NCBI RefSeq assembly: GCF_003432035.1
Contig: NZ_QOHO01000014.1
Span: forward strand, 1 to 51,905
From: Lacrimispora amygdalina
GTDB taxonomy: Bacteria; Bacillota; Clostridia; Lachnospirales; Lachnospiraceae
Reading direction: 5' to 3'
Length of the DNA: 51,905 bases
The position numbers and the translations under genes were made by a program. Every line of letters starts with the position of its first letter. The stretch's first letter is position 1. This document shows, piece after piece, positions 1 to 51,905 of the stretch. The notes beneath the pieces were generated by a model. That model was not told the DNA's origin. It searched no databases and saw nothing but the letters and a program-made list of their open reading frames with translations.

Positions 1-31
1 TATCATGAATAATTCGGGCTATATTATTAAA

Positions 32-46
32 TAGTAACAATTACTA
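32..46 (+). promoter_or_regulatory. PerR-type operator in front of perR
   Basis: A 7-1-7 dyad, TAGTAACAATTACTA, lies six bases after a -10-like TATATT (20-25) and 32 bases before the perR start. The arms match at 6 of 7 positions. It resembles the PerR/Fur box layout and is 10/15 identical to the box at 512-526. Its position over the likely transcription start suggests negative autoregulation (inference). Confidence 0.6.
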
Positions 47-78
47 CTATAATTATCGTTTACAGAAAAGGAGCGGCC

Positions 79-468
79 ATGAAAACATTAAAGTACAGCC
101 GTCAGCGGGAATCTATTAAGACCTGTTTAATGGCGAGACACGATCACCCCACTGCCGACGCCTTATACACATCGATACGCGAAGAATTCCCCAATATCAG
201 CCTTGGTACCGTCTACCGGAATTTAAATCTTCTGGTGGAACTGGGGGAAATTCAGAAGCTGACCTGTGGAGACGGCGCCGATCACTTTGATGCAGATACA
301 TCACCGCATTATCATTTTGTGTGCAGGAAATGCGGGCAGGTGTATGATCTGCCTATGGAACCAATGGACAGCATTAATCATCTGGCTCAAAAACATGCGG
401 AGGGTCAGGTCGACAGTCACAAGATTTATTTTTACGGCACTTGTAATGATTGTTTGGAAAATAATTGA
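79..468 (+). CDS. perR: Fur-family repressor, PerR type
   Basis: A 129-residue Fur-family metalloregulator. The N-terminal half (about 1-75) is the winged helix with the family motif SLGTVYRNLNLL. The C-terminal half carries the metal-binding stretch HYHFVCRKCG and a second cysteine pair (CNDC), which form the structural Zn(Cys)4 site. In PerR proteins a second Fe/Mn site senses peroxide by histidine oxidation; I assign PerR rather than Fur or Zur mainly because the next two genes are rubrerythrins, known PerR targets in clostridia. GGAGCGG lies upstream of the ATG. A PerR-like box precedes the gene and another precedes the rubrerythrin operon. The Fur-family call is very secure, the PerR subtype fairly so. 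Confidence 0.87.
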   Translation: MKTLKYSRQRESIKTCLMARHDHPTADALYTSIREEFPNISLGTVYRNLNLLVELGEIQKLTCGDGADHFDADTSPHYHFVCRKCGQVYDLPMEPMDSINHLAQKHAEGQVDSHKIYFYGTCNDCLENN

Positions 469-477
469 TAATTTCTC

Positions 478-506
478 TTGACACGGGATAAAACATGTGG
501 TAAATT
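478..506 (+). promoter_or_regulatory. Promoter of the rubrerythrin operon
   Basis: TTGACA (478-483), a 17-base spacer and TAAATT (501-506) form a strong housekeeping promoter 78 bases before the first rubrerythrin start. The PerR-like box begins five bases after the -10. Confidence 0.75.
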
Positions 507-511
507 AATAT

Positions 512-526
512 CAGTAATCATTATTG
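512..526 (+). promoter_or_regulatory. PerR-type operator before rubrerythrins
   Basis: CAGTAATCATTATTG is a 7-1-7 dyad with 6 of 7 arm matches. It sits just downstream of the -10, at or over the expected start site, where a bound repressor would block transcription. Sequence and placement parallel the box at 32-46. Confidence 0.65.
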
Positions 527-583
527 TTATTGATTGCCAAAACATTACAAATAAAAAATTAAAATAAAAGGAGACATGAGATC

Positions 584-1126
584 ATGAAAAAATGGGTTTG
601 TACAGTATGCGGTTATGTTCACGAAGGAGAGACAGCTCCTGAATTCTGTCCAGTATGTAAAGCTGGTTCTGAGAAATTTAAATTACAGGACGAAGATATG
701 TCCTGGGCCTGCGAGCATGAGATTGGTGTAGCTCAGGGTTCTCCTGAAGATATCATGAAGGATTTAAGAGCGAACTTTGAAGGTGAATGTACCGAGGTTG
801 GCATGTACCTTGCCATGTCCAGAGCTGCTCACAGAGAAGGCTATCCTGAAATCGGCTTATATTACGAAAAGGCTGCTCACGAAGAGGCTGAGCATGCTTC
901 CAAGTTTGCTGAATTATTAGGTGAATGTGTATCCTCCAGCACAAAGAAGAATCTGGAATTAAGAGTAGCAGCTGAAAACGGCGCAACAGCAGGCAAATTT
1001 GATCTTGCTAAGCGTGCCAAAGCATTGAACTTAGATGCAATTCATGATACCGTACATGAGATGGCTAAGGATGAAGCACGCCACGGAAAAGCGTTCAAAG
1101 GCTTACTGGAAAGATACTTCGGCTAA
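584..1126 (+). CDS. Reverse rubrerythrin (rubredoxin domain first)
   Basis: A 180-residue non-haem iron peroxidase of the reverse-rubrerythrin type. The rubredoxin domain is at the N terminus, with two CxxC pairs (CTVCGY near residue 6 and CPVC near 22). It is followed by a four-helix ferritin-like diiron domain with paired ExxH-type motifs (EEAEH near 105, DEARH near 165). In Clostridium acetobutylicum such proteins reduce H2O2 and O2 with electrons from NADH-rubredoxin reductase and are PerR-controlled. The classical rubrerythrin gene starts 29 bases downstream, so the two probably form one operon. AAGGAG lies ten bases before the chosen ATG; an earlier ATG runs into a stop within four codons. 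Confidence 0.9.
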
Positions 1127-1155
1127 ATCCATTTTCAAACAGGAGGGTTTTTGCG

Positions 1156-1692
1156 ATGTCTAAATATGCGGGTACAAAAACAGAACAGAATTTAAAGGAT
1201 GCATTTGCCGGTGAGTCCATGGCAAGAAATAAATATACTTTTTATGCATCTGCTGCAAAAAAAGCCGGATATGAGCAGATGGCTGCGTTATATCTGGAAA
1301 CTGCAGACCAGGAGAAGGAGCATGCCAAGATGTGGTTCAAAGAACTGCACGGCATCGGCACTCCACAAGAGAACCTTGTGGATGCTGCAGAAGGTGAAAA
1401 CTACGAATGGACTGATATGTATAAGAGAATGGCTGAAGAGGCCAGATCAGAAGGGTTCACAGAGCTTGCACTGAAGTTTGAATTTGTCGGCAAGGTAGAA
1501 GCCGCTCATGAAAAGAGATATTTAAAGCTGTTGGACAGCTTAAAGAATGATAAAACCTTTAAGGGCGATGCTCCCCTTGGCTGGAAGTGCCGTAACTGCG
1601 GTTATATCCATGAGGGTGCGGATGCACCTGAGATTTGTCCGGTATGCGCTCATCCGAAAGCCTATTTTGAAAGAAAAGCTGAAAATTACTAA
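1156..1692 (+). CDS. rbr: Rubrerythrin
   Basis: A 178-residue classical rubrerythrin, a cytoplasmic peroxide-scavenging enzyme. The ferritin-like diiron domain comes first: ESMARNKY near residue 15 and DQEKEH near 50 give the first ligands, and a second E/ExxH pair (EAAHEKRY) lies near 115. The C-terminal rubredoxin domain has CRNCGY and CPVC pairs from about residue 140. Length and domain order are normal for the family. AGGAGG precedes the start at good spacing. It follows the reverse rubrerythrin, and a strong hairpin at 1730-1769 closes the operon. Confidence 0.93.
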
Positions 1693-1729
1693 AGCACTGC
1701 CGTAAACTCTCCGTTACAGGCAGAAATTT

Positions 1730-1769
1730 GGCAGAAGTCATAAGAGACCAGACTCTTTTGACTTCTGCC
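1730..1769. terminator. Bidirectional terminator hairpin
   Basis: GGCAGAAGTCA and TGACTTCTGCC form a perfect 11-bp stem, with a further AAGAG/CTCTT pairing inside. It lies between the convergent rbr and glycosyltransferase genes and probably ends both transcripts. Confidence 0.75.
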
Positions 1770-1783
1770 ACGTTTTATATCCC

Positions 1784-2815
1784 CTAATCTCTTAACGCTT
1801 CCTTCTCCACTGCATTCTGGGCAAGTTCCTGATACAGCTTTGACTGTGTGATATCTCCTGACAGTTCGTAACATCTGGCGAGCTTAAGAAGAGGAAGTTC
1901 CTTTGAATACCTGATATTCAGTTCACATTCCGTTTCATAAGCTGCGTTATAAAACCAGATCACTGCTTCCTGCAAATCTCCCATTTCCATAAAATACTCT
2001 CCGACATCGTAACAGACCTCCGCGCTTGCTTTCCCGCAGGCAACATTTTTCAGTGCATTTTTTAAGATCTGGGCTCCATCCTGCTTAATCCTTCCGCATC
2101 TTGTCAAAACACACTGTATGATTTTTAACTCTTCTTCTGCCCTGTCTTCTGACAACAGGCTGGTAAAATAATCTTCCGCTTCCAGAAAATCCTGATCCTC
2201 TCCGGAAATAAACAATTCTCTGGCATACATGGAACGAAGCTTCTTAGAGAGAGGAATTCCTTTTGTTATAAGCTTTCTGAAAATACCAAAATCACGCTTT
2301 GAATGATTACCCTCCGGCATATGTATAATTTCGATTTCGCTGTCAAATATGACCGGATCTAACCGGACTGTCTCATGAACCGGATCCTGCCACTCAAATC
2401 TGCGGTTTCTTTTAAATAATTTGGGGCGGTACTCGCAATCAAAGTTATACGTTGTATTAAACTGCAGCTGATTGGTGTATTTCATTTGCACGATTTCTAT
2501 CTCGGGCAGGATACATTGCTTTAAATCCATAAACCGCTTTCTGTTTTCCTCATCAATGACCTCATCGGCATCCGCCACATAGATATAATCCATCTCTGCT
2601 TTTTCAAAAGAAAAATTTCTTGCTGCAGCAAAATCATCCACCCAGGTAAAATCAAAGATTCTGCACCCAAACTGTTTTCCGATCTCTTTTGTTCTGTCTG
2701 TTGATCCGGTATCTACAAGAACTATCTCATCAACCAGATCTTTCAGGCTTAAAAGACAGCGGGCCAATACGTTTTCTTCATTTTTTACAATCAGGCATGC
2801 ACTGACAGTAATCAT
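1784..2815 (-). CDS. Family 2 glycosyltransferase with TPR-like tail
   Basis: A 343-residue cytoplasmic protein. The N terminus (about 1-110) is a GT-A fold: SACLIVKNEE, then VDTGSTDRT for nucleotide-sugar binding and the DxD-like ADADE near residue 82. The C-terminal third is helical with TPR-like spacing (for example ASAEVCYDVGEYFMEMGDLQEAVIWFYNAAY). This matches the SunS/TPR class of GT2 enzymes, which glycosylate peptides or cell-surface molecules; the acceptor cannot be read from the sequence. It follows the M20 peptidase by 29 bases on the same strand and is probably co-transcribed with it. The terminator at 1730-1769 lies just beyond its stop. Confidence 0.78.
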   Translation of the reverse strand: MITVSACLIVKNEENVLARCLLSLKDLVDEIVLVDTGSTDRTKEIGKQFGCRIFDFTWVDDFAAARNFSFEKAEMDYIYVADADEVIDEENRKRFMDLKQCILPEIEIVQMKYTNQLQFNTTYNFDCEYRPKLFKRNRRFEWQDPVHETVRLDPVIFDSEIEIIHMPEGNHSKRDFGIFRKLITKGIPLSKKLRSMYARELFISGEDQDFLEAEDYFTSLLSEDRAEEELKIIQCVLTRCGRIKQDGAQILKNALKNVACGKASAEVCYDVGEYFMEMGDLQEAVIWFYNAAYETECELNIRYSKELPLLKLARCYELSGDITQSKLYQELAQNAVEKEALRD

Positions 2816-2844
2816 CTTCTTTGTACCTCATCTCTTTCATTTTA

Positions 2845-3984
2845 TTAAAAACAGGATAATATCAGTTCAAATACAACGCGGTACCCTTCTTTTAAACTGG
2901 CAATATCAACCCATTCCTGACGCGTATGGGCTCCGCCTCCTCTGACAGCCCCAAAACAGATACTGGGAATTCCCTGTGAGAGGGGAATATTGCAGTCTGT
3001 AGAACCGCATCCCTTCTGAGGCTTAGTTCCTGTATGCTTTTTTACCACTTCTAAAACCTTATTGATCATATGCTCCTGCTTTATGGGATCGACTCCACTG
3101 CTGCAGGGGCGCTCACCCACGAGAACTGTGTTTACTTCTACCTGATTCGTCCGGCAGCTTTCTGCAACAGCCATAAAATGCTGCTCCATAAACTCCAGAT
3201 CTTCCATGCTGTCTGACCGGAATTCATAAAGCATCTTTGCCTGCTGGGCAATGGTGTTAACTGAGGTCCCCCCAGAAATGGTTCCCACATTATAGGTGGT
3301 TTTCGTCTTTGTTTCCGGGACCCTTAATGTATAGAGGGTGTCAATCATGGAAGCCAGACAGGCAATTGCATTGCGGTTCCCGAATTTCGTAAAAGAATGT
3401 CCGCCTTCTGTCAATACCTCCACCTCATATCTTCTGGAGCCTACGGCATCCGTTGTGATACGGTCCATATAGCCGTCTATGGAATAGAATTCTCTGATCC
3501 GGTCTCCATACTCCTTGACAATCTGCCTGGAACCTTTTAGATTTCCAAGACCTTCCTCTCCTGCGTTGGCAATGAGAAGCAGTCCGCAGTCCGGGGGAGT
3601 GATTTTTTTACCGGCTATGTATTTGGCACACATAAGAAGTGCACATAGATTGGCCGTATCATCTCCGATTCCGGGAGCTTTTATTCTTCCGCCTTCAACC
3701 ACAACAGGCAGAGGCGCTGTATCGGGAAAGACCACATCTGTGTGGGTCATAAATACAACAACAGGGTTGTCTTTGGTACATCCTATGGGATAGACCACAT
3801 TAAGAGCCGAATCAATATAGACATTTTCCGCCCCCTGGCTTAACAGCCAGTCCCGGCAGTACTCAGCTCTTTTTTCTTCCTGATTGGAAGGTGCAGGTAT
3901 CTTTCCGAGTGTCAGCAAAAGCTCATAAGTCTCGCTGCTGTGCTCCTCAATATAATCCAGTATTTCCAATGATAACTGATCCAT
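2845..3984 (-). CDS. M20-family metallopeptidase
   Basis: A 379-residue zinc-dependent exopeptidase or amidohydrolase of the M20 family (PepT/ArgE/CPG2 type). Metal and catalytic motifs are visible: HTDVVF near residue 81, GIGDDTANLCAL near 110 for the bridging aspartate, ANAGEEGLG near 140 for the catalytic Glu and next ligand, and AHTRQEW near the C terminus for the last histidine. The dimerisation lid lies between, with GGHSFTKFGNRNA near 195. No signal peptide is seen, so it should act in the cytoplasm, probably on small peptides; the substrate is unknown. GGAGGG precedes the start. A terminator at 4064-4097 separates it from the FAH-family gene. Confidence 0.85.
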   Translation of the reverse strand: MDQLSLEILDYIEEHSSETYELLLTLGKIPAPSNQEEKRAEYCRDWLLSQGAENVYIDSALNVVYPIGCTKDNPVVVFMTHTDVVFPDTAPLPVVVEGGRIKAPGIGDDTANLCALLMCAKYIAGKKITPPDCGLLLIANAGEEGLGNLKGSRQIVKEYGDRIREFYSIDGYMDRITTDAVGSRRYEVEVLTEGGHSFTKFGNRNAIACLASMIDTLYTLRVPETKTKTTYNVGTISGGTSVNTIAQQAKMLYEFRSDSMEDLEFMEQHFMAVAESCRTNQVEVNTVLVGERPCSSGVDPIKQEHMINKVLEVVKKHTGTKPQKGCGSTDCNIPLSQGIPSICFGAVRGGGAHTRQEWVDIASLKEGYRVVFELILSCF

Positions 3985-4063
3985 TGTTTATCCCTCCGTT
4001 TTTATATATTTTATCACTTTTATCCGCTTTGTACAGCAGGTTTGATTTTACCGGGTAGAGAAA

Positions 4064-4097
4064 AAGTGTACAACGGCAGATATGCAACTGTACACTT
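4064..4097 (-). terminator. Terminator after the glpP/FAH transcript
   Basis: AAGTGTACA and TGTACACTT pair perfectly over a 16-base loop. On the minus strand the stem is followed by TTTCTC. It lies 23 bases beyond the stop of the FAH-family gene. Confidence 0.7.
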
Positions 4098-4119
4098 CAA
4101 ATAATTCTAATTTATTCTA

Positions 4120-5019
4120 TTATATGACGCGGTTTTTAATGGAACCAATTTCTTCTATTATGCATTCCACTTCGTCACCAACTGACAGAAATGCAGGGGG
4201 ATTAAAGCCCATTCCCACCCCTTTTGGTGTTCCGGTGGATATAATTGTTCCGGCCTTCAGCGTCATTCCTCTTGACAGTTCACTGATGATGTGATCGATT
4301 TGAAATATCATCAGACGTGTATTGCTGTCCTGCCTCAGTTCTCCGTTTACCTTTGACTGAATGGATAGCTCAGGCGGATAGGAAATGGAATTGGATGTGA
4401 GAATACAAGGGCCCATGGGAGTGAATCCGTCCAGGCTTTTTCCGAAATACCACTGCTTGTGAGCTGTCTGTATATTACGTGCGCTCACGTCGTTGATGAT
4501 GGTATAACCAAATATATAATCTGCTGCCTTCTCTGCAGGCACATCTTTTGCGTCTTTTCCCATAATGACAGCTAACTCTGCTTCATAATCCAGGCTGTCC
4601 ACCATATCACAGTGACTTAATATATCACCATAAGGGGCCACTGCTTCATTCACTCTCTTGGAGAAGTAGACTGCATAATTTCTTTCTCTGTCAAACGCCT
4701 CTTTTTTATAGCGCGCTGACTCCTCGGCATGTTCCATGTAATTAAGACCCAGACAGATAATATCCTGATCTGGTGTCAGAATTGGGGCCAGAAGGGTGAC
4801 TTCTTTCATCATAGCCGCTCCTACGATGTTGCTGCTGTAAGGATCCAGCCCAGATGCATGTTCAAGCAAGTCCCGTTCTGACTGGCTCAGTCCCTTTACA
4901 ACTTCCAGCATCTCTCTGTATTCCATACCGAAGGCCTTCAGAGGGAAAACCCACATCCCATCCCTGCTCACGACTCCGATATCTCTTCTACGGTCAACCT
5001 CGTAAGTAACTAATTTCAT
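4120..5019 (-). CDS. Fumarylacetoacetate hydrolase-family protein
   Basis: A 299-residue member of the FAH superfamily, which cleaves or hydrates acyl-ketone or 2-keto acid substrates with Mg2+ or Mn2+. The C-terminal two thirds hold the catalytic domain: DYEAELAVIMGK near residue 145 with the acidic metal ligands, NDVSARNIQ near 180, GKSLDGFTPMGP near 200 and TGTPKGVGMG near 265. The N-terminal 80 residues are the usual FAH N domain. The true substrate is unknown; many bacterial members are oxaloacetate decarboxylases or acylpyruvases. It starts 12 bases after glpP and should share its promoter, an odd pairing with a glycerol regulator. Confidence 0.85.
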   Translation of the reverse strand: MKLVTYEVDRRRDIGVVSRDGMWVFPLKAFGMEYREMLEVVKGLSQSERDLLEHASGLDPYSSNIVGAAMMKEVTLLAPILTPDQDIICLGLNYMEHAEESARYKKEAFDRERNYAVYFSKRVNEAVAPYGDILSHCDMVDSLDYEAELAVIMGKDAKDVPAEKAADYIFGYTIINDVSARNIQTAHKQWYFGKSLDGFTPMGPCILTSNSISYPPELSIQSKVNGELRQDSNTRLMIFQIDHIISELSRGMTLKAGTIISTGTPKGVGMGFNPPAFLSVGDEVECIIEEIGSIKNRVI

Positions 5020-5031
5020 AAAATCCTCCTT

Positions 5032-5592
5032 TTACATGAACCATAACTCTTCCCTGGTGGTAGAGATCGCATCTGCTCCTGCGTGAAAAGCAGCCATGAT
5101 ATCCTTCTTGTCCGATATCAGCCCGCCGGCGATGATAGGAATGTTGGTATATCTGCGGATCTCTTCCAGTGCTTTGGGCATGACTCCAGGCATGATTTCA
5201 ACCATATCCGGATGGAAGGTGTCAATCTGCTTTTTTGTCGTACTCATGGCAAGCGAATCGATGATAAAAGTTCTCTGAATCCCGAATAATCCCAATTCCA
5301 CCGCACGCTTTACAAGCAGCGGCTTCGTACTGATGATTCCGTCAGCACAGGTATTTTCCTTAATGAAATCTACCACGATCTCTTTTGAACTGAGACCATG
5401 GGTCAGATCTGCATGTACCATGGCGTACTTTCCATGCTCTTTTATCTGCCGTACGATGTTTCCGATGTTTAAAATACTTCCGTATAGAACAAACACGACC
5501 TGGCACTCTGACTCAAAGCACCGCTTCAGCCCGCCTTCATCCTTTACCGCCGCAATCACCGGAGATGCCTCCAGCAGCTCAATTGCTTTCAT
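5032..5592 (-). CDS. glpP: Glycerol-3-phosphate responsive antiterminator GlpP
   Basis: A 186-residue TIM-barrel-like protein of the GlpP family. In Bacillus subtilis GlpP binds glycerol 3-phosphate and prevents termination in glp mRNA leaders. Family features visible here are the opening LLEASPVIAAVKDEGGL, VHADLTHGLSS near residue 60, the ADGIISTKP segment near 83, and PIIAGGLISDKKD with GADAISTTREELW at the C terminus. Length is normal. It has its own promoter (5633-5661), separated from the glycerol catabolic operon upstream by a terminator. Two leader terminators in that operon are its likely RNA targets. The FAH-family gene follows in the same transcript. Confidence 0.93.
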   Translation of the reverse strand: MKAIELLEASPVIAAVKDEGGLKRCFESECQVVFVLYGSILNIGNIVRQIKEHGKYAMVHADLTHGLSSKEIVVDFIKENTCADGIISTKPLLVKRAVELGLFGIQRTFIIDSLAMSTTKKQIDTFHPDMVEIMPGVMPKALEEIRRYTNIPIIAGGLISDKKDIMAAFHAGADAISTTREELWFM

Positions 5593-5632
5593 TTTTATCC
5601 CTCCGCACCCAAAAAACTATGGATCTTGTTCT

Positions 5633-5661
5633 ACTTTATCAATCCTGACCACCACCGTCAA
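5633..5661 (-). promoter_or_regulatory. glpP promoter
   Basis: On the minus strand TTGACG, 17 bases, then TAAAGT, ending about 40 bases before the glpP start. It lies after the terminator of the glycerol operon, giving glpP independent expression. Confidence 0.6.
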
Positions 5662-5745
5662 GAAATTTTTTTGTCTTTCTTTATTTTCTTTCGAAAGTAA
5701 AGTCTCTTTCCATTCTTTTCCCGCAGATGACTGATTAAAATAAAC

Positions 5746-5798
5746 CCGCAGCAAAGGCGCTTTTGACCCAAAGGGAAATCGGGCGGCATTTGCTGCGG
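5746..5798 (-). terminator. Terminator of the glycerol operon
   Basis: CCGCAGCAAA and TTTGCTGCGG form a perfect 10-bp stem. On the minus strand it is followed by GGGTTTATTTT. It lies 15 bases beyond the stop of the DUF1667 gene. Confidence 0.8.
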
Positions 5799-5812
5799 AT
5801 TTTACTGATCAA

Positions 5813-6175
5813 TTATGATCTTTTTACATTTCTTGCGGCTACGATAGATACTCCGGTACCAGCACAGTTTTCAATGATTATATCTCCGATGGCAACCGGG
5901 GCTTGAACGGAGGCATTTTGAATTTCTTTCATACAATCAAATATTTTGCCTTTTGGAATATCTGTTTTTGTTTTTACAGGTACCATGGCAAATTCTCCGT
6001 CAACCACTCTTACAGTAGATGTTACCACCCTGGTCGGGCTTAAGACTTCTTTCTCCCCGTACTCTGCACCTCTTGCACAGGAATTTCCAGTCACAGTCAC
6101 TGCACCGTTTTCGATACGTACGGTCAAAGGGCAGCCCAGGGGACAGCAGATACAGATCAGTTCACGTTCTTCCAT
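5813..6175 (-). CDS. DUF1667 protein of the glycerol dehydrogenase operon
   Basis: A 120-residue protein with an N-terminal cysteine cluster (CICCPLGCPL from residue 8, then a cysteine in NSCARG near 33) that probably binds an iron-sulfur cluster or zinc. DUF1667 proteins are regularly encoded beside FAD-dependent glycerol-3-phosphate dehydrogenase-like genes in Firmicutes. It starts one base after the stop of the upstream oxidoreductase, suggesting translational coupling. Its role is unproven; a small electron-transfer or assembly subunit, loosely analogous to the third subunit of anaerobic GlpABC, is an inference from context. Confidence 0.8.
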   Translation of the reverse strand: MEERELICICCPLGCPLTVRIENGAVTVTGNSCARGAEYGEKEVLSPTRVVTSTVRVVDGEFAMVPVKTKTDIPKGKIFDCMKEIQNASVQAPVAIGDIIIENCAGTGVSIVAARNVKRS

Positions 6176-6176
6176 T

Positions 6177-7442
6177 TTAATCCTCCTCTGTGCAGATTAC
6201 GATTTCTGCCAAATCCGGATATTTCTCCAGACTTTCTTTCTTTATTGCTACCTGCTCCATCTCTCCTGGTGCAAGGACCTTTTTCTTTTTGTGATAAACC
6301 CGTTCATCGCCATAATAAATGCTGATATAGCGGTCCCGGTACACGTCTGAAACACGGAAACGGATCTTCCACTGATCTGCATCGGAGTCCCTGTTCACAT
6401 ACTGGGGAACTGTATAGCGGACACCGTTTACAGCACGGATCCTGATATCGGAAGAAGCGGTTTCCTGTTTTCGGGAACCTGCAAAGGCTGCCGCACTTCT
6501 TCCTGCAAGAGCAGCCTCTTCGGAAACATAATCCACCAGATCATGAACATGGAGTACATTACCGCAGGCAAACACTCCGCTTATGCTGGTCTCCAGACGG
6601 TCATTGACCACTGGACCGCCAGTAATCTGGTCAAGATCGACTCCGGCGCTTTTTGACAGCTCATTTTCCGGAATCAGCCCTACAGACAAAAGAAGTGTGT
6701 CGCAGGAATAATATTCCTCGGTTCCGGGTATGGGCCTGCGCTTTTCATCCACTGCAGCAAGCGTAACTCCGGTTACCCGCTCTTTTCCATGAATCTCTAT
6801 CACCGTATGGCTTAATTTCAACGGAATTCCATAGTCATCGAGGCACTGCACGATGTTTCTCTTTAACCCGCCGGAATAAGGCATAAGCTCTGCAACCACC
6901 TTTACCTTGGCACCTTCCAGAGTCATACGTCTTGCCATAATAAGGCCGATGTCTCCTGACCCCAGTATCACCACTTCTTTTCCCACTTCATAACCGTCTA
7001 AGTTCATGAGGCGCTGGGCAGTTCCTGCGGAATAGATACCTGCCGGACGATATCCCGGTATATTAAGGGCTCCCCTCGGGCGTTCCCTGCAGCCCATGGC
7101 CAGGATCACAGCACCTGCTTTTATCTGGATTAAACCCTCTTCCCGGTTAATAACCGTCAGTACCCTGTCACTGCTGATAGAAAGAACCATGGTGTTTAGT
7201 TTATACGGAATTTGTTCCTTTTCAACCATGTCAATGTAGCGGGACGCATATTCCGGTCCTGTCAGTTCTTCTTTAAATGTATGAAGTCCAAATCCGTTAT
7301 GAATGCACTGATTTAAAATACCACCCAGGTGACCTTCCCGTTCCAGAATCAGTATATCCTCAGTGCCCGCTTTCCTTGCAGCCGCAGCCGCAGCCAGACC
7401 TGCAGGACCTCCTCCGATAATAACGATATCATGCTCTGTCAT
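6177..7442 (-). CDS. FAD/NAD(P)-dependent oxidoreductase, glycerol operon
   Basis: A 421-residue pyridine nucleotide-disulfide oxidoreductase-like flavoprotein. The FAD Rossmann motif is GGGPAGLAAAAAARKAG near residue 10. A second nucleotide-binding motif, GSGDIGLIMARRM, lies near 160, and the second FAD contact GVFACGNVLHVHD near 285. It lacks a clear redox-active CxxC pair of the thioredoxin reductase type. It lies one base from the genes on either side (dehydrogenase upstream, DUF1667 downstream), so the three probably form a complex oxidising glycerol 3-phosphate and passing electrons to NAD or another carrier. The exact acceptor is an inference. Confidence 0.85.
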   Translation of the reverse strand: MTEHDIVIIGGGPAGLAAAAAARKAGTEDILILEREGHLGGILNQCIHNGFGLHTFKEELTGPEYASRYIDMVEKEQIPYKLNTMVLSISSDRVLTVINREEGLIQIKAGAVILAMGCRERPRGALNIPGYRPAGIYSAGTAQRLMNLDGYEVGKEVVILGSGDIGLIMARRMTLEGAKVKVVAELMPYSGGLKRNIVQCLDDYGIPLKLSHTVIEIHGKERVTGVTLAAVDEKRRPIPGTEEYYSCDTLLLSVGLIPENELSKSAGVDLDQITGGPVVNDRLETSISGVFACGNVLHVHDLVDYVSEEAALAGRSAAAFAGSRKQETASSDIRIRAVNGVRYTVPQYVNRDSDADQWKIRFRVSDVYRDRYISIYYGDERVYHKKKKVLAPGEMEQVAIKKESLEKYPDLAEIVICTEED

Positions 7443-7443
7443 G

Positions 7444-8898
7444 TCACTTTCCTCCTTGTCTTTTCCCAGTCAGTAAATTGGAACCAGGTCTGTTTTTGCA
7501 GATATCTTCCATGTTTTTTCCTGTTTCCCTTGCAAGAATTTCCATTGTCTTCGGGATACAGAACCCTGACTGGCACCGTCCCATTCCTGCACGAACCCTG
7601 CGTTTAATTCCATCCACGGAAACTGCCCCTAAGGTTCTGTTCACCGCATCTGCAATCTCTCCTTCGCTGACGCCCTCACAACGACAGATGATATTTCCGT
7701 ATCTCGGATCCTTTTTAATCAGTTCTCCACGCTCTTCCAGGGAAAGCTTCTGGGGATTGATAATGCCTTTTCTTGTTTCAATGAAGTTTTCCTTCTTCTG
7801 TGCATTGGCTTTCCCGGCTATCTGTTCTGCTAAATAAACACCTACTGCGGGAGCGCTTGAAAGTCCCGGAGACTCCATCCCTGCCGCATCAAAGAAACCG
7901 TCTGCATCGGGCACCTCTCCAACAACAAAGTCGTCTCCTTCCTCATGGGCACGAAGACCTGAAAAAGAGGTGATAACCTGACGGAACGGAATGTTATTCA
8001 CGCCCCAGGCCGCTTTTTCCATAATATCGGAAAGTTCCTGCGCAGTTGTAGATGTCTCTTCCTTGTCGGTTACATTCACTGCAGTCGGTCCTGTCAGAAG
8101 ATTGCCGTGAACCGTAGGCGTTACCAAGACACCTTTTCCCATCTTTCCGGGAAGCTGGAATATGGTATGGCTCACCAGATTCCCTGCTTCTTTATCCAGC
8201 AGGCAGTAATCTCCCTTTCTGGGTATTATGTGAAGCTTTGTCTCACTGACCATGTTGTGTATCTGATCCGAGTAAACGCCTGCTGCATTGACCACATAGG
8301 AAGCGTGAATGATTTTGTCTCCGGATATTAAATCATAACCGGAATCAGTTTTGTTAATTGTCTCAATTTCTGTCTCAAATAAAAAATCCGTTCCATTGTC
8401 ACAGGCATTCTCTGCCAGAGCTATGGTTAAGCCAAAGGGACATACGATTCCACCAGTTGGAGCATATAAAGCCGCTACTACGGTTTCTGACACACTGGGC
8501 TCCATGGCGCGGACTTGGTCCCCGGTCAGTATGGATAAATCAGGAACTCCGTTTTTTAAGCCTTTTTCGTACAGCGCATTGAGAGCCGGTCTGTCATCTT
8601 CAGAAAAGCAGAGAACCAGAGAACCGTTACGGACAAAGGAAAAATCAAGAGTCTCTGAAAGTTCTCCCATCATGCGGTTTCCTTCTGTATTAAATCTCGC
8701 CTTTAATGAGCCTGGCTCTGCATCATATCCTGCATGCACGATGGCACTGTTGGATTTTGATGTACCGGAGCAGACATCTTCCTCCCGCTCAATGACGCAG
8801 ATTTTCAGCTGATAGCGGGACAGCTCCCTGGCAATGGCACAGCCCGTGACTCCGCCGCCGATGATCGCCGCATCGTAATTTAATTCCTTCATAATCAA
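7444..8898 (-). CDS. FAD-dependent glycerol-3-phosphate dehydrogenase-like protein
   Basis: A 484-residue flavoprotein of the DAO/GlpA family. The N terminus carries the FAD-binding motif GGGVTGCAIARELSRY and the GlpA-like GTSKSNSAIVHAGYDAEPGSLKA stretch in two blocks from about residue 45. The C terminus is a BFD-like [2Fe-2S] domain: CRCEGVSEGEI near 410, then RCQSGFC near 450, giving the CxC...C...C ligand set. This is the layout of anaerobic GlpA, which oxidises glycerol 3-phosphate to dihydroxyacetone phosphate. It has its own promoter and a leader terminator matching the one before glpK. GGAGG precedes the start. Confidence 0.85.
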   Translation of the reverse strand: MIMKELNYDAAIIGGGVTGCAIARELSRYQLKICVIEREEDVCSGTSKSNSAIVHAGYDAEPGSLKARFNTEGNRMMGELSETLDFSFVRNGSLVLCFSEDDRPALNALYEKGLKNGVPDLSILTGDQVRAMEPSVSETVVAALYAPTGGIVCPFGLTIALAENACDNGTDFLFETEIETINKTDSGYDLISGDKIIHASYVVNAAGVYSDQIHNMVSETKLHIIPRKGDYCLLDKEAGNLVSHTIFQLPGKMGKGVLVTPTVHGNLLTGPTAVNVTDKEETSTTAQELSDIMEKAAWGVNNIPFRQVITSFSGLRAHEEGDDFVVGEVPDADGFFDAAGMESPGLSSAPAVGVYLAEQIAGKANAQKKENFIETRKGIINPQKLSLEERGELIKKDPRYGNIICRCEGVSEGEIADAVNRTLGAVSVDGIKRRVRAGMGRCQSGFCIPKTMEILARETGKNMEDICKNRPGSNLLTGKRQGGK

Positions 8899-8948
8899 TC
8901 TCCTCCAAATCCGTGATAATTCCCGGTTCGCCGGGACTATAGAAAAAA

Positions 8949-9003
8949 AGAGTAAGGAAAATAAACGGATAGCTCCGTATCATAATCCTTACTCTTTCGT
9001 CTC
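8949..9003 (-). promoter_or_regulatory. GlpP-type leader terminator before the dehydrogenase
   Basis: On the minus strand AGAGTAAGGA (8986-8995) pairs with TCCTTACTCT (8949-8958), with an inner ACGGA/TCCGT stem, and a run of seven T follows. This is an intrinsic terminator inside the 5' leader. The leader sequence GAGACGAAAGAGTAAGG (complement of 8987-9003) matches 13 of 17 bases of the glpK leader and overlaps the stem, as expected of a GlpP antitermination target. Confidence 0.72.
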
Positions 9004-9028
9004 AAAGGTTATTTATTTAGTTGTATTA

Positions 9029-9058
9029 ATGCTAACATAATTTCATTCTGATTGTCAA
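9029..9058 (-). promoter_or_regulatory. Promoter between glpK and the dehydrogenase gene
   Basis: On the minus strand TTGACA (9053-9058), an 18-base spacer and TAGCAT (9029-9034). It drives the leader at 8949-9003 and the three dehydrogenase genes independently of glpK. Confidence 0.65.
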
Positions 9059-9074
9059 GTGATTTGTATTCTTA

Positions 9075-10574
9075 TTAATCCTCATCCTGAGACCAGTACA
9101 GGGCACATTTAACGGCTCGCTTCCAGCCCCTGATTCTCTTTTTGCGGCATTCATCTTCCATCTGCCTGTCGAAGGTTCTGGAGGCCTCCCAGTTCTGCCG
9201 GATCTCTTCCCTGTCCTTCCAGTACCCCACAGCCAGACCTGCCAGATATGCAGCGCCAAGCGCAGTTGTTTCGATGCAGGCCGGTCTGACAATCCGGGTG
9301 TCCAGTACATCTGCCTGGAACTGCATGAGAAAATTATTGGCACAGGCTCCGCCATCTACCCTCAGTTCTTTTAAATGAATCTGGGAATCCTGCTCCATGG
9401 CTTCAATAAGGTCATAAACCTGATAGGCCATGGATTCCAGCGTGGCCCGGATAAACTGCTCCTTGCTGGTTCCTCTGGTAACTCCCACTATGGTACCTCT
9501 GGCATACTGGTCCCAATAGGGAGCTCCTAGGCCTGCAAATGCCGGAACCACATAGACACCGCCCGTATCTTCCACTGCCTGTGCATATTCTTCTGTCTGG
9601 GACGCGGACCTCACCATACGCATGGCATCCCGCAGCCATTGTATGGCTGCACCTGCCACAAATACGCTTCCTTCCAGAGCGTACTGAATCCGGTCCTGAT
9701 CACTGGCTGCAATGGTGGTCAGCAGCCCGTGTTCCGATTTTACCGCTTTTTCACCGGTATTCATAAGGAGAAAGCAGCCGGTTCCGTATGTATTTTTAAC
9801 TTCTCCGGCTTCAAAGCAGCACTGTCCGAATAAAGCTGCCTGCTGGTCTCCTGCCGCTCCGGCAATGGGGATCTTCCCGCCCATCACATCTGAGGAGGTA
9901 TAGCCGTATACGCAGCTGGACGGCTTTACATCCGGAAGCATGGATTTTGGTATATTAAAATAGTTAAGAATGTCTTCGTCCCAGCATTTTTTATGAATAT
10001 CAAACAACATTGTTCTGGAAGCATTGGTATAATCCGTTACGTGAATACAGCCCTTGGTCAGATTCCAGATCAGCCAGCTGTCTACAGTTCCGAATAGCAG
10101 TTCTCCCCGCTCTGCCTTTTCTCTGGCTCCCTCTGCATGATCCAGAATCCATTCAATTTTGCTTCCGGAAAAGTAAGCATCCGGAATCAGACCCGTCCGC
10201 TCCCTGATCAGTCCATAAAGACCATCTTCTTTCAGGCGTTCAATGCGGTCAGCGGTTCTTCTGCACTGCCATACGATGGCGTTGTAAACAGGCTCCCCCG
10301 TCTCCTTATCCCATACAACAGTGGTTTCTCTCTGGTTTGTAATTCCAATTGCTGCAATGTCACTGTAATGCGCCCCAATTTTCCCCATGGCCTCCATGGT
10401 AACGGAAAGCTGTGATGACCATATCTCCATAGGATCGTGCTCCACCCAGCCTGGTTTTGGAAAAATCTGCCTGAATTCTTTTTGTGCTTCGCTGCAGATG
10501 CCCCCTTTCTCATCAAACAGTATGCAACGGGAACTGGTGGTTCCCTGATCCATAGCAATCACATATTTTCCCAT
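9075..10574 (-). CDS. glpK: Glycerol kinase
   Basis: A 499-residue FGGY-family kinase that phosphorylates glycerol to sn-glycerol 3-phosphate in the cytoplasm. Signatures include [18 protein letters not shown] at the N terminus, [34 protein letters not shown], the ATPase motif [12 protein letters not shown], and [19 protein letters not shown] near residue 405. Full length. I place the start at 10574 because AAGGGGAAGG lies just before it; an in-frame ATG six codons earlier has no ribosome site. It is first in the glycerol cluster, behind its own promoter and a GlpP-type leader. No glycerol facilitator gene lies nearby. Confidence 0.96.
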
Positions 10575-10632
10575 GATTCCTTCCCCTTCCATCTTCTTTC
10601 ATTTCGTTAATTTTTTACCAAACAATAAAGAA

Positions 10633-10685
10633 AGAGCCTTGGAAATGTACGGTTCCCCGCAATCATCACCTGGCTCTGTCATCTC
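10633..10685 (-). promoter_or_regulatory. GlpP-type leader terminator before glpK
   Basis: On the minus strand AGAGCC pairs with GGCTCT (10633-10677), extended by GG/CC across a mismatch, and is followed by TTCTTTATTG. The leader segment GAGATGACAGAGCCAGG (complement of 10669-10685) resembles the element before the dehydrogenase gene at 13 of 17 positions. Probably a second GlpP-controlled terminator. Confidence 0.65.
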
Positions 10686-10713
10686 TTAGGCTTTTTATAA
10701 ATAACACAATTTT

Positions 10714-10742
10714 ATACTACCACGCGGACAAAAATATGTCAA
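10714..10742 (-). promoter_or_regulatory. glpK promoter
   Basis: On the minus strand TTGACA (10737-10742), 17 bases and TAGTAT (10714-10719). It lies immediately after the ATPase gene stop and about 30 bases before the leader hairpin. Confidence 0.78.
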
Positions 10743-10759
10743 GTTCTACAAAAAAAACC

Positions 10760-13366
10760 TTAGTGCAGGCTTTCCCGTATTGTTTTTATCGCCTGAATCA
10801 CCAGTGTGGGAAGGATTGCAAATATAAAAATGCTTATAAACTGCCTTCCTGTCAGATCCGCCACAAAAAAAAGATCATGCAGTGCGGGGATAAAAAGAAC
10901 CGCTGCCAGAAGAACTGCTCCCGCCTCAAATGCCATAATACTCCATAAATTACTCATAAATCCTATTTTTAAAATGGAGTGACTGCTGCGGCAGTTAAAA
11001 CCGTGAAACAGTCTGGCAAGTGTCAGCGTGGAAAATGCCATGGTACTGGCTGCAGCCTCACTTCCGGTTATCAGTCCGGTGCTGTAGGAGGCCATGGTGC
11101 AGACCGCAATCAGTGCCCCCTGAAACAGGATCACAAGGATAAACCTTTTTGTTAATATTCCTTCCTTGGGATTTCTTGGCTTCTGGGACAGCAGATCTGC
11201 TTCCGCCTGCTCCATTCCGATTGCAATGGCAGGAAGGGAGTCTGTCAAAAGATTGATAAACAACAGATGCACCGGTGCAAATGGCATGGGGAGTGCCATA
11301 AGGGAGGTATAAAGCACGCATAAAATTCCAGCCATATTTCCTGAGAGCAGGAACTTGATGGCATTTCGGATATTCCGGTATACATTACGTCCGTTTGCAA
11401 CCGCTTTGATAATTGTGGCAAAATTATCATCAGTCAGGATCATGGAGGAGGCTTCCTTTGAAACCTCAGTTCCCATCTGTCCCATAGCAACACCTATGTC
11501 CGCCTGCTTTAACGCAGGAGCATCATTGACACCGTCCCCTGTCATGGCTACAATATGGCCCTTTTTCTGCCATGCACGGACAATTCTTATTTTATGTTCC
11601 GGTGAGACGCGGGCATAAACACTGATGGACTCCAGCCTGTGTCCCAGCTCATCTTCCGACATATCATCAAGCTCCGGACCGCTGACTGCCAGGTCATCTT
11701 CCTCCAAAATACCAATCCGTTCCGCTATGGCTGCTGCCGTAATTTTATGATCTCCCGTAATCATGACCGGGGAGATTCCCGCCCTTCGGGCATTGGTGAC
11801 AGCATTTCTGGATTCGGGACGGGGAGGATCCATCATGGATACCATGCCAAGAAATGTATATCCGATTTCTGAATTTTCCGAAAGTTTCTCCTGGTTATCT
11901 ATTTCCCTGCAGACAAACGTGAGTACCCGCAGTCCCTGGGCGGAAAACATCATGTTCTGTTCCATAAGCATCTGTTTATCACCGTCTTTTATCGGGCGGA
12001 TTCCTTCGGAAGACCAGATATGGGTTATCCTGGGAAGCAGTATATCTACTGCACCTTTTGTAAAGAGAATATTCTTGCCTTCTAAATAGTGAAGGGTACT
12101 CATGAGCTTTCTTCTGGAGTCAAAGGGAACTTCTCCTAATCTGGGGTGGCAGGATCTGACAGCTTCATCATCTACCCCTGCACGCTCCGCCATCTGGAGC
12201 AGTGCGGTCTCTGTAGGTTCACCTGTAAGAGCACCATTAACGTGACTGGAGTCATTGTTTAAAACAGCATCGTATAGTAAATATTTATGTACGGGAATCT
12301 CAGGCTTCAGCATTTCCGGAAGATAAAGTCTGTTATTAACAAAAACCTGCTGCACTGTCATTCGGTTCTGTGTGAGGGTTCCTGTTTTATCAGAACAGAT
12401 GACGGATACACACCCCAGACTTTCTACCGCTTTTAAATCCTTGATAATGGCATTTTCTCCTGCCATCTTCTGGGTTCCCATCGCCTGTACGATGGTAACA
12501 ATGGAACTGAGCGCCTCAGGTATGGCAGCAACAGCCAGTGCAACCGCGAACATAAGAGAATCCAGAATTGGCATTTTTCTGTATATATTTAATCCAAAAA
12601 CAATGGCACAGATAAATAAAATAGCCGCTGCCAGTCTGCTTCCAAACTGGTCCAGGCTCACCTGGAGAGGAGTCTTTTTCTCTCCTGTATCATTCATTAA
12701 TGAGGCGATTCTGCCGATTTCCGTATTCATGCCCGTTCCGGTGACGACTGCCATGGCCCTGCCCGCTGCAACCTGGGAGCCGGAGAAAACCATATTGGAC
12801 TGTTCTGCCAGGGGAACCTTTTCCATGCGCAGTCTACCCGTATGTTTTTCTACATTGACTGATTCTCCGGTCAGGGAACTTTCATTGACCAGCAGAGAAT
12901 AATTTTCCAGTATACGGCCGTCTGCAGCCACCAAATCTCCAGCCTCTAATAAAAGAATATCCCCAGGCACGATTTCTTCCGACAGGACTTCTTTATTTTT
13001 TCCATCCCTTCTCACCCATGCGACAGGTGCAGATAATGACATCAGACTGTCTAAAGATTTTTCTGCTTTCTGGTGCTGTACAGTTCCAAGAATTGCATTA
13101 AGCAATAAGACTGCAAAGATTACTCCGGTGCTCTCCACGTCACCAGATACCATGGAGATTACCGCTGCTATAATCAGAATGATGACTAATAAGTCTTTAA
13201 ACTGATCCAGAAATACTTGAAAGGCACTTTTTCGTTTTGCTTTTTTCAGCAGATTGGGACCATGTATCTGCCTGCGCCTGAGAATTTCTTCGGAATTCAG
13301 TCCATTCCTGTCAGCATGAAGCTGTTTAAGGACTTCATCCTCTGATAAACGAAACCATTCTTCCAT
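10760..13366 (-). CDS. P-type cation ATPase, calcium-transporting type
   Basis: An 868-residue P2-type ATPase of the plasma membrane. In order: N-terminal cation ATPase domain (about 1-75), M1-M2, actuator domain with SLTGESVNVEK near 165, M3-M4 with the ion-binding AAIPEALSSIV near 285, phosphorylation motif DKTGTLTQN near 325, nucleotide-binding domain with FTKGAVDILLPR, the hinge TGDGVNDAPALKQADIGVAMG near 615, and six C-terminal membrane segments. Length and motifs fit bacterial Ca2+ exporters of the PMCA/SERCA-like group; Mn2+ or another divalent ion is possible. AAGGAG lies eight bases before the ATG. It seems to be a single-gene unit between luxS and the glycerol operon. Confidence 0.88.
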   Translation of the reverse strand: MEEWFRLSEDEVLKQLHADRNGLNSEEILRRRQIHGPNLLKKAKRKSAFQVFLDQFKDLLVIILIIAAVISMVSGDVESTGVIFAVLLLNAILGTVQHQKAEKSLDSLMSLSAPVAWVRRDGKNKEVLSEEIVPGDILLLEAGDLVAADGRILENYSLLVNESSLTGESVNVEKHTGRLRMEKVPLAEQSNMVFSGSQVAAGRAMAVVTGTGMNTEIGRIASLMNDTGEKKTPLQVSLDQFGSRLAAAILFICAIVFGLNIYRKMPILDSLMFAVALAVAAIPEALSSIVTIVQAMGTQKMAGENAIIKDLKAVESLGCVSVICSDKTGTLTQNRMTVQQVFVNNRLYLPEMLKPEIPVHKYLLYDAVLNNDSSHVNGALTGEPTETALLQMAERAGVDDEAVRSCHPRLGEVPFDSRRKLMSTLHYLEGKNILFTKGAVDILLPRITHIWSSEGIRPIKDGDKQMLMEQNMMFSAQGLRVLTFVCREIDNQEKLSENSEIGYTFLGMVSMMDPPRPESRNAVTNARRAGISPVMITGDHKITAAAIAERIGILEEDDLAVSGPELDDMSEDELGHRLESISVYARVSPEHKIRIVRAWQKKGHIVAMTGDGVNDAPALKQADIGVAMGQMGTEVSKEASSMILTDDNFATIIKAVANGRNVYRNIRNAIKFLLSGNMAGILCVLYTSLMALPMPFAPVHLLFINLLTDSLPAIAIGMEQAEADLLSQKPRNPKEGILTKRFILVILFQGALIAVCTMASYSTGLITGSEAAASTMAFSTLTLARLFHGFNCRSSHSILKIGFMSNLWSIMAFEAGAVLLAAVLFIPALHDLFFVADLTGRQFISIFIFAILPTLVIQAIKTIRESLH

Positions 13367-13518
13367 TAATGACGCTCCTTCCCATTTCTCCTACTATGGT
13401 ATGAAACAGGAAGGGAGTTTCATGAATGATTTTCCCGGCTTCAGCAGGCTGCTGTTTTCTATTCCTGCTCTGCAAAAGACGGATAGGTCATATATCTGAA
13501 TCATACAGACCCATAAAA

Positions 13519-13553
13519 CAGCTCCATGCAATTGTTTCTATTGCATGGAGCTG
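13519..13553. terminator. Strong hairpin upstream of luxS
   Basis: CAGCTCCATGCAAT and ATTGCATGGAGCTG form a perfect 14-bp stem over a seven-base loop. It is followed by CTTTTTTT on the plus strand and TTTTATG on the minus strand. No convincing gene on the plus strand runs into it, so it may end a small RNA or leader, or shield luxS. The rest of 13367-13631 shows no gene. Confidence 0.7.
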
Positions 13554-13569
13554 CTTTTTTTATTATAAT
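13541..13569 (+). promoter_or_regulatory. Candidate luxS promoter overlapping the hairpin
   Basis: TTGCAT (13541-13546), 17 bases and a consensus TATAAT (13564-13569). The -35 lies inside the 3' arm of the hairpin at 13519-13553 and the T-run forms the spacer. This is the best promoter match before luxS. Confidence 0.5.
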
Positions 13570-13631
13570 CTGACTGAAGACAGACAATTTATGGACCGGC
13601 TTAACAGCCTTTCAGAAAGGACCTGATTATT

Positions 13632-14114
13632 ATGGAAAAAATAACAAGCTTTACCATCAATCATTTAAAGCTTCTTCCAGGTATCTACGTCTCCCGCAAA
13701 GATAAAGCAAATGATACCGCAATTACTACTTTTGATATCCGTATGACAAGACCGAATTTTGAACCGGTTATGAATACGGCAGAGATACACACCATCGAGC
13801 ATTTAGGGGCTACGTTCTTAAGAAATCATGAATCCTTTGCTTCCAAAGTCTTATACTTTGGACCAATGGGCTGCCGCACAGGTTTCTATCTTCTCTTAGC
13901 CGGCGATTACAAATCCAGGGATATCGTGCCGCTCATTACTGAGATGTATGAATTCATACGTGACTTTGAGGGTGAAATCCCCGGCGCCGCTGCCAGAGAC
14001 TGCGGAAACTATCTGGATATGAACCCTGGCATGGCGAAATATCTTGCAAGGAAGTTTTTAGATACTGTTCTTTACGGAATCGATGACGAGCACCTCATTT
14101 ACCCGGCAGATTAG
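13632..14114 (+). CDS. luxS: S-ribosylhomocysteine lyase LuxS
   Basis: A 160-residue iron-dependent lyase. It splits S-ribosylhomocysteine into homocysteine and DPD, the precursor of autoinducer 2, within the activated methyl cycle. The metal-binding HTIEH lies near residue 56, the catalytic-cysteine motif GPMGCRTGFYL near 80, and the third metal histidine is expected further on, where this protein has a cysteine-containing ARDCGNY; family members usually have GHC-type or related sequence here. AAAGGA lies ten bases before the ATG. It appears monocistronic. Its TAG overlaps the stop codon of a gene remnant on the other strand. Confidence 0.94.
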   Translation: MEKITSFTINHLKLLPGIYVSRKDKANDTAITTFDIRMTRPNFEPVMNTAEIHTIEHLGATFLRNHESFASKVLYFGPMGCRTGFYLLLAGDYKSRDIVPLITEMYEFIRDFEGEIPGAAARDCGNYLDMNPGMAKYLARKFLDTVLYGIDDEHLIYPAD

Positions 14115-14278
14115 CGGCTGTTTCCAGGCCCCATATTGCCCCTGCCTCCTTTGCGGCCCCCGTTTGAAATCACAACAGAGTCAAGCGTCAGTTCGGTCTG
14201 TTCTGAACCGGCCGTGAGGGTGCAGGTGCTGCCGGTCTGCAGTCTGGAACTGCTTATGACAACCGAAGAACAGATCTT
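14111..14278 (-). pseudogene. 3' remnant of a surface carbohydrate-binding-type gene
   Basis: An open frame of 55 codons on the minus strand with no start codon or ribosome site, ended upstream by a TGA (14279-14281). It reads as a protein C terminus: VVISSSRLQTGSTCTLTAG, then TELTLDSVVISNGG, then a Gly/Arg/Asn-rich tail. This pattern (TLTAG, V-x-L-x-S-V-V-x-x-NGG, glycine-rich end) recalls the tails of Clostridia carbohydrate-binding or CotH-associated surface proteins. The family call is tentative; that it is a broken 3' end is more secure. Confidence 0.5.
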
Positions 14279-14318
14279 TCACAGCTTGCAGGTATGCAAA
14301 AAATCTTATTGATAAAAC

Positions 14319-14347
14319 TTGACCATTTAGGTGCAGTATGTTAATCT
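14319..14347 (+). promoter_or_regulatory. Rrf2 gene promoter with candidate operator
   Basis: TTGACC (14319-14324), 17 bases and TAATCT (14342-14347). ACCATTTAGGT (14322-14332) overlaps the -35 and spacer; it differs at one base from the complement of the palindrome core before cooS (14787-14799). This suggests that the Rrf2 protein binds both sites. Confidence 0.6.
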
Positions 14348-14366
14348 TATAACGTGGAGGTGCTAT

Positions 14367-14768
14367 ATGCTCATTACCAGAGAATGCGATTATGCCATAA
14401 GGATCATAAGAGCCTTATCATCGGGTGATATCATGAACGTTCCTACGATCTGTGAAAAAGAATCCCTCACTTCCGCCATTACTTATAAGATGGCACGAAA
14501 GCTGGAGAAGGCGGGATTAATTAAAAGCTATCGTGGAAGCGCTGGAGGCTATGCCTTAAACTGTGATCTGGAACGCACAACTTTATATGATATTCTCACT
14601 GTCATAGATTCTAAAATGCTGCTGATTGAATGCATGCAGTCCGGCTATGACTGTTCCGTGAACCAGCCCAAGCAGCCATGCCTGGCTCACAGAGAATTCT
14701 TAAGAATTCAGATGAATCTCAATAAAGAACTGAAAGAGTGTTCTTTGGCGAAGCTGCTGCACGGATAA
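14367..14768 (+). CDS. Rrf2-family transcriptional regulator
   Basis: A 133-residue winged-helix regulator of the Rrf2 family. The DNA-binding N terminus reads MLITRECDYAIRIIRALSSG, with the recognition region SAITYKMARKLEKAGLIKSYRGSAGGY given here in two blocks: SAITYKMARKLEKAGLI and SYRGSAGGY. Three cysteines near residues 91, 98 and 107 (IECMQS, YDCSV, QPCLAH) match the iron-sulfur ligands of IscR/NsrR-type members, so it may sense redox, NO, CO or cluster status. I start at 14367, where GGAGG sits seven bases upstream; an in-frame ATG 12 codons earlier lies within the promoter. It directly precedes cooS and probably controls it. Confidence 0.88.
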   Translation: MLITRECDYAIRIIRALSSGDIMNVPTICEKESLTSAITYKMARKLEKAGLIKSYRGSAGGYALNCDLERTTLYDILTVIDSKMLLIECMQSGYDCSVNQPKQPCLAHREFLRIQMNLNKELKECSLAKLLHG

Positions 14769-14786
14769 TTTTTTTATTTTAATCTT

Positions 14787-14799
14787 TACCAAAATGGTA
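14787..14799 (+). promoter_or_regulatory. Candidate Rrf2 operator before cooS
   Basis: TACCAAAATGGTA is a perfect 5-3-5 palindrome. It overlaps the likely -10 (TATAGAAT) of cooS, 24 bases before the start codon. Its complement shares 10 of 11 core bases with a site in the regulator's own promoter. Confidence 0.55.
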
Positions 14800-14822
14800 T
14801 AGAATCAAAAGGAGGAAAAACA

Positions 14823-16706
14823 ATGAATCAATGTTACGGGTGCAATACCTGTCAAAGCGCCGACAAACCTTTAGAAAAATTCATCTCTGCCTTACCTATG
14901 GAAACTTCTCATCACAGGGTGGAAAAACAAAGTACCAAATGCGGGTTTGGTCTTCAGGGAGTCTGCTGCAGACTCTGTGCCAACGGTCCATGCCGGATTA
15001 CACCGGACGCTCCCCGTGGAATCTGCGGAGCGGATGCAGACACCATTGTCGCCAGAAACTTCTTAAGGGCGGTGGCTTCAGGAAGCGGCTGTTACATACA
15101 CATTGTTGAAAATACAGCATTAAACCTAAAAAATACAGCAAAAGTAAAGGGCGAATTAAAGGGCTTAAAATCCCTTGACCATCTGGCAGACATCTTCGGA
15201 ATCGTGGAATCTGATGTGTACAAAAAGGCGGAAAAAGTCGCTGATGCAGTAATTGCTGATATTTATAAACCGGAATATGTGGAAATGGAGCTGACAGAAA
15301 AAGTTGCTTATGCTCCAAGAGTTGCCCGCTGGAAAGAGCTTGGAATCATGCCGGGAGGAGCAAAATCCGAAGTATTTAAGGGTGTGGTCAAATGTTCCAC
15401 CAATTTAAACTCCGATCCCTTAGATATGCTGGTCGACTGTTTAAGGCTGGGAGTCTCCACAGGTGTTTACGGACTGACTCTGACAAATCTTTTAAATGAT
15501 GTGCTGCTTGGACAGCCGGAGCTTCGCATGGCTCCCGTAGGACTTCGCGTTATTGATCCGGATTATATCAACATCATGATCACCGGCCACCAGCACACTA
15601 TCTTTGTTGATTTACAGGAGCAGCTTATCACCCCGGAAGCAGTTGCCAGGGCAAAGGCAGTTGGTGCCAAAGGCTTTAAGCTGGTAGGCTGTACCTGCGT
15701 GGGACAGGATCTGCAGTTAAGAGGTGCCCATTACCAGGAGGTATTTGACGGTCATGCAGGAAACAATTACACCAGCGAGGCTATCCTTGCAACCGGTGCC
15801 ATTGATGCGGTTCTTTCTGAATTCAACTGCACGCTCCCCGGTATTGAGCCCATCTGTGATGAACTTAAAATCAAGCAGATTTGTCTTGATGATGTAGCGA
15901 AAAAATCCAATGCGGAACTGATGAAGTTTGACTTTGACCACCGCAGGGAACAGAGCGAAAAAATCATGGACAAAGTTATAAAATCCTATCAGGAACGCCG
16001 TGGCCAGGTACCATTAAATCTTCTTCCGGACCATGGGTATGAAAACACCCTGACCGGAGTCAGCGAAGGTTCTTTAAAGGACTTCCTGGGCGGAAGCTGG
16101 AAGCCGCTCATTGATTTAATCGTATCCGGAGATATCAAAGGTATTGCAGGAGTGGTGGGCTGTTCTAACTTAACAGCGGGAGGACATGACGTCCTTACCG
16201 TAGAGCTGACAAAAGAGCTGATCGCGAAAGATATTATTGTACTGACTGCAGGGTGTTCTTCAGGCGGTATTGAAAACTGCGGCCTTATGACACCGGAAGC
16301 TGCAGAATTTGCAGGCCCCAAATTAAGAGAGGTGTGCAAAAAACTGGGAATTCCGCCAGTTCTTAATTTCGGTCCATGCCTTGCCATCGGACGTCTTGAA
16401 ATCGTTGCTACTGAAATTGCACAGGAGCTGGGAGTCGATCTTCCCAAACTTCCCCTTGTTCTTTCTGCAGCACAATGGCTGGAAGAACAGGCTCTCGCAG
16501 ATGGCTGCTTCGGCCTTGCCCTGGGCCTTCCGCTTCATTTAGGACTTCCTCCCTTTGTGACAGGAAGCAAGGTTGCTGTTAAGGTTCTCACTGAAGGTAT
16601 GAAATCACTGACCGGGGGACAGGTAATTATTAATAATGACGCTGTGGAAAGTGCGGGCATACTGGAAAAAATCATTATGGAGAAGCGGACCGGTCTTAAT
16701 ATATAG
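14823..16706 (+). CDS. cooS: Anaerobic carbon monoxide dehydrogenase, catalytic subunit
   Basis: A 627-residue Ni-Fe-S enzyme interconverting CO and CO2. Cysteines near 40 and 48 fit the intersubunit D cluster; CCRLCANGPC (49-57) and GICGA (68) fit the B cluster. Downstream are C-cluster elements: ITGHQHTIFVDL near 255, VGCTCVGQDLQLRG near 290, GVVGCSNLTAG, TAGCSSGGIENCG and FGPCLAIGR. An extra N-terminal CxxCxxC (residues 4-10) precedes them. Length is normal for monofunctional CODH, and no acetyl-CoA synthase genes are present in the window. GGAGG precedes the start. It is followed after 11 bases by a CooF-like ferredoxin and a flavoprotein, a known arrangement linking CO oxidation to NAD(P)H. 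Confidence 0.95.
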   Translation: MNQCYGCNTCQSADKPLEKFISALPMETSHHRVEKQSTKCGFGLQGVCCRLCANGPCRITPDAPRGICGADADTIVARNFLRAVASGSGCYIHIVENTALNLKNTAKVKGELKGLKSLDHLADIFGIVESDVYKKAEKVADAVIADIYKPEYVEMELTEKVAYAPRVARWKELGIMPGGAKSEVFKGVVKCSTNLNSDPLDMLVDCLRLGVSTGVYGLTLTNLLNDVLLGQPELRMAPVGLRVIDPDYINIMITGHQHTIFVDLQEQLITPEAVARAKAVGAKGFKLVGCTCVGQDLQLRGAHYQEVFDGHAGNNYTSEAILATGAIDAVLSEFNCTLPGIEPICDELKIKQICLDDVAKKSNAELMKFDFDHRREQSEKIMDKVIKSYQERRGQVPLNLLPDHGYENTLTGVSEGSLKDFLGGSWKPLIDLIVSGDIKGIAGVVGCSNLTAGGHDVLTVELTKELIAKDIIVLTAGCSSGGIENCGLMTPEAAEFAGPKLREVCKKLGIPPVLNFGPCLAIGRLEIVATEIAQELGVDLPKLPLVLSAAQWLEEQALADGCFGLALGLPLHLGLPPFVTGSKVAVKVLTEGMKSLTGGQVIINNDAVESAGILEKIIMEKRTGLNI

Positions 16707-16717
16707 GAGGAGGGCAT

Positions 16718-17167
16718 ATGAAACGGATATTCATTGATGAAGCCAAATGTGACGGGTGTAAGAACTGTGTTCTCGCCTGTATGCAGGCACATAGAAAAGA
16801 TGGCGGAAGCATTTATGATCTGGATTTAACCAATCCGGAAAATGAATCCAGAAATCACATCGTCATGAAAGGGAATGGTCACTATGCTCCCATCTTCTGC
16901 CGCCACTGCGACCAGCCGGAATGTGTGATGTCCTGTATGAGCGGAGCTCTTGTAAAGGACGAAGAATCCGGTCACGTTTATTACGACGAAGAAAAGTGCG
17001 GTTCCTGCTTTATGTGCGTGATGAACTGCCCATACGGCGTATTAAAAGCGGATACAACCACAAAAACCAGGGTGATTAAATGTGATTTCTGCTTTGATCA
17101 CGGCAGCGAGCCAAGCTGTGTAAAAGCTTGTCCGACCAAAGCGATCTATGTTAAGGAGGTGGAATGA
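16718..17167 (+). CDS. cooF: CooF-like four-cluster ferredoxin
   Basis: A 149-residue polyferredoxin of the DMSO-reductase/HycB type. It has four cysteine sets: CDGCKNCVLAC near residue 8, CRHCDQPECVMSC near 61, CGSCFMCVMNC near 93 and CDFCFDHGSEPSCVKAC near 120, enough for four [4Fe-4S] clusters. It should carry electrons between CooS and the flavoprotein encoded next. AGGAGG precedes the ATG; its TGA overlaps the start of the flavoprotein gene (ATGATGA), so the two are translationally coupled. Confidence 0.9.
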   Translation: MKRIFIDEAKCDGCKNCVLACMQAHRKDGGSIYDLDLTNPENESRNHIVMKGNGHYAPIFCRHCDQPECVMSCMSGALVKDEESGHVYYDEEKCGSCFMCVMNCPYGVLKADTTTKTRVIKCDFCFDHGSEPSCVKACPTKAIYVKEVE

Positions 17168-18399
17168 TGACTCATGTAATTATCGGCGCAGGAGCAGCCG
17201 GCATCTCGGCTGCAAAGACCATCCGAAAGCTGGAACCGGAGGCGGATATCATCATGGTGTCAGTTGACGACCAGGTCCATTCCCGGTGTATGCTTCATAA
17301 ATACTTAAGCCATGAGCGGGATGAGGCATCTCTTTCTTTTGTCCCTGCAGATTTCTTTGAAACACTTGGAATCACATGGCTGAAAAACAAAGAAGCAGTA
17401 CATATAGACCCAAAGAAGCAGTCCGTATTGCTGGATGATGGCACAGAACTTAACTTTGACCGTCTTCTTATTGCAACTGGCGCTCATAGCGTTATCCCTC
17501 CCATAGTTAATTTAAGGGAAGCAAAAAATGTATTCGGTCTCCGTAATTTAAGCGATGCAAGGCAGATCCGGAAATTTGCCCAGACTGCAGACAGAATTCT
17601 TATATTAGGTTCCGGACTTGTAGGCATGGATGCCGCTTACGCATTTCTGGAGCAGAAAAAAGAGGTGACTGTTCTGGAACTGGCTGACCGGATTCTTCCA
17701 AAGCAGCTGGATGAAAAAGCCGGTAAAGCCTATCAGAACTTATTTGAACAGCATGGCTGCAAATTCATACTGGACCGTAAAGTGGTTTTAACTACTATGC
17801 CGGAAAATGATAAAATAAACTCTGTCATGCTGGATGACGGAACGATTCTGGAGTGTGACATGATCGTTGTCGCCGCCGGAGTGCGCCCTGCAACAGACTG
17901 CACAGAAAATTGTGAAATTGCCGTTGACCGCTTTATCAAGGTTAATGAATGCATGGAAACATCCTGCAAGAACATTTATGCTGCAGGAGACGTGAACGGA
18001 ATAGCTGCCATCTGGCCCAATGCCATGAAACAGGGTTACACAGCCGCCTGCAATATGTGCGGGATTCCCACATCTTATGAAGATCCTTACGGCATGAAAA
18101 ACACCATGAATTTTTATGGCCTTACAACTCTTTCTTTAGGAGACGGAATCGCCAGAGACGGAGATCAGGTTCTTTCTCAGGAGGACTCCGGATGCTACAA
18201 AAAAGCAATCTTACGTGATGGGCGCTTACAAAGTATTATGATCCAGGGTCCCATTGATTACAGTGGTCTTTATCAGTATCTGATAAAGAACCAGATATCT
18301 CTTGATGCAGTGAAGACTGATGTCTTTCATCTGTCTTTTGCAGACTTTTATGGAACAGATTCCCGCGGACAGTATACTTATACAATGAATGCTAATTAA
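17164..18399 (+). CDS. CODH-associated FAD/NAD(P) oxidoreductase
   Basis: A 411-residue pyridine-nucleotide flavoprotein. The FAD motif GAGAAGISAAKTI lies at the N terminus, the NAD(P) motif LGSGLVGMDAAYAFLEQ near residue 145, and the second FAD contact YAAGDVNGI near 275. Such proteins are encoded with cooS and cooF in many anaerobes (the CooS-CooF-FNOR cluster) and probably transfer electrons from the ferredoxin to NAD(P)+, or the reverse. The cofactor preference cannot be read. AAGGAGG precedes two adjacent ATG codons; I take the first. A terminator follows directly. Confidence 0.88.
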   Translation: MMTHVIIGAGAAGISAAKTIRKLEPEADIIMVSVDDQVHSRCMLHKYLSHERDEASLSFVPADFFETLGITWLKNKEAVHIDPKKQSVLLDDGTELNFDRLLIATGAHSVIPPIVNLREAKNVFGLRNLSDARQIRKFAQTADRILILGSGLVGMDAAYAFLEQKKEVTVLELADRILPKQLDEKAGKAYQNLFEQHGCKFILDRKVVLTTMPENDKINSVMLDDGTILECDMIVVAAGVRPATDCTENCEIAVDRFIKVNECMETSCKNIYAAGDVNGIAAIWPNAMKQGYTAACNMCGIPTSYEDPYGMKNTMNFYGLTTLSLGDGIARDGDQVLSQEDSGCYKKAILRDGRLQSIMIQGPIDYSGLYQYLIKNQISLDAVKTDVFHLSFADFYGTDSRGQYTYTMNAN

Positions 18400-18401
18400 T
18401 G

Positions 18402-18455
18402 AAGCAGCAGAGCAGCCGGTGATTTCACTCAGCCGATGCCCTGCTGCTTTTTTAT
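18402..18455 (+). terminator. Terminator of the CODH operon
   Basis: AAGCAGCAG (18402-18410) pairs with CTGCTGCTT (18441-18449), and a run of T follows. It begins two bases after the flavoprotein stop. Confidence 0.78.
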
Positions 18456-18462
18456 TTCATAA

Positions 18463-19011
18463 AAACCGGAAGATATTTTTTTACCACCAGTGAATCCTCT
18501 ACATAAAACTGGCCGTTGCAGTAACAAAATAATCCCTGCTGTGAGCCTGGCCCGTGCCTTAGGCCTGGAGATCACGCAGCCCTTTTGCCAATATGATGAG
18601 AATACAAAAGTCGGAGTCATATGTAAAACTTCATTAAAGCTGATACGTGATGTACAAAAACTTATCGAAAAAACAGTGGGGCATGAGTGCCGGCTTTATC
18701 CATATGGAGAAGATGCTTTAAAAGAAGGTCTGGTGGCTGTCGCAGCCGGGGGCGGGAGTTATCCTTTTGCCGCATCGGAAGTTGCTGATAGAGGAATCAA
18801 TTGTTATATTACCGGTTTTACAAGACCCTTGCCGCATTTTGAACCCACTATGGAATTTCATAAAATTGCAAGAGATCATTCAATCAATGTCATCGGCGCG
18901 ACACATTATTCTACAGAAAAATTTGCCTGTATGGCGATGGTTGATTACTTCAGGTCCTGCGGCCTGCCTGCGGAATTTCTGGCTGGGAGCTGGTATCTGG
19001 AAGACCTATAA
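18463..19011 (+). pseudogene. NIF3-family protein, N-terminal half missing
   Basis: An open frame encoding the C-terminal half of a NIF3-like dinuclear-metal protein. Recognisable parts are ARALGLEITQPF, VAVAAGGGSYPF, INCYITGF and the metal-binding end INVIGATHYSTEKFACMAM. Complete NIF3 proteins are about 250-370 residues and begin with a DNVGL-type segment and a metal-binding HH pair, both absent here. The frame opens after a TAA at 18460 with only a GTG at 18490 as possible start and no ribosome site; it follows directly on the CODH terminator. I read it as a truncated relic; expression of a 173-residue fragment is not excluded. Confidence 0.65.
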
Positions 19012-19059
19012 TACATTCTGCTAATAATCAGCAGTTTTGTGGATTCTTTAATAAATTAG

Positions 19060-19111
19060 TTGACAACTATATCACTCTGATATAAAATCCAAGATATATC
19101 AGAGTGATATA
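19060..19111 (+). promoter_or_regulatory. Promoter with two palindromic PadR-type operators
   Basis: TTGACA (19060-19065), 17 bases and TAAAAT (19083-19088). Two 17-bp palindromes overlap it: TATATCACTCTGATATA (19068-19084) in the spacer and TATATCAGAGTGATATA (19095-19111) at the start site. Both share TATATCA-N3-TGATATA arms, with centres 27 bases apart. The second ends at the ribosome site AAGGAGGG. The likely ligand is the PadR protein encoded downstream. Confidence 0.75.
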
Positions 19112-19123
19112 AGGAGGGACTGA

Positions 19124-20296
19124 ATGAATATTTTATTTGTAAATGCAAATCTGTACGGACATATTAATCCGACACTTGGACTGGTTAAGAAGCTTACAGA
19201 AAGAGGAAATAAAGTAGATTATTTTTGCTCAGCTGAATTTTCAGGGCAGGTGGCAAAGTCCGGTGCAAACTGGATTGACTATGGCAGAGGTCTGAATCTG
19301 TTTTTAAAGAATTACCGGCCCACGGACCGACATCCGTTTTACATGTTGATGGAATATATTCTTTCATACGATGAAGTCATGTTGCCCCAGATACTGGATA
19401 TTATAAAAGAACGAACATATGACTTAATCCTCTGTGATTCAATCTTTGGAGGCGGATGCTTTTTAAAGCACCTCACTCACATACCTGTTATTTGTTCCCA
19501 CTCCTCTTTTGCCATGAGCCATGCACCAGTACCACAGCGTATGCTCATGCCTGGAACTCAGCCCCAGCTGGATCACTGCCTTCAGGTATTGAACAGAATC
19601 TGTAACTGTTATAAAATAGAAACACCGGCACTGGAAGAAGTTTTTATAAGCAGGGGGGATCACAATATCGTATATACAACAAGGGAATTTAATGGAGATG
19701 ACGCAGTAAAAGAACCCCAATATTTATTTGCCGGTCCGTCGATGGAGCGGACGCAGGATACAGAGTCTGTGGACTTATCCGGTATTGGAAGCAGAAAACT
19801 GCTGTATATATCACTTGGCAGTCTGAATACATATTTCCTGGAGTTTTATAAAATATGCATTCGTGCATTCCGTGATACAGACTATTATGTGTGCATGTCC
19901 ATTGGAACAAAGTGCGAAGTCACCCAATTAGGAGAAATACCGCAAAACTTTCTGGTAAAAAATGTTCTTCCACAGCTTGAGATTTTAAAAAAAGCGGACG
20001 CATTCATCACCCATGCAGGCTTTAACAGTGTGAATGAAGCATTATACTTTGGAGTTCCCATGCTTGCTTTACCCCAGGTCAATGATCAGCATATGACAGC
20101 CAAAAGGCTTGTATGCATGAATCTCGGTTTATCAGAAAACATAAAAGAAATATCAGCGGAAAAACTAAAAGATCAGGTACAGCAGCTTCTCTCAAATGAA
20201 ACGATAAAGGAAAACTGCCTGATAATTTCTCAGGAAATGAAACGCTGTGCGAATTGGGAACTTACAGCTGAAAAACTGGAGAAATACGCAAAATAA
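19124..20296 (+). CDS. MGT-type (macrolide-like) UDP-glycosyltransferase
   Basis: A 390-residue GT1 family, GT-B fold enzyme. The N-terminal acceptor domain opens with ILFVNANLYGHINPTLGLV, whose GHINP motif is typical of the MGT group. The C-terminal donor domain has the nucleotide-sugar signature: VKNVLPQLEILKKADAFI near residue 275, THAGFNSVNEALYFGVPM near 295 and PQVNDQHMTAKR. Relatives glucosylate macrolides, flavonoids or other small lipophilic molecules, often as detoxification. The acceptor is unknown. It is the first gene after a double operator and lies 20 bases before a PadR regulator, which suggests induction by a toxic substrate (inference). Confidence 0.88.
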   Translation: MNILFVNANLYGHINPTLGLVKKLTERGNKVDYFCSAEFSGQVAKSGANWIDYGRGLNLFLKNYRPTDRHPFYMLMEYILSYDEVMLPQILDIIKERTYDLILCDSIFGGGCFLKHLTHIPVICSHSSFAMSHAPVPQRMLMPGTQPQLDHCLQVLNRICNCYKIETPALEEVFISRGDHNIVYTTREFNGDDAVKEPQYLFAGPSMERTQDTESVDLSGIGSRKLLYISLGSLNTYFLEFYKICIRAFRDTDYYVCMSIGTKCEVTQLGEIPQNFLVKNVLPQLEILKKADAFITHAGFNSVNEALYFGVPMLALPQVNDQHMTAKRLVCMNLGLSENIKEISAEKLKDQVQQLLSNETIKENCLIISQEMKRCANWELTAEKLEKYAK

Positions 20297-20316
20297 ATAA
20301 AAGAAGGGAATTCATA

Positions 20317-20856
20317 ATGGCATTAAAAAACAAATCCTTATATGCAATATTAGGAATCTTAAATGTCTCGCCCGGCACCGGCTATGACATAAAAAAATAC
20401 TGCGACACAGTACTATCAGGATTCTGGAATGAAAATTTTGGCCATATTTATCCAACTCTGAAAAAAATGCTCTCAGATGAATTGGTAGAGATCATCTCAA
20501 ACGAAAAGAATGAGAAAAAAATACTGTACCGGATCACTCCGAAGGGCCAGGTGGAATTAGAATCCTGGCTTATGGAAGAAACGGAGTTACAGCCGATGCG
20601 CTCTGAATTTATGCTGAAATTATTATTCTCCAGCAGTCAGCCAAAAGAGCACATCATTAAAATGCTGGAAGACTATAAACAAATCCATGTGAAAAAGCAG
20701 GAAAAATACCTGGCCATGCAGCATGATCTGGATCAGGGAATAGAGGAAATATCCGAGGAACGATCCCGTTTTTTAAGGGCTATGCTCCGCAGAGGAATAT
20801 TATCCTGTGAAGCCACCATTTGCTGGTGTGATGAGACCATGGAATCCGGACTATAA
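20317..20856 (+). CDS. PadR-family transcriptional regulator
   Basis: A 179-residue regulator. The N-terminal winged helix shows the PadR signature LYAILGILNVSPGTGYDIKK, then HIYPTLKKMLSDELVEI; a C-terminal helical domain (about 95-179) for dimerisation follows, as in PadR-s2/Vir-type members. PadR proteins repress detoxification or efflux genes until a ligand binds. The gene follows the glycosyltransferase by 20 bases and has its own GAAGGGAATT ribosome site, so the twin palindromes at 19068-19111 would make the operon self-repressing. Confidence 0.9.
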   Translation: MALKNKSLYAILGILNVSPGTGYDIKKYCDTVLSGFWNENFGHIYPTLKKMLSDELVEIISNEKNEKKILYRITPKGQVELESWLMEETELQPMRSEFMLKLLFSSSQPKEHIIKMLEDYKQIHVKKQEKYLAMQHDLDQGIEEISEERSRFLRAMLRRGILSCEATICWCDETMESGL

Positions 20857-20865
20857 CAGATTAGC

Positions 20866-20894
20866 TTGAAACCCTGTATGGCCTGTGTTACTAT
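20866..20894 (+). promoter_or_regulatory. Promoter of the hydroxyacid dehydrogenase gene
   Basis: TTGAAA (20866-20871), 17 bases and TACTAT (20889-20894), 44 bases before the start codon. Confidence 0.55.
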
Positions 20895-20938
20895 CATCTA
20901 TAAGATAAAATGGTAACTCTTCCAGAAAGGAATCAAAT

Positions 20939-21901
20939 ATGTTTAAAGTGCTGATCCCAAGAACTATCTCTCATACAGGTACAGACTACTTAAAGAAAAA
21001 AGGCTGCGAGCTTATATTATCTGCTCCGGCATCTGCAGATGACCCATTATTTGAACAGTGCCATGCCATACTTACAGGTCCCACCAGGAAGTTCCGGTAC
21101 GATAAAACTTTGCTGGACCGATGTAAAAATCTGAAAGTGATTTCCAGCTTCAGTGCAGGAGTAGACTATATCGATACCGCCTACGCAGAAGAACTTGGCA
21201 TCCAGGTGACCAATTCCGGAAATGCCAACTCCAATGCCGTAGCAGAACATACCATTTATTTCATCCTTGCCTGTGCAAAGAACCATCAGATTATGTCTGA
21301 TGCCGTGAAAAAAAGCGACTTTTCAATCCGAAAGGATGTTTTTAACATAGAGCTGTCCGGTCTTACCCTGGGACTCATTGGCTTTGGAAATATTGGAAAA
21401 CTGGTAGCAAAAAAGGCGGCTTTGGGATTGGATATGAAGGTCATCGTTTATGATCATCATTTAACTTGCGGCAATGCACCGTTTGGTGTTCTTCCGGTGT
21501 CTTCTCCGGAAGAAGTCTACCGAAATGCGGATTTTATTTCCCTTCATGTTCCTTATACTGAAAAAAACAGATACATGATAGCGAAAGAGCAGCTGGATAT
21601 GATGAAACCATCCGCTTTCTTAATCAATGTCTCCAGGGGAGGTTTGATCCAGGAGGAAGATTTAATCCAGGCGGTAAAAGACAAAAAAATAAAAGGAGCT
21701 GCTCTTGATGTGTTCGAAAAGGAGCCCCTTCCTGCTGACAGTGGACTGCTGCTATATGACAACATTGCTGTCTCTCCCCACTGCGCCGCCAATACAAGGG
21801 AAGCTCTTGACTGTATGGAGCTTTTTGCTGCTATGGATATCTGGAGAGTCTTAAACGGAGAAAGACCGGAATTTCCGGTCAATCATCCAATATTGTTCTA
21901 A
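20939..21901 (+). CDS. D-isomer-specific 2-hydroxyacid dehydrogenase
   Basis: A 320-residue NAD-dependent dehydrogenase of the phosphoglycerate/glyoxylate reductase-like family. The catalytic domain surrounds a Rossmann domain with GLIGFGNIGKLVAKK near residue 143. The catalytic arginine lies in NVSRGGLIQEEDL near 235, the glutamate in FEKEPLP near 262, and the general-acid histidine in SPHCAANT near 282. The substrate is not determined; it could be SerA-like, but no ACT domain or serC neighbour is seen. AAAGGA precedes the ATG. The stop codon overlaps by four bases the stop of the convergent HAD gene. Confidence 0.86.
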   Translation: MFKVLIPRTISHTGTDYLKKKGCELILSAPASADDPLFEQCHAILTGPTRKFRYDKTLLDRCKNLKVISSFSAGVDYIDTAYAEELGIQVTNSGNANSNAVAEHTIYFILACAKNHQIMSDAVKKSDFSIRKDVFNIELSGLTLGLIGFGNIGKLVAKKAALGLDMKVIVYDHHLTCGNAPFGVLPVSSPEEVYRNADFISLHVPYTEKNRYMIAKEQLDMMKPSAFLINVSRGGLIQEEDLIQAVKDKKIKGAALDVFEKEPLPADSGLLLYDNIAVSPHCAANTREALDCMELFAAMDIWRVLNGERPEFPVNHPILF

Positions 21902-22572
21902 GTGTAAATCTGAAGCTGATAAGGCTGGCTCTCCAGGTAGCTGATAACCTCCTTCAGATTTGGCAGTATCCTAACCGTTCTCTGTTTATCCGCATGATCT
22001 GGCTGTATGGCATCTGGTATCATCACTACAGAGCAGCCGGCCTGGAAGCCAGCCAGAACACCATTGGGAGAATCCTCTAAAACCAGGCATTCTTTTGGCT
22101 CTCTACCCATCTGTTTTAACGCTTTTATGTATATCTCCGGATCTGGTTTGCTCTTTGCTGCCATATCTCCATAAATGCACACATCAAAATAATCAGCAAC
22201 CCCTTCCATAGTAAGATATCTGCGGGCCGGCTCTTCAGGGGTAGAAGTCGCGACTGCCATCTGATATCCTTTTTCCTTCAAATATTCCAGAAGTTCTGTA
22301 AGCCCTGGCTTATGAGGTAAACCATGAATCCCAATGTATTGCTCCATGTATTCGATTCGAGATTTTCGTATTCTCATAAAGTCGAATTCCGGACCAAATT
22401 TCTTATAAAACAGATCTTGAACAAGGGCCTGATTTGCTCCGCGCATTGGATTTAAATCCTCTTGTTTTATCACATAGCCAAATTGTTTCCCTGCATACTC
22501 CCATGCTGTATCATACAGTTTTTCCGTATCAAACATCAATCCGTCCATATCAAAAATAACTGCTTTAATCAT
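21898..22572 (-). CDS. HAD-superfamily sugar-phosphate hydrolase or mutase
   Basis: A 224-residue HAD subfamily IA protein related to beta-phosphoglucomutase and sugar phosphatases. The nucleophile motif is VIFDMDGLMFDTE near residue 5, motif II is ATSTPE near 110, the lysine of motif III is in AKSKPDPEIYIKAL near 140, and motif IV is VLEDSPNGVLAG near 165. The helical cap lies between about 15 and 80. Last in the PTS operon, its start overlapping the SIS gene by eight bases, it probably dephosphorylates or isomerises a product of that pathway. The substrate is unknown. Confidence 0.83.
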   Translation of the reverse strand: MIKAVIFDMDGLMFDTEKLYDTAWEYAGKQFGYVIKQEDLNPMRGANQALVQDLFYKKFGPEFDFMRIRKSRIEYMEQYIGIHGLPHKPGLTELLEYLKEKGYQMAVATSTPEEPARRYLTMEGVADYFDVCIYGDMAAKSKPDPEIYIKALKQMGREPKECLVLEDSPNGVLAGFQAGCSVVMIPDAIQPDHADKQRTVRILPNLKEVISYLESQPYQLQIYT

Positions 22573-23698
22573 TCGTTTCTCCGTTATCTTCTGAATACTG
22601 ATCCCTGATGCCGTCTAATACTTTGCTTCCGATCTTCTTATGAAATTCCGGATCTTTTGGTATATCCGGATTTATGCCAAGATCCTGGGGTGCAAGACAG
22701 GCAATCACTTGCAGCGGAATAATATATTCCCACGGAGAAAATAAAGGATCCTCTGTAAATTCACAGATCAGATCTTTTGAAGATGCTTGAAGCATTCCCT
22801 CAGGGGAAGCAATCATGTAGTGATGAGGGGTCCATTCATTTAAAATGTTTACCAGCTTCTGAACCCTTGGTTTATAATCACCTTGGGAAGCCAGGTAAAA
22901 AATATGAGATGTTTCCGTAATGGAGTTATAAATACCATGAAAAAACTCTTCTATATCATAACCGGTTACTCCCTGACGAACTGTTTCCAGAATCTTTAAC
23001 GCACCTTCCAGTACATCGGCATACATACCATCATAACCTACTACAATAATTCTTTTTGCAGGAAGGAATTCTTCCTTTATCCGCCCATACCATTTAGTGG
23101 CCTCTGCTGTAATCATCTCCATATTTGCAATCACACGAAACATCCGTTGGAAATAATCCTGAGCAGCCGTTTCCGTTACAATCCCCTTCGCAATTGCCCA
23201 TTCTGTCAGCATCATCATGAGTGTTACAGTAGTGCCTGCATATCCTTTTGTTTTTGCACCGCATTTCTCATTTCCCACAAAAAGCCTTGTTGCAGTATCT
23301 GCATGTTCAAATATAAGAGCCGTAGGATTTTCCGACAATGCTGCTGTATAAAGTCCCCGTTTTGCGGCCGAATCCAAGCCTGAAACCGTGGAAAGGCTCT
23401 GCCCTCCCTGAGATATGCCGATTACCAGGGTGTTCTTGTTAAATATTTTTTCATTCCGTTCAAATTGTGTGGGATAACAATTAAACACCTTAATATTAAG
23501 TATTTCCTCAAGGTAAGCTTTGGCTGAAAGTCCAGCGTGATAACTGGTTCCAGAGCCGATCACATATATCTGATCAATCGTCTTGTCCTGGTAAAATGTT
23601 ACGAATTCTTTTGTTATCTCTTTTCTCCGCTTAATTATATCCATAAGCACCAGAGGAGTTTCACAAATATAATCATACATTTTTGATTTAAAATTCAT
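22565..23698 (-). CDS. SIS-domain sugar-phosphate isomerase or deglycase
   Basis: A 377-residue protein with two SIS domains, similar in plan to the isomerase half of GlmS and to FrlB/GfrE-type deglycases. The first SIS domain shows YVIGSGTSYHAGLSAK near residue 45 and GISQGGQSLSTVSGLD near 94; the second begins near 215 (KRIIVVGYDGMYADVLEGAL). No glutaminase domain is present, so it is not GlmS itself. With a mannose-family PTS it may deglycate a phosphorylated Amadori compound or act on an amino-sugar phosphate (inference). It overlaps IID by one base and the HAD gene by eight. Confidence 0.82.
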   Translation of the reverse strand: MNFKSKMYDYICETPLVLMDIIKRRKEITKEFVTFYQDKTIDQIYVIGSGTSYHAGLSAKAYLEEILNIKVFNCYPTQFERNEKIFNKNTLVIGISQGGQSLSTVSGLDSAAKRGLYTAALSENPTALIFEHADTATRLFVGNEKCGAKTKGYAGTTVTLMMMLTEWAIAKGIVTETAAQDYFQRMFRVIANMEMITAEATKWYGRIKEEFLPAKRIIVVGYDGMYADVLEGALKILETVRQGVTGYDIEEFFHGIYNSITETSHIFYLASQGDYKPRVQKLVNILNEWTPHHYMIASPEGMLQASSKDLICEFTEDPLFSPWEYIIPLQVIACLAPQDLGINPDIPKDPEFHKKIGSKVLDGIRDQYSEDNGETND

Positions 23699-24531
23699 TA
23701 TAATATTCCTAAAAACGCACAGATTATGCCGGCTGCAATTATACCGAACATGACTGTTACTGTTTTATACCCTTTCTTTAATAATCCGTAAATTCCAAAT
23801 GTAAGAAGAAGCGGAAGAATCTTTGGAAGAATCTGATCAAATACTCCTTGTAACTCAACCTTCGTCTCACCAATACTTAGAACCAGAGGGGTTGAAAATG
23901 CCACCATTGATGCAATCATTGCACCAACTACACAAAGCCCTATAATTTTGGCACAATTAGTAAGTATTTCGACCATTCCCGAAGTCTGTGCTGTTTCAAT
24001 AAAGTTAATTCCGCTCTTATATCCCAGTTTTAGTCCATAATATCTCACCAGATAATGAGGAATATTAAATATGAGCAAAAACAGAACAGCTCCCAGAAGG
24101 CTGCCTTTTGAGGCCAGACCACACCCCACTCCTGCTGCTATGATACGGAATGTGCCCCAGAAAAATGAATCTCCAATCCCCGCAATGGGTCCCATCAAAG
24201 CGGCTTTTAATGCTGTAATTGATTCAATATCAAAGCCTTCTTCTGATTTTTTATTCTGCTCTTCTAAGGCCACACAGGCACCGGTAATAAAGCTTACCAC
24301 TTGAGGCGTTGTATTAAAAAAGGAGAGATGACGCTTTAATGCTTCTTTTGCTTTTTCCTTCTCTGGATACAAACGCTTCAATACTGGTATCATAGAATAA
24401 CAAAATCCCACATTCTGCATGCGTTCATAGTTAAAGCATCCCTGTAATGGAAAAGAACGCCAGAAAGTCTTTCTCATGTCAGATTTAGTAATAAGGCTGT
24501 TTTCGGTATACGCTTCATCCATACGGCTCAT
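23698..24531 (-). CDS. PTS mannose-family transporter IID subunit
   Basis: A 277-residue membrane subunit of a mannose/fructose/sorbose-type phosphotransferase system. Family landmarks are FWRSFPLQGCFNYERMQNVG near residue 24, LMGPIAGIGDSFFWGTFR near 110 and a C-terminal membrane anchor region from about 195 to 277. IID and IIC form the sugar channel in the membrane. It overlaps IIC and the SIS gene by one base at each side, showing tight translational coupling. Confidence 0.93.
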   Translation of the reverse strand: MSRMDEAYTENSLITKSDMRKTFWRSFPLQGCFNYERMQNVGFCYSMIPVLKRLYPEKEKAKEALKRHLSFFNTTPQVVSFITGACVALEEQNKKSEEGFDIESITALKAALMGPIAGIGDSFFWGTFRIIAAGVGCGLASKGSLLGAVLFLLIFNIPHYLVRYYGLKLGYKSGINFIETAQTSGMVEILTNCAKIIGLCVVGAMIASMVAFSTPLVLSIGETKVELQGVFDQILPKILPLLLTFGIYGLLKKGYKTVTVMFGIIAAGIICAFLGIL

Positions 24532-25322
24532 TATAATTCACCTCCCAGATCATCAGACATAGACTGAGTCATTGCATATGCCATCTGTTCTTTTTTTCTT
24601 TGTGTCGCAGACTGATAGACCGTATAAGCAATAACCGCTCCCACAATTGCAACACCAACTGTGCTTATTCCAAGTAATGCGGTTAACACAAAGCCAACAA
24701 AAAGATAGGCTGCATTTGTTTTGTCAAAAATAAGCTGCATAAGAATTGCAATTCCTAATGCCGGCAGCATACCGCTTGCAATTTTTAAGCCATTTAATAT
24801 AAAAGCAGGAAGTGCGGCTACAAAAGCAGCAATGGTATTGGACCCCAGAATCACCCCAAGAAAAACCACCAGGAATGAGCTGATCCAAAACAGCCATGCT
24901 CCTGACCAGAATGCTTTTGAAACTCCCCTGTAATCCCCCTCCTCAGCTGCATTATCTGCCCAGTGAAGAAACGTGGCATTTATAGTTCTGTCTAATATTC
25001 CCACCGATTGAGCTAATGTTGCAATAGGAAGTGATAAAGCCACGGCTGCATCCATGTCAAGTCCCGACATAATAGCAAAAGCTGTAGCCAGAATTCCGCC
25101 CGATACAACATCCGGCGGTGTTGCCGCACCAATTCCCACAATTCCCATCATTACTAACTCAACTGCTGCCCCCATTACAATACCCGTATGTACATCCCCA
25201 AGCAGAAGCCCTACAATAGGACCGGTAACAATTGGGCGGTCAAACATATGCTGTCCGAACACCCGGCCATCCCAGATGGCAAAACCTGCAAGTATCCCCA
25301 GAAGCAACGCTTTAAATACCAT
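24531..25322 (-). CDS. PTS mannose-family transporter IIC subunit
   Basis: A 263-residue multi-spanning permease subunit. It has DRPIVTGPIVGLLLGDVHTG near residue 28, the family signature GAAVELVMMGIVGIGAATPPD near 51 in two parts, and several hydrophobic helices to the C terminus. The sugar specificity of the system is not evident. It lies 13 bases after IIB, with AGGAGG before the start. Confidence 0.93.
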   Translation of the reverse strand: MVFKALLLGILAGFAIWDGRVFGQHMFDRPIVTGPIVGLLLGDVHTGIVMGAAVELVMMGIVGIGAATPPDVVSGGILATAFAIMSGLDMDAAVALSLPIATLAQSVGILDRTINATFLHWADNAAEEGDYRGVSKAFWSGAWLFWISSFLVVFLGVILGSNTIAAFVAALPAFILNGLKIASGMLPALGIAILMQLIFDKTNAAYLFVGFVLTALLGISTVGVAIVGAVIAYTVYQSATQRKKEQMAYAMTQSMSDDLGGEL

Positions 25323-25335
25323 ATATTTCTCCTCC

Positions 25336-25824
25336 TTATTTTTTATAAAATTCTTTTATAATCTCACCATACTGCAGTTTTTTTTCCGTAGGTACAGCCT
25401 GCAGACAGATACCTTTCCCTAAAGCATGTATCTTCTCTATCACCTCCACATCCCCATTATCCAAGTATACCTGCCTTTCCACCATCTTCTTACCGGGTGA
25501 CTGTCTGATTCCACCCAGGCATACTTCCGAAACTGCATCACACTGTTCGATTAAATAAAGTGCATCCTGTACACTTGCAGTTACAACAAAAATCGAACGT
25601 CCTGCATGCTTTGGATTATTGATTACCGCAACAGCTCCTTCCAGTGTCTTAATAGATAAGGTAACTTGCGGCGGCTTAGCCATCTGGAACGCCATTTGCA
25701 TGAGTTTATCTGTGGCTGCCTTATCATTGGCAACCAATATCGTATCTGCACATAAAAACGATGTCCAGCTTACAGCAACCTGACCGTGGATCAAGCGGTC
25801 ATCCACCCGTAATAATTTAATCAT
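25336..25824 (-). CDS. PTS mannose-family IIB subunit
   Basis: A 162-residue cytoplasmic phosphocarrier. The N terminus MIKLLRVDDRLIHGQVAVSW contains the phosphorylated histidine (residue 13), followed by ILVANDKAATDKLMQMAFQ. IIB accepts phosphate from IIA and passes it to the incoming sugar. I place the start at the ATG at 25824, four bases after GGAGGG; an upstream TTG in frame overlaps that ribosome site. It is 39 bases after IIA. Confidence 0.93.
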   Translation of the reverse strand: MIKLLRVDDRLIHGQVAVSWTSFLCADTILVANDKAATDKLMQMAFQMAKPPQVTLSIKTLEGAVAVINNPKHAGRSIFVVTASVQDALYLIEQCDAVSEVCLGGIRQSPGKKMVERQVYLDNGDVEVIEKIHALGKGICLQAVPTEKKLQYGEIIKEFYKK

Positions 25825-25863
25825 TTTTCCCTCCAATGCCGTTTAAAAACGGTGCAAATTTCT

Positions 25864-26307
25864 TTACAGTTCTTCCGATTCCGCCGGCTGATTCATATTT
25901 GCATCCAAAAGATCATTAACCAGAGTCATGGTGTTTTTTGCATTCTCGACTGCACTTTTTAATGCCTGTCTGTCTGCCTGTTCCTCTCCGCACAAAGGAA
26001 GCATGGCTATTTCCAGCAGCAGTCCCAGATTAAGACCTGTAATCAGATAGATGCTCTTCTTAGTATCCATCAGTTCCATGGCTGCTCTGGTTGTACTGCC
26101 CCCTGCAATATCACTGATAATAACTGTGATTGTATCTCTGGAATAATTTTTCATCTTAGCTTCAATCATGCCAGTTATCTCAGGAATTGTTTCTTTTGCA
26201 CTGATTGAGACAAAGTCTATATAGTCTGTCTCTCCCATAACCAGTTTCACAGATGTGAGTATACCTTTGGCAAAGTCTCCGTGTGTTACCAGAATAATCT
26301 GTTTCAT
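25864..26307 (-). CDS. PTS mannose-family IIA subunit
   Basis: A 147-residue cytoplasmic EIIA of the mannose family. The N-terminal ILVTHGDFAKGI carries the phosphorylated histidine at residue 9, and SDIAGGSTTRAAM near 80 forms the conserved glycine-rich loop. It is the first gene of the minus-strand operon IIA-IIB-IIC-IID-SIS-HAD, transcribed away from the GntR gene across a 220-base AT-rich gap. Confidence 0.92.
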   Translation of the reverse strand: MKQIILVTHGDFAKGILTSVKLVMGETDYIDFVSISAKETIPEITGMIEAKMKNYSRDTITVIISDIAGGSTTRAAMELMDTKKSIYLITGLNLGLLLEIAMLPLCGEEQADRQALKSAVENAKNTMTLVNDLLDANMNQPAESEEL

Positions 26308-26345
26308 AATCCTCCCTTCTATTTTCTCCCCCCCGCTTATAATGT

Positions 26346-26368
26346 ATATACTTTTAAATTAAGTATAT
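26346..26368. promoter_or_regulatory. Palindrome between PTS operon and GntR gene
   Basis: TATACTT and AAGTATA form perfect 7-base arms around TTAAATT, extended by one more pair. It lies 38 bases from the IIA start. An ATGTATA-N-AC element at its left edge recurs at about 26459 (ATGTATAGAC) near the GntR start. Both are candidate operators of the divergent GntR regulator. Confidence 0.45.
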
Positions 26369-26527
26369 TCATTTCTTTCTATTTCCCATATACTATCACA
26401 AAAAAAATAATATTGCAACTTATTTTATCTGCAATATTATATAAATTTTAGTTTCAATATGTATAGACAATTATCTTTATAGGATATATAATAATATGAG
26501 GCAAATATGCCCTGAAGGAGTTTATTT

Positions 26528-27238
26528 ATGAATCAAAAACCAAAGTATATACAAATAAGAGACTGTATTCTGAAAGATATAAAAAACCAGACCCTGCAGG
26601 CAGGGGATCAGATACCCACGGAGACCGAGCTTTGCGACCGCTTTCAAGTCAGCAGGATGACTGTAAATAAAGCGATCTCAGCCCTTACTTCGGAAGGCTA
26701 CATTCGGAGAATTGCAGGAAAAGGAAGCTTCGTAACCAGTTCACTTGTACAAAAACAATTTCATCACCAACCTATCAGCTTTACTGAAGATATGGAATCC
26801 ATTGGATTAAAGCCTGGAGCAAGGCTATTAGAATACAGAATTTACCGGGGAAGTGACATTCCGCCGGAAATAGCCCAGAAGCTTCAGGCCAGTCCGGAGG
26901 ATCTCATCCATTACTTTTCCAGAATACGGACCGGTAACGGAATGATCATCAGCATCAGTTATAATTACGTACCCTGCAATACAGTTCCCGCCATTGACAT
27001 TGCAAGCCTGGAGCATTCATTCTTTAAATATTTAAAAAAACTTGGTTTTGCCGATTTGCATACTGTTGACTTTTCTCTTTCGGCAACCCTCCCTACTCCG
27101 GAACAAAAAAAACTGCTGGAGATAGAAAATGAGGCACTTTTGAAAGTATCTCATTTAACCTGCAGCAGTCAGAATGATATTTTGGAATATATTGATACCT
27201 ATTATATCGGAAGCATGTATACATACCGGTTGGACTAA
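26528..27238 (+). CDS. GntR/HutC-family regulator (UTRA domain)
   Basis: A 236-residue regulator. The N-terminal winged helix (1-70) has the GntR signature LQAGDQIPTETELCDRF, then VSRMTVNKAISALTSEGYI. From about residue 80 a UTRA ligand-binding domain follows, which in relatives binds a phosphorylated sugar. It is divergent from the PTS operon and probably represses it until its sugar phosphate appears. GAAGGAG precedes the start. The stop overlaps by four bases the stop of the convergent GH13-like gene. Confidence 0.92.
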   Translation: MNQKPKYIQIRDCILKDIKNQTLQAGDQIPTETELCDRFQVSRMTVNKAISALTSEGYIRRIAGKGSFVTSSLVQKQFHHQPISFTEDMESIGLKPGARLLEYRIYRGSDIPPEIAQKLQASPEDLIHYFSRIRTGNGMIISISYNYVPCNTVPAIDIASLEHSFFKYLKKLGFADLHTVDFSLSATLPTPEQKKLLEIENEALLKVSHLTCSSQNDILEYIDTYYIGSMYTYRLD

Positions 27239-29079
27239 TCAGCTTTCCCCATAAATACCACAATTGTCCTGGGAGGAATGGGAAAGCTCTTTCCTTCCAC
27301 CACCGGTTCGTTTCCTTCCTCATATCTGCCGTTTTCTTCCATTTTATCGGTATGAAACACCACATGCCACTGATGGTTTTTAGGAAGATTGGGAAGGTCG
27401 AACGTATGGGGTTCCCAATGCATGTTATAAGCTACATAAAAGTGATTGTCTGCCGTACCATCTGGTTTTCTGGCATAATCTCCCCAATAAAGAATTCCCA
27501 GCTGACGCCGGAAATTCTCATATTCCGGATACCATGGTTTTACCCCGTGATAAGAAACATCAGGAAACCCGCAGGCGAGATAATCCATGTTCTTTGCTTC
27601 TTCTCTCCTGCGAAACACCGGATGTGCCTTTCTAAAAGCTATGACTGCTTTCACAAATTCAAAAAGATCTCTGTTTGTTTTTAAAAGGTTCCAGTTTAAC
27701 CAGGAAATGTCATTATCCTGACAATAAGCATTGTTATTACCTGACTGGGTATTGCCAAACTCATCTCCTGCCATAATAAGAGGCGTTCCCTGGCTTAAAA
27801 GCAGCAACAGGAAGGCATTGCGCAGCTGCTTTCTTCTAAGCTCCACCACTTTTTTCTTTCTCGTAGGACCTTCTGTTCCGCAGTTCCATGAGTAATTATA
27901 GAGATTACCATCCTGGTTAAATTCACCATTGGCTTCATTATGCTTGGTATCGTAGGATACCATATCCATCATGGTAAACCCATTGGTATTTGCCATAAAA
28001 TGAATCATTCCCCGGTCAGAGGGATTGTTTCTTGTCTGAAAAACCAGATTCTTCATCTGCTCCTCGTCGCCTTTGAGTACTCTTCTCATATCCATCTGAA
28101 AGCTGTCATTATATTCCGCCAGATATTTCGGTCCTTTCTGAGGGATATCTCCCCAGGAATCGGCCCAGAGCTTTAATCCTTTTAAATAGGGATCACGTCC
28201 GGTCAAGTCAAGAGGCGGATATCCCACCAGATGAATTCCGTCCAGATGAAATTCTTCTGCCCAGAACCGGACCGCATCAAGAACGAAAGAAGGAGACTCC
28301 TTTCCTGTGAAATAGAGTTCTGTAATAAGTTCCATTCCCTCTTTATGAAGTGCCTTCACAAGGCTTTTTAATTCTAAGACAGGATCTTTCTGATCACCCG
28401 ATGCATAGGAAGCCTTAGGCGCAAAATAATATCCGGATGTATATCCCCAATAATTTAACTTTCCCGTAGGTTTATCCACACCATATGGATTGCCATACAC
28501 AGTCTCAGGAAGAATCACCTCCTGAAACTCATAGACCGGCATCAATTCAACTGATGTAATTCCCAGTTCTTTTAGATAAGGGATTTTATCCTCTATCGCC
28601 CGAAAGGTTCCTTTATACGTGGTCCCGGAAGAAGAATGCATGGTAAATCCCCGAACATGAATCCGGTAGATTACAGAATTCTCATATGGAATCAGAGGAC
28701 GCTTCTCCTCCCCCCATTCAAATGAGTCAAATCTAACCGGACTCTTTGGTATAACAGCAGTTTCTTCTAAATCTCCCCAGTTATCCTTATGTGTAAAAGC
28801 TCTCCCATACGGATCAGAGAACCGTTTTCCATCAATCTCATAGCAATAGGAGATCCCGGTAAAGTCATCCCCCAGGATGGTCACAGAAAAAACCTCTCCC
28901 CTCTTCTCCTTCTCCGGAAAGAGAAAGGTACAGACAGGCTCCTTATCATTTTCAAGGAAAAATAGAAGCCGTAATTCCACTCCCTGTGCAGCAACGGAAA
29001 AATGAATCCCTCCCGCAGTCTTTGTCATTCCCATAGGATAATATCCTGGTTCTCTCCCGGCGATCCTGTACTGTTTCAT
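27235..29079 (-). CDS. GH13 debranching-enzyme homologue lacking catalytic residues
   Basis: A 614-residue protein with the GlgX/isoamylase plan: CBM48-like N domain (about 20-100), barrel (about 140-480) and beta domain. Conserved structure includes YDTKHNEANGEFNQDG, SWNCGTEGPT, AGDEFGNTQSGNNNAYCQ and ISWLNW. The catalytic motifs are changed. Region I, normally DVVxNH, reads ELYFTG (254-259). Region II, GFRxD, reads GIHLV, with Val285 at the nucleophile position. The AEPWD region with the acid Glu is not found, and the HD of region IV reads TN (365-366). I therefore infer a non-hydrolytic protein, perhaps glycan-binding. The frame is intact with a GAGGAG ribosome site. Confidence 0.82.
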   Translation of the reverse strand: MKQYRIAGREPGYYPMGMTKTAGGIHFSVAAQGVELRLLFFLENDKEPVCTFLFPEKEKRGEVFSVTILGDDFTGISYCYEIDGKRFSDPYGRAFTHKDNWGDLEETAVIPKSPVRFDSFEWGEEKRPLIPYENSVIYRIHVRGFTMHSSSGTTYKGTFRAIEDKIPYLKELGITSVELMPVYEFQEVILPETVYGNPYGVDKPTGKLNYWGYTSGYYFAPKASYASGDQKDPVLELKSLVKALHKEGMELITELYFTGKESPSFVLDAVRFWAEEFHLDGIHLVGYPPLDLTGRDPYLKGLKLWADSWGDIPQKGPKYLAEYNDSFQMDMRRVLKGDEEQMKNLVFQTRNNPSDRGMIHFMANTNGFTMMDMVSYDTKHNEANGEFNQDGNLYNYSWNCGTEGPTRKKKVVELRRKQLRNAFLLLLLSQGTPLIMAGDEFGNTQSGNNNAYCQDNDISWLNWNLLKTNRDLFEFVKAVIAFRKAHPVFRRREEAKNMDYLACGFPDVSYHGVKPWYPEYENFRRQLGILYWGDYARKPDGTADNHFYVAYNMHWEPHTFDLPNLPKNHQWHVVFHTDKMEENGRYEEGNEPVVEGKSFPIPPRTIVVFMGKAD

Positions 29080-29105
29080 TCCTTTTCTCCTCTGTAACAG
29101 TCCTG

Positions 29106-30920
29106 TTACTGGTTCTCAATCTGCTCTGCCAGATCATTTAAATACATCCAGCGTTCCATCTTCTCCTCTAAAAGCCCTTCTTTTTCTGCCTTTTCTTTCA
29201 TCAGCTGGTTCAGTCTGCCATAGTCACTGGCGGCTTCTTCTATCTTTCCATCAAGCGTCTCAATGGCTTCTTCCAAAGCAGCAATGTCATCTTCAATCGT
29301 TTCCCATTCCCGCTGTTCTTTATAGGAAAACCGAAGCTTCCGCTCTGGTTTTGGCCTTTCCTTTCCCTTCTTCTCTCCTGTGTCTTCCCTTTTGTCAGTT
29401 CCGGATACTTCTCCGGGAAGCCCGTCCGGATATTTTGCAGCAAAAGCTGCCTGATAATCCGTAAAGCCGCCCTCGTATTGCGTTACCTTTCCCTGTCCTT
29501 CAAAAGCAAAAATTCTGCGCACAACCCGGTCAAGGAAATAGCGGTCATGGGATACCGTTATGACAATGCCGGGAAAGCTGTCTAAATAATCCTCAAGGAT
29601 GGTAAGTGTCTGAATATCCAGATCGTTGGTCGGTTCATCGAGCAGCAGCACATTCGGCGCTTCCATCAGGATTCGCAGCAGATACAGCCTCCGTTTCTCT
29701 CCTCCGGAAAGCTTTTCAACTGTCGTATACTGAACACTGGAGGGAAATAAGAACCGCTCCAGCATCTGTGAGGCGCTGACACTGCCATCTTTTGTTTTCA
29801 CATATTCAGCTGCGCTCCGGATATAATCGATCACCTTTAAGCTGCCGTCCATATCTTCGCTCTCCTGGGAGAAATAGCCCATCTTTACGGTCTGTCCCAC
29901 CGTTAAAGTTCCCTCATCGGGCTGAAGCCACCCGGCAATAATTTTCATAAGCGTGGATTTACCGGACCCGTTTGGACCTATAATTCCTATGCGGTCATTT
30001 TTTAAGAAAATATAGTTAAAGTCTTTCATCAGAACTTTATCGCCAAAAGCCTTTGTGATGTCTTTAAGCTCTACGGTCGTGCGCCCGAGACGGCTCTCAA
30101 TGGAATCCAGTTCCACGTTTTTATCAAACTCCGGTGCCTTCTGGTCACGGAGTGTTTCATACCGCTCTATATGAGCCTTCTGCTTGGTAGAACGTGCTCT
30201 GGCGCCTCTTTGCATCCACTGCAGCTCGATACGGAGGATGGACTGGCGTTTCCGCTCTGTGGCCTGCTCCATATCCAGCCGGTCTGCCTTCAGCTTTAAA
30301 TAACCCTCATAATTCTCCTGATAGCTGTAAAGCTTACCCTTATCAAGCTCCACAATCCGGTTTGTCACGCTGTCTAAAAAATACCGGTCATGGGTTACCA
30401 TCAAAAGAGCACCTTTAAAACGGCGAAGATAATCCTCCAGCCAGTCCGCCATACTGCTGTCCAAGTGGTTGGTCGGCTCATCAAGAACCAGTAAGTCCGC
30501 AGTGGAAAGAAGAACGCTCACAAGAGCAACTCTCTTTCTCTGTCCGCCGGATAAGGTATCAACTCTGGTATCAAATTCAGTAAATCCCAGTCTGGTGAGC
30601 ATGTTCTTTGCCTGACTTTCCAAATCCCACACATGCTCGTGTCCTTCATTCTCCCGGATAATGCTTTCCAGAATGGTTTCTCCTGCCTCAAATCTGGGAT
30701 TCTGGGACAGGAAGCGGATATCTAAGTTTCTTCCCTTTGCCACACTTCCCCCGTCCGGTTCTTCAAGCCCTGCCACAATGCGCAGCAGCGTGGATTTTCC
30801 AGTACCGTTAATACCGATCAGACCGATTTTCTCACCTTCATTTATGCTGAAACTGGTGTCATCAAAAAGCAGCCGTTCCGTATATGATTTTGTTAAATGC
30901 TCTATTGTTAATAAATTCAT
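29106..30920 (-). CDS. ABC-F ATPase, Uup type
   Basis: A 604-residue cytoplasmic protein with two ATP-binding domains and no membrane segments. NBD1 has GINGTGKST, LSGGQRKRVAL, LLVLDEPTNHLD and THDRYF; NBD2 has GPNGSGKST, LSGGEKRRLYL, LLLDEPTNDLD and SHDRYF. An interdomain linker of about 80 residues lies between, and a charged coiled-coil tail from about 500 to 604 (EDDIAALEEAIETLDGKIEE) is typical of Uup. Such proteins act on ribosomes or on DNA branch stability; clostridial ones are not usually resistance factors. All ATPase motifs are intact. It sits between exonuclease III and the GH13-like gene with short gaps. Confidence 0.88.
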   Translation of the reverse strand: MNLLTIEHLTKSYTERLLFDDTSFSINEGEKIGLIGINGTGKSTLLRIVAGLEEPDGGSVAKGRNLDIRFLSQNPRFEAGETILESIIRENEGHEHVWDLESQAKNMLTRLGFTEFDTRVDTLSGGQRKRVALVSVLLSTADLLVLDEPTNHLDSSMADWLEDYLRRFKGALLMVTHDRYFLDSVTNRIVELDKGKLYSYQENYEGYLKLKADRLDMEQATERKRQSILRIELQWMQRGARARSTKQKAHIERYETLRDQKAPEFDKNVELDSIESRLGRTTVELKDITKAFGDKVLMKDFNYIFLKNDRIGIIGPNGSGKSTLMKIIAGWLQPDEGTLTVGQTVKMGYFSQESEDMDGSLKVIDYIRSAAEYVKTKDGSVSASQMLERFLFPSSVQYTTVEKLSGGEKRRLYLLRILMEAPNVLLLDEPTNDLDIQTLTILEDYLDSFPGIVITVSHDRYFLDRVVRRIFAFEGQGKVTQYEGGFTDYQAAFAAKYPDGLPGEVSGTDKREDTGEKKGKERPKPERKLRFSYKEQREWETIEDDIAALEEAIETLDGKIEEAASDYGRLNQLMKEKAEKEGLLEEKMERWMYLNDLAEQIENQ

Positions 30921-30952
30921 GTTTTTGTTGTTCTCCTGTGTATTACTCTGAC

Positions 30953-31708
30953 TTATTTAATTACAAGCTCTACCGGACAGTGATCAGAGCCTGTCACCTG
31001 GGTATGAATGTCTGCACTTACCAGCCTGTCCTTCAGACTTTCTGATACACAGAAATAATCAATACGCCACCCTGCATTCTTCTCTCTTGCCCGGAATCGG
31101 TAGGACCACCAGGAGTAAATCTCCTCCTGATCGGGATAAAAATACCGGTAGGTATCCACAAATCCACTCTCCACAAGAACTGTAAACTTTTCTCTCTCCT
31201 CATCGGTAAACCCGGCATTTTTCCGGTTGGATTTGGGATTTTTCAAATCAATCTCTTTGTGGGCTACATTTAAGTCGCCGCAGAAAATAACAGGTTTTTT
31301 CTCTTCCAGCCCTTTTAAATAAGCGCGGAATGCATCTTCCCAGGTCATACGGTATGGAAGGCGTGCCAGTTCATTCTGGGAATTGGGAGTATAGCAGGTC
31401 ACTACGTAATATTCCGGAAACTCAGCAGTAATGATCCTGCCCTCCTTATCATGTTCTTCTATTTCCATACCATAAGTAACCGATAACGGCTTTTCTTTGG
31501 TAAACAGGGCAGTACCTGAGTATCCTTTCTTTTGTGCGTAATTCCAATATTGATAATAGCCTGGGAGAGAAAGGTCAATCTGGCCTTCCTGCAGCTTGCT
31601 TTCCTGAATACAGAACACATCTGCATCCACCTCTTGAAAATAGTCCAGAAAACCTTTCTCCACACAGGCACGAAGTCCATTCACATTCCATGAAATCAAT
31701 TTTTTCAT
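30953..31708 (-). CDS. xth: Exodeoxyribonuclease III / AP endonuclease
   Basis: A 251-residue EEP-fold nuclease of base-excision repair. It shows [16 protein letters not shown] at the N terminus, the catalytic glutamate in CIQESKLQ near residue 35, [12 protein letters not shown] near 150, and the C-terminal [10 protein letters not shown] with the catalytic histidine. It cuts DNA 5' to abasic sites and trims 3' ends. I start at the ATG at 31708, eight bases after GGAGG; an in-frame GTG three codons earlier is too close to that site. Probably the first gene of a transcript with the ABC-F and GH13-like genes. Confidence 0.94.
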
Positions 31709-31765
31709 CGCATTCACCTCCGTTAAAAAGATAGTGTTAGTATACCATTTAAAACAGCATTCGAA

Positions 31766-31791
31766 AAGGGAAGAATTTTCATTCTTCCCTT
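31766..31791 (-). terminator. Terminator of the cbiMN operon
   Basis: AAGGGAAGAAT and ATTCTTCCCTT form a perfect 11-bp stem with a four-base loop, 12 bases past the cbiN stop and followed on the minus strand by TTCG and a later TTTT. Confidence 0.7.
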
Positions 31792-31803
31792 ACATTCAAA
31801 CCA

Positions 31804-32121
31804 TTATAACTGTCTATCCTGCCATTTTTTCCGTTCCACAAGTCTTCCCATAAAAAATGCGATGATCCCCACACCGATTCCTGTCTGAAGACAGAACAGA
31901 AGACTTTCTATCTCACCGGGAAGCTCTCCTCCTAAGGCAGCTTCCATGACGGGAGTAAACCATGGTTCATACTCCGTACCGCGGATTTCTGTGATCATCT
32001 GGCTTCCCGCATCATCAGAGCCTCCAAACTCCGCCCCTTTTACTGCAAACAGGGGAATAACTGCAATCAGACAAACAAGAACCAGCAGCACTGCGATTGT
32101 CTGTTTCTTTTTCCTGCTCAT
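31804..32121 (-). CDS. cbiN: Cobalt ECF transporter subunit CbiN
   Basis: A 105-residue membrane protein with an N-terminal helix (about 9-28, TIAVLLVLVCLIAVIPLFAV) and a C-terminal one (about 75-95). Between them is an extracytoplasmic loop with AEFGGSDDAGSQMI and EPWFTPV, which matches CbiN. CbiN assists CbiM in loading Co2+. It starts one base after the cbiM stop. Confidence 0.9.
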   Translation of the reverse strand: MSRKKKQTIAVLLVLVCLIAVIPLFAVKGAEFGGSDDAGSQMITEIRGTEYEPWFTPVMEAALGGELPGEIESLLFCLQTGIGVGIIAFFMGRLVERKKWQDRQL

Positions 32122-32122
32122 A

Positions 32123-32872
32123 TTATTTTACCTCCCTTGTAAATCCAATGGCTTTCAGCTCCGGAAGAGCATAAGTCTCAAGAGTCATAACAATGACTGT
32201 TGTGAGAATCCCCTCAATCACCGCAAGAGGCAGCTGAGTCGGTGCAAATACTCCAAGGAATTTAACAGCAGAAGCGCCCACGCCTCCCATTTCAGAAGGA
32301 TAGGCTAACGCAAGCTGAAAACTTGTAATACAGTATGTAAATAAGTCGCCCAATGTCGCAGCCAGAAAAACAGATGCCATTTTATTCACTTTTAACATTT
32401 TGCAAAGCTTATATATTCCAAAGGACAAGAAAGGACCTGCAATTGCCATGGAAAAAGTATTGGCTCCCAATGTGGTAAGACCTCCATGGGCAAGCAGCAC
32501 CGCCTGAAAGATCAACACGATAATGCCCAGTATACTGACTGCCGAAGGTCCGAACAGAATCGCTCCCAGACCAGTTCCCGTCATATGAGAACAGCTTCCG
32601 GTTACCGACGGAATTTTTAATGAGGAAAGCACAAATACAAATGCTCCAGACATGGCAAGCACTGTAATCGCCTTCCTGTTCTCCCGAAGCGTCTTCTGAA
32701 TGGAAAAGAAGCCGGCTATGAGAAAGGGCACACAAACCGCCCCCCAGGCAATACAATACCCCACTGGTAAATAGCCCTCCATAATGTGCATGGCATAGGC
32801 ACTGGGAACGATTCCAAATGTCAATGCAAATGCGGCTGCAAGTTTCATGATACCTTTTTCTTTCTTACTCAT
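32123..32872 (-). CDS. cbiM: Cobalt ECF transporter substrate subunit CbiM
   Basis: A 249-residue membrane protein. After an N-terminal hydrophobic leader ending in SAYA comes [17 protein letters not shown], the conserved CbiM start, whose Met-His residues bind Co2+ in the mature protein. The rest is a bundle of helices including [17 protein letters not shown] near residue 93. I use the second ATG (32872), seven bases after GGAG, rather than the first (32878), which almost abuts it. Expression is governed by the cobalamin riboswitch upstream. Confidence 0.93.
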
Positions 32873-32897
32873 CTTCATTCTCCTTCCAATAAAATAA

Positions 32898-32937
32898 GCA
32901 CCTCACATCCGATGGTTCCCACACATCAGACAGGTGC
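32898..32937 (-). terminator. Riboswitch expression-platform terminator
   Basis: On the minus strand GCACCT pairs with AGGTGC, with an inner CTGATG/CATCGG stem, followed by TTATTTTATT. It lies between the cobalamin aptamer and cbiM and would stop transcription when the ligand is bound. Confidence 0.72.
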
Positions 32938-33009
32938 CCTTTGGGTAAATCTTTGCATAGCAAAAAGACTTCCCGGCACCGGTCATCGCTCGTAACCGGA
33001 TACTCCAAA

Positions 33010-33172
33010 CAAAAAGGCAGGTCTTCTGACTCATGCATCAAACACAGCTGCTCCCTCTTCCCGGTTTCCCAGTGACTAATGGAGCCCTGCTCTGCATATA
33101 CAGCGGCGGGACCGTAAGGGACTTTCACCCTTTTCCCTATTATCCTGCGGAGAATTTCACAGGCACCTTTTC
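33010..33172 (-). promoter_or_regulatory. Cobalamin riboswitch aptamer
   Basis: On the minus strand the region reads AGGTGCC...GGGTGAAAGTCCCTTACGG...AGTCACTGGGAAACCGGGAAG...GAGTCAGAAGACCTGCC, the ordered hallmarks of a B12 riboswitch, including the B12-box-like AGTCACTGG (usual form GCCACTG). Promoter upstream and terminator downstream complete a transcriptional switch for cbiMN. Confidence 0.93.
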
Positions 33173-33187
33173 AGATAATACGCTTGT

Positions 33188-33216
33188 ATTGTAACTGTAA
33201 TACCAATTTCTGTCAA
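33188..33216 (-). promoter_or_regulatory. Promoter of the riboswitch-cbiMN unit
   Basis: On the minus strand TTGACA (33211-33216), 17 bases and TACAAT (33188-33193), just upstream of the aptamer and after the cbiO stop. Confidence 0.82.
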
Positions 33217-33247
33217 TAAAAAGACGTTGAGCTTCTTAAACCTCACA

Positions 33248-34078
33248 CTATATGTTAAGGAGCCGATTTAACTCTTGTGTATCCTTAAAGCGCGGACTCT
33301 CTTCCGGCAAGATCCGGCTTCTCACCAGACTGTCATAAACCTCCATCAAAACAGGCTTCCTTAAATTCCCCTGATTCAGGACAGAATCGGACGCCAGAAT
33401 ATCCGCCACCGGGCCATCCGCGATAATTGTTCCACCGGCAAATACCACTGCCCGGTCCGCCCACTTATAAGCAAAATCCACATCATGGGTTGAAATCAGA
33501 AGAGTTTTCCCCATTCTGGTCATTTCATCAAGAACTTGTGTGAGCATTTCCACATTAACCGGATCTAACGATGCGGTTGGTTCATCAAATATAATCACCT
33601 CCGGCTCCATTGCAATGATGTCCGCTATGCTGACCCGTTTCTTCTCTCCTCCGCTTAAGTAGTGGGGAGGACGATCCTGAAACATCATTAAATTCATGGA
33701 CTTTAATGCCATTTCCACCCGCTGCTTCACTTCATCTTTGGAAAGTCTTAAATTCATTGGCCCAAAGGATACCTCTGCTGAAACAGTAGATGCAATGATC
33801 TGATTATCTGCGTCCTGAAACACGATTCCCACTTCCTTACGAAGTTCATTTAAGTCTTTTTTCCCTATCTCCTTCCCCTTATACCGGATGGTTCCTGTAT
33901 CAGGCATTAAAACGCCGTTGAGGTTTAAAAAGCAGGTGGATTTCCCCGCTCCATTGGAACCAAGAACTGCGATCTTCTCTCCCTTTTTCACAGACAGGGA
34001 TACATCATGAAGTGCCTTAGTTCCCGGACCATAGGAATACGAAAGGTTTTCTGCCTGCAAAAGTACTTCTTCCATCAT
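33248..34078 (-). CDS. cbiO: Cobalt ECF transporter ATPase CbiO
   Basis: A 276-residue ABC ATPase. Walker A is GSNGAGKST near residue 40, the Q loop is VFQDADNQI near 85, the signature is LSGGEKKRVSIA near 140, Walker B is VIIFDEPTASLDP near 160 and the switch histidine is in STHDVDF near 195. I place the start at the first of two ATGs at 34078 and 34075, five bases after AGGAGG; a longer reading from 34126 overlaps cbiQ and has no ribosome site. It follows cbiQ by ten bases, upstream of the riboswitch. Confidence 0.92.
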   Translation of the reverse strand: MMEEVLLQAENLSYSYGPGTKALHDVSLSVKKGEKIAVLGSNGAGKSTCFLNLNGVLMPDTGTIRYKGKEIGKKDLNELRKEVGIVFQDADNQIIASTVSAEVSFGPMNLRLSKDEVKQRVEMALKSMNLMMFQDRPPHYLSGGEKKRVSIADIIAMEPEVIIFDEPTASLDPVNVEMLTQVLDEMTRMGKTLLISTHDVDFAYKWADRAVVFAGGTIIADGPVADILASDSVLNQGNLRKPVLMEVYDSLVRSRILPEESPRFKDTQELNRLLNI

Positions 34079-34088
34079 CTGTTCCTCC

Positions 34089-34865
34089 TCATTTTCGCAC
34101 CAGCCATAAAAGCAGAAGAAGTGCAATATAACCGGCGGCCGCTGCTGCCTCTTTTGCCTTCACCGGCTTCTTCTCTTCCAGAAATGCAAGTTCTCCCTGA
34201 TAGCACCGGGCAGTCATGGCATCATAATACATCCCTGCCTTCTTTAACGAAACGATAAAGAGATTCGCTCCGATCCCTCCAAAGGACCTGCATGACGTAA
34301 GGAAATTATGATATCCCAGCCTGGACTCTGCCGCCTGCTTCATACTGTTCTGTACATCCATCATAACAAAGATAAACCGGTATATGAGATTCATCAGCTC
34401 TGATATCAGCTTTGGCACATGTAATTTTCCAAGTAAATTAATGATCTCACTTGCCGGTGTGGAAAGTACAAGCATATACATGGCACTTACCGATGCCATA
34501 GCCTTTAAAATCAGCCGTGCGGAAAGAACCGCTCCTTCCTCTGACAGACAGAGATAAAATCCGGGAAGCGATACATAAAAGCGCCCTGCCGGTACAGGAG
34601 ATACCCCCACCGCAATAGCAGCAGTTCCCAGAATCAGAAAGACTACTGGAATTTTTAAAAGAGCCAGATACTTTTTAATGGAAAGCCCTCCCAAAAAAAT
34701 GGTTACAGCTCCCATGGACAGGAATACAGAAACAGATATAAAAACATCTCCGGTTCCAATACAAAGTAACAGCGTTGTTATTGCAACTGCTGCTTTTAAA
34801 CCTGGATTTACTCCTTTCATGCGTGATTCATAAGCACAGGTATCTATCGTACTAATCATTCTCAC
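34089..34865 (-). CDS. cbiQ: Cobalt ECF transporter transmembrane subunit CbiQ
   Basis: A 258-residue membrane protein coupling CbiO to CbiM. It has five or so hydrophobic segments and cytoplasmic coupling helices with the family-type arginine motifs: the ESRLGYHN stretch near residue 180 and TARCYQG near 220. The opening STIDTCAYESRMKGVNPGLK is typical of CbiQ. It has its own promoter with a short leader and no riboswitch. It is the first gene of the cbiQO pair. Confidence 0.9.
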   Translation of the reverse strand: MRMISTIDTCAYESRMKGVNPGLKAAVAITTLLLCIGTGDVFISVSVFLSMGAVTIFLGGLSIKKYLALLKIPVVFLILGTAAIAVGVSPVPAGRFYVSLPGFYLCLSEEGAVLSARLILKAMASVSAMYMLVLSTPASEIINLLGKLHVPKLISELMNLIYRFIFVMMDVQNSMKQAAESRLGYHNFLTSCRSFGGIGANLFIVSLKKAGMYYDAMTARCYQGELAFLEEKKPVKAKEAAAAAGYIALLLLLWLVRK

Positions 34866-34879
34866 CTCCTTTAAGGCTG

Positions 34880-34908
34880 ATTATAATCGATTAAGAAATC
34901 AACTGCAA
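34880..34908 (-). promoter_or_regulatory. cbiQO promoter
   Basis: On the minus strand TTGCAG (34903-34908), 17 bases and consensus TATAAT (34880-34885). The start codon follows within about 15 bases, leaving no room for a riboswitch. Confidence 0.65.
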
Positions 34909-35035
34909 GTGAAGGTTAAGGCAGCAATCCGCATCAGTTTCCATTTTTATGCAAATATACCAGTTTTTGCGCGCTATTCAAGGAAAACCCATCATGTTAT
35001 ACTTTATTTCATAATAAGTTGAAAAGGAGAACAAG

Positions 35036-36496
35036 ATGAAAAGAAGTACAAGAAAGGCAATCATGTGGGCTATATCTGTTTTTTTACTTTTTCTAATCAG
35101 CAGTTACTGCACTGAAAATTCATTTGCAGCAAAGCCTGGCAAAAGCACTTCCACTGCTCCCCAAAATTTAACTGCGGCTGATATCACCAGTACCTCAGTC
35201 ACCCTCAGCTGGGCCCCTCCTGCAGGCGGCTTCGGAGTGAAAGAATACCAGATTTACCAAAACAATACTTATCTGGGTTCCACCACCACCGTTACATATG
35301 CCGTAAATGGTTTAATCCCGGCAACTACTTACCAGTTTTATGTAAAAGCAAAAGATGCAAAAAGGAACATCTCACCCGCCAGCAACACAGTATCCGTTAC
35401 CACATCACAGACCGCTTTGCCTCCGGCTGATACTGAGCCATTATCCGGCAAAATAGTCGGATATTATGCAGCATGGGAAGCGTACAGCGGCTCTTATCCC
35501 GACCAGATCGATGCAAGTAAGCTGACACATATTAATTACGCTTTTGCCAATATTGGCCCTGATTTAAAACTTACACTGGGGTATCCTGATGTGGATCCCA
35601 ATAACATAAGGCTTTTAAATTCACTCAAATTAAACAATCCAGATTTAAAAACGTTGATTTCTGTGGGTGGCTGGAACTGGTCCGGAAGATTTTCAGACGC
35701 AGCCCTCACCGACGCTTCCAGAAGTGCCTTTGCAGACAGCTGCGTGGATTTTATCGTCAAATATGGTTTTGATGGAATCGACCTGGACTGGGAATATCCC
35801 GTGAGCGGAGGTCTGACAACTAACATCAAACGGCCGGAAGATAAACAAAACTTCACTCTGCTTCTTCAGAAAATACGGGAAAAGCTGGATGCACGGGGCG
35901 CTATCGACCAGAAGCACTACCTCCTCACCATCGCTGGCGGAGCCGACGCTTCTTATGTAAAAAATGTTGAGCTGGCTAAACTGGCTCAATATCTGGACTA
36001 CGCAAATATAATGACTTATGATTTGCACGGAACCTGGGATCCCTATACGGATTTACTGGCGCCACTTTACAATAACAATGATTACTCACCCCAATATAAA
36101 ACAAGTGTGGACTCTGCAGTCAATGCATGGTTAAATGCTTCCTTCCCTGCTGAAAAACTGGTTATGGGCATTCCGTTCTATGGATATCTGTACTCTTCCG
36201 TGAATAATTCAAATAATGGTTTATACCAGACATACGGCGGCGCCAACTCCATCAGCTACAAGGATATCAAGGCAAACTACTTAAATAAAACAGGCTATAC
36301 AAGATACTTTCACTCTCAGTCAATGGTTCCTTGGTTGTTTAACGGTACAATCTTCATCAGCTATGAAGATCCTGAGTCCATCGGTTATAAAACAGATTAC
36401 ATTAAATCGAAGAATTTAGGCGGTGCCATGATATGGGAACTGGCTCAGGATTCCAATGAAGAACTTCTTAATACATTGTATAACGGATTAAAATAA
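35036..36496 (+). CDS. Secreted GH18 chitinase with fibronectin III domain
   Basis: A 486-residue exported glycoside hydrolase. Residues 1-31 are a signal peptide (KRSTRK, then AIMWAISVFLLFLISS). A fibronectin type III domain spans about 43-127 (APQNLTAADITSTSVTLSW). The GH18 barrel runs from about 140 to the end, with KIVGYYAAWEAY, the SVGGW strand and the catalytic DGIDLDWEYP near residue 247, complete with the DxxDxDxE acids. Substrate-side motifs ANIMTYDLHGTWD and GAMIWELAQD are also present. It should hydrolyse chitin or related GlcNAc polymers outside the cell. AAAGGAG precedes the start. It stands alone, closed by a strong terminator. Confidence 0.94.
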   Translation: MKRSTRKAIMWAISVFLLFLISSYCTENSFAAKPGKSTSTAPQNLTAADITSTSVTLSWAPPAGGFGVKEYQIYQNNTYLGSTTTVTYAVNGLIPATTYQFYVKAKDAKRNISPASNTVSVTTSQTALPPADTEPLSGKIVGYYAAWEAYSGSYPDQIDASKLTHINYAFANIGPDLKLTLGYPDVDPNNIRLLNSLKLNNPDLKTLISVGGWNWSGRFSDAALTDASRSAFADSCVDFIVKYGFDGIDLDWEYPVSGGLTTNIKRPEDKQNFTLLLQKIREKLDARGAIDQKHYLLTIAGGADASYVKNVELAKLAQYLDYANIMTYDLHGTWDPYTDLLAPLYNNNDYSPQYKTSVDSAVNAWLNASFPAEKLVMGIPFYGYLYSSVNNSNNGLYQTYGGANSISYKDIKANYLNKTGYTRYFHSQSMVPWLFNGTIFISYEDPESIGYKTDYIKSKNLGGAMIWELAQDSNEELLNTLYNGLK

Positions 36497-36513
36497 CATC
36501 ATGAATTTGAAAA

Positions 36514-36555
36514 GCCGCTGCACTGCAGGTAATTAACTACCTGCAGTGCAGCGGC
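36514..36555. terminator. Bidirectional terminator, chitinase / ABC-F
   Basis: GCCGCTGCACTGCAGGTA and its exact complement form an 18-bp perfect stem with a six-base loop between two convergent genes. CTTTATTTT follows on the plus strand and TTTTCAAATT on the minus. Confidence 0.85.
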
Positions 36556-36562
36556 CTTTATT

Positions 36563-38203
36563 TTACTGATTCTCGTTTACTTGTTCTTCCGTCAGAGTAA
36601 ATACCTGTCTCTTACGAGCCATCTCATCATTTTCCAGGTACTCATCGTAAGTTGTAATCTTATCGATCAACTGTCCGCCTACAATCTCCATAATGCGGTT
36701 AGCCGTTGTCTGTACGATCTGATGGTCACGGGAGGAGAACAGAAGCGCTCCCTGAAACTTAACCAATCCATTGTTTAATGCTGTAATGGATTCCATATCA
36801 AGGTGATCGGTCGGCTCATCTAAAAGAAGCACGTTAGCTCCGGAAATCATCAGCTTTGAAAGCATACAGCGCACTTTCTCTCCACCGGATAATACCCGCA
36901 CTTTCTTTACGCCGTCTTCTCCGGCAAACAGCATACGTCCAAGGAATCCGCGGACATAGGTTGCATCTTTTTCAGGAGAATACTGGGTCAGCCAGTCCAC
37001 GATGGTGTCATCGTTATCAAACTCCGCGCTATTATCCTTAGGGAAATAGCTCTGGGTAGTTGTAAGGCCCCATTTATAATCGCCTTCATCCGGCTCCATT
37101 TCTCCGGAAAGGATCTTGAACAGAACCGTTTTAGCAAGCTCGTTGGGTCCTACAAAAGCCACCTTATCCTCTCTGGTTAAGGTAAAGGAGATATGATCGA
37201 GTATCTTCACACCATCAATGGTCTTGGTTAAATTATTTACGGTAAGAACCTCATTACCGATCTCACGGGCCGGACGGAAGTCGATATAGGGGTATTTACG
37301 GCTGGAAGGTTTGATATCATCCAGTTCGATTTTTTCTAAAGCACGTTTTCTGGAAGTAGCCTGCTTGGATTTGGAAGCATTGGCTGAGAAGCGCTGAATA
37401 AAATCCTGCAGTTCTTTGATCTTTTCTTCTTTCTTCCTGTTGGCTTCCTTCATCTGCTTTACCATAAGCTGGCTTGACTCATACCAGAAATCATAGTTGC
37501 CGGCATAAAGCTGAATTTTGCTGTAATCAATATCCGCAATATGAGTGCAGACCTTATTTAAAAAGTAACGGTCATGGGAAACCACAATTACGGTATTTTC
37601 AAAATTAATTAAGAATTCTTCCAGCCATGCAATAGCGTCCAGATCCAAATGGTTGGTCGGCTCATCTAAAAGAAGAATATCGGGGTTTCCAAAGAGTGCC
37701 TGTGCAAGAAGCACTTTCACCTTCTGGGCTCCGGTTAAATCCTTCATCAGTTTATAGTGTAAGTCAGTCTCAATTCCAAGACCGTTTAGTAAGTTAGCAG
37801 CATCGGATTCCGCTTCCCAGCCATTCATGGTAGCGAATTCTCCCTCTAGATCTGCAGCCTTAATGCCGTCCTCATCTGTGAAGTCTTCCTTCGCGTAGAT
37901 GGCATCCTTTTCCTTCATAATTTCATATAATCTGACATTTCCCATGATAACAGTATCAAGGACCTGATACTCATCATATTTAAAATGGTCCTGTTTTAAG
38001 AAAGAAAGTCTCTGGCCCGGTGTGATCACAATATCACCGCCGGTAGGCTCCAGTTCCCCGGAAAGAATTTTTAAGAACGTGGATTTTCCGGCACCATTGG
38101 CACCGATTAAGCCATAACAGTTGCCTTCCGTAAACTTAATATTTACATCTTCAAACAATGCTTTTTTTCCAAGTCTTAATGTTACGTTATGTGCACTAAT
38201 CAT
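36563..38203 (-). CDS. ABC-F ATPase with one degenerate ATP site
   Basis: A 546-residue ABC-F protein of the YbiT/YkpA-like type with two ATPase domains. NBD1 has a normal Walker A (GANGAGKS, 34-41), Walker B (LLLDEPTNHLD) and switch (SHDRYF), but its signature reads LTGAQ (156-160). NBD2 has a normal signature LSGGE (438-442) and LLLDEPTDHLD, but its Walker A is GPNELAKT (352-359) and its switch histidine is Arg492 (SSRDHQ). All three changes fall in the same composite nucleotide site. The linker (about 250-300) is basic and helical, as expected for ribosome contact. I start at 38203, after AAAGGG; the longer frame from 38245 has no ribosome site. Confidence 0.87.
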   Translation of the reverse strand: MISAHNVTLRLGKKALFEDVNIKFTEGNCYGLIGANGAGKSTFLKILSGELEPTGGDIVITPGQRLSFLKQDHFKYDEYQVLDTVIMGNVRLYEIMKEKDAIYAKEDFTDEDGIKAADLEGEFATMNGWEAESDAANLLNGLGIETDLHYKLMKDLTGAQKVKVLLAQALFGNPDILLLDEPTNHLDLDAIAWLEEFLINFENTVIVVSHDRYFLNKVCTHIADIDYSKIQLYAGNYDFWYESSQLMVKQMKEANRKKEEKIKELQDFIQRFSANASKSKQATSRKRALEKIELDDIKPSSRKYPYIDFRPAREIGNEVLTVNNLTKTIDGVKILDHISFTLTREDKVAFVGPNELAKTVLFKILSGEMEPDEGDYKWGLTTTQSYFPKDNSAEFDNDDTIVDWLTQYSPEKDATYVRGFLGRMLFAGEDGVKKVRVLSGGEKVRCMLSKLMISGANVLLLDEPTDHLDMESITALNNGLVKFQGALLFSSRDHQIVQTTANRIMEIVGGQLIDKITTYDEYLENDEMARKRQVFTLTEEQVNENQ

Positions 38204-38390
38204 CTTAATTCCCTTTCTGAAATCTGGTTTTATTCCATATGGCAAGCTCTGCTTCTGGTTTCAGCCGAAACCATCAAAATAGGGGTCGTTTGGCCCCTTA
38301 TCTGTCATCTCTCTTATTGTACATGAAAATCCCGAATTTGCAAGCCTTTTATCAAAAAAGCCCTGCCTATCCGGGATTTATGCCTGGTTT

Positions 38391-39047
38391 TTACTTCGCT
38401 GCTTCCACCTTTAATGGGAAGTTGGATTCACTGCCTGCATCATAAGTAACAGTTACATAGGTAACTTTTACCAAAGCACCGCTTCCATTGCTGTCATCCG
38501 TTGCATTACCAAGCACGCCTGTCTCCAGCCCTTCGCAGTTGTCTTTGATAAAGCCCATCTCTTTTCCAGAACCTGTATCAATGGTAAAGGTACTCATAGC
38601 CTGGTCCTTTACACTTCCGGTTACTTCTTTTACTTCCATCTTGTCCTGAGCGTCAAGCACAAGAATAACTTTTGCATTAGTCGTGTCTGATCCGGAAATC
38701 TCACCTTTATAGATGATGGAAACATCCACATCCGGTTCCAGTGAATAGGAGGTTTCCACTACAGCATTATCCAGATGAAAGGCAGCTTTTGTGTCTCCAG
38801 CTGTGACAGTCATGGATTCCATATTGTCTGCTACCTCCGTAACCTTACCGGTTAATATCTTAAATTCTGCTGTACTGCCAGGAGCCTGTGTACTTGCAGC
38901 CGGAGAAGTCCCGCTCACCGATGAAGTCTCTTTCCCTGTCTCTGTAACGGTACCAGCTGCGCTCTCCGCCTGTTTTGTGGATCTCCCGCAAGCCGGTAAT
39001 AAAACTGCCGCACAGACAGCTAATGCGATCATTAGGGTTCTTTTCAT
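38391..39047 (-). CDS. Putative lipoprotein, function unknown
   Basis: A 218-residue protein with a lipoprotein signal (MKRTLMIALAVCAAVLLPAC), whose lipidated cysteine is residue 20. A Ser/Thr/Ala-rich spacer of about 40 residues follows, probably spanning the wall. The rest appears to hold two similar beta-rich segments (ILTGKVTEVADNMESMTVTA and EVTGSVKDQAMSTFTIDTG), suggesting an internal duplication of an OB- or DUF-like fold. I do not recognise the family. It seems monocistronic. Confidence 0.75.
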   Translation of the reverse strand: MKRTLMIALAVCAAVLLPACGRSTKQAESAAGTVTETGKETSSVSGTSPAASTQAPGSTAEFKILTGKVTEVADNMESMTVTAGDTKAAFHLDNAVVETSYSLEPDVDVSIIYKGEISGSDTTNAKVILVLDAQDKMEVKEVTGSVKDQAMSTFTIDTGSGKEMGFIKDNCEGLETGVLGNATDDSNGSGALVKVTYVTVTYDAGSESNFPLKVEAAK

Positions 39048-39264
39048 AAAGCATCCTCTTTTCTCTGTTTACCATTTCCTGTTATATCGCATTCAGTATA
39101 TCATCCGATTGTGAAAAGTTTTTTTCTTTTTTCTTAATTTATTTATATTAGTGGCTCAAAATGGTAGTTCCCGCTACAAATCTTGGTTTCTGACACCATC
39201 TATTACCACCTAAATACAGTCAAAATCATGCCTCATTCAGTTAAAAATTTTTACTCTTAAAAAA

Positions 39265-39286
39265 AGAGACGGGTTTGACCGCCTCT
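39265..39286 (-). terminator. Terminator after the small coiled-coil gene
   Basis: On the minus strand AGAGGCGG pairs with CCGTCTCT (one G-T pair) and a run of seven T follows. It is about 30 bases past the stop at 39315. The remainder of 39048-39264 shows no gene. Confidence 0.72.
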
Positions 39287-39314
39287 GATAAATAAATACA
39301 CCTTTTGGTGTCTC

Positions 39315-39482
39315 CTACTTTAAGTTTTCTATACGTTGTTTTATAGAGTTGATTTCTTCTGTAAGTCCTTCAATTCTTGAATTTAAATTATTAGTATCTT
39401 GGTTTAGTTCCCTTCTAAATTTTAATTCTTTGGCCACTTCTTCCAATGCATCTGCAATTCTTTTTAAGTTATAATCGTCCAT
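39315..39482 (-). CDS. Small coiled-coil protein, unknown
   Basis: A 55-residue charged protein from MDDYNLKRIADALEEVAKEL to the end; the heptad spacing of Leu/Ile (LNSRIEGLTEEINSIKQRI) predicts a coiled coil. I start at 39482, after AAAGGGG, rather than at the in-frame codon 16 positions earlier, whose extension is hydrophobic-basic and lacks a ribosome site. It has its own terminator, which supports it as a real gene. No function can be assigned. Confidence 0.55.
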   Translation of the reverse strand: MDDYNLKRIADALEEVAKELKFRRELNQDTNNLNSRIEGLTEEINSIKQRIENLK

Positions 39483-39635
39483 CCGATAAAACCCCTTTTT
39501 GTTTTTATAATACACTAAAATTAATATCAATACATTGGTAATATTTAACTGGCGTTTTTCAATAGGAGGATATCAGGTAACAACGACCGGAAAGGTTGGG
39601 CCCTTACTGCAATGCCTTAAAACACTAAAACAATA

Positions 39636-39670
39636 CCCCTGAAACACACATAAATCATGTGTTTCAGGGG
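39636..39670 (-). terminator. Terminator of the amino-acid ABC operon
   Basis: CCCCTGAAACACA and TGTGTTTCAGGGG form a perfect 13-bp stem; on the minus strand it is followed by TATTGTTTTAGTGTTTT. It lies 29 bases past the ATPase stop. Confidence 0.82.
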
Positions 39671-39699
39671 CCTCATTAAATTCACTATTGAGTTTATCC

Positions 39700-40464
39700 C
39701 TACAAAATATCTCCGTACCTCCCAAGAAAGTTCTGTGTCCTCACATTGTTCGATGCAAACACTTCCTCCGGAGTTCCTTCCTCAACAATCACACCCTCCG
39801 CCATAAAAATAACCTTGTCGGATATATCTCTGGCAAACGCCATCTCATGGGTGACGATTACCATGGCAATATGCAAGTCAGCAAGGGACTTAATAACCTT
39901 AAGCACCTCTCCGGTCAGTTCCGGGTCCAGTGCAGAAGTCGGCTCATCAAAAAAGAGAATCTTGGGATTTAATGCAAGAGCTCTTGCTATTGCCACCCTC
40001 TGGCACTGTCCGCCGGACAGCTGACAGGGATAGGCTTCCGCTTTATCTGCAAGCCCCATTTTCTGAAGAAGCTCCATGGCCTCTTTGACTGCATCCTCTT
40101 TACTCCGCTTCTGAACATGGATTGGTGCATCAATGATATTATTCAAAACGGTCATGTGAGGAAATAAATTAAAATTCTGAAAAACCAGACCGTAATTTTT
40201 CTGGATCTCTTTCAGCTTTTCCTTCTTTGCATAGACAGACGTTCCGCCGCTTCCATTCCACGCCGCCTTTTCGCCCAGGTAAAACAGCTCTCCGCCATCC
40301 ATCTGCTCCAGCATGGTGGCACACCGGAGGAGAGTGGATTTTCCTGAGCCGGAAGGCCCGATGACAGAAAGAATCTCTCCTTCTTTCACAGACAAAGAGA
40401 TATCCCGAAGAACTCTCTGACCGTTAAATGATTTCTCCACATGGTTCATTTCCAGTACGTGCAT
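39700..40464 (-). CDS. Polar amino-acid ABC transporter ATPase
   Basis: A 254-residue GlnQ/HisP-type ATPase. Walker A is [13 protein letters not shown] near residue 36, the Q loop [13 protein letters not shown] near 93, the signature [15 protein letters not shown] near 148, Walker [16 protein letters not shown] near 170 and the switch THEMAF near 205. It energises uptake by the permease and binding protein encoded upstream. The exact amino acid is not determined. Last gene of the operon, 11 bases after the permease. Confidence 0.93.
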
Positions 40465-40475
40465 CCCGATTCCTC

Positions 40476-41126
40476 CTATTGGTAGTAATTCATCCGTTTT
40501 TCTATGTATTCCATCAGCATTGCCACCACCAGATTAAATACATAATAGAACAGACCTGCTGCCACAAAAGGGATCAGGCTTGTCTGTGAGGATGCCAGCG
40601 CCTTGGCTACGGCAAACATCTCCAGAACGCTGATGGTAAACGCAAGGGAGGTGTCCTTTACAAGAGTAATTACCTCGTTGGTGACTGACGGAAGAATCCG
40701 TTTTATTACCTGCGGGAATATGATTCTAAAAAAGGTCTGGTTCTTTGAATAACCCAGAAGCTTTGCCGCCTCATACTGTCCGGCAGGCATGGACTGGATG
40801 CCGCTTCTGTATATTTCTGCAAAATAAGCCGCATAGTTGATAACAAAGCCGATAAAAGCAGCCCAAAGGCGGTAACCGTTCCCAACCTTTACTCCAAAAA
40901 GGTAATAAGGACCAAAATACACCACCATAAGCTGAAGCATCAGAGGGGTTCCTCTCATGACTGATATATAGAATTTAACAATTGCCTCTATGACCCGGTT
41001 TTTAGACATCCTCCCAAAGGAGACCAGAAGCCCCAGAGGAAGAGAAAAGATGAGTGTCACCAGAAAAATCTGAATGCTGACCCACATTCCTCCTGCCAGT
41101 TGTGTAAGTATCTTTGTAAAAGCCAT
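40476..41126 (-). CDS. Polar amino-acid ABC transporter permease
   Basis: A 216-residue HisM/GlnP-type membrane permease with several helices. Its EAA-loop motif is [20 protein letters not shown], and [17 protein letters not shown] near residue 60 is a family hallmark. I start at 41126, six bases after GGAGGGG; the longer frame overlaps the preceding gene. A homodimer probably forms the channel, as only one permease gene is present. Confidence 0.92.
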
Positions 41127-41149
41127 GATTGCCCCTCCGTCAGTATCAA

Positions 41150-42010
41150 TTATTTTCCTATTGTTGTAACATCCTTGCCGAACCATTTTTCAGAAACGGT
41201 CTTTAAGGTTCCGTCTGCTGCCATTGCCTCCAGCTGCTCCTGCACCTGGTCTCTTAATGCTTCATTTCCTTTTTTAAAGCCTACTCCATACTCCTCAGCA
41301 GCAAGTGCTTCATCAAGAATCACAAAATCTGACTTTCTCTGCTGAATCTGATAGGCAGCTACGATCTCGTCCATTGCCACACAGTTTACAGCTCCCATCT
41401 CAAGATCCATAAATGCAGTATTGTAATCCGGTGTTGTCTGAAGCGTCTGAAATGTTTTTGCTAAGGTATCGTTATCCTTTAATGCAGCCTCTGCAGATGA
41501 ATCGGCCTGCACCTCCACTACCTTTCCGGAAAGATCCGCCAATGTCTTGATTCCGGAATCCTTTGCCACAACGAAGACCTGCCTGTTTGCCATATAAGGC
41601 TTTGTCCAGGTATAACCGTCTTCTCTTCCGTTGATGGTAAATCCATTCCAGATACAGTCAATGTTGCCGCTTTCCAGTTCCATATCCTTTGCATCCCAGG
41701 CGATTGGCTGGGCAACAAACTTTTTGCCAAGACGGTCTGCCACCTCTTTTGCAAGATCTAAGTCAAATCCTGTATACTCACCATTATCTCCCACAAAACC
41801 CATGGGAGGGAAATCCTGATCAAATCCTACGGTAAAGGTATCTTTACCGGAAGCTGCGGAAGTTGTCTCCTGTGCTTTTTGGGTTTCTGCAGATGATGAC
41901 TCTGCTTCTGTCGTCTGTGCTGTCTGGGGAGCTTCCTTTTTCCCTGCACAGCCGCTTAATAACGCTGCTGCTCCTAATACTGCCGCTGCCAGAATCACTA
42001 TTTTTTTCAT
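41150..42010 (-). CDS. Amino-acid ABC transporter solute-binding lipoprotein
   Basis: A 286-residue family 3 binding protein. The lipoprotein signal MKKIVILAAAVLGAAALLSG is followed by the lipidated cysteine (residue 21) and a Glu/Thr/Ser-rich linker. The binding domain begins near residue 55 (FTVGFDQDFPPMGFVGDNGE) and contains GFDLDLAKEVADRLGKK, typical of SBP family 3. I place the start at 42010 after AGGAGG. It is the first gene of the three-gene transporter operon. Confidence 0.92.
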   Translation of the reverse strand: MKKIVILAAAVLGAAALLSGCAGKKEAPQTAQTTEAESSSAETQKAQETTSAASGKDTFTVGFDQDFPPMGFVGDNGEYTGFDLDLAKEVADRLGKKFVAQPIAWDAKDMELESGNIDCIWNGFTINGREDGYTWTKPYMANRQVFVVAKDSGIKTLADLSGKVVEVQADSSAEAALKDNDTLAKTFQTLQTTPDYNTAFMDLEMGAVNCVAMDEIVAAYQIQQRKSDFVILDEALAAEEYGVGFKKGNEALRDQVQEQLEAMAADGTLKTVSEKWFGKDVTTIGK

Positions 42011-42045
42011 AACATAATTCCTCCTCTTAATTTTCATGTGTTACC

Positions 42046-42074
42046 ATGGTAGCACAGTAAAGTTTTTCTGTAAA
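42046..42074 (-). promoter_or_regulatory. Promoter of the amino-acid ABC operon
   Basis: On the minus strand TTTACA (42069-42074), 17 bases and TACCAT (42046-42051), 36 bases before the binding-protein start. Confidence 0.6.
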
Positions 42075-42096
42075 GAAGAAATTTATGTATAATTCG

Positions 42097-43701
42097 TTAA
42101 AACCAAATAAAAGAAACGATTATAATCAGTATCACAAGTGCGGCTCCCCCTCCCAATATGAAAGCCGGTCTTATATTACCTTCATCCCGTTCCATGACAG
42201 TCTCCGGTTCCGCCAGCATTCCCCATGGACTAAGCATCAGAATTCCCTGGGGCATTTCTGATGAATTACCGCTGCTTAGGAAATTTAAAAATTCCCTCCA
42301 GTCCCGTTCTATCAGTTTTCTGCCTTCCTTAAAGTCCTCTGCAGGTATCTTTTTTTCTTTTGTGAAAAATGACTCCGGTTCTCTCCTGTTTTCTGAAACC
42401 TCTTTTTTCTTTAGAAATTGCTGATAAGCATAGCGGATCCCTTTATTGGCAGCCTCATTCACATCCGCCTTCGCCTGATATATATTCATCATATAATAGA
42501 AAATCTTATATACATCCTTAGCTTCAAAAACATGGTTTCTTACTGATGCACCTGAATATTTCAGTGACGACTGGCTCACCATCTCCTGTATCAGCTCATC
42601 TATCATCCGGTCACCTGCTTCTCTTAAATCCATGGCGAGACCTTTTTCCATTCCCAGATATGATACAAAAACCTGTGATTTTATTGACATAAGCGCCGCT
42701 AAAAATCCCCAGAGTTCCTCACTCTTTCCCGTTAATCCTGCCAGCTTAAACAAATTTCCTTCTCTGTTCATATATGCCGCAAAACGCTGGGCAGTCTCTA
42801 AATCTTTTATCTCATATACCCTTCCGGTTTTCAGCGGAGATATGGTTAAACTGGCCCCCGGAGTTTTCCCTGCTTTACCTTTTATAGAAGCACCTTTCTC
42901 CAGAATAATCATAGAGGTTTCTCTCATCAGGCTCTCTGCATATCCCTGATTATTTTTAATTGTCCCCGAGCCTGCCGGCTGGTAAATGATTCCCATACCG
43001 GTTTCATTTTCTTTATCTGAAACCGGAGTTCTGATTCCGCTTTCAATAACAGTCCCTGGTTTTCCCGCCAAATCTCCGCTTCCAAAAATCTGGTTCAGCT
43101 CTGCCTGCGTTAAATTTTTCCCCATAACGCTGCGGCAGACTGCCCCCCGCAATGCAGTGATAGATATGGGAGATCCATAATTCTTTAAAAGAAGCTCAAG
43201 ATCCCCGAGGCGTGCCATCAGCAGTTTCTGCAGCAACAGAGATAATTCCTGATTCAGCCGCCCCGTTTCTCCTCCCTCCTGTGTTCCATGGGTAAGAACC
43301 GCCAAGAGAAGCTCCTTGTAAACTTTTGCCAGCTGGTCTAATTCCTCCGGAAAGGAAAGATTTTCAGAAGGACGCCAATCCGCGAACTCACGAAAAGCCT
43401 CTTTCCATTCTTCTTCATCCCAAACCTCCGGAGAATCACTAACGGAAGCAGTGTCTCTGGCCGGTCTGGACTTTTCTGATTTCTCCGTTTTTTCAGAATC
43501 GCTGTTCTTTGCCTCTTCCTTCAAAGACTGAGTCTGAGCAACCACCTCATTGAGCATTATTTCTCCTGAGATTATTTTCTCATTCACTTTTAAAGCCTCA
43601 GCAGCCAGATCCAGGCCTGCCTTCTCACTCATTTTACCCTCTGCAGTCCCCTCTGCCTTTAAATCCCCGGGGACTGCAGGGTCCTGCACCCTGATTTCCA
43701 T
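42097..43701 (-). CDS. Tail-anchored protein of unknown function
   Basis: A 534-residue protein I do not recognise. The N-terminal 95 residues are acidic and disordered-looking (KNSDSEKTEKSEKSR). The middle (about 95-450) is helix-rich, with LNQELSLLLQKLLMARLGDL near 150 and a Leu/Met-rich stretch near 340. Residues 515-533 are a single hydrophobic helix (GGAALVILIIIVSFIWF) at the very end, with an acidic and short basic segment before it and no signal peptide, so it should be anchored with its bulk in the cytoplasm. It follows pyrC by 28 bases and may be its operon partner. Flagellar assembly or cell-envelope roles are only guesses. Confidence 0.7.
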   Translation of the reverse strand: MEIRVQDPAVPGDLKAEGTAEGKMSEKAGLDLAAEALKVNEKIISGEIMLNEVVAQTQSLKEEAKNSDSEKTEKSEKSRPARDTASVSDSPEVWDEEEWKEAFREFADWRPSENLSFPEELDQLAKVYKELLLAVLTHGTQEGGETGRLNQELSLLLQKLLMARLGDLELLLKNYGSPISITALRGAVCRSVMGKNLTQAELNQIFGSGDLAGKPGTVIESGIRTPVSDKENETGMGIIYQPAGSGTIKNNQGYAESLMRETSMIILEKGASIKGKAGKTPGASLTISPLKTGRVYEIKDLETAQRFAAYMNREGNLFKLAGLTGKSEELWGFLAALMSIKSQVFVSYLGMEKGLAMDLREAGDRMIDELIQEMVSQSSLKYSGASVRNHVFEAKDVYKIFYYMMNIYQAKADVNEAANKGIRYAYQQFLKKKEVSENRREPESFFTKEKKIPAEDFKEGRKLIERDWREFLNFLSSGNSSEMPQGILMLSPWGMLAEPETVMERDEGNIRPAFILGGGAALVILIIIVSFIWF

Positions 43702-43729
43702 CTTTTATCCTTTTCTGAAGTATATCTGA

Positions 43730-45019
43730 TTAATCTTTTTCATCCTGATATACGATCTTACCCCTGCAGATCGTATATTTTACTTTTCCAAAAAGCTTCT
43801 GCCCGGTAAACGGAGAGTTAGAGGATTTGGAAACGTATTCGCCTGCCGTCCACTCCTCTTCCGGATCAAAAAGTACCAGATCTGCCATGCCGCCTGTTTT
43901 CAGTACTCCGCAGTCCAGCCGGTATAATCTTGCCGGATTAATGCTCATCTTTTCCAACAGCTGCATCATCGTTAAATGCCCCTGTCTGACCAGAATGGAC
44001 ACTCCCAGTCCAAGGGCAGTTTCCAGGCCAATAATTCCGCTGGGCGCCTCCAGAAGAGACTTTGCTTTTTCTTCCGTACTGTGAGGTGCGTGATCCGTAG
44101 CAATAATATCAATGCTTCCATCTTTCAGGCCCTCTATGACAGCCAGGCGGTCTGCTTCTGTCCGAAGAGGCGGATTCATCTTTGCCAGACTTCCATGGGA
44201 AAGCACAGCTTCTTCTGTCAGGGTGAAATGATGGGGGGTCACTTCTGCATAAACATCCGCTCCTAAATCCTTTGCAAACCGCACCATGCGGACCGACGCG
44301 GCAGAACTGATATGCTGAATGTCCACCGCAGCCTTTGTATGGAGAGCAAGCATACAGTCTCTTGCCACCAGGCTGTCCTCTGCCGCTGCCGGAGAACCGT
44401 AAATACCAAGCCGGTCTGATACTGCTCCATGATTGATGCCGTTGTTTTCAATTAATGCGGGATCCTCCTCATGAAAGCTTAAAGGAAGATTTAAACTGGC
44501 TGCTTTTTCCATAGCCTTTTTCACCAGTTCGGAATCCATAAGCGGAATCCCGTCATCTGTAAAACCTGCTGCTCCATGAGCTGCCAGTTCCTCCATATCA
44601 GTCAGTTCACGCCCCTTCAGCCCTTTGGATACTGCCGCCGCATGCAGGACATTGATTCCTGTTTTCTTTCCTTCCTTCATCACATATTCCAATGTATCTA
44701 TATTATCCACCGGCGGCCTGGTATTTGCCATGCATACAACCGTTGTAAATCCACCTTTGGCAGCTGCTCTTGCGCCTGTCTGAATATCCTCTTTATAAGT
44801 GAGACCTGGATCCCGAAAATGAACATGTACGTCCACAAGTCCCGGTGCTGCAATCAGACCGGAGGCATCAATCACCACATCTTCCTTTGACATTGCAGCG
44901 CCTGAAGGAATCTGTCCTGTTCCCATCCCCGTTATTATCCCATCTTCAATACAGATATCCATGTCCTGTTCTGTATTGGTCGCAGGATCTATTACATGAG
45001 CATTTTTAATCCATATCAT
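43730..45019 (-). CDS. pyrC: Dihydroorotase
   Basis: A 429-residue class I dihydroorotase, third enzyme of pyrimidine synthesis, interconverting carbamoyl aspartate and dihydroorotate. Metal-binding motifs are DVHVHFRDPGLTYKEDI near residue 62, the metal-region AKGGFTTVVCMANTRP near 90, HEED near 180, and the catalytic ATDHAPH near 310. It overlaps by four bases the small ThrE gene upstream. No other pyr genes are in the window, so it is separated from the main pyrimidine cluster or is a lone paralogue. Confidence 0.94.
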   Translation of the reverse strand: MIWIKNAHVIDPATNTEQDMDICIEDGIITGMGTGQIPSGAAMSKEDVVIDASGLIAAPGLVDVHVHFRDPGLTYKEDIQTGARAAAKGGFTTVVCMANTRPPVDNIDTLEYVMKEGKKTGINVLHAAAVSKGLKGRELTDMEELAAHGAAGFTDDGIPLMDSELVKKAMEKAASLNLPLSFHEEDPALIENNGINHGAVSDRLGIYGSPAAAEDSLVARDCMLALHTKAAVDIQHISSAASVRMVRFAKDLGADVYAEVTPHHFTLTEEAVLSHGSLAKMNPPLRTEADRLAVIEGLKDGSIDIIATDHAPHSTEEKAKSLLEAPSGIIGLETALGLGVSILVRQGHLTMMQLLEKMSINPARLYRLDCGVLKTGGMADLVLFDPEEEWTAGEYVSKSSNSPFTGQKLFGKVKYTICRGKIVYQDEKD

Positions 45020-45489
45020 CGTTTCTTTCTCCCTTTCTCTTCTAATACCCGTTTGTCCTTCTTTGCAGCAAAGCGAAAGAATCCCTGAGGCAGTTCAAAA
45101 ACAAACACAATACCAAGCACGATGGCTACCGCCACTTTCAGAGCCAGGAATCCTGTGCGGGCAGCTAGTGCCGTGTCATCAGTCACAATATAGTAAGCAG
45201 TCCAGTATACCAGCGCACCCGGAACTAACGGAAAAATACCGGAAATTAAAAAGATGGTTACCGGGCACTTCTTTCTGACCGCGAATATCCTGGAAAGAAA
45301 AATTACTGCAATCGTTGCATACAGCGCAGATGCCGGCTCTGAGAGCCCCTTTTCCAGCATACTGTATACAAACCAGCCTGTTCCGCCAATCAGGCCACAA
45401 TAAGGGTAATATATGGCAGGCACTCCGAACAGCAGGGCAAATGCAACCGTACCCAGGGCTGCAACTGCCATCTCATATAAAGCTGTCAC
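45016..45489 (-). CDS. Threonine/serine exporter, ThrE small subunit
   Basis: A 157-residue membrane protein with four or five helices, matching the C-terminal half of ThrE (DUF3815). The YYPYCGLIGGTGWF segment near residue 27 and FPLVPGALVYWTAYY near 85 are typical. In this split form it should pair with the larger protein encoded directly upstream. It overlaps that gene and pyrC by four bases each. Confidence 0.88.
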   Translation of the reverse strand: MTALYEMAVAALGTVAFALLFGVPAIYYPYCGLIGGTGWFVYSMLEKGLSEPASALYATIAVIFLSRIFAVRKKCPVTIFLISGIFPLVPGALVYWTAYYIVTDDTALAARTGFLALKVAVAIVLGIVFVFELPQGFFRFAAKKDKRVLEEKGRKKR

Positions 45490-46274
45490 AGAAATCCACC
45501 TCCTGTAAACCGGTTAAGCAGGCCAAATACCATTCCCACTCCCATGGCAATGCAGAAAAATACCAGCAGTGCATCCAGCATGCGGACAGAACCTGCGATA
45601 TAATCTCCATCTGCAATATCACGTATGGCATTGGTAAATGCAACTCCTGGAATCAGGGGCATGATAGAACCAATAATCATGTAGTTTAAATGATCTCCCA
45701 GGTGAAGCATATACAACAGAGTGCACAGCGCAGTGACAAGTGCACCTCCTCCAATATTGCCTACCAGCTTGGAAAGATGGGGACCAAACAGATAAATCAC
45801 ATATACGTAAAGCAGTACTCCGGGAAAAAACGCTGCTGCTGCATCCTTTAAATTGCCGCCAAACAAATAACAAAAACAGGCACTTCCAACTCCTGATGCC
45901 AGAATCTGCATTCTCTTTGATTTGCCCGGCATCTGCTGAATCAGTACCAGCCTGTCCCTTACTTCACCGGGAGTTAAGGATCCTCGCTCTATTTCTCTGG
46001 AAAGCTGATTGACTGCAGCCACCCGGTCCAAATGTGTTCCACTCACCGGAATATGCTGAACCTTTGCAAACATTTCCTCTCTCTGGTTTCCTGCAGTAGT
46101 AAAGATTCCATTACTTAATACAAAAGAGCTGCAGGATTCAATTCCATAACGGCGGCAGATCCGGTCCATGGTTTCTTCCACCCGAAAGATCTCAGCTCCA
46201 TTCTCCAGTAGAATATGACCTGCCAGCATGGCAGCATCTAAAACCTCACGTTCTTCCTCTTTCCGCTCATTCAT
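45486..46274 (-). CDS. Threonine/serine exporter, ThrE large subunit
   Basis: A 262-residue membrane protein with the ThrE N-terminal domain (DUF1212): AGHILLENGAEIFRVEETMDR near residue 20, in which GAEIFRVEET is the family signature, then five helices from about 120, including IIGSIMPLIPGVAFTNAIRD with the conserved PxxPG motif. I start at 46274, ten bases after AGGAG, giving an eight-base overlap with the MBL gene; the longer frame runs further into that gene. Together with the next gene it forms a complete exporter. Confidence 0.9.
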   Translation of the reverse strand: MNERKEEEREVLDAAMLAGHILLENGAEIFRVEETMDRICRRYGIESCSSFVLSNGIFTTAGNQREEMFAKVQHIPVSGTHLDRVAAVNQLSREIERGSLTPGEVRDRLVLIQQMPGKSKRMQILASGVGSACFCYLFGGNLKDAAAAFFPGVLLYVYVIYLFGPHLSKLVGNIGGGALVTALCTLLYMLHLGDHLNYMIIGSIMPLIPGVAFTNAIRDIADGDYIAGSVRMLDALLVFFCIAMGVGMVFGLLNRFTGGGFL

Positions 46275-47007
46275 GAATTTGATTCTCCTGTTCCAGAATA
46301 AAGGATTCTCCGTCTCTTTCAATCATAATAATCCTGTCCCGGTAAGGCGCGGAAACCTCCATGGCCTTTAACTGCCCAATTACGGAAAAGTTCCCCCAGC
46401 AATGCATTGGAAAAGCATGTAATACCTCCGCCTTTCTCATAAATTCATCAAATCCAAGATAGAAGGCACCCTCCTGTCTGGGGTCCAGAGGCAGAAAGGC
46501 TACATCAATCTTCATACCGGCCAGCTTATCCACTTCCAATGAATACTTCCTTGCCATATCACGGTTCCAATCCTCCGTTTCACCTTCCCATCTCCAGTTA
46601 TTTAAATCACCTGCATGATATATGGCTGCCCCATCCCCTTTTACAAGAAAAGCAACCCCTTCATCTGTAGAATCGAAGGTTGTAACTTCCAGCTGTTTAT
46701 TCCCGCCGTCATTGTACGAAAGCCTGACAGTCTCCCCCGGCTTTACAAATAAAGTGCGCTCTCTCAGTTCCTCCCTGACCTTCTTCTTAGAAATATCATC
46801 AGAAAGAACATAATGAACGTCTCTTAATCCGGCTCCCAAATCAAAGATCATTTCCGAATAATGATCTCCATGACGGTGGCTTGCGAAGATGATAAGTGGT
46901 TTATTCATATCCAGTTTCGGGATCGTACCCTGGGTATAATCAAAAAGCAGGGCGGCAGAACTCAGTTCTACCAGGAATGCGCTGTGATGAACATAAGTAA
47001 TTTTCAT
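46267..47007 (-). CDS. MBL-fold metallo-hydrolase
   Basis: A 246-residue metallo-beta-lactamase-fold protein of the UlaG/YtnP-like L-ascorbate-6-phosphate lactonase-type group. The metal site is visible as FASHRHGDHYSEM near residue 40 (HxHxDH), AAIYHAGDLNNWRW near 130 and AFPMHCWGNF near 200. The substrate is unknown. AGGAGG precedes the ATG, and a TATAAT lies about 36 bases upstream. It appears to begin a transcript MBL-ThrE-ThrE-pyrC-unknown, with overlaps between successive genes. Confidence 0.82.
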   Translation of the reverse strand: MKITYVHHSAFLVELSSAALLFDYTQGTIPKLDMNKPLIIFASHRHGDHYSEMIFDLGAGLRDVHYVLSDDISKKKVREELRERTLFVKPGETVRLSYNDGGNKQLEVTTFDSTDEGVAFLVKGDGAAIYHAGDLNNWRWEGETEDWNRDMARKYSLEVDKLAGMKIDVAFLPLDPRQEGAFYLGFDEFMRKAEVLHAFPMHCWGNFSVIGQLKAMEVSAPYRDRIIMIERDGESFILEQENQIHE

Positions 47008-47090
47008 GAAAATCGGCCTCCTATTAATGACTGTTTGGAGAAATTATATCACATACTAATCCGTTCTGCATAGCAGATGTGCGCAAAAAA

Positions 47091-47112
47091 GGCGGAGACA
47101 TTCGTCCCCGCC
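47091..47112 (-). terminator. Terminator of the repeat-lipoprotein gene
   Basis: GGCGGAGAC pairs with GTCCCCGCC (one G-T pair) over a four-base loop; on the minus strand TTTTTTG follows. Confidence 0.78.
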
Positions 47113-47155
47113 CACGGAAATTTTCCATTCCTTCTAAGCTGTTATTTCTATATAA

Positions 47156-47461
47156 TTAGTTAGCAGCCTTTGTAGACTCTGCAGCTTCAGAAGATACTTC
47201 TTCGCTGGATGCTTCTTCAGAAGATTCTTTTACAGATGCTTCCTCTTTTGTTTCTTTTACAGACTCAGAAGATTCCTCTGTTGTAACTTCTTCTTTAGCA
47301 GCTGCTTCTGTTGTAACTGCTTCTGTTGTAGCGGCTTCTGTTGTAACTGCTTCTGTTGCTGCAGTTGTTTCAGCAGTCTTTGTGCTGCCACATGCAGAAA
47401 TTGCTGCCATTGTTAATACTGCTACGCCTGTAAGTACAAGTTTCTTTGTTGTTAATTTCAT
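47156..47461 (-). CDS. Low-complexity Thr/Glu/Ser-rich lipoprotein
   Basis: A 101-residue lipoprotein. The signal MKLTTKKLVLTGVAVLTMAA ends in ISAC (lipidated Cys24). The mature part is entirely low-complexity: VTTEA-type pentapeptides, then Ser/Glu/Lys-rich stretches (VKESSEEASSEEVSSEAAES). It is very acidic and should be an extended, disordered surface polypeptide. No family function is known to me. The pentapeptides come from 15-bp DNA repeats (47304-47363) that could vary in number. It has a clear promoter, AGGAGG and terminator, so it is a complete single-gene unit. Confidence 0.82.
   Translation of the reverse strand: MKLTTKKLVLTGVAVLTMAAISACGSTKTAETTAATEAVTTEAATTEAVTTEAAAKEEVTTEESSESVKETKEEASVKESSEEASSEEVSSEAAESTKAAN
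47304..47363. repeat. Four tandem 15-bp repeats inside the lipoprotein gene
   Basis: GCTTCTGTTGTAACT occurs at 47304 and 47334, with GCTTCTGTTGTAGCG at 47319 and GCTTCTGTTGCTGCA at 47349. In-frame copies encode TTEA pentapeptides, so copy-number changes would keep the frame. Confidence 0.85.
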
Positions 47462-47546
47462 AATTATTCTCCTCCTTGCGGCTACCTATGTTTTATTGTT
47501 GAATATGTATGCCGCGGCTTTTTTTTGATTTCTAAAGCTGAGACAC

Positions 47547-47575
47547 AGTTTAACACCTTCAGAAAATAAAGTCAA
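47547..47575 (-). promoter_or_regulatory. Promoter of the repeat-lipoprotein gene
   Basis: On the minus strand TTGACT (47570-47575), 17 bases and TAAACT (47547-47552), giving a leader of about 80 bases. Confidence 0.6.
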
Positions 47576-47796
47576 TGAATTCATTATGATTTTTTTCTTA
47601 ATTTAAAAGTGGCAAATTCTTAATTAAATTTACAAATAGCCAGGATATGTCAAATAATAAATTATGAAATTATACTCTTGAGTTTTTTTTATTTCATTTG
47701 TTTGGATTTTGTCCATTCGAAAAATAAACCAGTTTTTTCCTATATACTTGTTAAATTTTTATAGATTTTGACCAAATATTTTTCTCTTTTTCTCCG

Positions 47797-47825
47797 TTGC
47801 AGATGATTTTAGTACCTGTTATACT
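47797..47825 (+). promoter_or_regulatory. Nitroreductase promoter
   Basis: TTGCAG (47797-47802), 17 bases and TATACT (47820-47825), 46 bases before the start codon. Confidence 0.6.
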
Positions 47826-47871
47826 TTAAAAATAACTACTTATTGATCATGATAAACAGGAGGAATCAAAT

Positions 47872-48441
47872 ATGTTAAAAGAACTCGTCTCCAAGTGCCG
47901 CACATACCGCCGCTTCTATCAGGAAACTCCTATTTCTGAGGAGGATCTGCTGGAACTCATTGATCTTGCCAGACTCACTGCCTCAACCGCCAATTCTCAG
48001 GCTCTGAAATTCAGAATCAGTCATACACCGGAGGAAAATGCCCTGATTTTTGATACTCTGGGCTGGGCCGGCGCACTTCCGGACTGGGATGGACCGGTAG
48101 AAGGCGAGCGTCCCTCTGCCTACATCGTGATCCTCTGCGATTTGTCACTTGGAAAGAATAAGCTTACCGATGATGGTATCGCCGCCCAGACCATTATGCT
48201 GGGAGCGACAGAAAAGGGCTACGGCGGCTGTATGCTGGGAAATGTTCAAAGAAGCCAGCTGGCCGAAGCTCTTGGTATCGATACTTCTCTTTATTCTGTT
48301 GATCTTGTTCTGGCTCTTGGAAAGCCAAAGGAAGAGGTGGTCATCGTACCTGTAAAGGAGGACGGAAGCGTTACTTATTACAGAGACGAAAATCAGATTC
48401 ACTATGTTCCAAAAAGAGCATTAAAGGATATTATTATCTGA
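47872..48441 (+). CDS. Nitroreductase-family flavoprotein
   Basis: A 189-residue FMN-dependent nitroreductase-fold protein. The N-terminal FMN-phosphate motif is KCRTYRRFYQETPISEEDL, the ASTANSQALKFRI segment near residue 37 lies by the flavin, and AAQTIMLGATEKGYGGCMLG near 104 is the conserved helix and glycine loop. It should reduce a quinone, nitro or similar electron-poor compound with NAD(P)H; the physiological substrate is not determined. AGGAGG precedes the start. It is monocistronic, ended by the hairpin at 48459-48495. Confidence 0.88.
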   Translation: MLKELVSKCRTYRRFYQETPISEEDLLELIDLARLTASTANSQALKFRISHTPEENALIFDTLGWAGALPDWDGPVEGERPSAYIVILCDLSLGKNKLTDDGIAAQTIMLGATEKGYGGCMLGNVQRSQLAEALGIDTSLYSVDLVLALGKPKEEVVIVPVKEDGSVTYYRDENQIHYVPKRALKDIII

Positions 48442-48458
48442 TTTTATTAAAAATGGAA

Positions 48459-48495
48459 AAACAGCCGGCCAGGAAAATCCCGGTACCGGCTGTTT
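48459..48495. terminator. Terminator between nitroreductase and zinc-ribbon genes
   Basis: AAACAGCCGG and CCGGCTGTTT form a perfect 10-bp stem between two convergent genes, the 3' arm touching the stop codon of the minus-strand gene; TAAAATTTC and TTTTCCATTTTT follow on the two strands. Confidence 0.75.
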
Positions 48496-48874
48496 AAAAT
48501 TTCTGTCCGCATTTGGGACAATACTCAAAATCCTCAGTTGTTTCATATCCGCAGCGGGAGCATTGCCTTTTATACCACTCCTCATTTCTTCGGCCGGATT
48601 GAACCAGTGTTAAATCCTGTTCTTCAATTTCAACCGGTTCTCTCCGGCTTAATTTCTTACCCTTTTCTCCGTCCAGTTCATAAACAGTATTACAGCAGGA
48701 CATCTGTACATAATAATGTCTGTTCCATTTTATAACTGGAATAAAAAATATACTGAAATAGCTGTAGGTCATAAATACCTGATATCTGCCATAACCGCCG
48801 CACAAGGCACAGATCACTGTCTTTGTATAATCCAGCAGCTTTTTTCCCTGACTCATTCCGCATATGAAAAACAT
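48494..48874 (-). CDS. Zinc-ribbon domain protein
   Basis: A 126-residue protein. A C-terminal zinc ribbon has CSRCGY near residue 105 and CPKCGQ near 119. The N-terminal part has a further CALCGGYG near 22 and a hydrophobic stretch SYFSIFFIPVIKW near 37, then YYVQMSCCNTVYEL, which resembles the bacterial zinc-ribbon family whose members carry an N-terminal CxxC and an FFIP motif. Function unknown. AGGAGG precedes the ATG, and a promoter lies at 48934-48963. Confidence 0.78.
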   Translation of the reverse strand: MFFICGMSQGKKLLDYTKTVICALCGGYGRYQVFMTYSYFSIFFIPVIKWNRHYYVQMSCCNTVYELDGEKGKKLSRREPVEIEEQDLTLVQSGRRNEEWYKRQCSRCGYETTEDFEYCPKCGQKF

Positions 48875-48933
48875 GGTATCCTCCTGAACTCGCTCAAATG
48901 ATGATGCGGCAGCCGCAAACTTCTCGGATAACT

Positions 48934-48963
48934 ATTATAATGCTATGAGTATACCATAAACAA
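48934..48963 (-). promoter_or_regulatory. Zinc-ribbon gene promoter
   Basis: On the minus strand TTGTTT (48958-48963), 18 bases and consensus TATAAT (48934-48939). Confidence 0.58.
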
Positions 48964-49000
48964 TTTTTCTTTACAAGCAAGGTAAGACACGGCAAAAAGA

Positions 49001-49021
49001 CTTATACAAACTTTGTATAAG
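49001..49021 (-). terminator. Flagellin gene terminator
   Basis: CTTATACAAA and TTTGTATAAG pair perfectly; on the minus strand TCTTTTTG follows. A smaller AGCCT/AGGCT hairpin lies nearer the flagellin stop. Confidence 0.75.
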
Positions 49022-49056
49022 CCCTTCTGCTTACAATCCAGCCTAAAAGGCTATAA

Positions 49057-51210
49057 TTATTTTAATAACTGAAGAACTCCCTGAGGAACCTGGTTAGCCT
49101 GAGCCAGCATGGCCTGAGAAGCCTGAACAAGAATATTATTCTTGGTATAAGCCATCATTTCTTTTGCCATATCAACATCACGAACACGGCTTTCAGCAGC
49201 TGACATATTTTCACTCGTTACACTTAAGTTGTTAATTGTATGCTCTAATCGGTTCTGAATCGCACCAAGGTCACCACGAGTAGAGGATACAGTATTAATT
49301 GCATTTTTTATAACTGCAATTGCTGATGTTGCTCCAGAATCAGTGCTGATATCAACAGCTGAAATTCCCAATGATTTTACACTGGTAGAGGAAATTTTTA
49401 CTGACATTCTGTTGAAATTATCTGCTGTATCACCAATCTGAAGAGTAAGACCTGCGCCTTGTGCAGATGCCCCCTTTGTTAAGTTGGACTCAGTCAGCTT
49501 AACTGCAGCTCCTTGAGCACTGGCTCCGGTAACTCCATCCTCAGTCAGCTTATCTGCCAGTTTAGATGCCAGCTGTTCACTTGTATCCGTTGCAGAATAT
49601 ACAATCTTTGTATCACCCTCTGCTACTTCTTCGTCTGCCCTAGTCACAAAAGTATAATTATTTCCTCCAACGGAAACACTGGTACCGTTCACCATCTTGG
49701 ATGCGTCGAAAGTTGCAAGTGTACCATTTCCTGTATCAGCGCTTGCAGATACAAGCGTTAGCTGTTTAGCGGTGGCAATTGTTGATGCATTAGTTGCGGT
49801 TTTTGTTGCATCATCTCTTATTACAGCACCTCTAGATGTAGACTCCGAAATTATAATCTTACCGCCTGCTGCTGAAGATGCAACATACCCACCATTGTTA
49901 TTTGTTCCGCTTTCCTCTGCAGTTATTGCAGCAGCCAGTTTATCAGCTACAGTATCTGCATTGTCGCTGTCATTAACCATCACAGTCGTATATTTATCTC
50001 TTTCATCTGAATCTGTTGGTAAGCCCTTTAATTCAGCATTGCTGCTCTGAATGACGTATGTTCTGTCTCCTACTGTGATTGCTCTGTTATGGGCTGACTT
50101 ACCTGCATTTGAACTATCTAAATCCAAAGACAGTTCTTTACTTGCCACCTGATAGGAAGCTGCTTTTCCTTCAACATAATCAGTCTCTTTACCCGCAAGT
50201 TTACCGTATGCGATTGGGTTTTCAGTAGTTCCATCATATTTTTCTTTTAAAGTCGCAGTCGCAGCAGTTATATCATCGGCTTTCATATCACTTGTATCTA
50301 CAGAAACAGCACCTAATTTTGAACCATCTACAATTTCGCCGGTGCCCGCTACAGTCTTGTCCGCTTTGGCAGTAATTGTTATGATGTTTCCATCAGTGGA
50401 GACGTCATAAAGGTCTGTAAATTTACCAGCTTCACCGCCGCCTGCAAATGCTGCACCACTGTCGGTTACGGCTGATATGTTTCCTGATGGACCGCCTGCA
50501 AATGCATCAGCAATATTTTCAGTAGTAACGCTCTTACCAGCAGCAATTTCAATTTTAACCGTCTGATCCGCACCGGCATTATCCTTATATTTAAATGTAA
50601 GATTTTTAGCAGCACTATCACTATTTGTAATATTACCAACATAGAATTTTGCTGAATAGTCAACTGCTGTTGTTGCTGCTTCCTTTTTACCTGAAGTTAC
50701 CTTGTCGAAAGCCCCAAGAGCCTTAGTTGTCTCAGCTGGGTTTGTCTTAACAGTGATCGCTGCAGTTGTAATTGCTTTCGTCTGGTTAACGGAGCCGTCC
50801 AACAAGTTGATTCCATTGAAATTCGTACTATCTGAAATTCGATTAATTTCTGCCTTCAGAGAATTAACTTCCTTCTGAAGATTTTGCCTGTCAACTTGAT
50901 CCTGATAAGTAGCATTAGCAGACTGATCAGCAAGCTCCACCATACGATTCAGCATAGAATGAACTTCTGTTAAAGCACCTTCTGCTGTCTGTACCAGTGA
51001 GATACCGTCATTTGCATTTTTCTGGGCTGTTTCAAGACCTGTGATCTGTGCTCTCATTTTTTCTGAAATAGCAAGACCCGCAGCATCGTCACCAGCACGG
51101 TTGATCCGATATCCAGAGGATAATTTCTCCAGATTCTTTGATACCGTATTATTGTTGTTTCCTAACTGCCTGTATGCATTTAATGCTGCAATATTGTGTT
51201 GAATTCTCAT
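49057..51210 (-). CDS. fliC: Flagellin, unusually large
   Basis: A 717-residue flagellin, the filament subunit exported by the flagellar type III system. The conserved N-terminal D0/D1 region (1-140) opens [20 protein letters not shown] and includes [20 protein letters not shown]. The C-terminal D1/D0 region (about 620-717) includes [20 protein letters not shown] and ends [14 protein letters not shown]. Between lie some 480 residues of Ala/Thr/Asp/Gly-rich variable sequence, probably surface-exposed D2/D3 domains; many clostridial flagellins are only about 275-400 residues. Thr/Ser richness would suit glycosylation (inference). The leader carries CsrA-type sites, and csrA lies directly upstream. 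Confidence 0.95.
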
Positions 51211-51253
51211 ATGTATTACCTCCTTGAATTATGACAGGGACATCCGTTTCCCT
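51211..51253 (-). promoter_or_regulatory. Flagellin leader with two CsrA-type binding sites
   Basis: On the minus strand AGGGA and TCCCT (51236-51253) form a hairpin whose eight-base loop AACGGATG presents GGA, close to the CsrA consensus ACARGGAUGU. A second site, TCAAGGAGGT, overlaps the ribosome site just before the flagellin ATG. A structured upstream GGA site plus one over the ribosome site is the layout known for Bacillus subtilis hag. Confidence 0.7.
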
Positions 51254-51334
51254 CATGTTACTTTTGATTTTTCTATTCCAAACCTTCCCTTCGGGCCCTT
51301 AAGGAGAAAGCTGAAAGCATTGTTAACTGCTGTT

Positions 51335-51538
51335 TTACCACTTCAAGTGTTTTTCCCTGAGTCTTTTTAAACACAAGGGTATTGGGTGACCTTTTTCATA
51401 AATCTCTCCTCTTACAATGGAAATATTTTTTGGTGCATCGATGGCTAGTCTTAAATCACCCTCCACAGATACTACCTGAATTACGATGTTTCCATTAATT
51501 ACGAGATACTCACCTGGATTCCTTCCTAACGATAACAT
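51335..51538 (-). CDS. csrA: Carbon storage regulator CsrA
   Basis: A 67-residue RNA-binding translational repressor. It follows the CsrA pattern: MLSLGRNPGEYLVINGNIVI at the N terminus with Leu4 and Arg6, LRLAIDAPKNISIVRGEIYE with the second RNA-contact arginine, and a basic C-terminal tail. Common CsrA is MLILTRKxGE...GIDAPK...REEIYE, so strand 1 (S3, G5, N7) is somewhat divergent. AGGAGG lies eight bases before the ATG. In clostridia and bacilli CsrA with FliW controls flagellin translation; flagellin is the next gene, and fliW would be expected just beyond the right edge. Confidence 0.92.
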   Translation of the reverse strand: MLSLGRNPGEYLVINGNIVIQVVSVEGDLRLAIDAPKNISIVRGEIYEKGHPIPLCLKRLREKHLKW

Positions 51539-51773
51539 TCGCGTGACCTCCTTGTTTTTTACGAAGCCTGCATTGATAATTTATTAACTTATTTACATAT
51601 ATTCCCAGAATGTGTATTACAACAACTTAATTTATTACATTTCTTTTGATATATGCGTAACCAATATTTTTTTTCTTTAAATGACTTATTTAAATTTTTC
51701 TTTTGCCGATATACATTTTAGTAACTAATTCACTTGCTTTAACCAGATAATTTTGATTTTCGCCTGCGCAATT

Positions 51774-51805
51774 TATGTTCCTATAATACACATTATAGGA
51801 ACATA
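51774..51805. repeat. 32-base perfect dyad upstream of csrA
   Basis: TATGTTCCTATAAT and ATTATAGGAACATA are exact complements around ACAC. No T-run follows on either strand, so an operator is more likely than a terminator. A consensus TATAAT is present on both strands. An 11-base part, AATGTGTATTA, recurs at 51609-51619. Confidence 0.7.
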
Positions 51806-51856
51806 CAATATAAAACCTTGTAATACAAATTCAGCAATAATTCATTTAAAATAAAA

Positions 51857-51896
51857 GAGCCCTAACCTGTTTGTACAAAACCGGTTTGATATGCTC
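51857..51896 (-). terminator. Terminator of a gene beyond the right edge
   Basis: On the minus strand GAGC pairs with GCTC, with AACC/GGTT and GTTT/AAAC inside, followed by TTTTATTTT. It would end a minus-strand transcript entering from outside the window. Confidence 0.6.
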
Positions 51897-51905
51897 CCTT
51901 CTAGG

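Follow-up and report, generated by a model that had tools for sequence, protein, structure and literature searches.

A Predicted Noncatalytic GlgX-like Protein Family Retained under Purifying Selection in Lachnospiraceae

The window analyzed here, a stretch of 51,905 nucleotides from Lacrimispora amygdalina, encodes a GlgX-like protein (P0001) without the catalytic residues of its family, and the assignment of P0001 to a real and widespread family of bacterial pseudoenzymes is well supported at the sequence level. The catalytic residues have been lost and the gene is under purifying selection, a combination that fits a pseudoenzyme. The initial annotation of this DNA had proposed such a retained pseudoenzyme, and the proposal is supported by the erasure of the catalytic half throughout the clade, by a dN/dS of ~0.09, and by the wide occurrence of the protein (24 of 25 genus genomes and 123 of 150 family genomes). 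The role suggested in the same annotation, namely binding of glycogen or regulation of another enzyme, is plausible and has some support at the level of single residues. The reading that we favor, with a probability of about 0.55, is that P0001 is an inactive protein of the GlgX/isoamylase fold that has been kept because its remaining cleft and border lobe bind α-glucan chains. In the proposed mechanism, hydrolysis would have been lost along with the catalytic residues and loops, the remaining cleft and border lobe would still hold α-glucan chains, and the resulting occupancy on glycogen could protect branch points, bring in or place glycogen enzymes, or influence the form of the polymer.

Gene and Catalytic Motifs

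The positions of the gene, its motifs, and its upstream neighbors are collected in Table 1. Read on the minus strand, P0001 has an unbroken frame that begins with ATG and ends in a stop codon, while a plus-strand reading of 27235-29079 gives many stops. The complete 614-codon frame with a good ribosome site described in the initial annotation is thus borne out, with the arrangement AGGAG-7 nt-ATG at 29077-29091; such sites occur eight times in the window against 2.5 expected. The motifs KHNEANGE, SWNCGTEGPT, and GDEFGNTQSGNNNAYCQ are likewise present in P0001.

Table 1. Features of the P0001 gene and its upstream neighbors (window coordinates)
Feature	Position	Strand	Details
GlgX-like protein P0001	27235..29079	minus	614 aa, no catalytic site
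Kept border lobe and β8 loop	27712..27981	minus	residues 367-456; KHNEANGE, SWNCG, GDEFG, GNNNAYCQDN
Region IV	27982..27987	minus	Thr365-Asn366 replace His-Asp
Region III counterpart	28150..28173	minus	KLWADSWG (303-310); Asp307 at the acid Glu position
Region II	28222..28239	minus	GIHLVG (281-286); Val285 at the nucleophile Asp position
Site without 44 canonical active-site-loop residues	28288..28302	minus	~residues 260-264
Region I	28303..28320	minus	ELYFTG (254-259) replaces DVVFNH
NYWGY	28441..28455	minus	209-213; counterparts of S. venezuelae GlgX acarbose contacts Trp222 and Tyr224
Ribosome binding site	29087..29091	minus	AGGAG, 7 nt 5' of the P0001 ATG
ABC-F ATPase gene	29106..30920	minus	26 nt upstream of the P0001 gene
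Exonuclease III (ExoA)-like gene	30953..31717	minus	32 nt upstream of the ABC-F gene

Three of the four motif changes read exactly as had been annotated: E254-LYFT-G259 stands for DVVFNH in region I, GIHLV285 for the canonical GFRFD in region II, with Val285 at the position of the nucleophile, and T365-N366 for the His-Asp pair of region IV. The fourth needs a correction. The AEPWD acid region had been reported as not found, and the loss of the acid Glu stands, its position being taken by Asp307, but region III itself is present as KLWADSWG. All four GH13 motifs are therefore changed, as claimed, and the change also goes beyond substitutions, since two active-site loops are missing: the I-II stretch of P0001 is 44 residues shorter than that of canonical GlgX, and the II-III stretch 15 residues shorter. 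With Val285, Asp307, and Asn366 at the three catalytic positions, P0001 falls outside the catalytic GH13_11 GlgX enzymes. Asp307 is unconserved in the family, many different residues occupying this position among the relatives.

The same losses run through the relatives, which are called dead in the following. The catalytic triad (nucleophile, acid, and transition-state Asp) is complete in none of the 123 dead survey sequences, and 84 of them keep no member of it. The nucleophile Asp is absent from 122, the sole exception (L185) being without both other acids; the acid Glu column is kept in 16 and the region IV Asp in 26. In canonical GlgX, the nucleophile, the acid Glu, and the region IV Asp are found in 21/21, 21/21, and 20/20 of the rows with a letter at these columns, respectively. 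Regions I and II are separated by 74-75 residues in 21/21 canonical and by 29-31 in 69/69 dead sequences, and regions II and III by 36 residues (n = 21) as against 21-22 (n = 69), with no intermediates. All 119 measurable survey rows have a I-II spacing of 29-30 residues (4 of the 123 rows are unmeasurable). By this spacing, the sequences examined divide sharply into two classes, and no half-lost case was seen. Two protein searches, in each of which the best 120 of 7999 scored sequences were listed, gave 240 relatives. In every one of these, the nucleophile is absent and the I-II spacing is 30 residues, the region IV Asp being kept in 16 and the acid Glu in 55. Because the nucleophile loss and the 30-residue spacing are shared by these 240 relatives, chance is excluded as the source of the motif loss.

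We have also considered a shifted alignment that would restore acidic residues to the active site, which the initial annotation had named as one case that could overturn it. Such an alignment is disfavored by the missing loop and by the absence of any newly conserved residue except Gly528, and we have rejected restoration of the triad in this way on account of the constant shortening together with the lack of new conserved residues.

Predicted Fold and Family Profiles

Fold prediction, one of the checks proposed at the outset, gives an isoamylase-like structure for P0001, composed of a CBM48-like N-terminal domain, a (β/α)8 barrel, and a C-terminal β domain, and this predicted fold places the protein within the GlgX/isoamylase structural family. 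The model has pLDDT values below 50 at residues 366-368, 377-388, 392-406, 438-459, and 497-523, mostly in the border lobe. CBM48 is not called in P0001 by Pfam. The TIGR02100 profile scores P0001 at 335.8 bits, below the curated cut-off of 640.9 bits for equivalogs, and six further dead members at 263-352 bits, as against 715 and 654 bits for two canonical controls; the cut-off is strict, being exceeded by 24 of the 43 family genomes counted as canonical. A viral fold library returned one distant GH13 protein, the other matches being poor and mostly to other glycosidases.

Occurrence, Descent, and Selection

Within the genus, 24 of the 25 genomes carry the dead protein, with open frames of 607-616 codons, and in the host's family (Lachnospiraceae) it occurs in 123 of the 150 sampled genera. 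A genome was counted as dead on a match of at least 400 bits to alignment A3, which comprises 62 of the 63 dead loci (L098 left out); a weaker match in G408 is left uncounted, and G301, G336, and G340 are counted as canonical only. The rows L217, L218, and L223, 3 of the 123, are cut by contig ends, and L010, L011, and L097, which repeat the window gene, are left out. Relatives with these losses, for which a search had been proposed, are found both in these genomes and among the 240 listed relatives. A survey of 299 genomes of the phylum, made with query A1 at E 1e-60, a threshold at which divergent members could be missed, gave three matching genomes: the own genome, a second genome of the family, in which a dead protein occurs together with a canonical one, and a genome from outside the family with a canonical protein. 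The nearest named relative, among the best 120 of 7999 scored matches, is from Lacrimispora sp. (88% identity), and the names carried by relatives in the database include alpha-amylase, isoamylase, and glycogen operon protein.

In trees built from 36 of the 63 dead loci (L073 left out), with two GlgB rows as the outgroup, the canonical rows are separated by a fully supported split. In the free tree, a quick one, the dead rows fall into two sets with the outgroup placed among them, and two changes to the dead state are required. The tree constrained to a single dead clade has a likelihood 29.7 higher than the free tree and is not rejected (p-AU 0.815); therefore, a single origin of the dead family is allowed by these data.

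The gene is clearly under purifying selection. Ten close genomes give a median dN/dS of 0.090 (maximum 0.126); a second group, with 31 of 55 pairs usable, gives 0.101 (maximum 0.184). The corresponding values for the neighboring ABC-F gene stretch are 0.033 and 0.065, respectively. The dead protein is therefore constrained, less so than the ABC-F ATPase.

Retained Border Lobe and Sugar Contacts

Of the 202 canonical-invariant columns, those kept in at least 90% of the 123 dead sequences amount to 4/86 in the stretch of regions I-IV and to 32/41 in the border lobe (region IV to GNNNxYCQDN), the corresponding Fisher p of 1e-17 serving as a guide only, because the lobe boundaries were set after seeing the conservation profile and the columns are not independent. 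The N-terminal (22/60) and C-terminal (7/15) parts are intermediate.

Positions known to contact sugar are among those kept. The acarbose contacts of S. venezuelae GlgX comprise Trp222, Tyr224, His271, Asp342, Glu378, Trp380, and His449 and, farther out, Arg212, Glu470, Asn534, and Tyr536 (PMC9530166). The residues W222, Y224, E470, N534, and Y536 correspond to W211, Y213, E386, N450, and Y452 of P0001, and of the 123 dead sequences these are kept in 123 (W211), 110 (Y213, with Phe in the other 13), 120 (E386), 121 (N450), and 112 (Y452, with Trp in 9 more); the first two lie in the NYWGY motif. The hydrolytic contacts are lost in the family, and the Trp380 column holds Trp in 39/123 only.

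A second glucan-binding site has been described in maize ISA1, where Trp578 contacts the glucan and where four missense changes in the border lobe remove detectable activity, with differing effects on starch (PMC12510319). By residue counting, made along the Arabidopsis ISA1 chain in place of the maize sequence itself, Trp578 falls on W398 of P0001, which is Trp in 107 of the 123 dead sequences and not Trp in 16, one of these a gap. A single offset brings the maize residues W578, N628, and N561 onto W, N, and N; R504 misses by one position, and no counterpart is claimed for it.

Several acidic residues common with canonical GlgX (E386, D439, E440, and D455) are also kept, in 120-122 of the 123 dead sequences. 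A search of the P0001 columns for dead-specific residues, conserved in at least 85% of the dead family and differing from the canonical majority, found none except Gly528, which speaks for the keeping of an ancestral property, in the simplest case binding, and against a new active site. The lobe residues may also be kept for folding alone.

Genomic Context

The ABC-F gene, the ExoA-like gene, and the dead GlgX gene probably form one operon. The neighbors that recur at the 63 dead loci are ABC-F (27), a UvrD-like helicase (27), a glutamyl/glutaminyl-type tRNA synthetase (23), and DUF5662 (30), and further recurring families include PepT, MiaB, MutS, chorismate synthase, a class I W/Y-type tRNA synthetase, and TraX. 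These surroundings suggest vertical descent of the dead gene in a housekeeping context. A glycogen operon context was considered and rejected, no glycogen gene being found among the representatives of 24 recurring neighbor families (one each, by Pfam; four also by NCBIfam). The gene cluster assigned to DUF5662 through its tested member is found at 30/63 dead-GlgX loci versus 0/21 canonical loci (e.g., from 7792 onwards at L019 and at 7770-8327 at L044) and is the next gene downstream in 25/58 dead loci; a functional link between the two is possible.

Several other gene groups of the window can be mentioned. Two different ABC-F-like genes lie within 10 kb on the minus strand (29106-30920 and 36563-38245). 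On the plus strand, 14331-18399 encodes look-alikes, judged from the translations only, of an Rrf2-type regulator, a carbon monoxide dehydrogenase catalytic subunit, a CooF-like ferredoxin, and a pyridine nucleotide-disulfide oxidoreductase. The translations of 21898-26307 (minus strand) resemble a mannose-type PTS (EIIA, EIIB, EIIC, and EIID-like), a SIS-domain sugar isomerase/deglycase, and an HAD phosphatase, and the adjoining 26528-27238 (plus strand) encodes a GntR/UTRA regulator (Pfam); this set looks like an operon for the utilization of glycated amino acids. Genes of a cobalt/nickel ECF transporter, of the CbiM, CbiN, CbiQ, and CbiO kind from the translations only, are located at 31804-34865 (minus strand).

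Glycogen Enzymes of the Carriers

The own genome has glgA and two GlgB. A separate canonical debranching enzyme was looked for, as had been proposed, and neither a canonical GlgX nor a type I pullulanase over the cut-off nor a GDE_C match was found. Relatives of cyclomaltodextrinase and maltodextrin glucosidase are present, with scores below their cut-offs; of the 14 alpha-amylase matches in this genome, eight frames were classified (one without result) and two C88 frames were left out.

Among the 123 carriers of the dead protein, canonical GlgX is matched in 40, pullulanase in 31, and GDE_C in 25; here, a genome is canonical (n = 43) on a TIGR02100 match of at least 377 bits, a class set by score alone, and 24/150 are over the curated cut-off. 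None of the three families is matched in 59 of the 123 carriers, though glgA is present in 149 of the 150 family genomes. Co-occurrence with glgA is uninformative because this gene is nearly universal in the family. Canonical GlgX is found in 40/123 carriers versus 3/27 non-carriers (Fisher p 0.033, uncorrected), and no clear association of the dead protein is seen with pullulanase (p 1.0), GDE_C (0.17), or any of the three (0.09).

Published gene lists may already contain members of the dead family. The glgX2 product of Butyrivibrio hungatei, with 648 aa and no CBM48, is listed as a glycogen debranching enzyme (PMC5716241), and the gene also appears, under another locus tag, in a list of those upregulated in pectin monoculture, with a log2 of 3.27, the printed FDR of 3.69E+06 looking like a typing error (PMC6344614). 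In the same-family genome G142, the dead protein has 648 aa and the canonical one 726 aa, sizes that match glgX2 and glgX1 (PMC5716241), so that glgX2 is, by size alone, probably a dead-family member. Blautia obeum has two glgX homologues (PMC10395257), and judging from the copy number it is possible that one of them is a dead-family member counted as a debranching enzyme.

Comparison with Known Systems

P0001 resembles the GlgX/isoamylase enzymes of GH13_11 (E. coli GlgX, 2WSK; S. venezuelae GlgX, 7U39; TreX, 2VNC) in predicted fold and domain order and has in common with them the border-lobe motifs and the NYWGY and GNNNxYC sugar contacts. Unlike GlgX, it has neither the nucleophile nor an intact triad, and the 44 + 15 active-site-loop residues are missing.

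The closest presumed parallel in function is plant ISA2, the noncatalytic partner of ISA1, which likewise has the isoamylase fold, has lost catalytic residues throughout its lineage, and is kept by selection. The differences are considerable, however. Arabidopsis ISA2 (9xvi_C) seemingly keeps most of the I-II loop, P0001 residues 259 to 265 spanning residues 458 to 498 of that chain (ends of two local alignments, hence approximate). ISA2 is described as being without the SBS2 sequence, as having an extra N-terminal β-sandwich, and as acting together with ISA1 (PMC12510319), whereas the dead family keeps the presumed SBS2 Trp in 107/123, no such β-sandwich is seen in the 614 residues of P0001, and 83/123 carriers have no canonical GlgX match. 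In agreement with this, the Arabidopsis ISA2 alignment starts at residue 1 of the P0001 model and residue 120 of the chain, so that P0001 has no counterpart of the extra domain. By analogy, the dead family would work most like plant ISA2, yet as a separate and differently built family.

Further likenesses are to the plant proteins BAM4 and BAM9, which belong to family GH14, and to bacterial GlgD, which has a nucleotidyltransferase fold. Binding to glucan or to a partner, together with an effect on the breakdown of starch, is described for BAM4 and BAM9, which are noncatalytic β-amylases (PMC12892837); they are dead glucanase-family proteins, as here, but of a different family and in different organisms. 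GlgD is a regulatory subunit of ADP-glucose pyrophosphorylase that stands beside the catalytic subunit in bacterial glycogen metabolism (PMC10395257). It differs from dead GlgX in its fold and acts at another step. In the open-licence papers covered, mostly as titles and the beginnings of abstracts, no description of a bacterial noncatalytic GlgX family was found.

Alternative Explanations

The ISA2 precedent raises the question of whether the dead protein is a subunit that acts only in a hetero-oligomer with a catalytic GlgX of the same cell. The plant system (PMC12510319, PMC12892837) and the somewhat higher frequency of canonical GlgX in carriers speak for such a subunit, but the own genome and 83 of the 123 carriers are without a canonical GlgX match, which makes an obligate pairing of the ISA1/ISA2 style unlikely, and the β-sandwich of ISA2 is not seen; we consider this explanation improbable. 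The same scarcity of debranching enzymes could instead point to a rebuilt active site, that is, to a new activity of the same fold using residues outside the GH13 triad: glycogen synthesis genes are present in the own genome without a recognizable debranching enzyme, 59 carriers are in the same position with respect to the three families, and E386, D439, E440, and D455 are retained almost throughout. However, the loops that form the pocket are gone, Gly528 is the only newly conserved residue, and branches of short dextrins might be clipped in the own genome by the cyclomaltodextrinase and maltodextrin glucosidase relatives, and we regard a rebuilt site as very doubtful.

A function unrelated to glycogen, in which the fold would be a platform for binding proteins and might act, for example, with the adjoining genes of translation or DNA repair, is unlikely but deserves some weight in view of the recurring neighbors (ABC-F, ExoA-like, tRNA synthetase, UvrD-like, DUF5662, TraX, MutS, MiaB, and PepT, with no glg genes) and of the DUF5662 cluster that so often follows directly downstream. 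Against it, the neighbors vary between subclades, as housekeeping synteny would, and the retained positions include known sugar contacts. Loss at all catalytic motifs is also what a decaying pseudogene or a sequencing artefact could give. The low dN/dS and the frames of 607-616 codons in the genus, together with the spread over the family, make either of these extremely improbable; the initial annotation had already argued against a recent pseudogene, which the selection and spread refute.

Binding of α-glucan chains by the remaining cleft and lobe, our preferred reading, can be extended to a family-wide noncatalytic organizer of glycogen that evolved independently, the cutting half having been excised in one ancestral event and the glucan-holding lobe frozen, and that would shape or cap glycogen or recruit onto it, mostly without a GlgX partner. 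This extension is put forward tentatively, as a possibility held with less than even confidence.

Implications

Dead members go by names such as alpha-amylase or isoamylase in databases, and the published glgX2 is probably one of them, so that estimates of how far such bacteria can degrade glycogen may be too high. According to PMC12510319, it is not understood why a noncatalytic isoamylase has been retained in plants. A bacterial clade that has met the same fate by a different route, and mostly without a recognizable GlgX, makes the role of a noncatalytic isoamylase fold directly testable. If the organizer reading is true, the family would be a bacterial counterpart of the maize noncatalytic isoamylase function, operating mostly without a GlgX partner.
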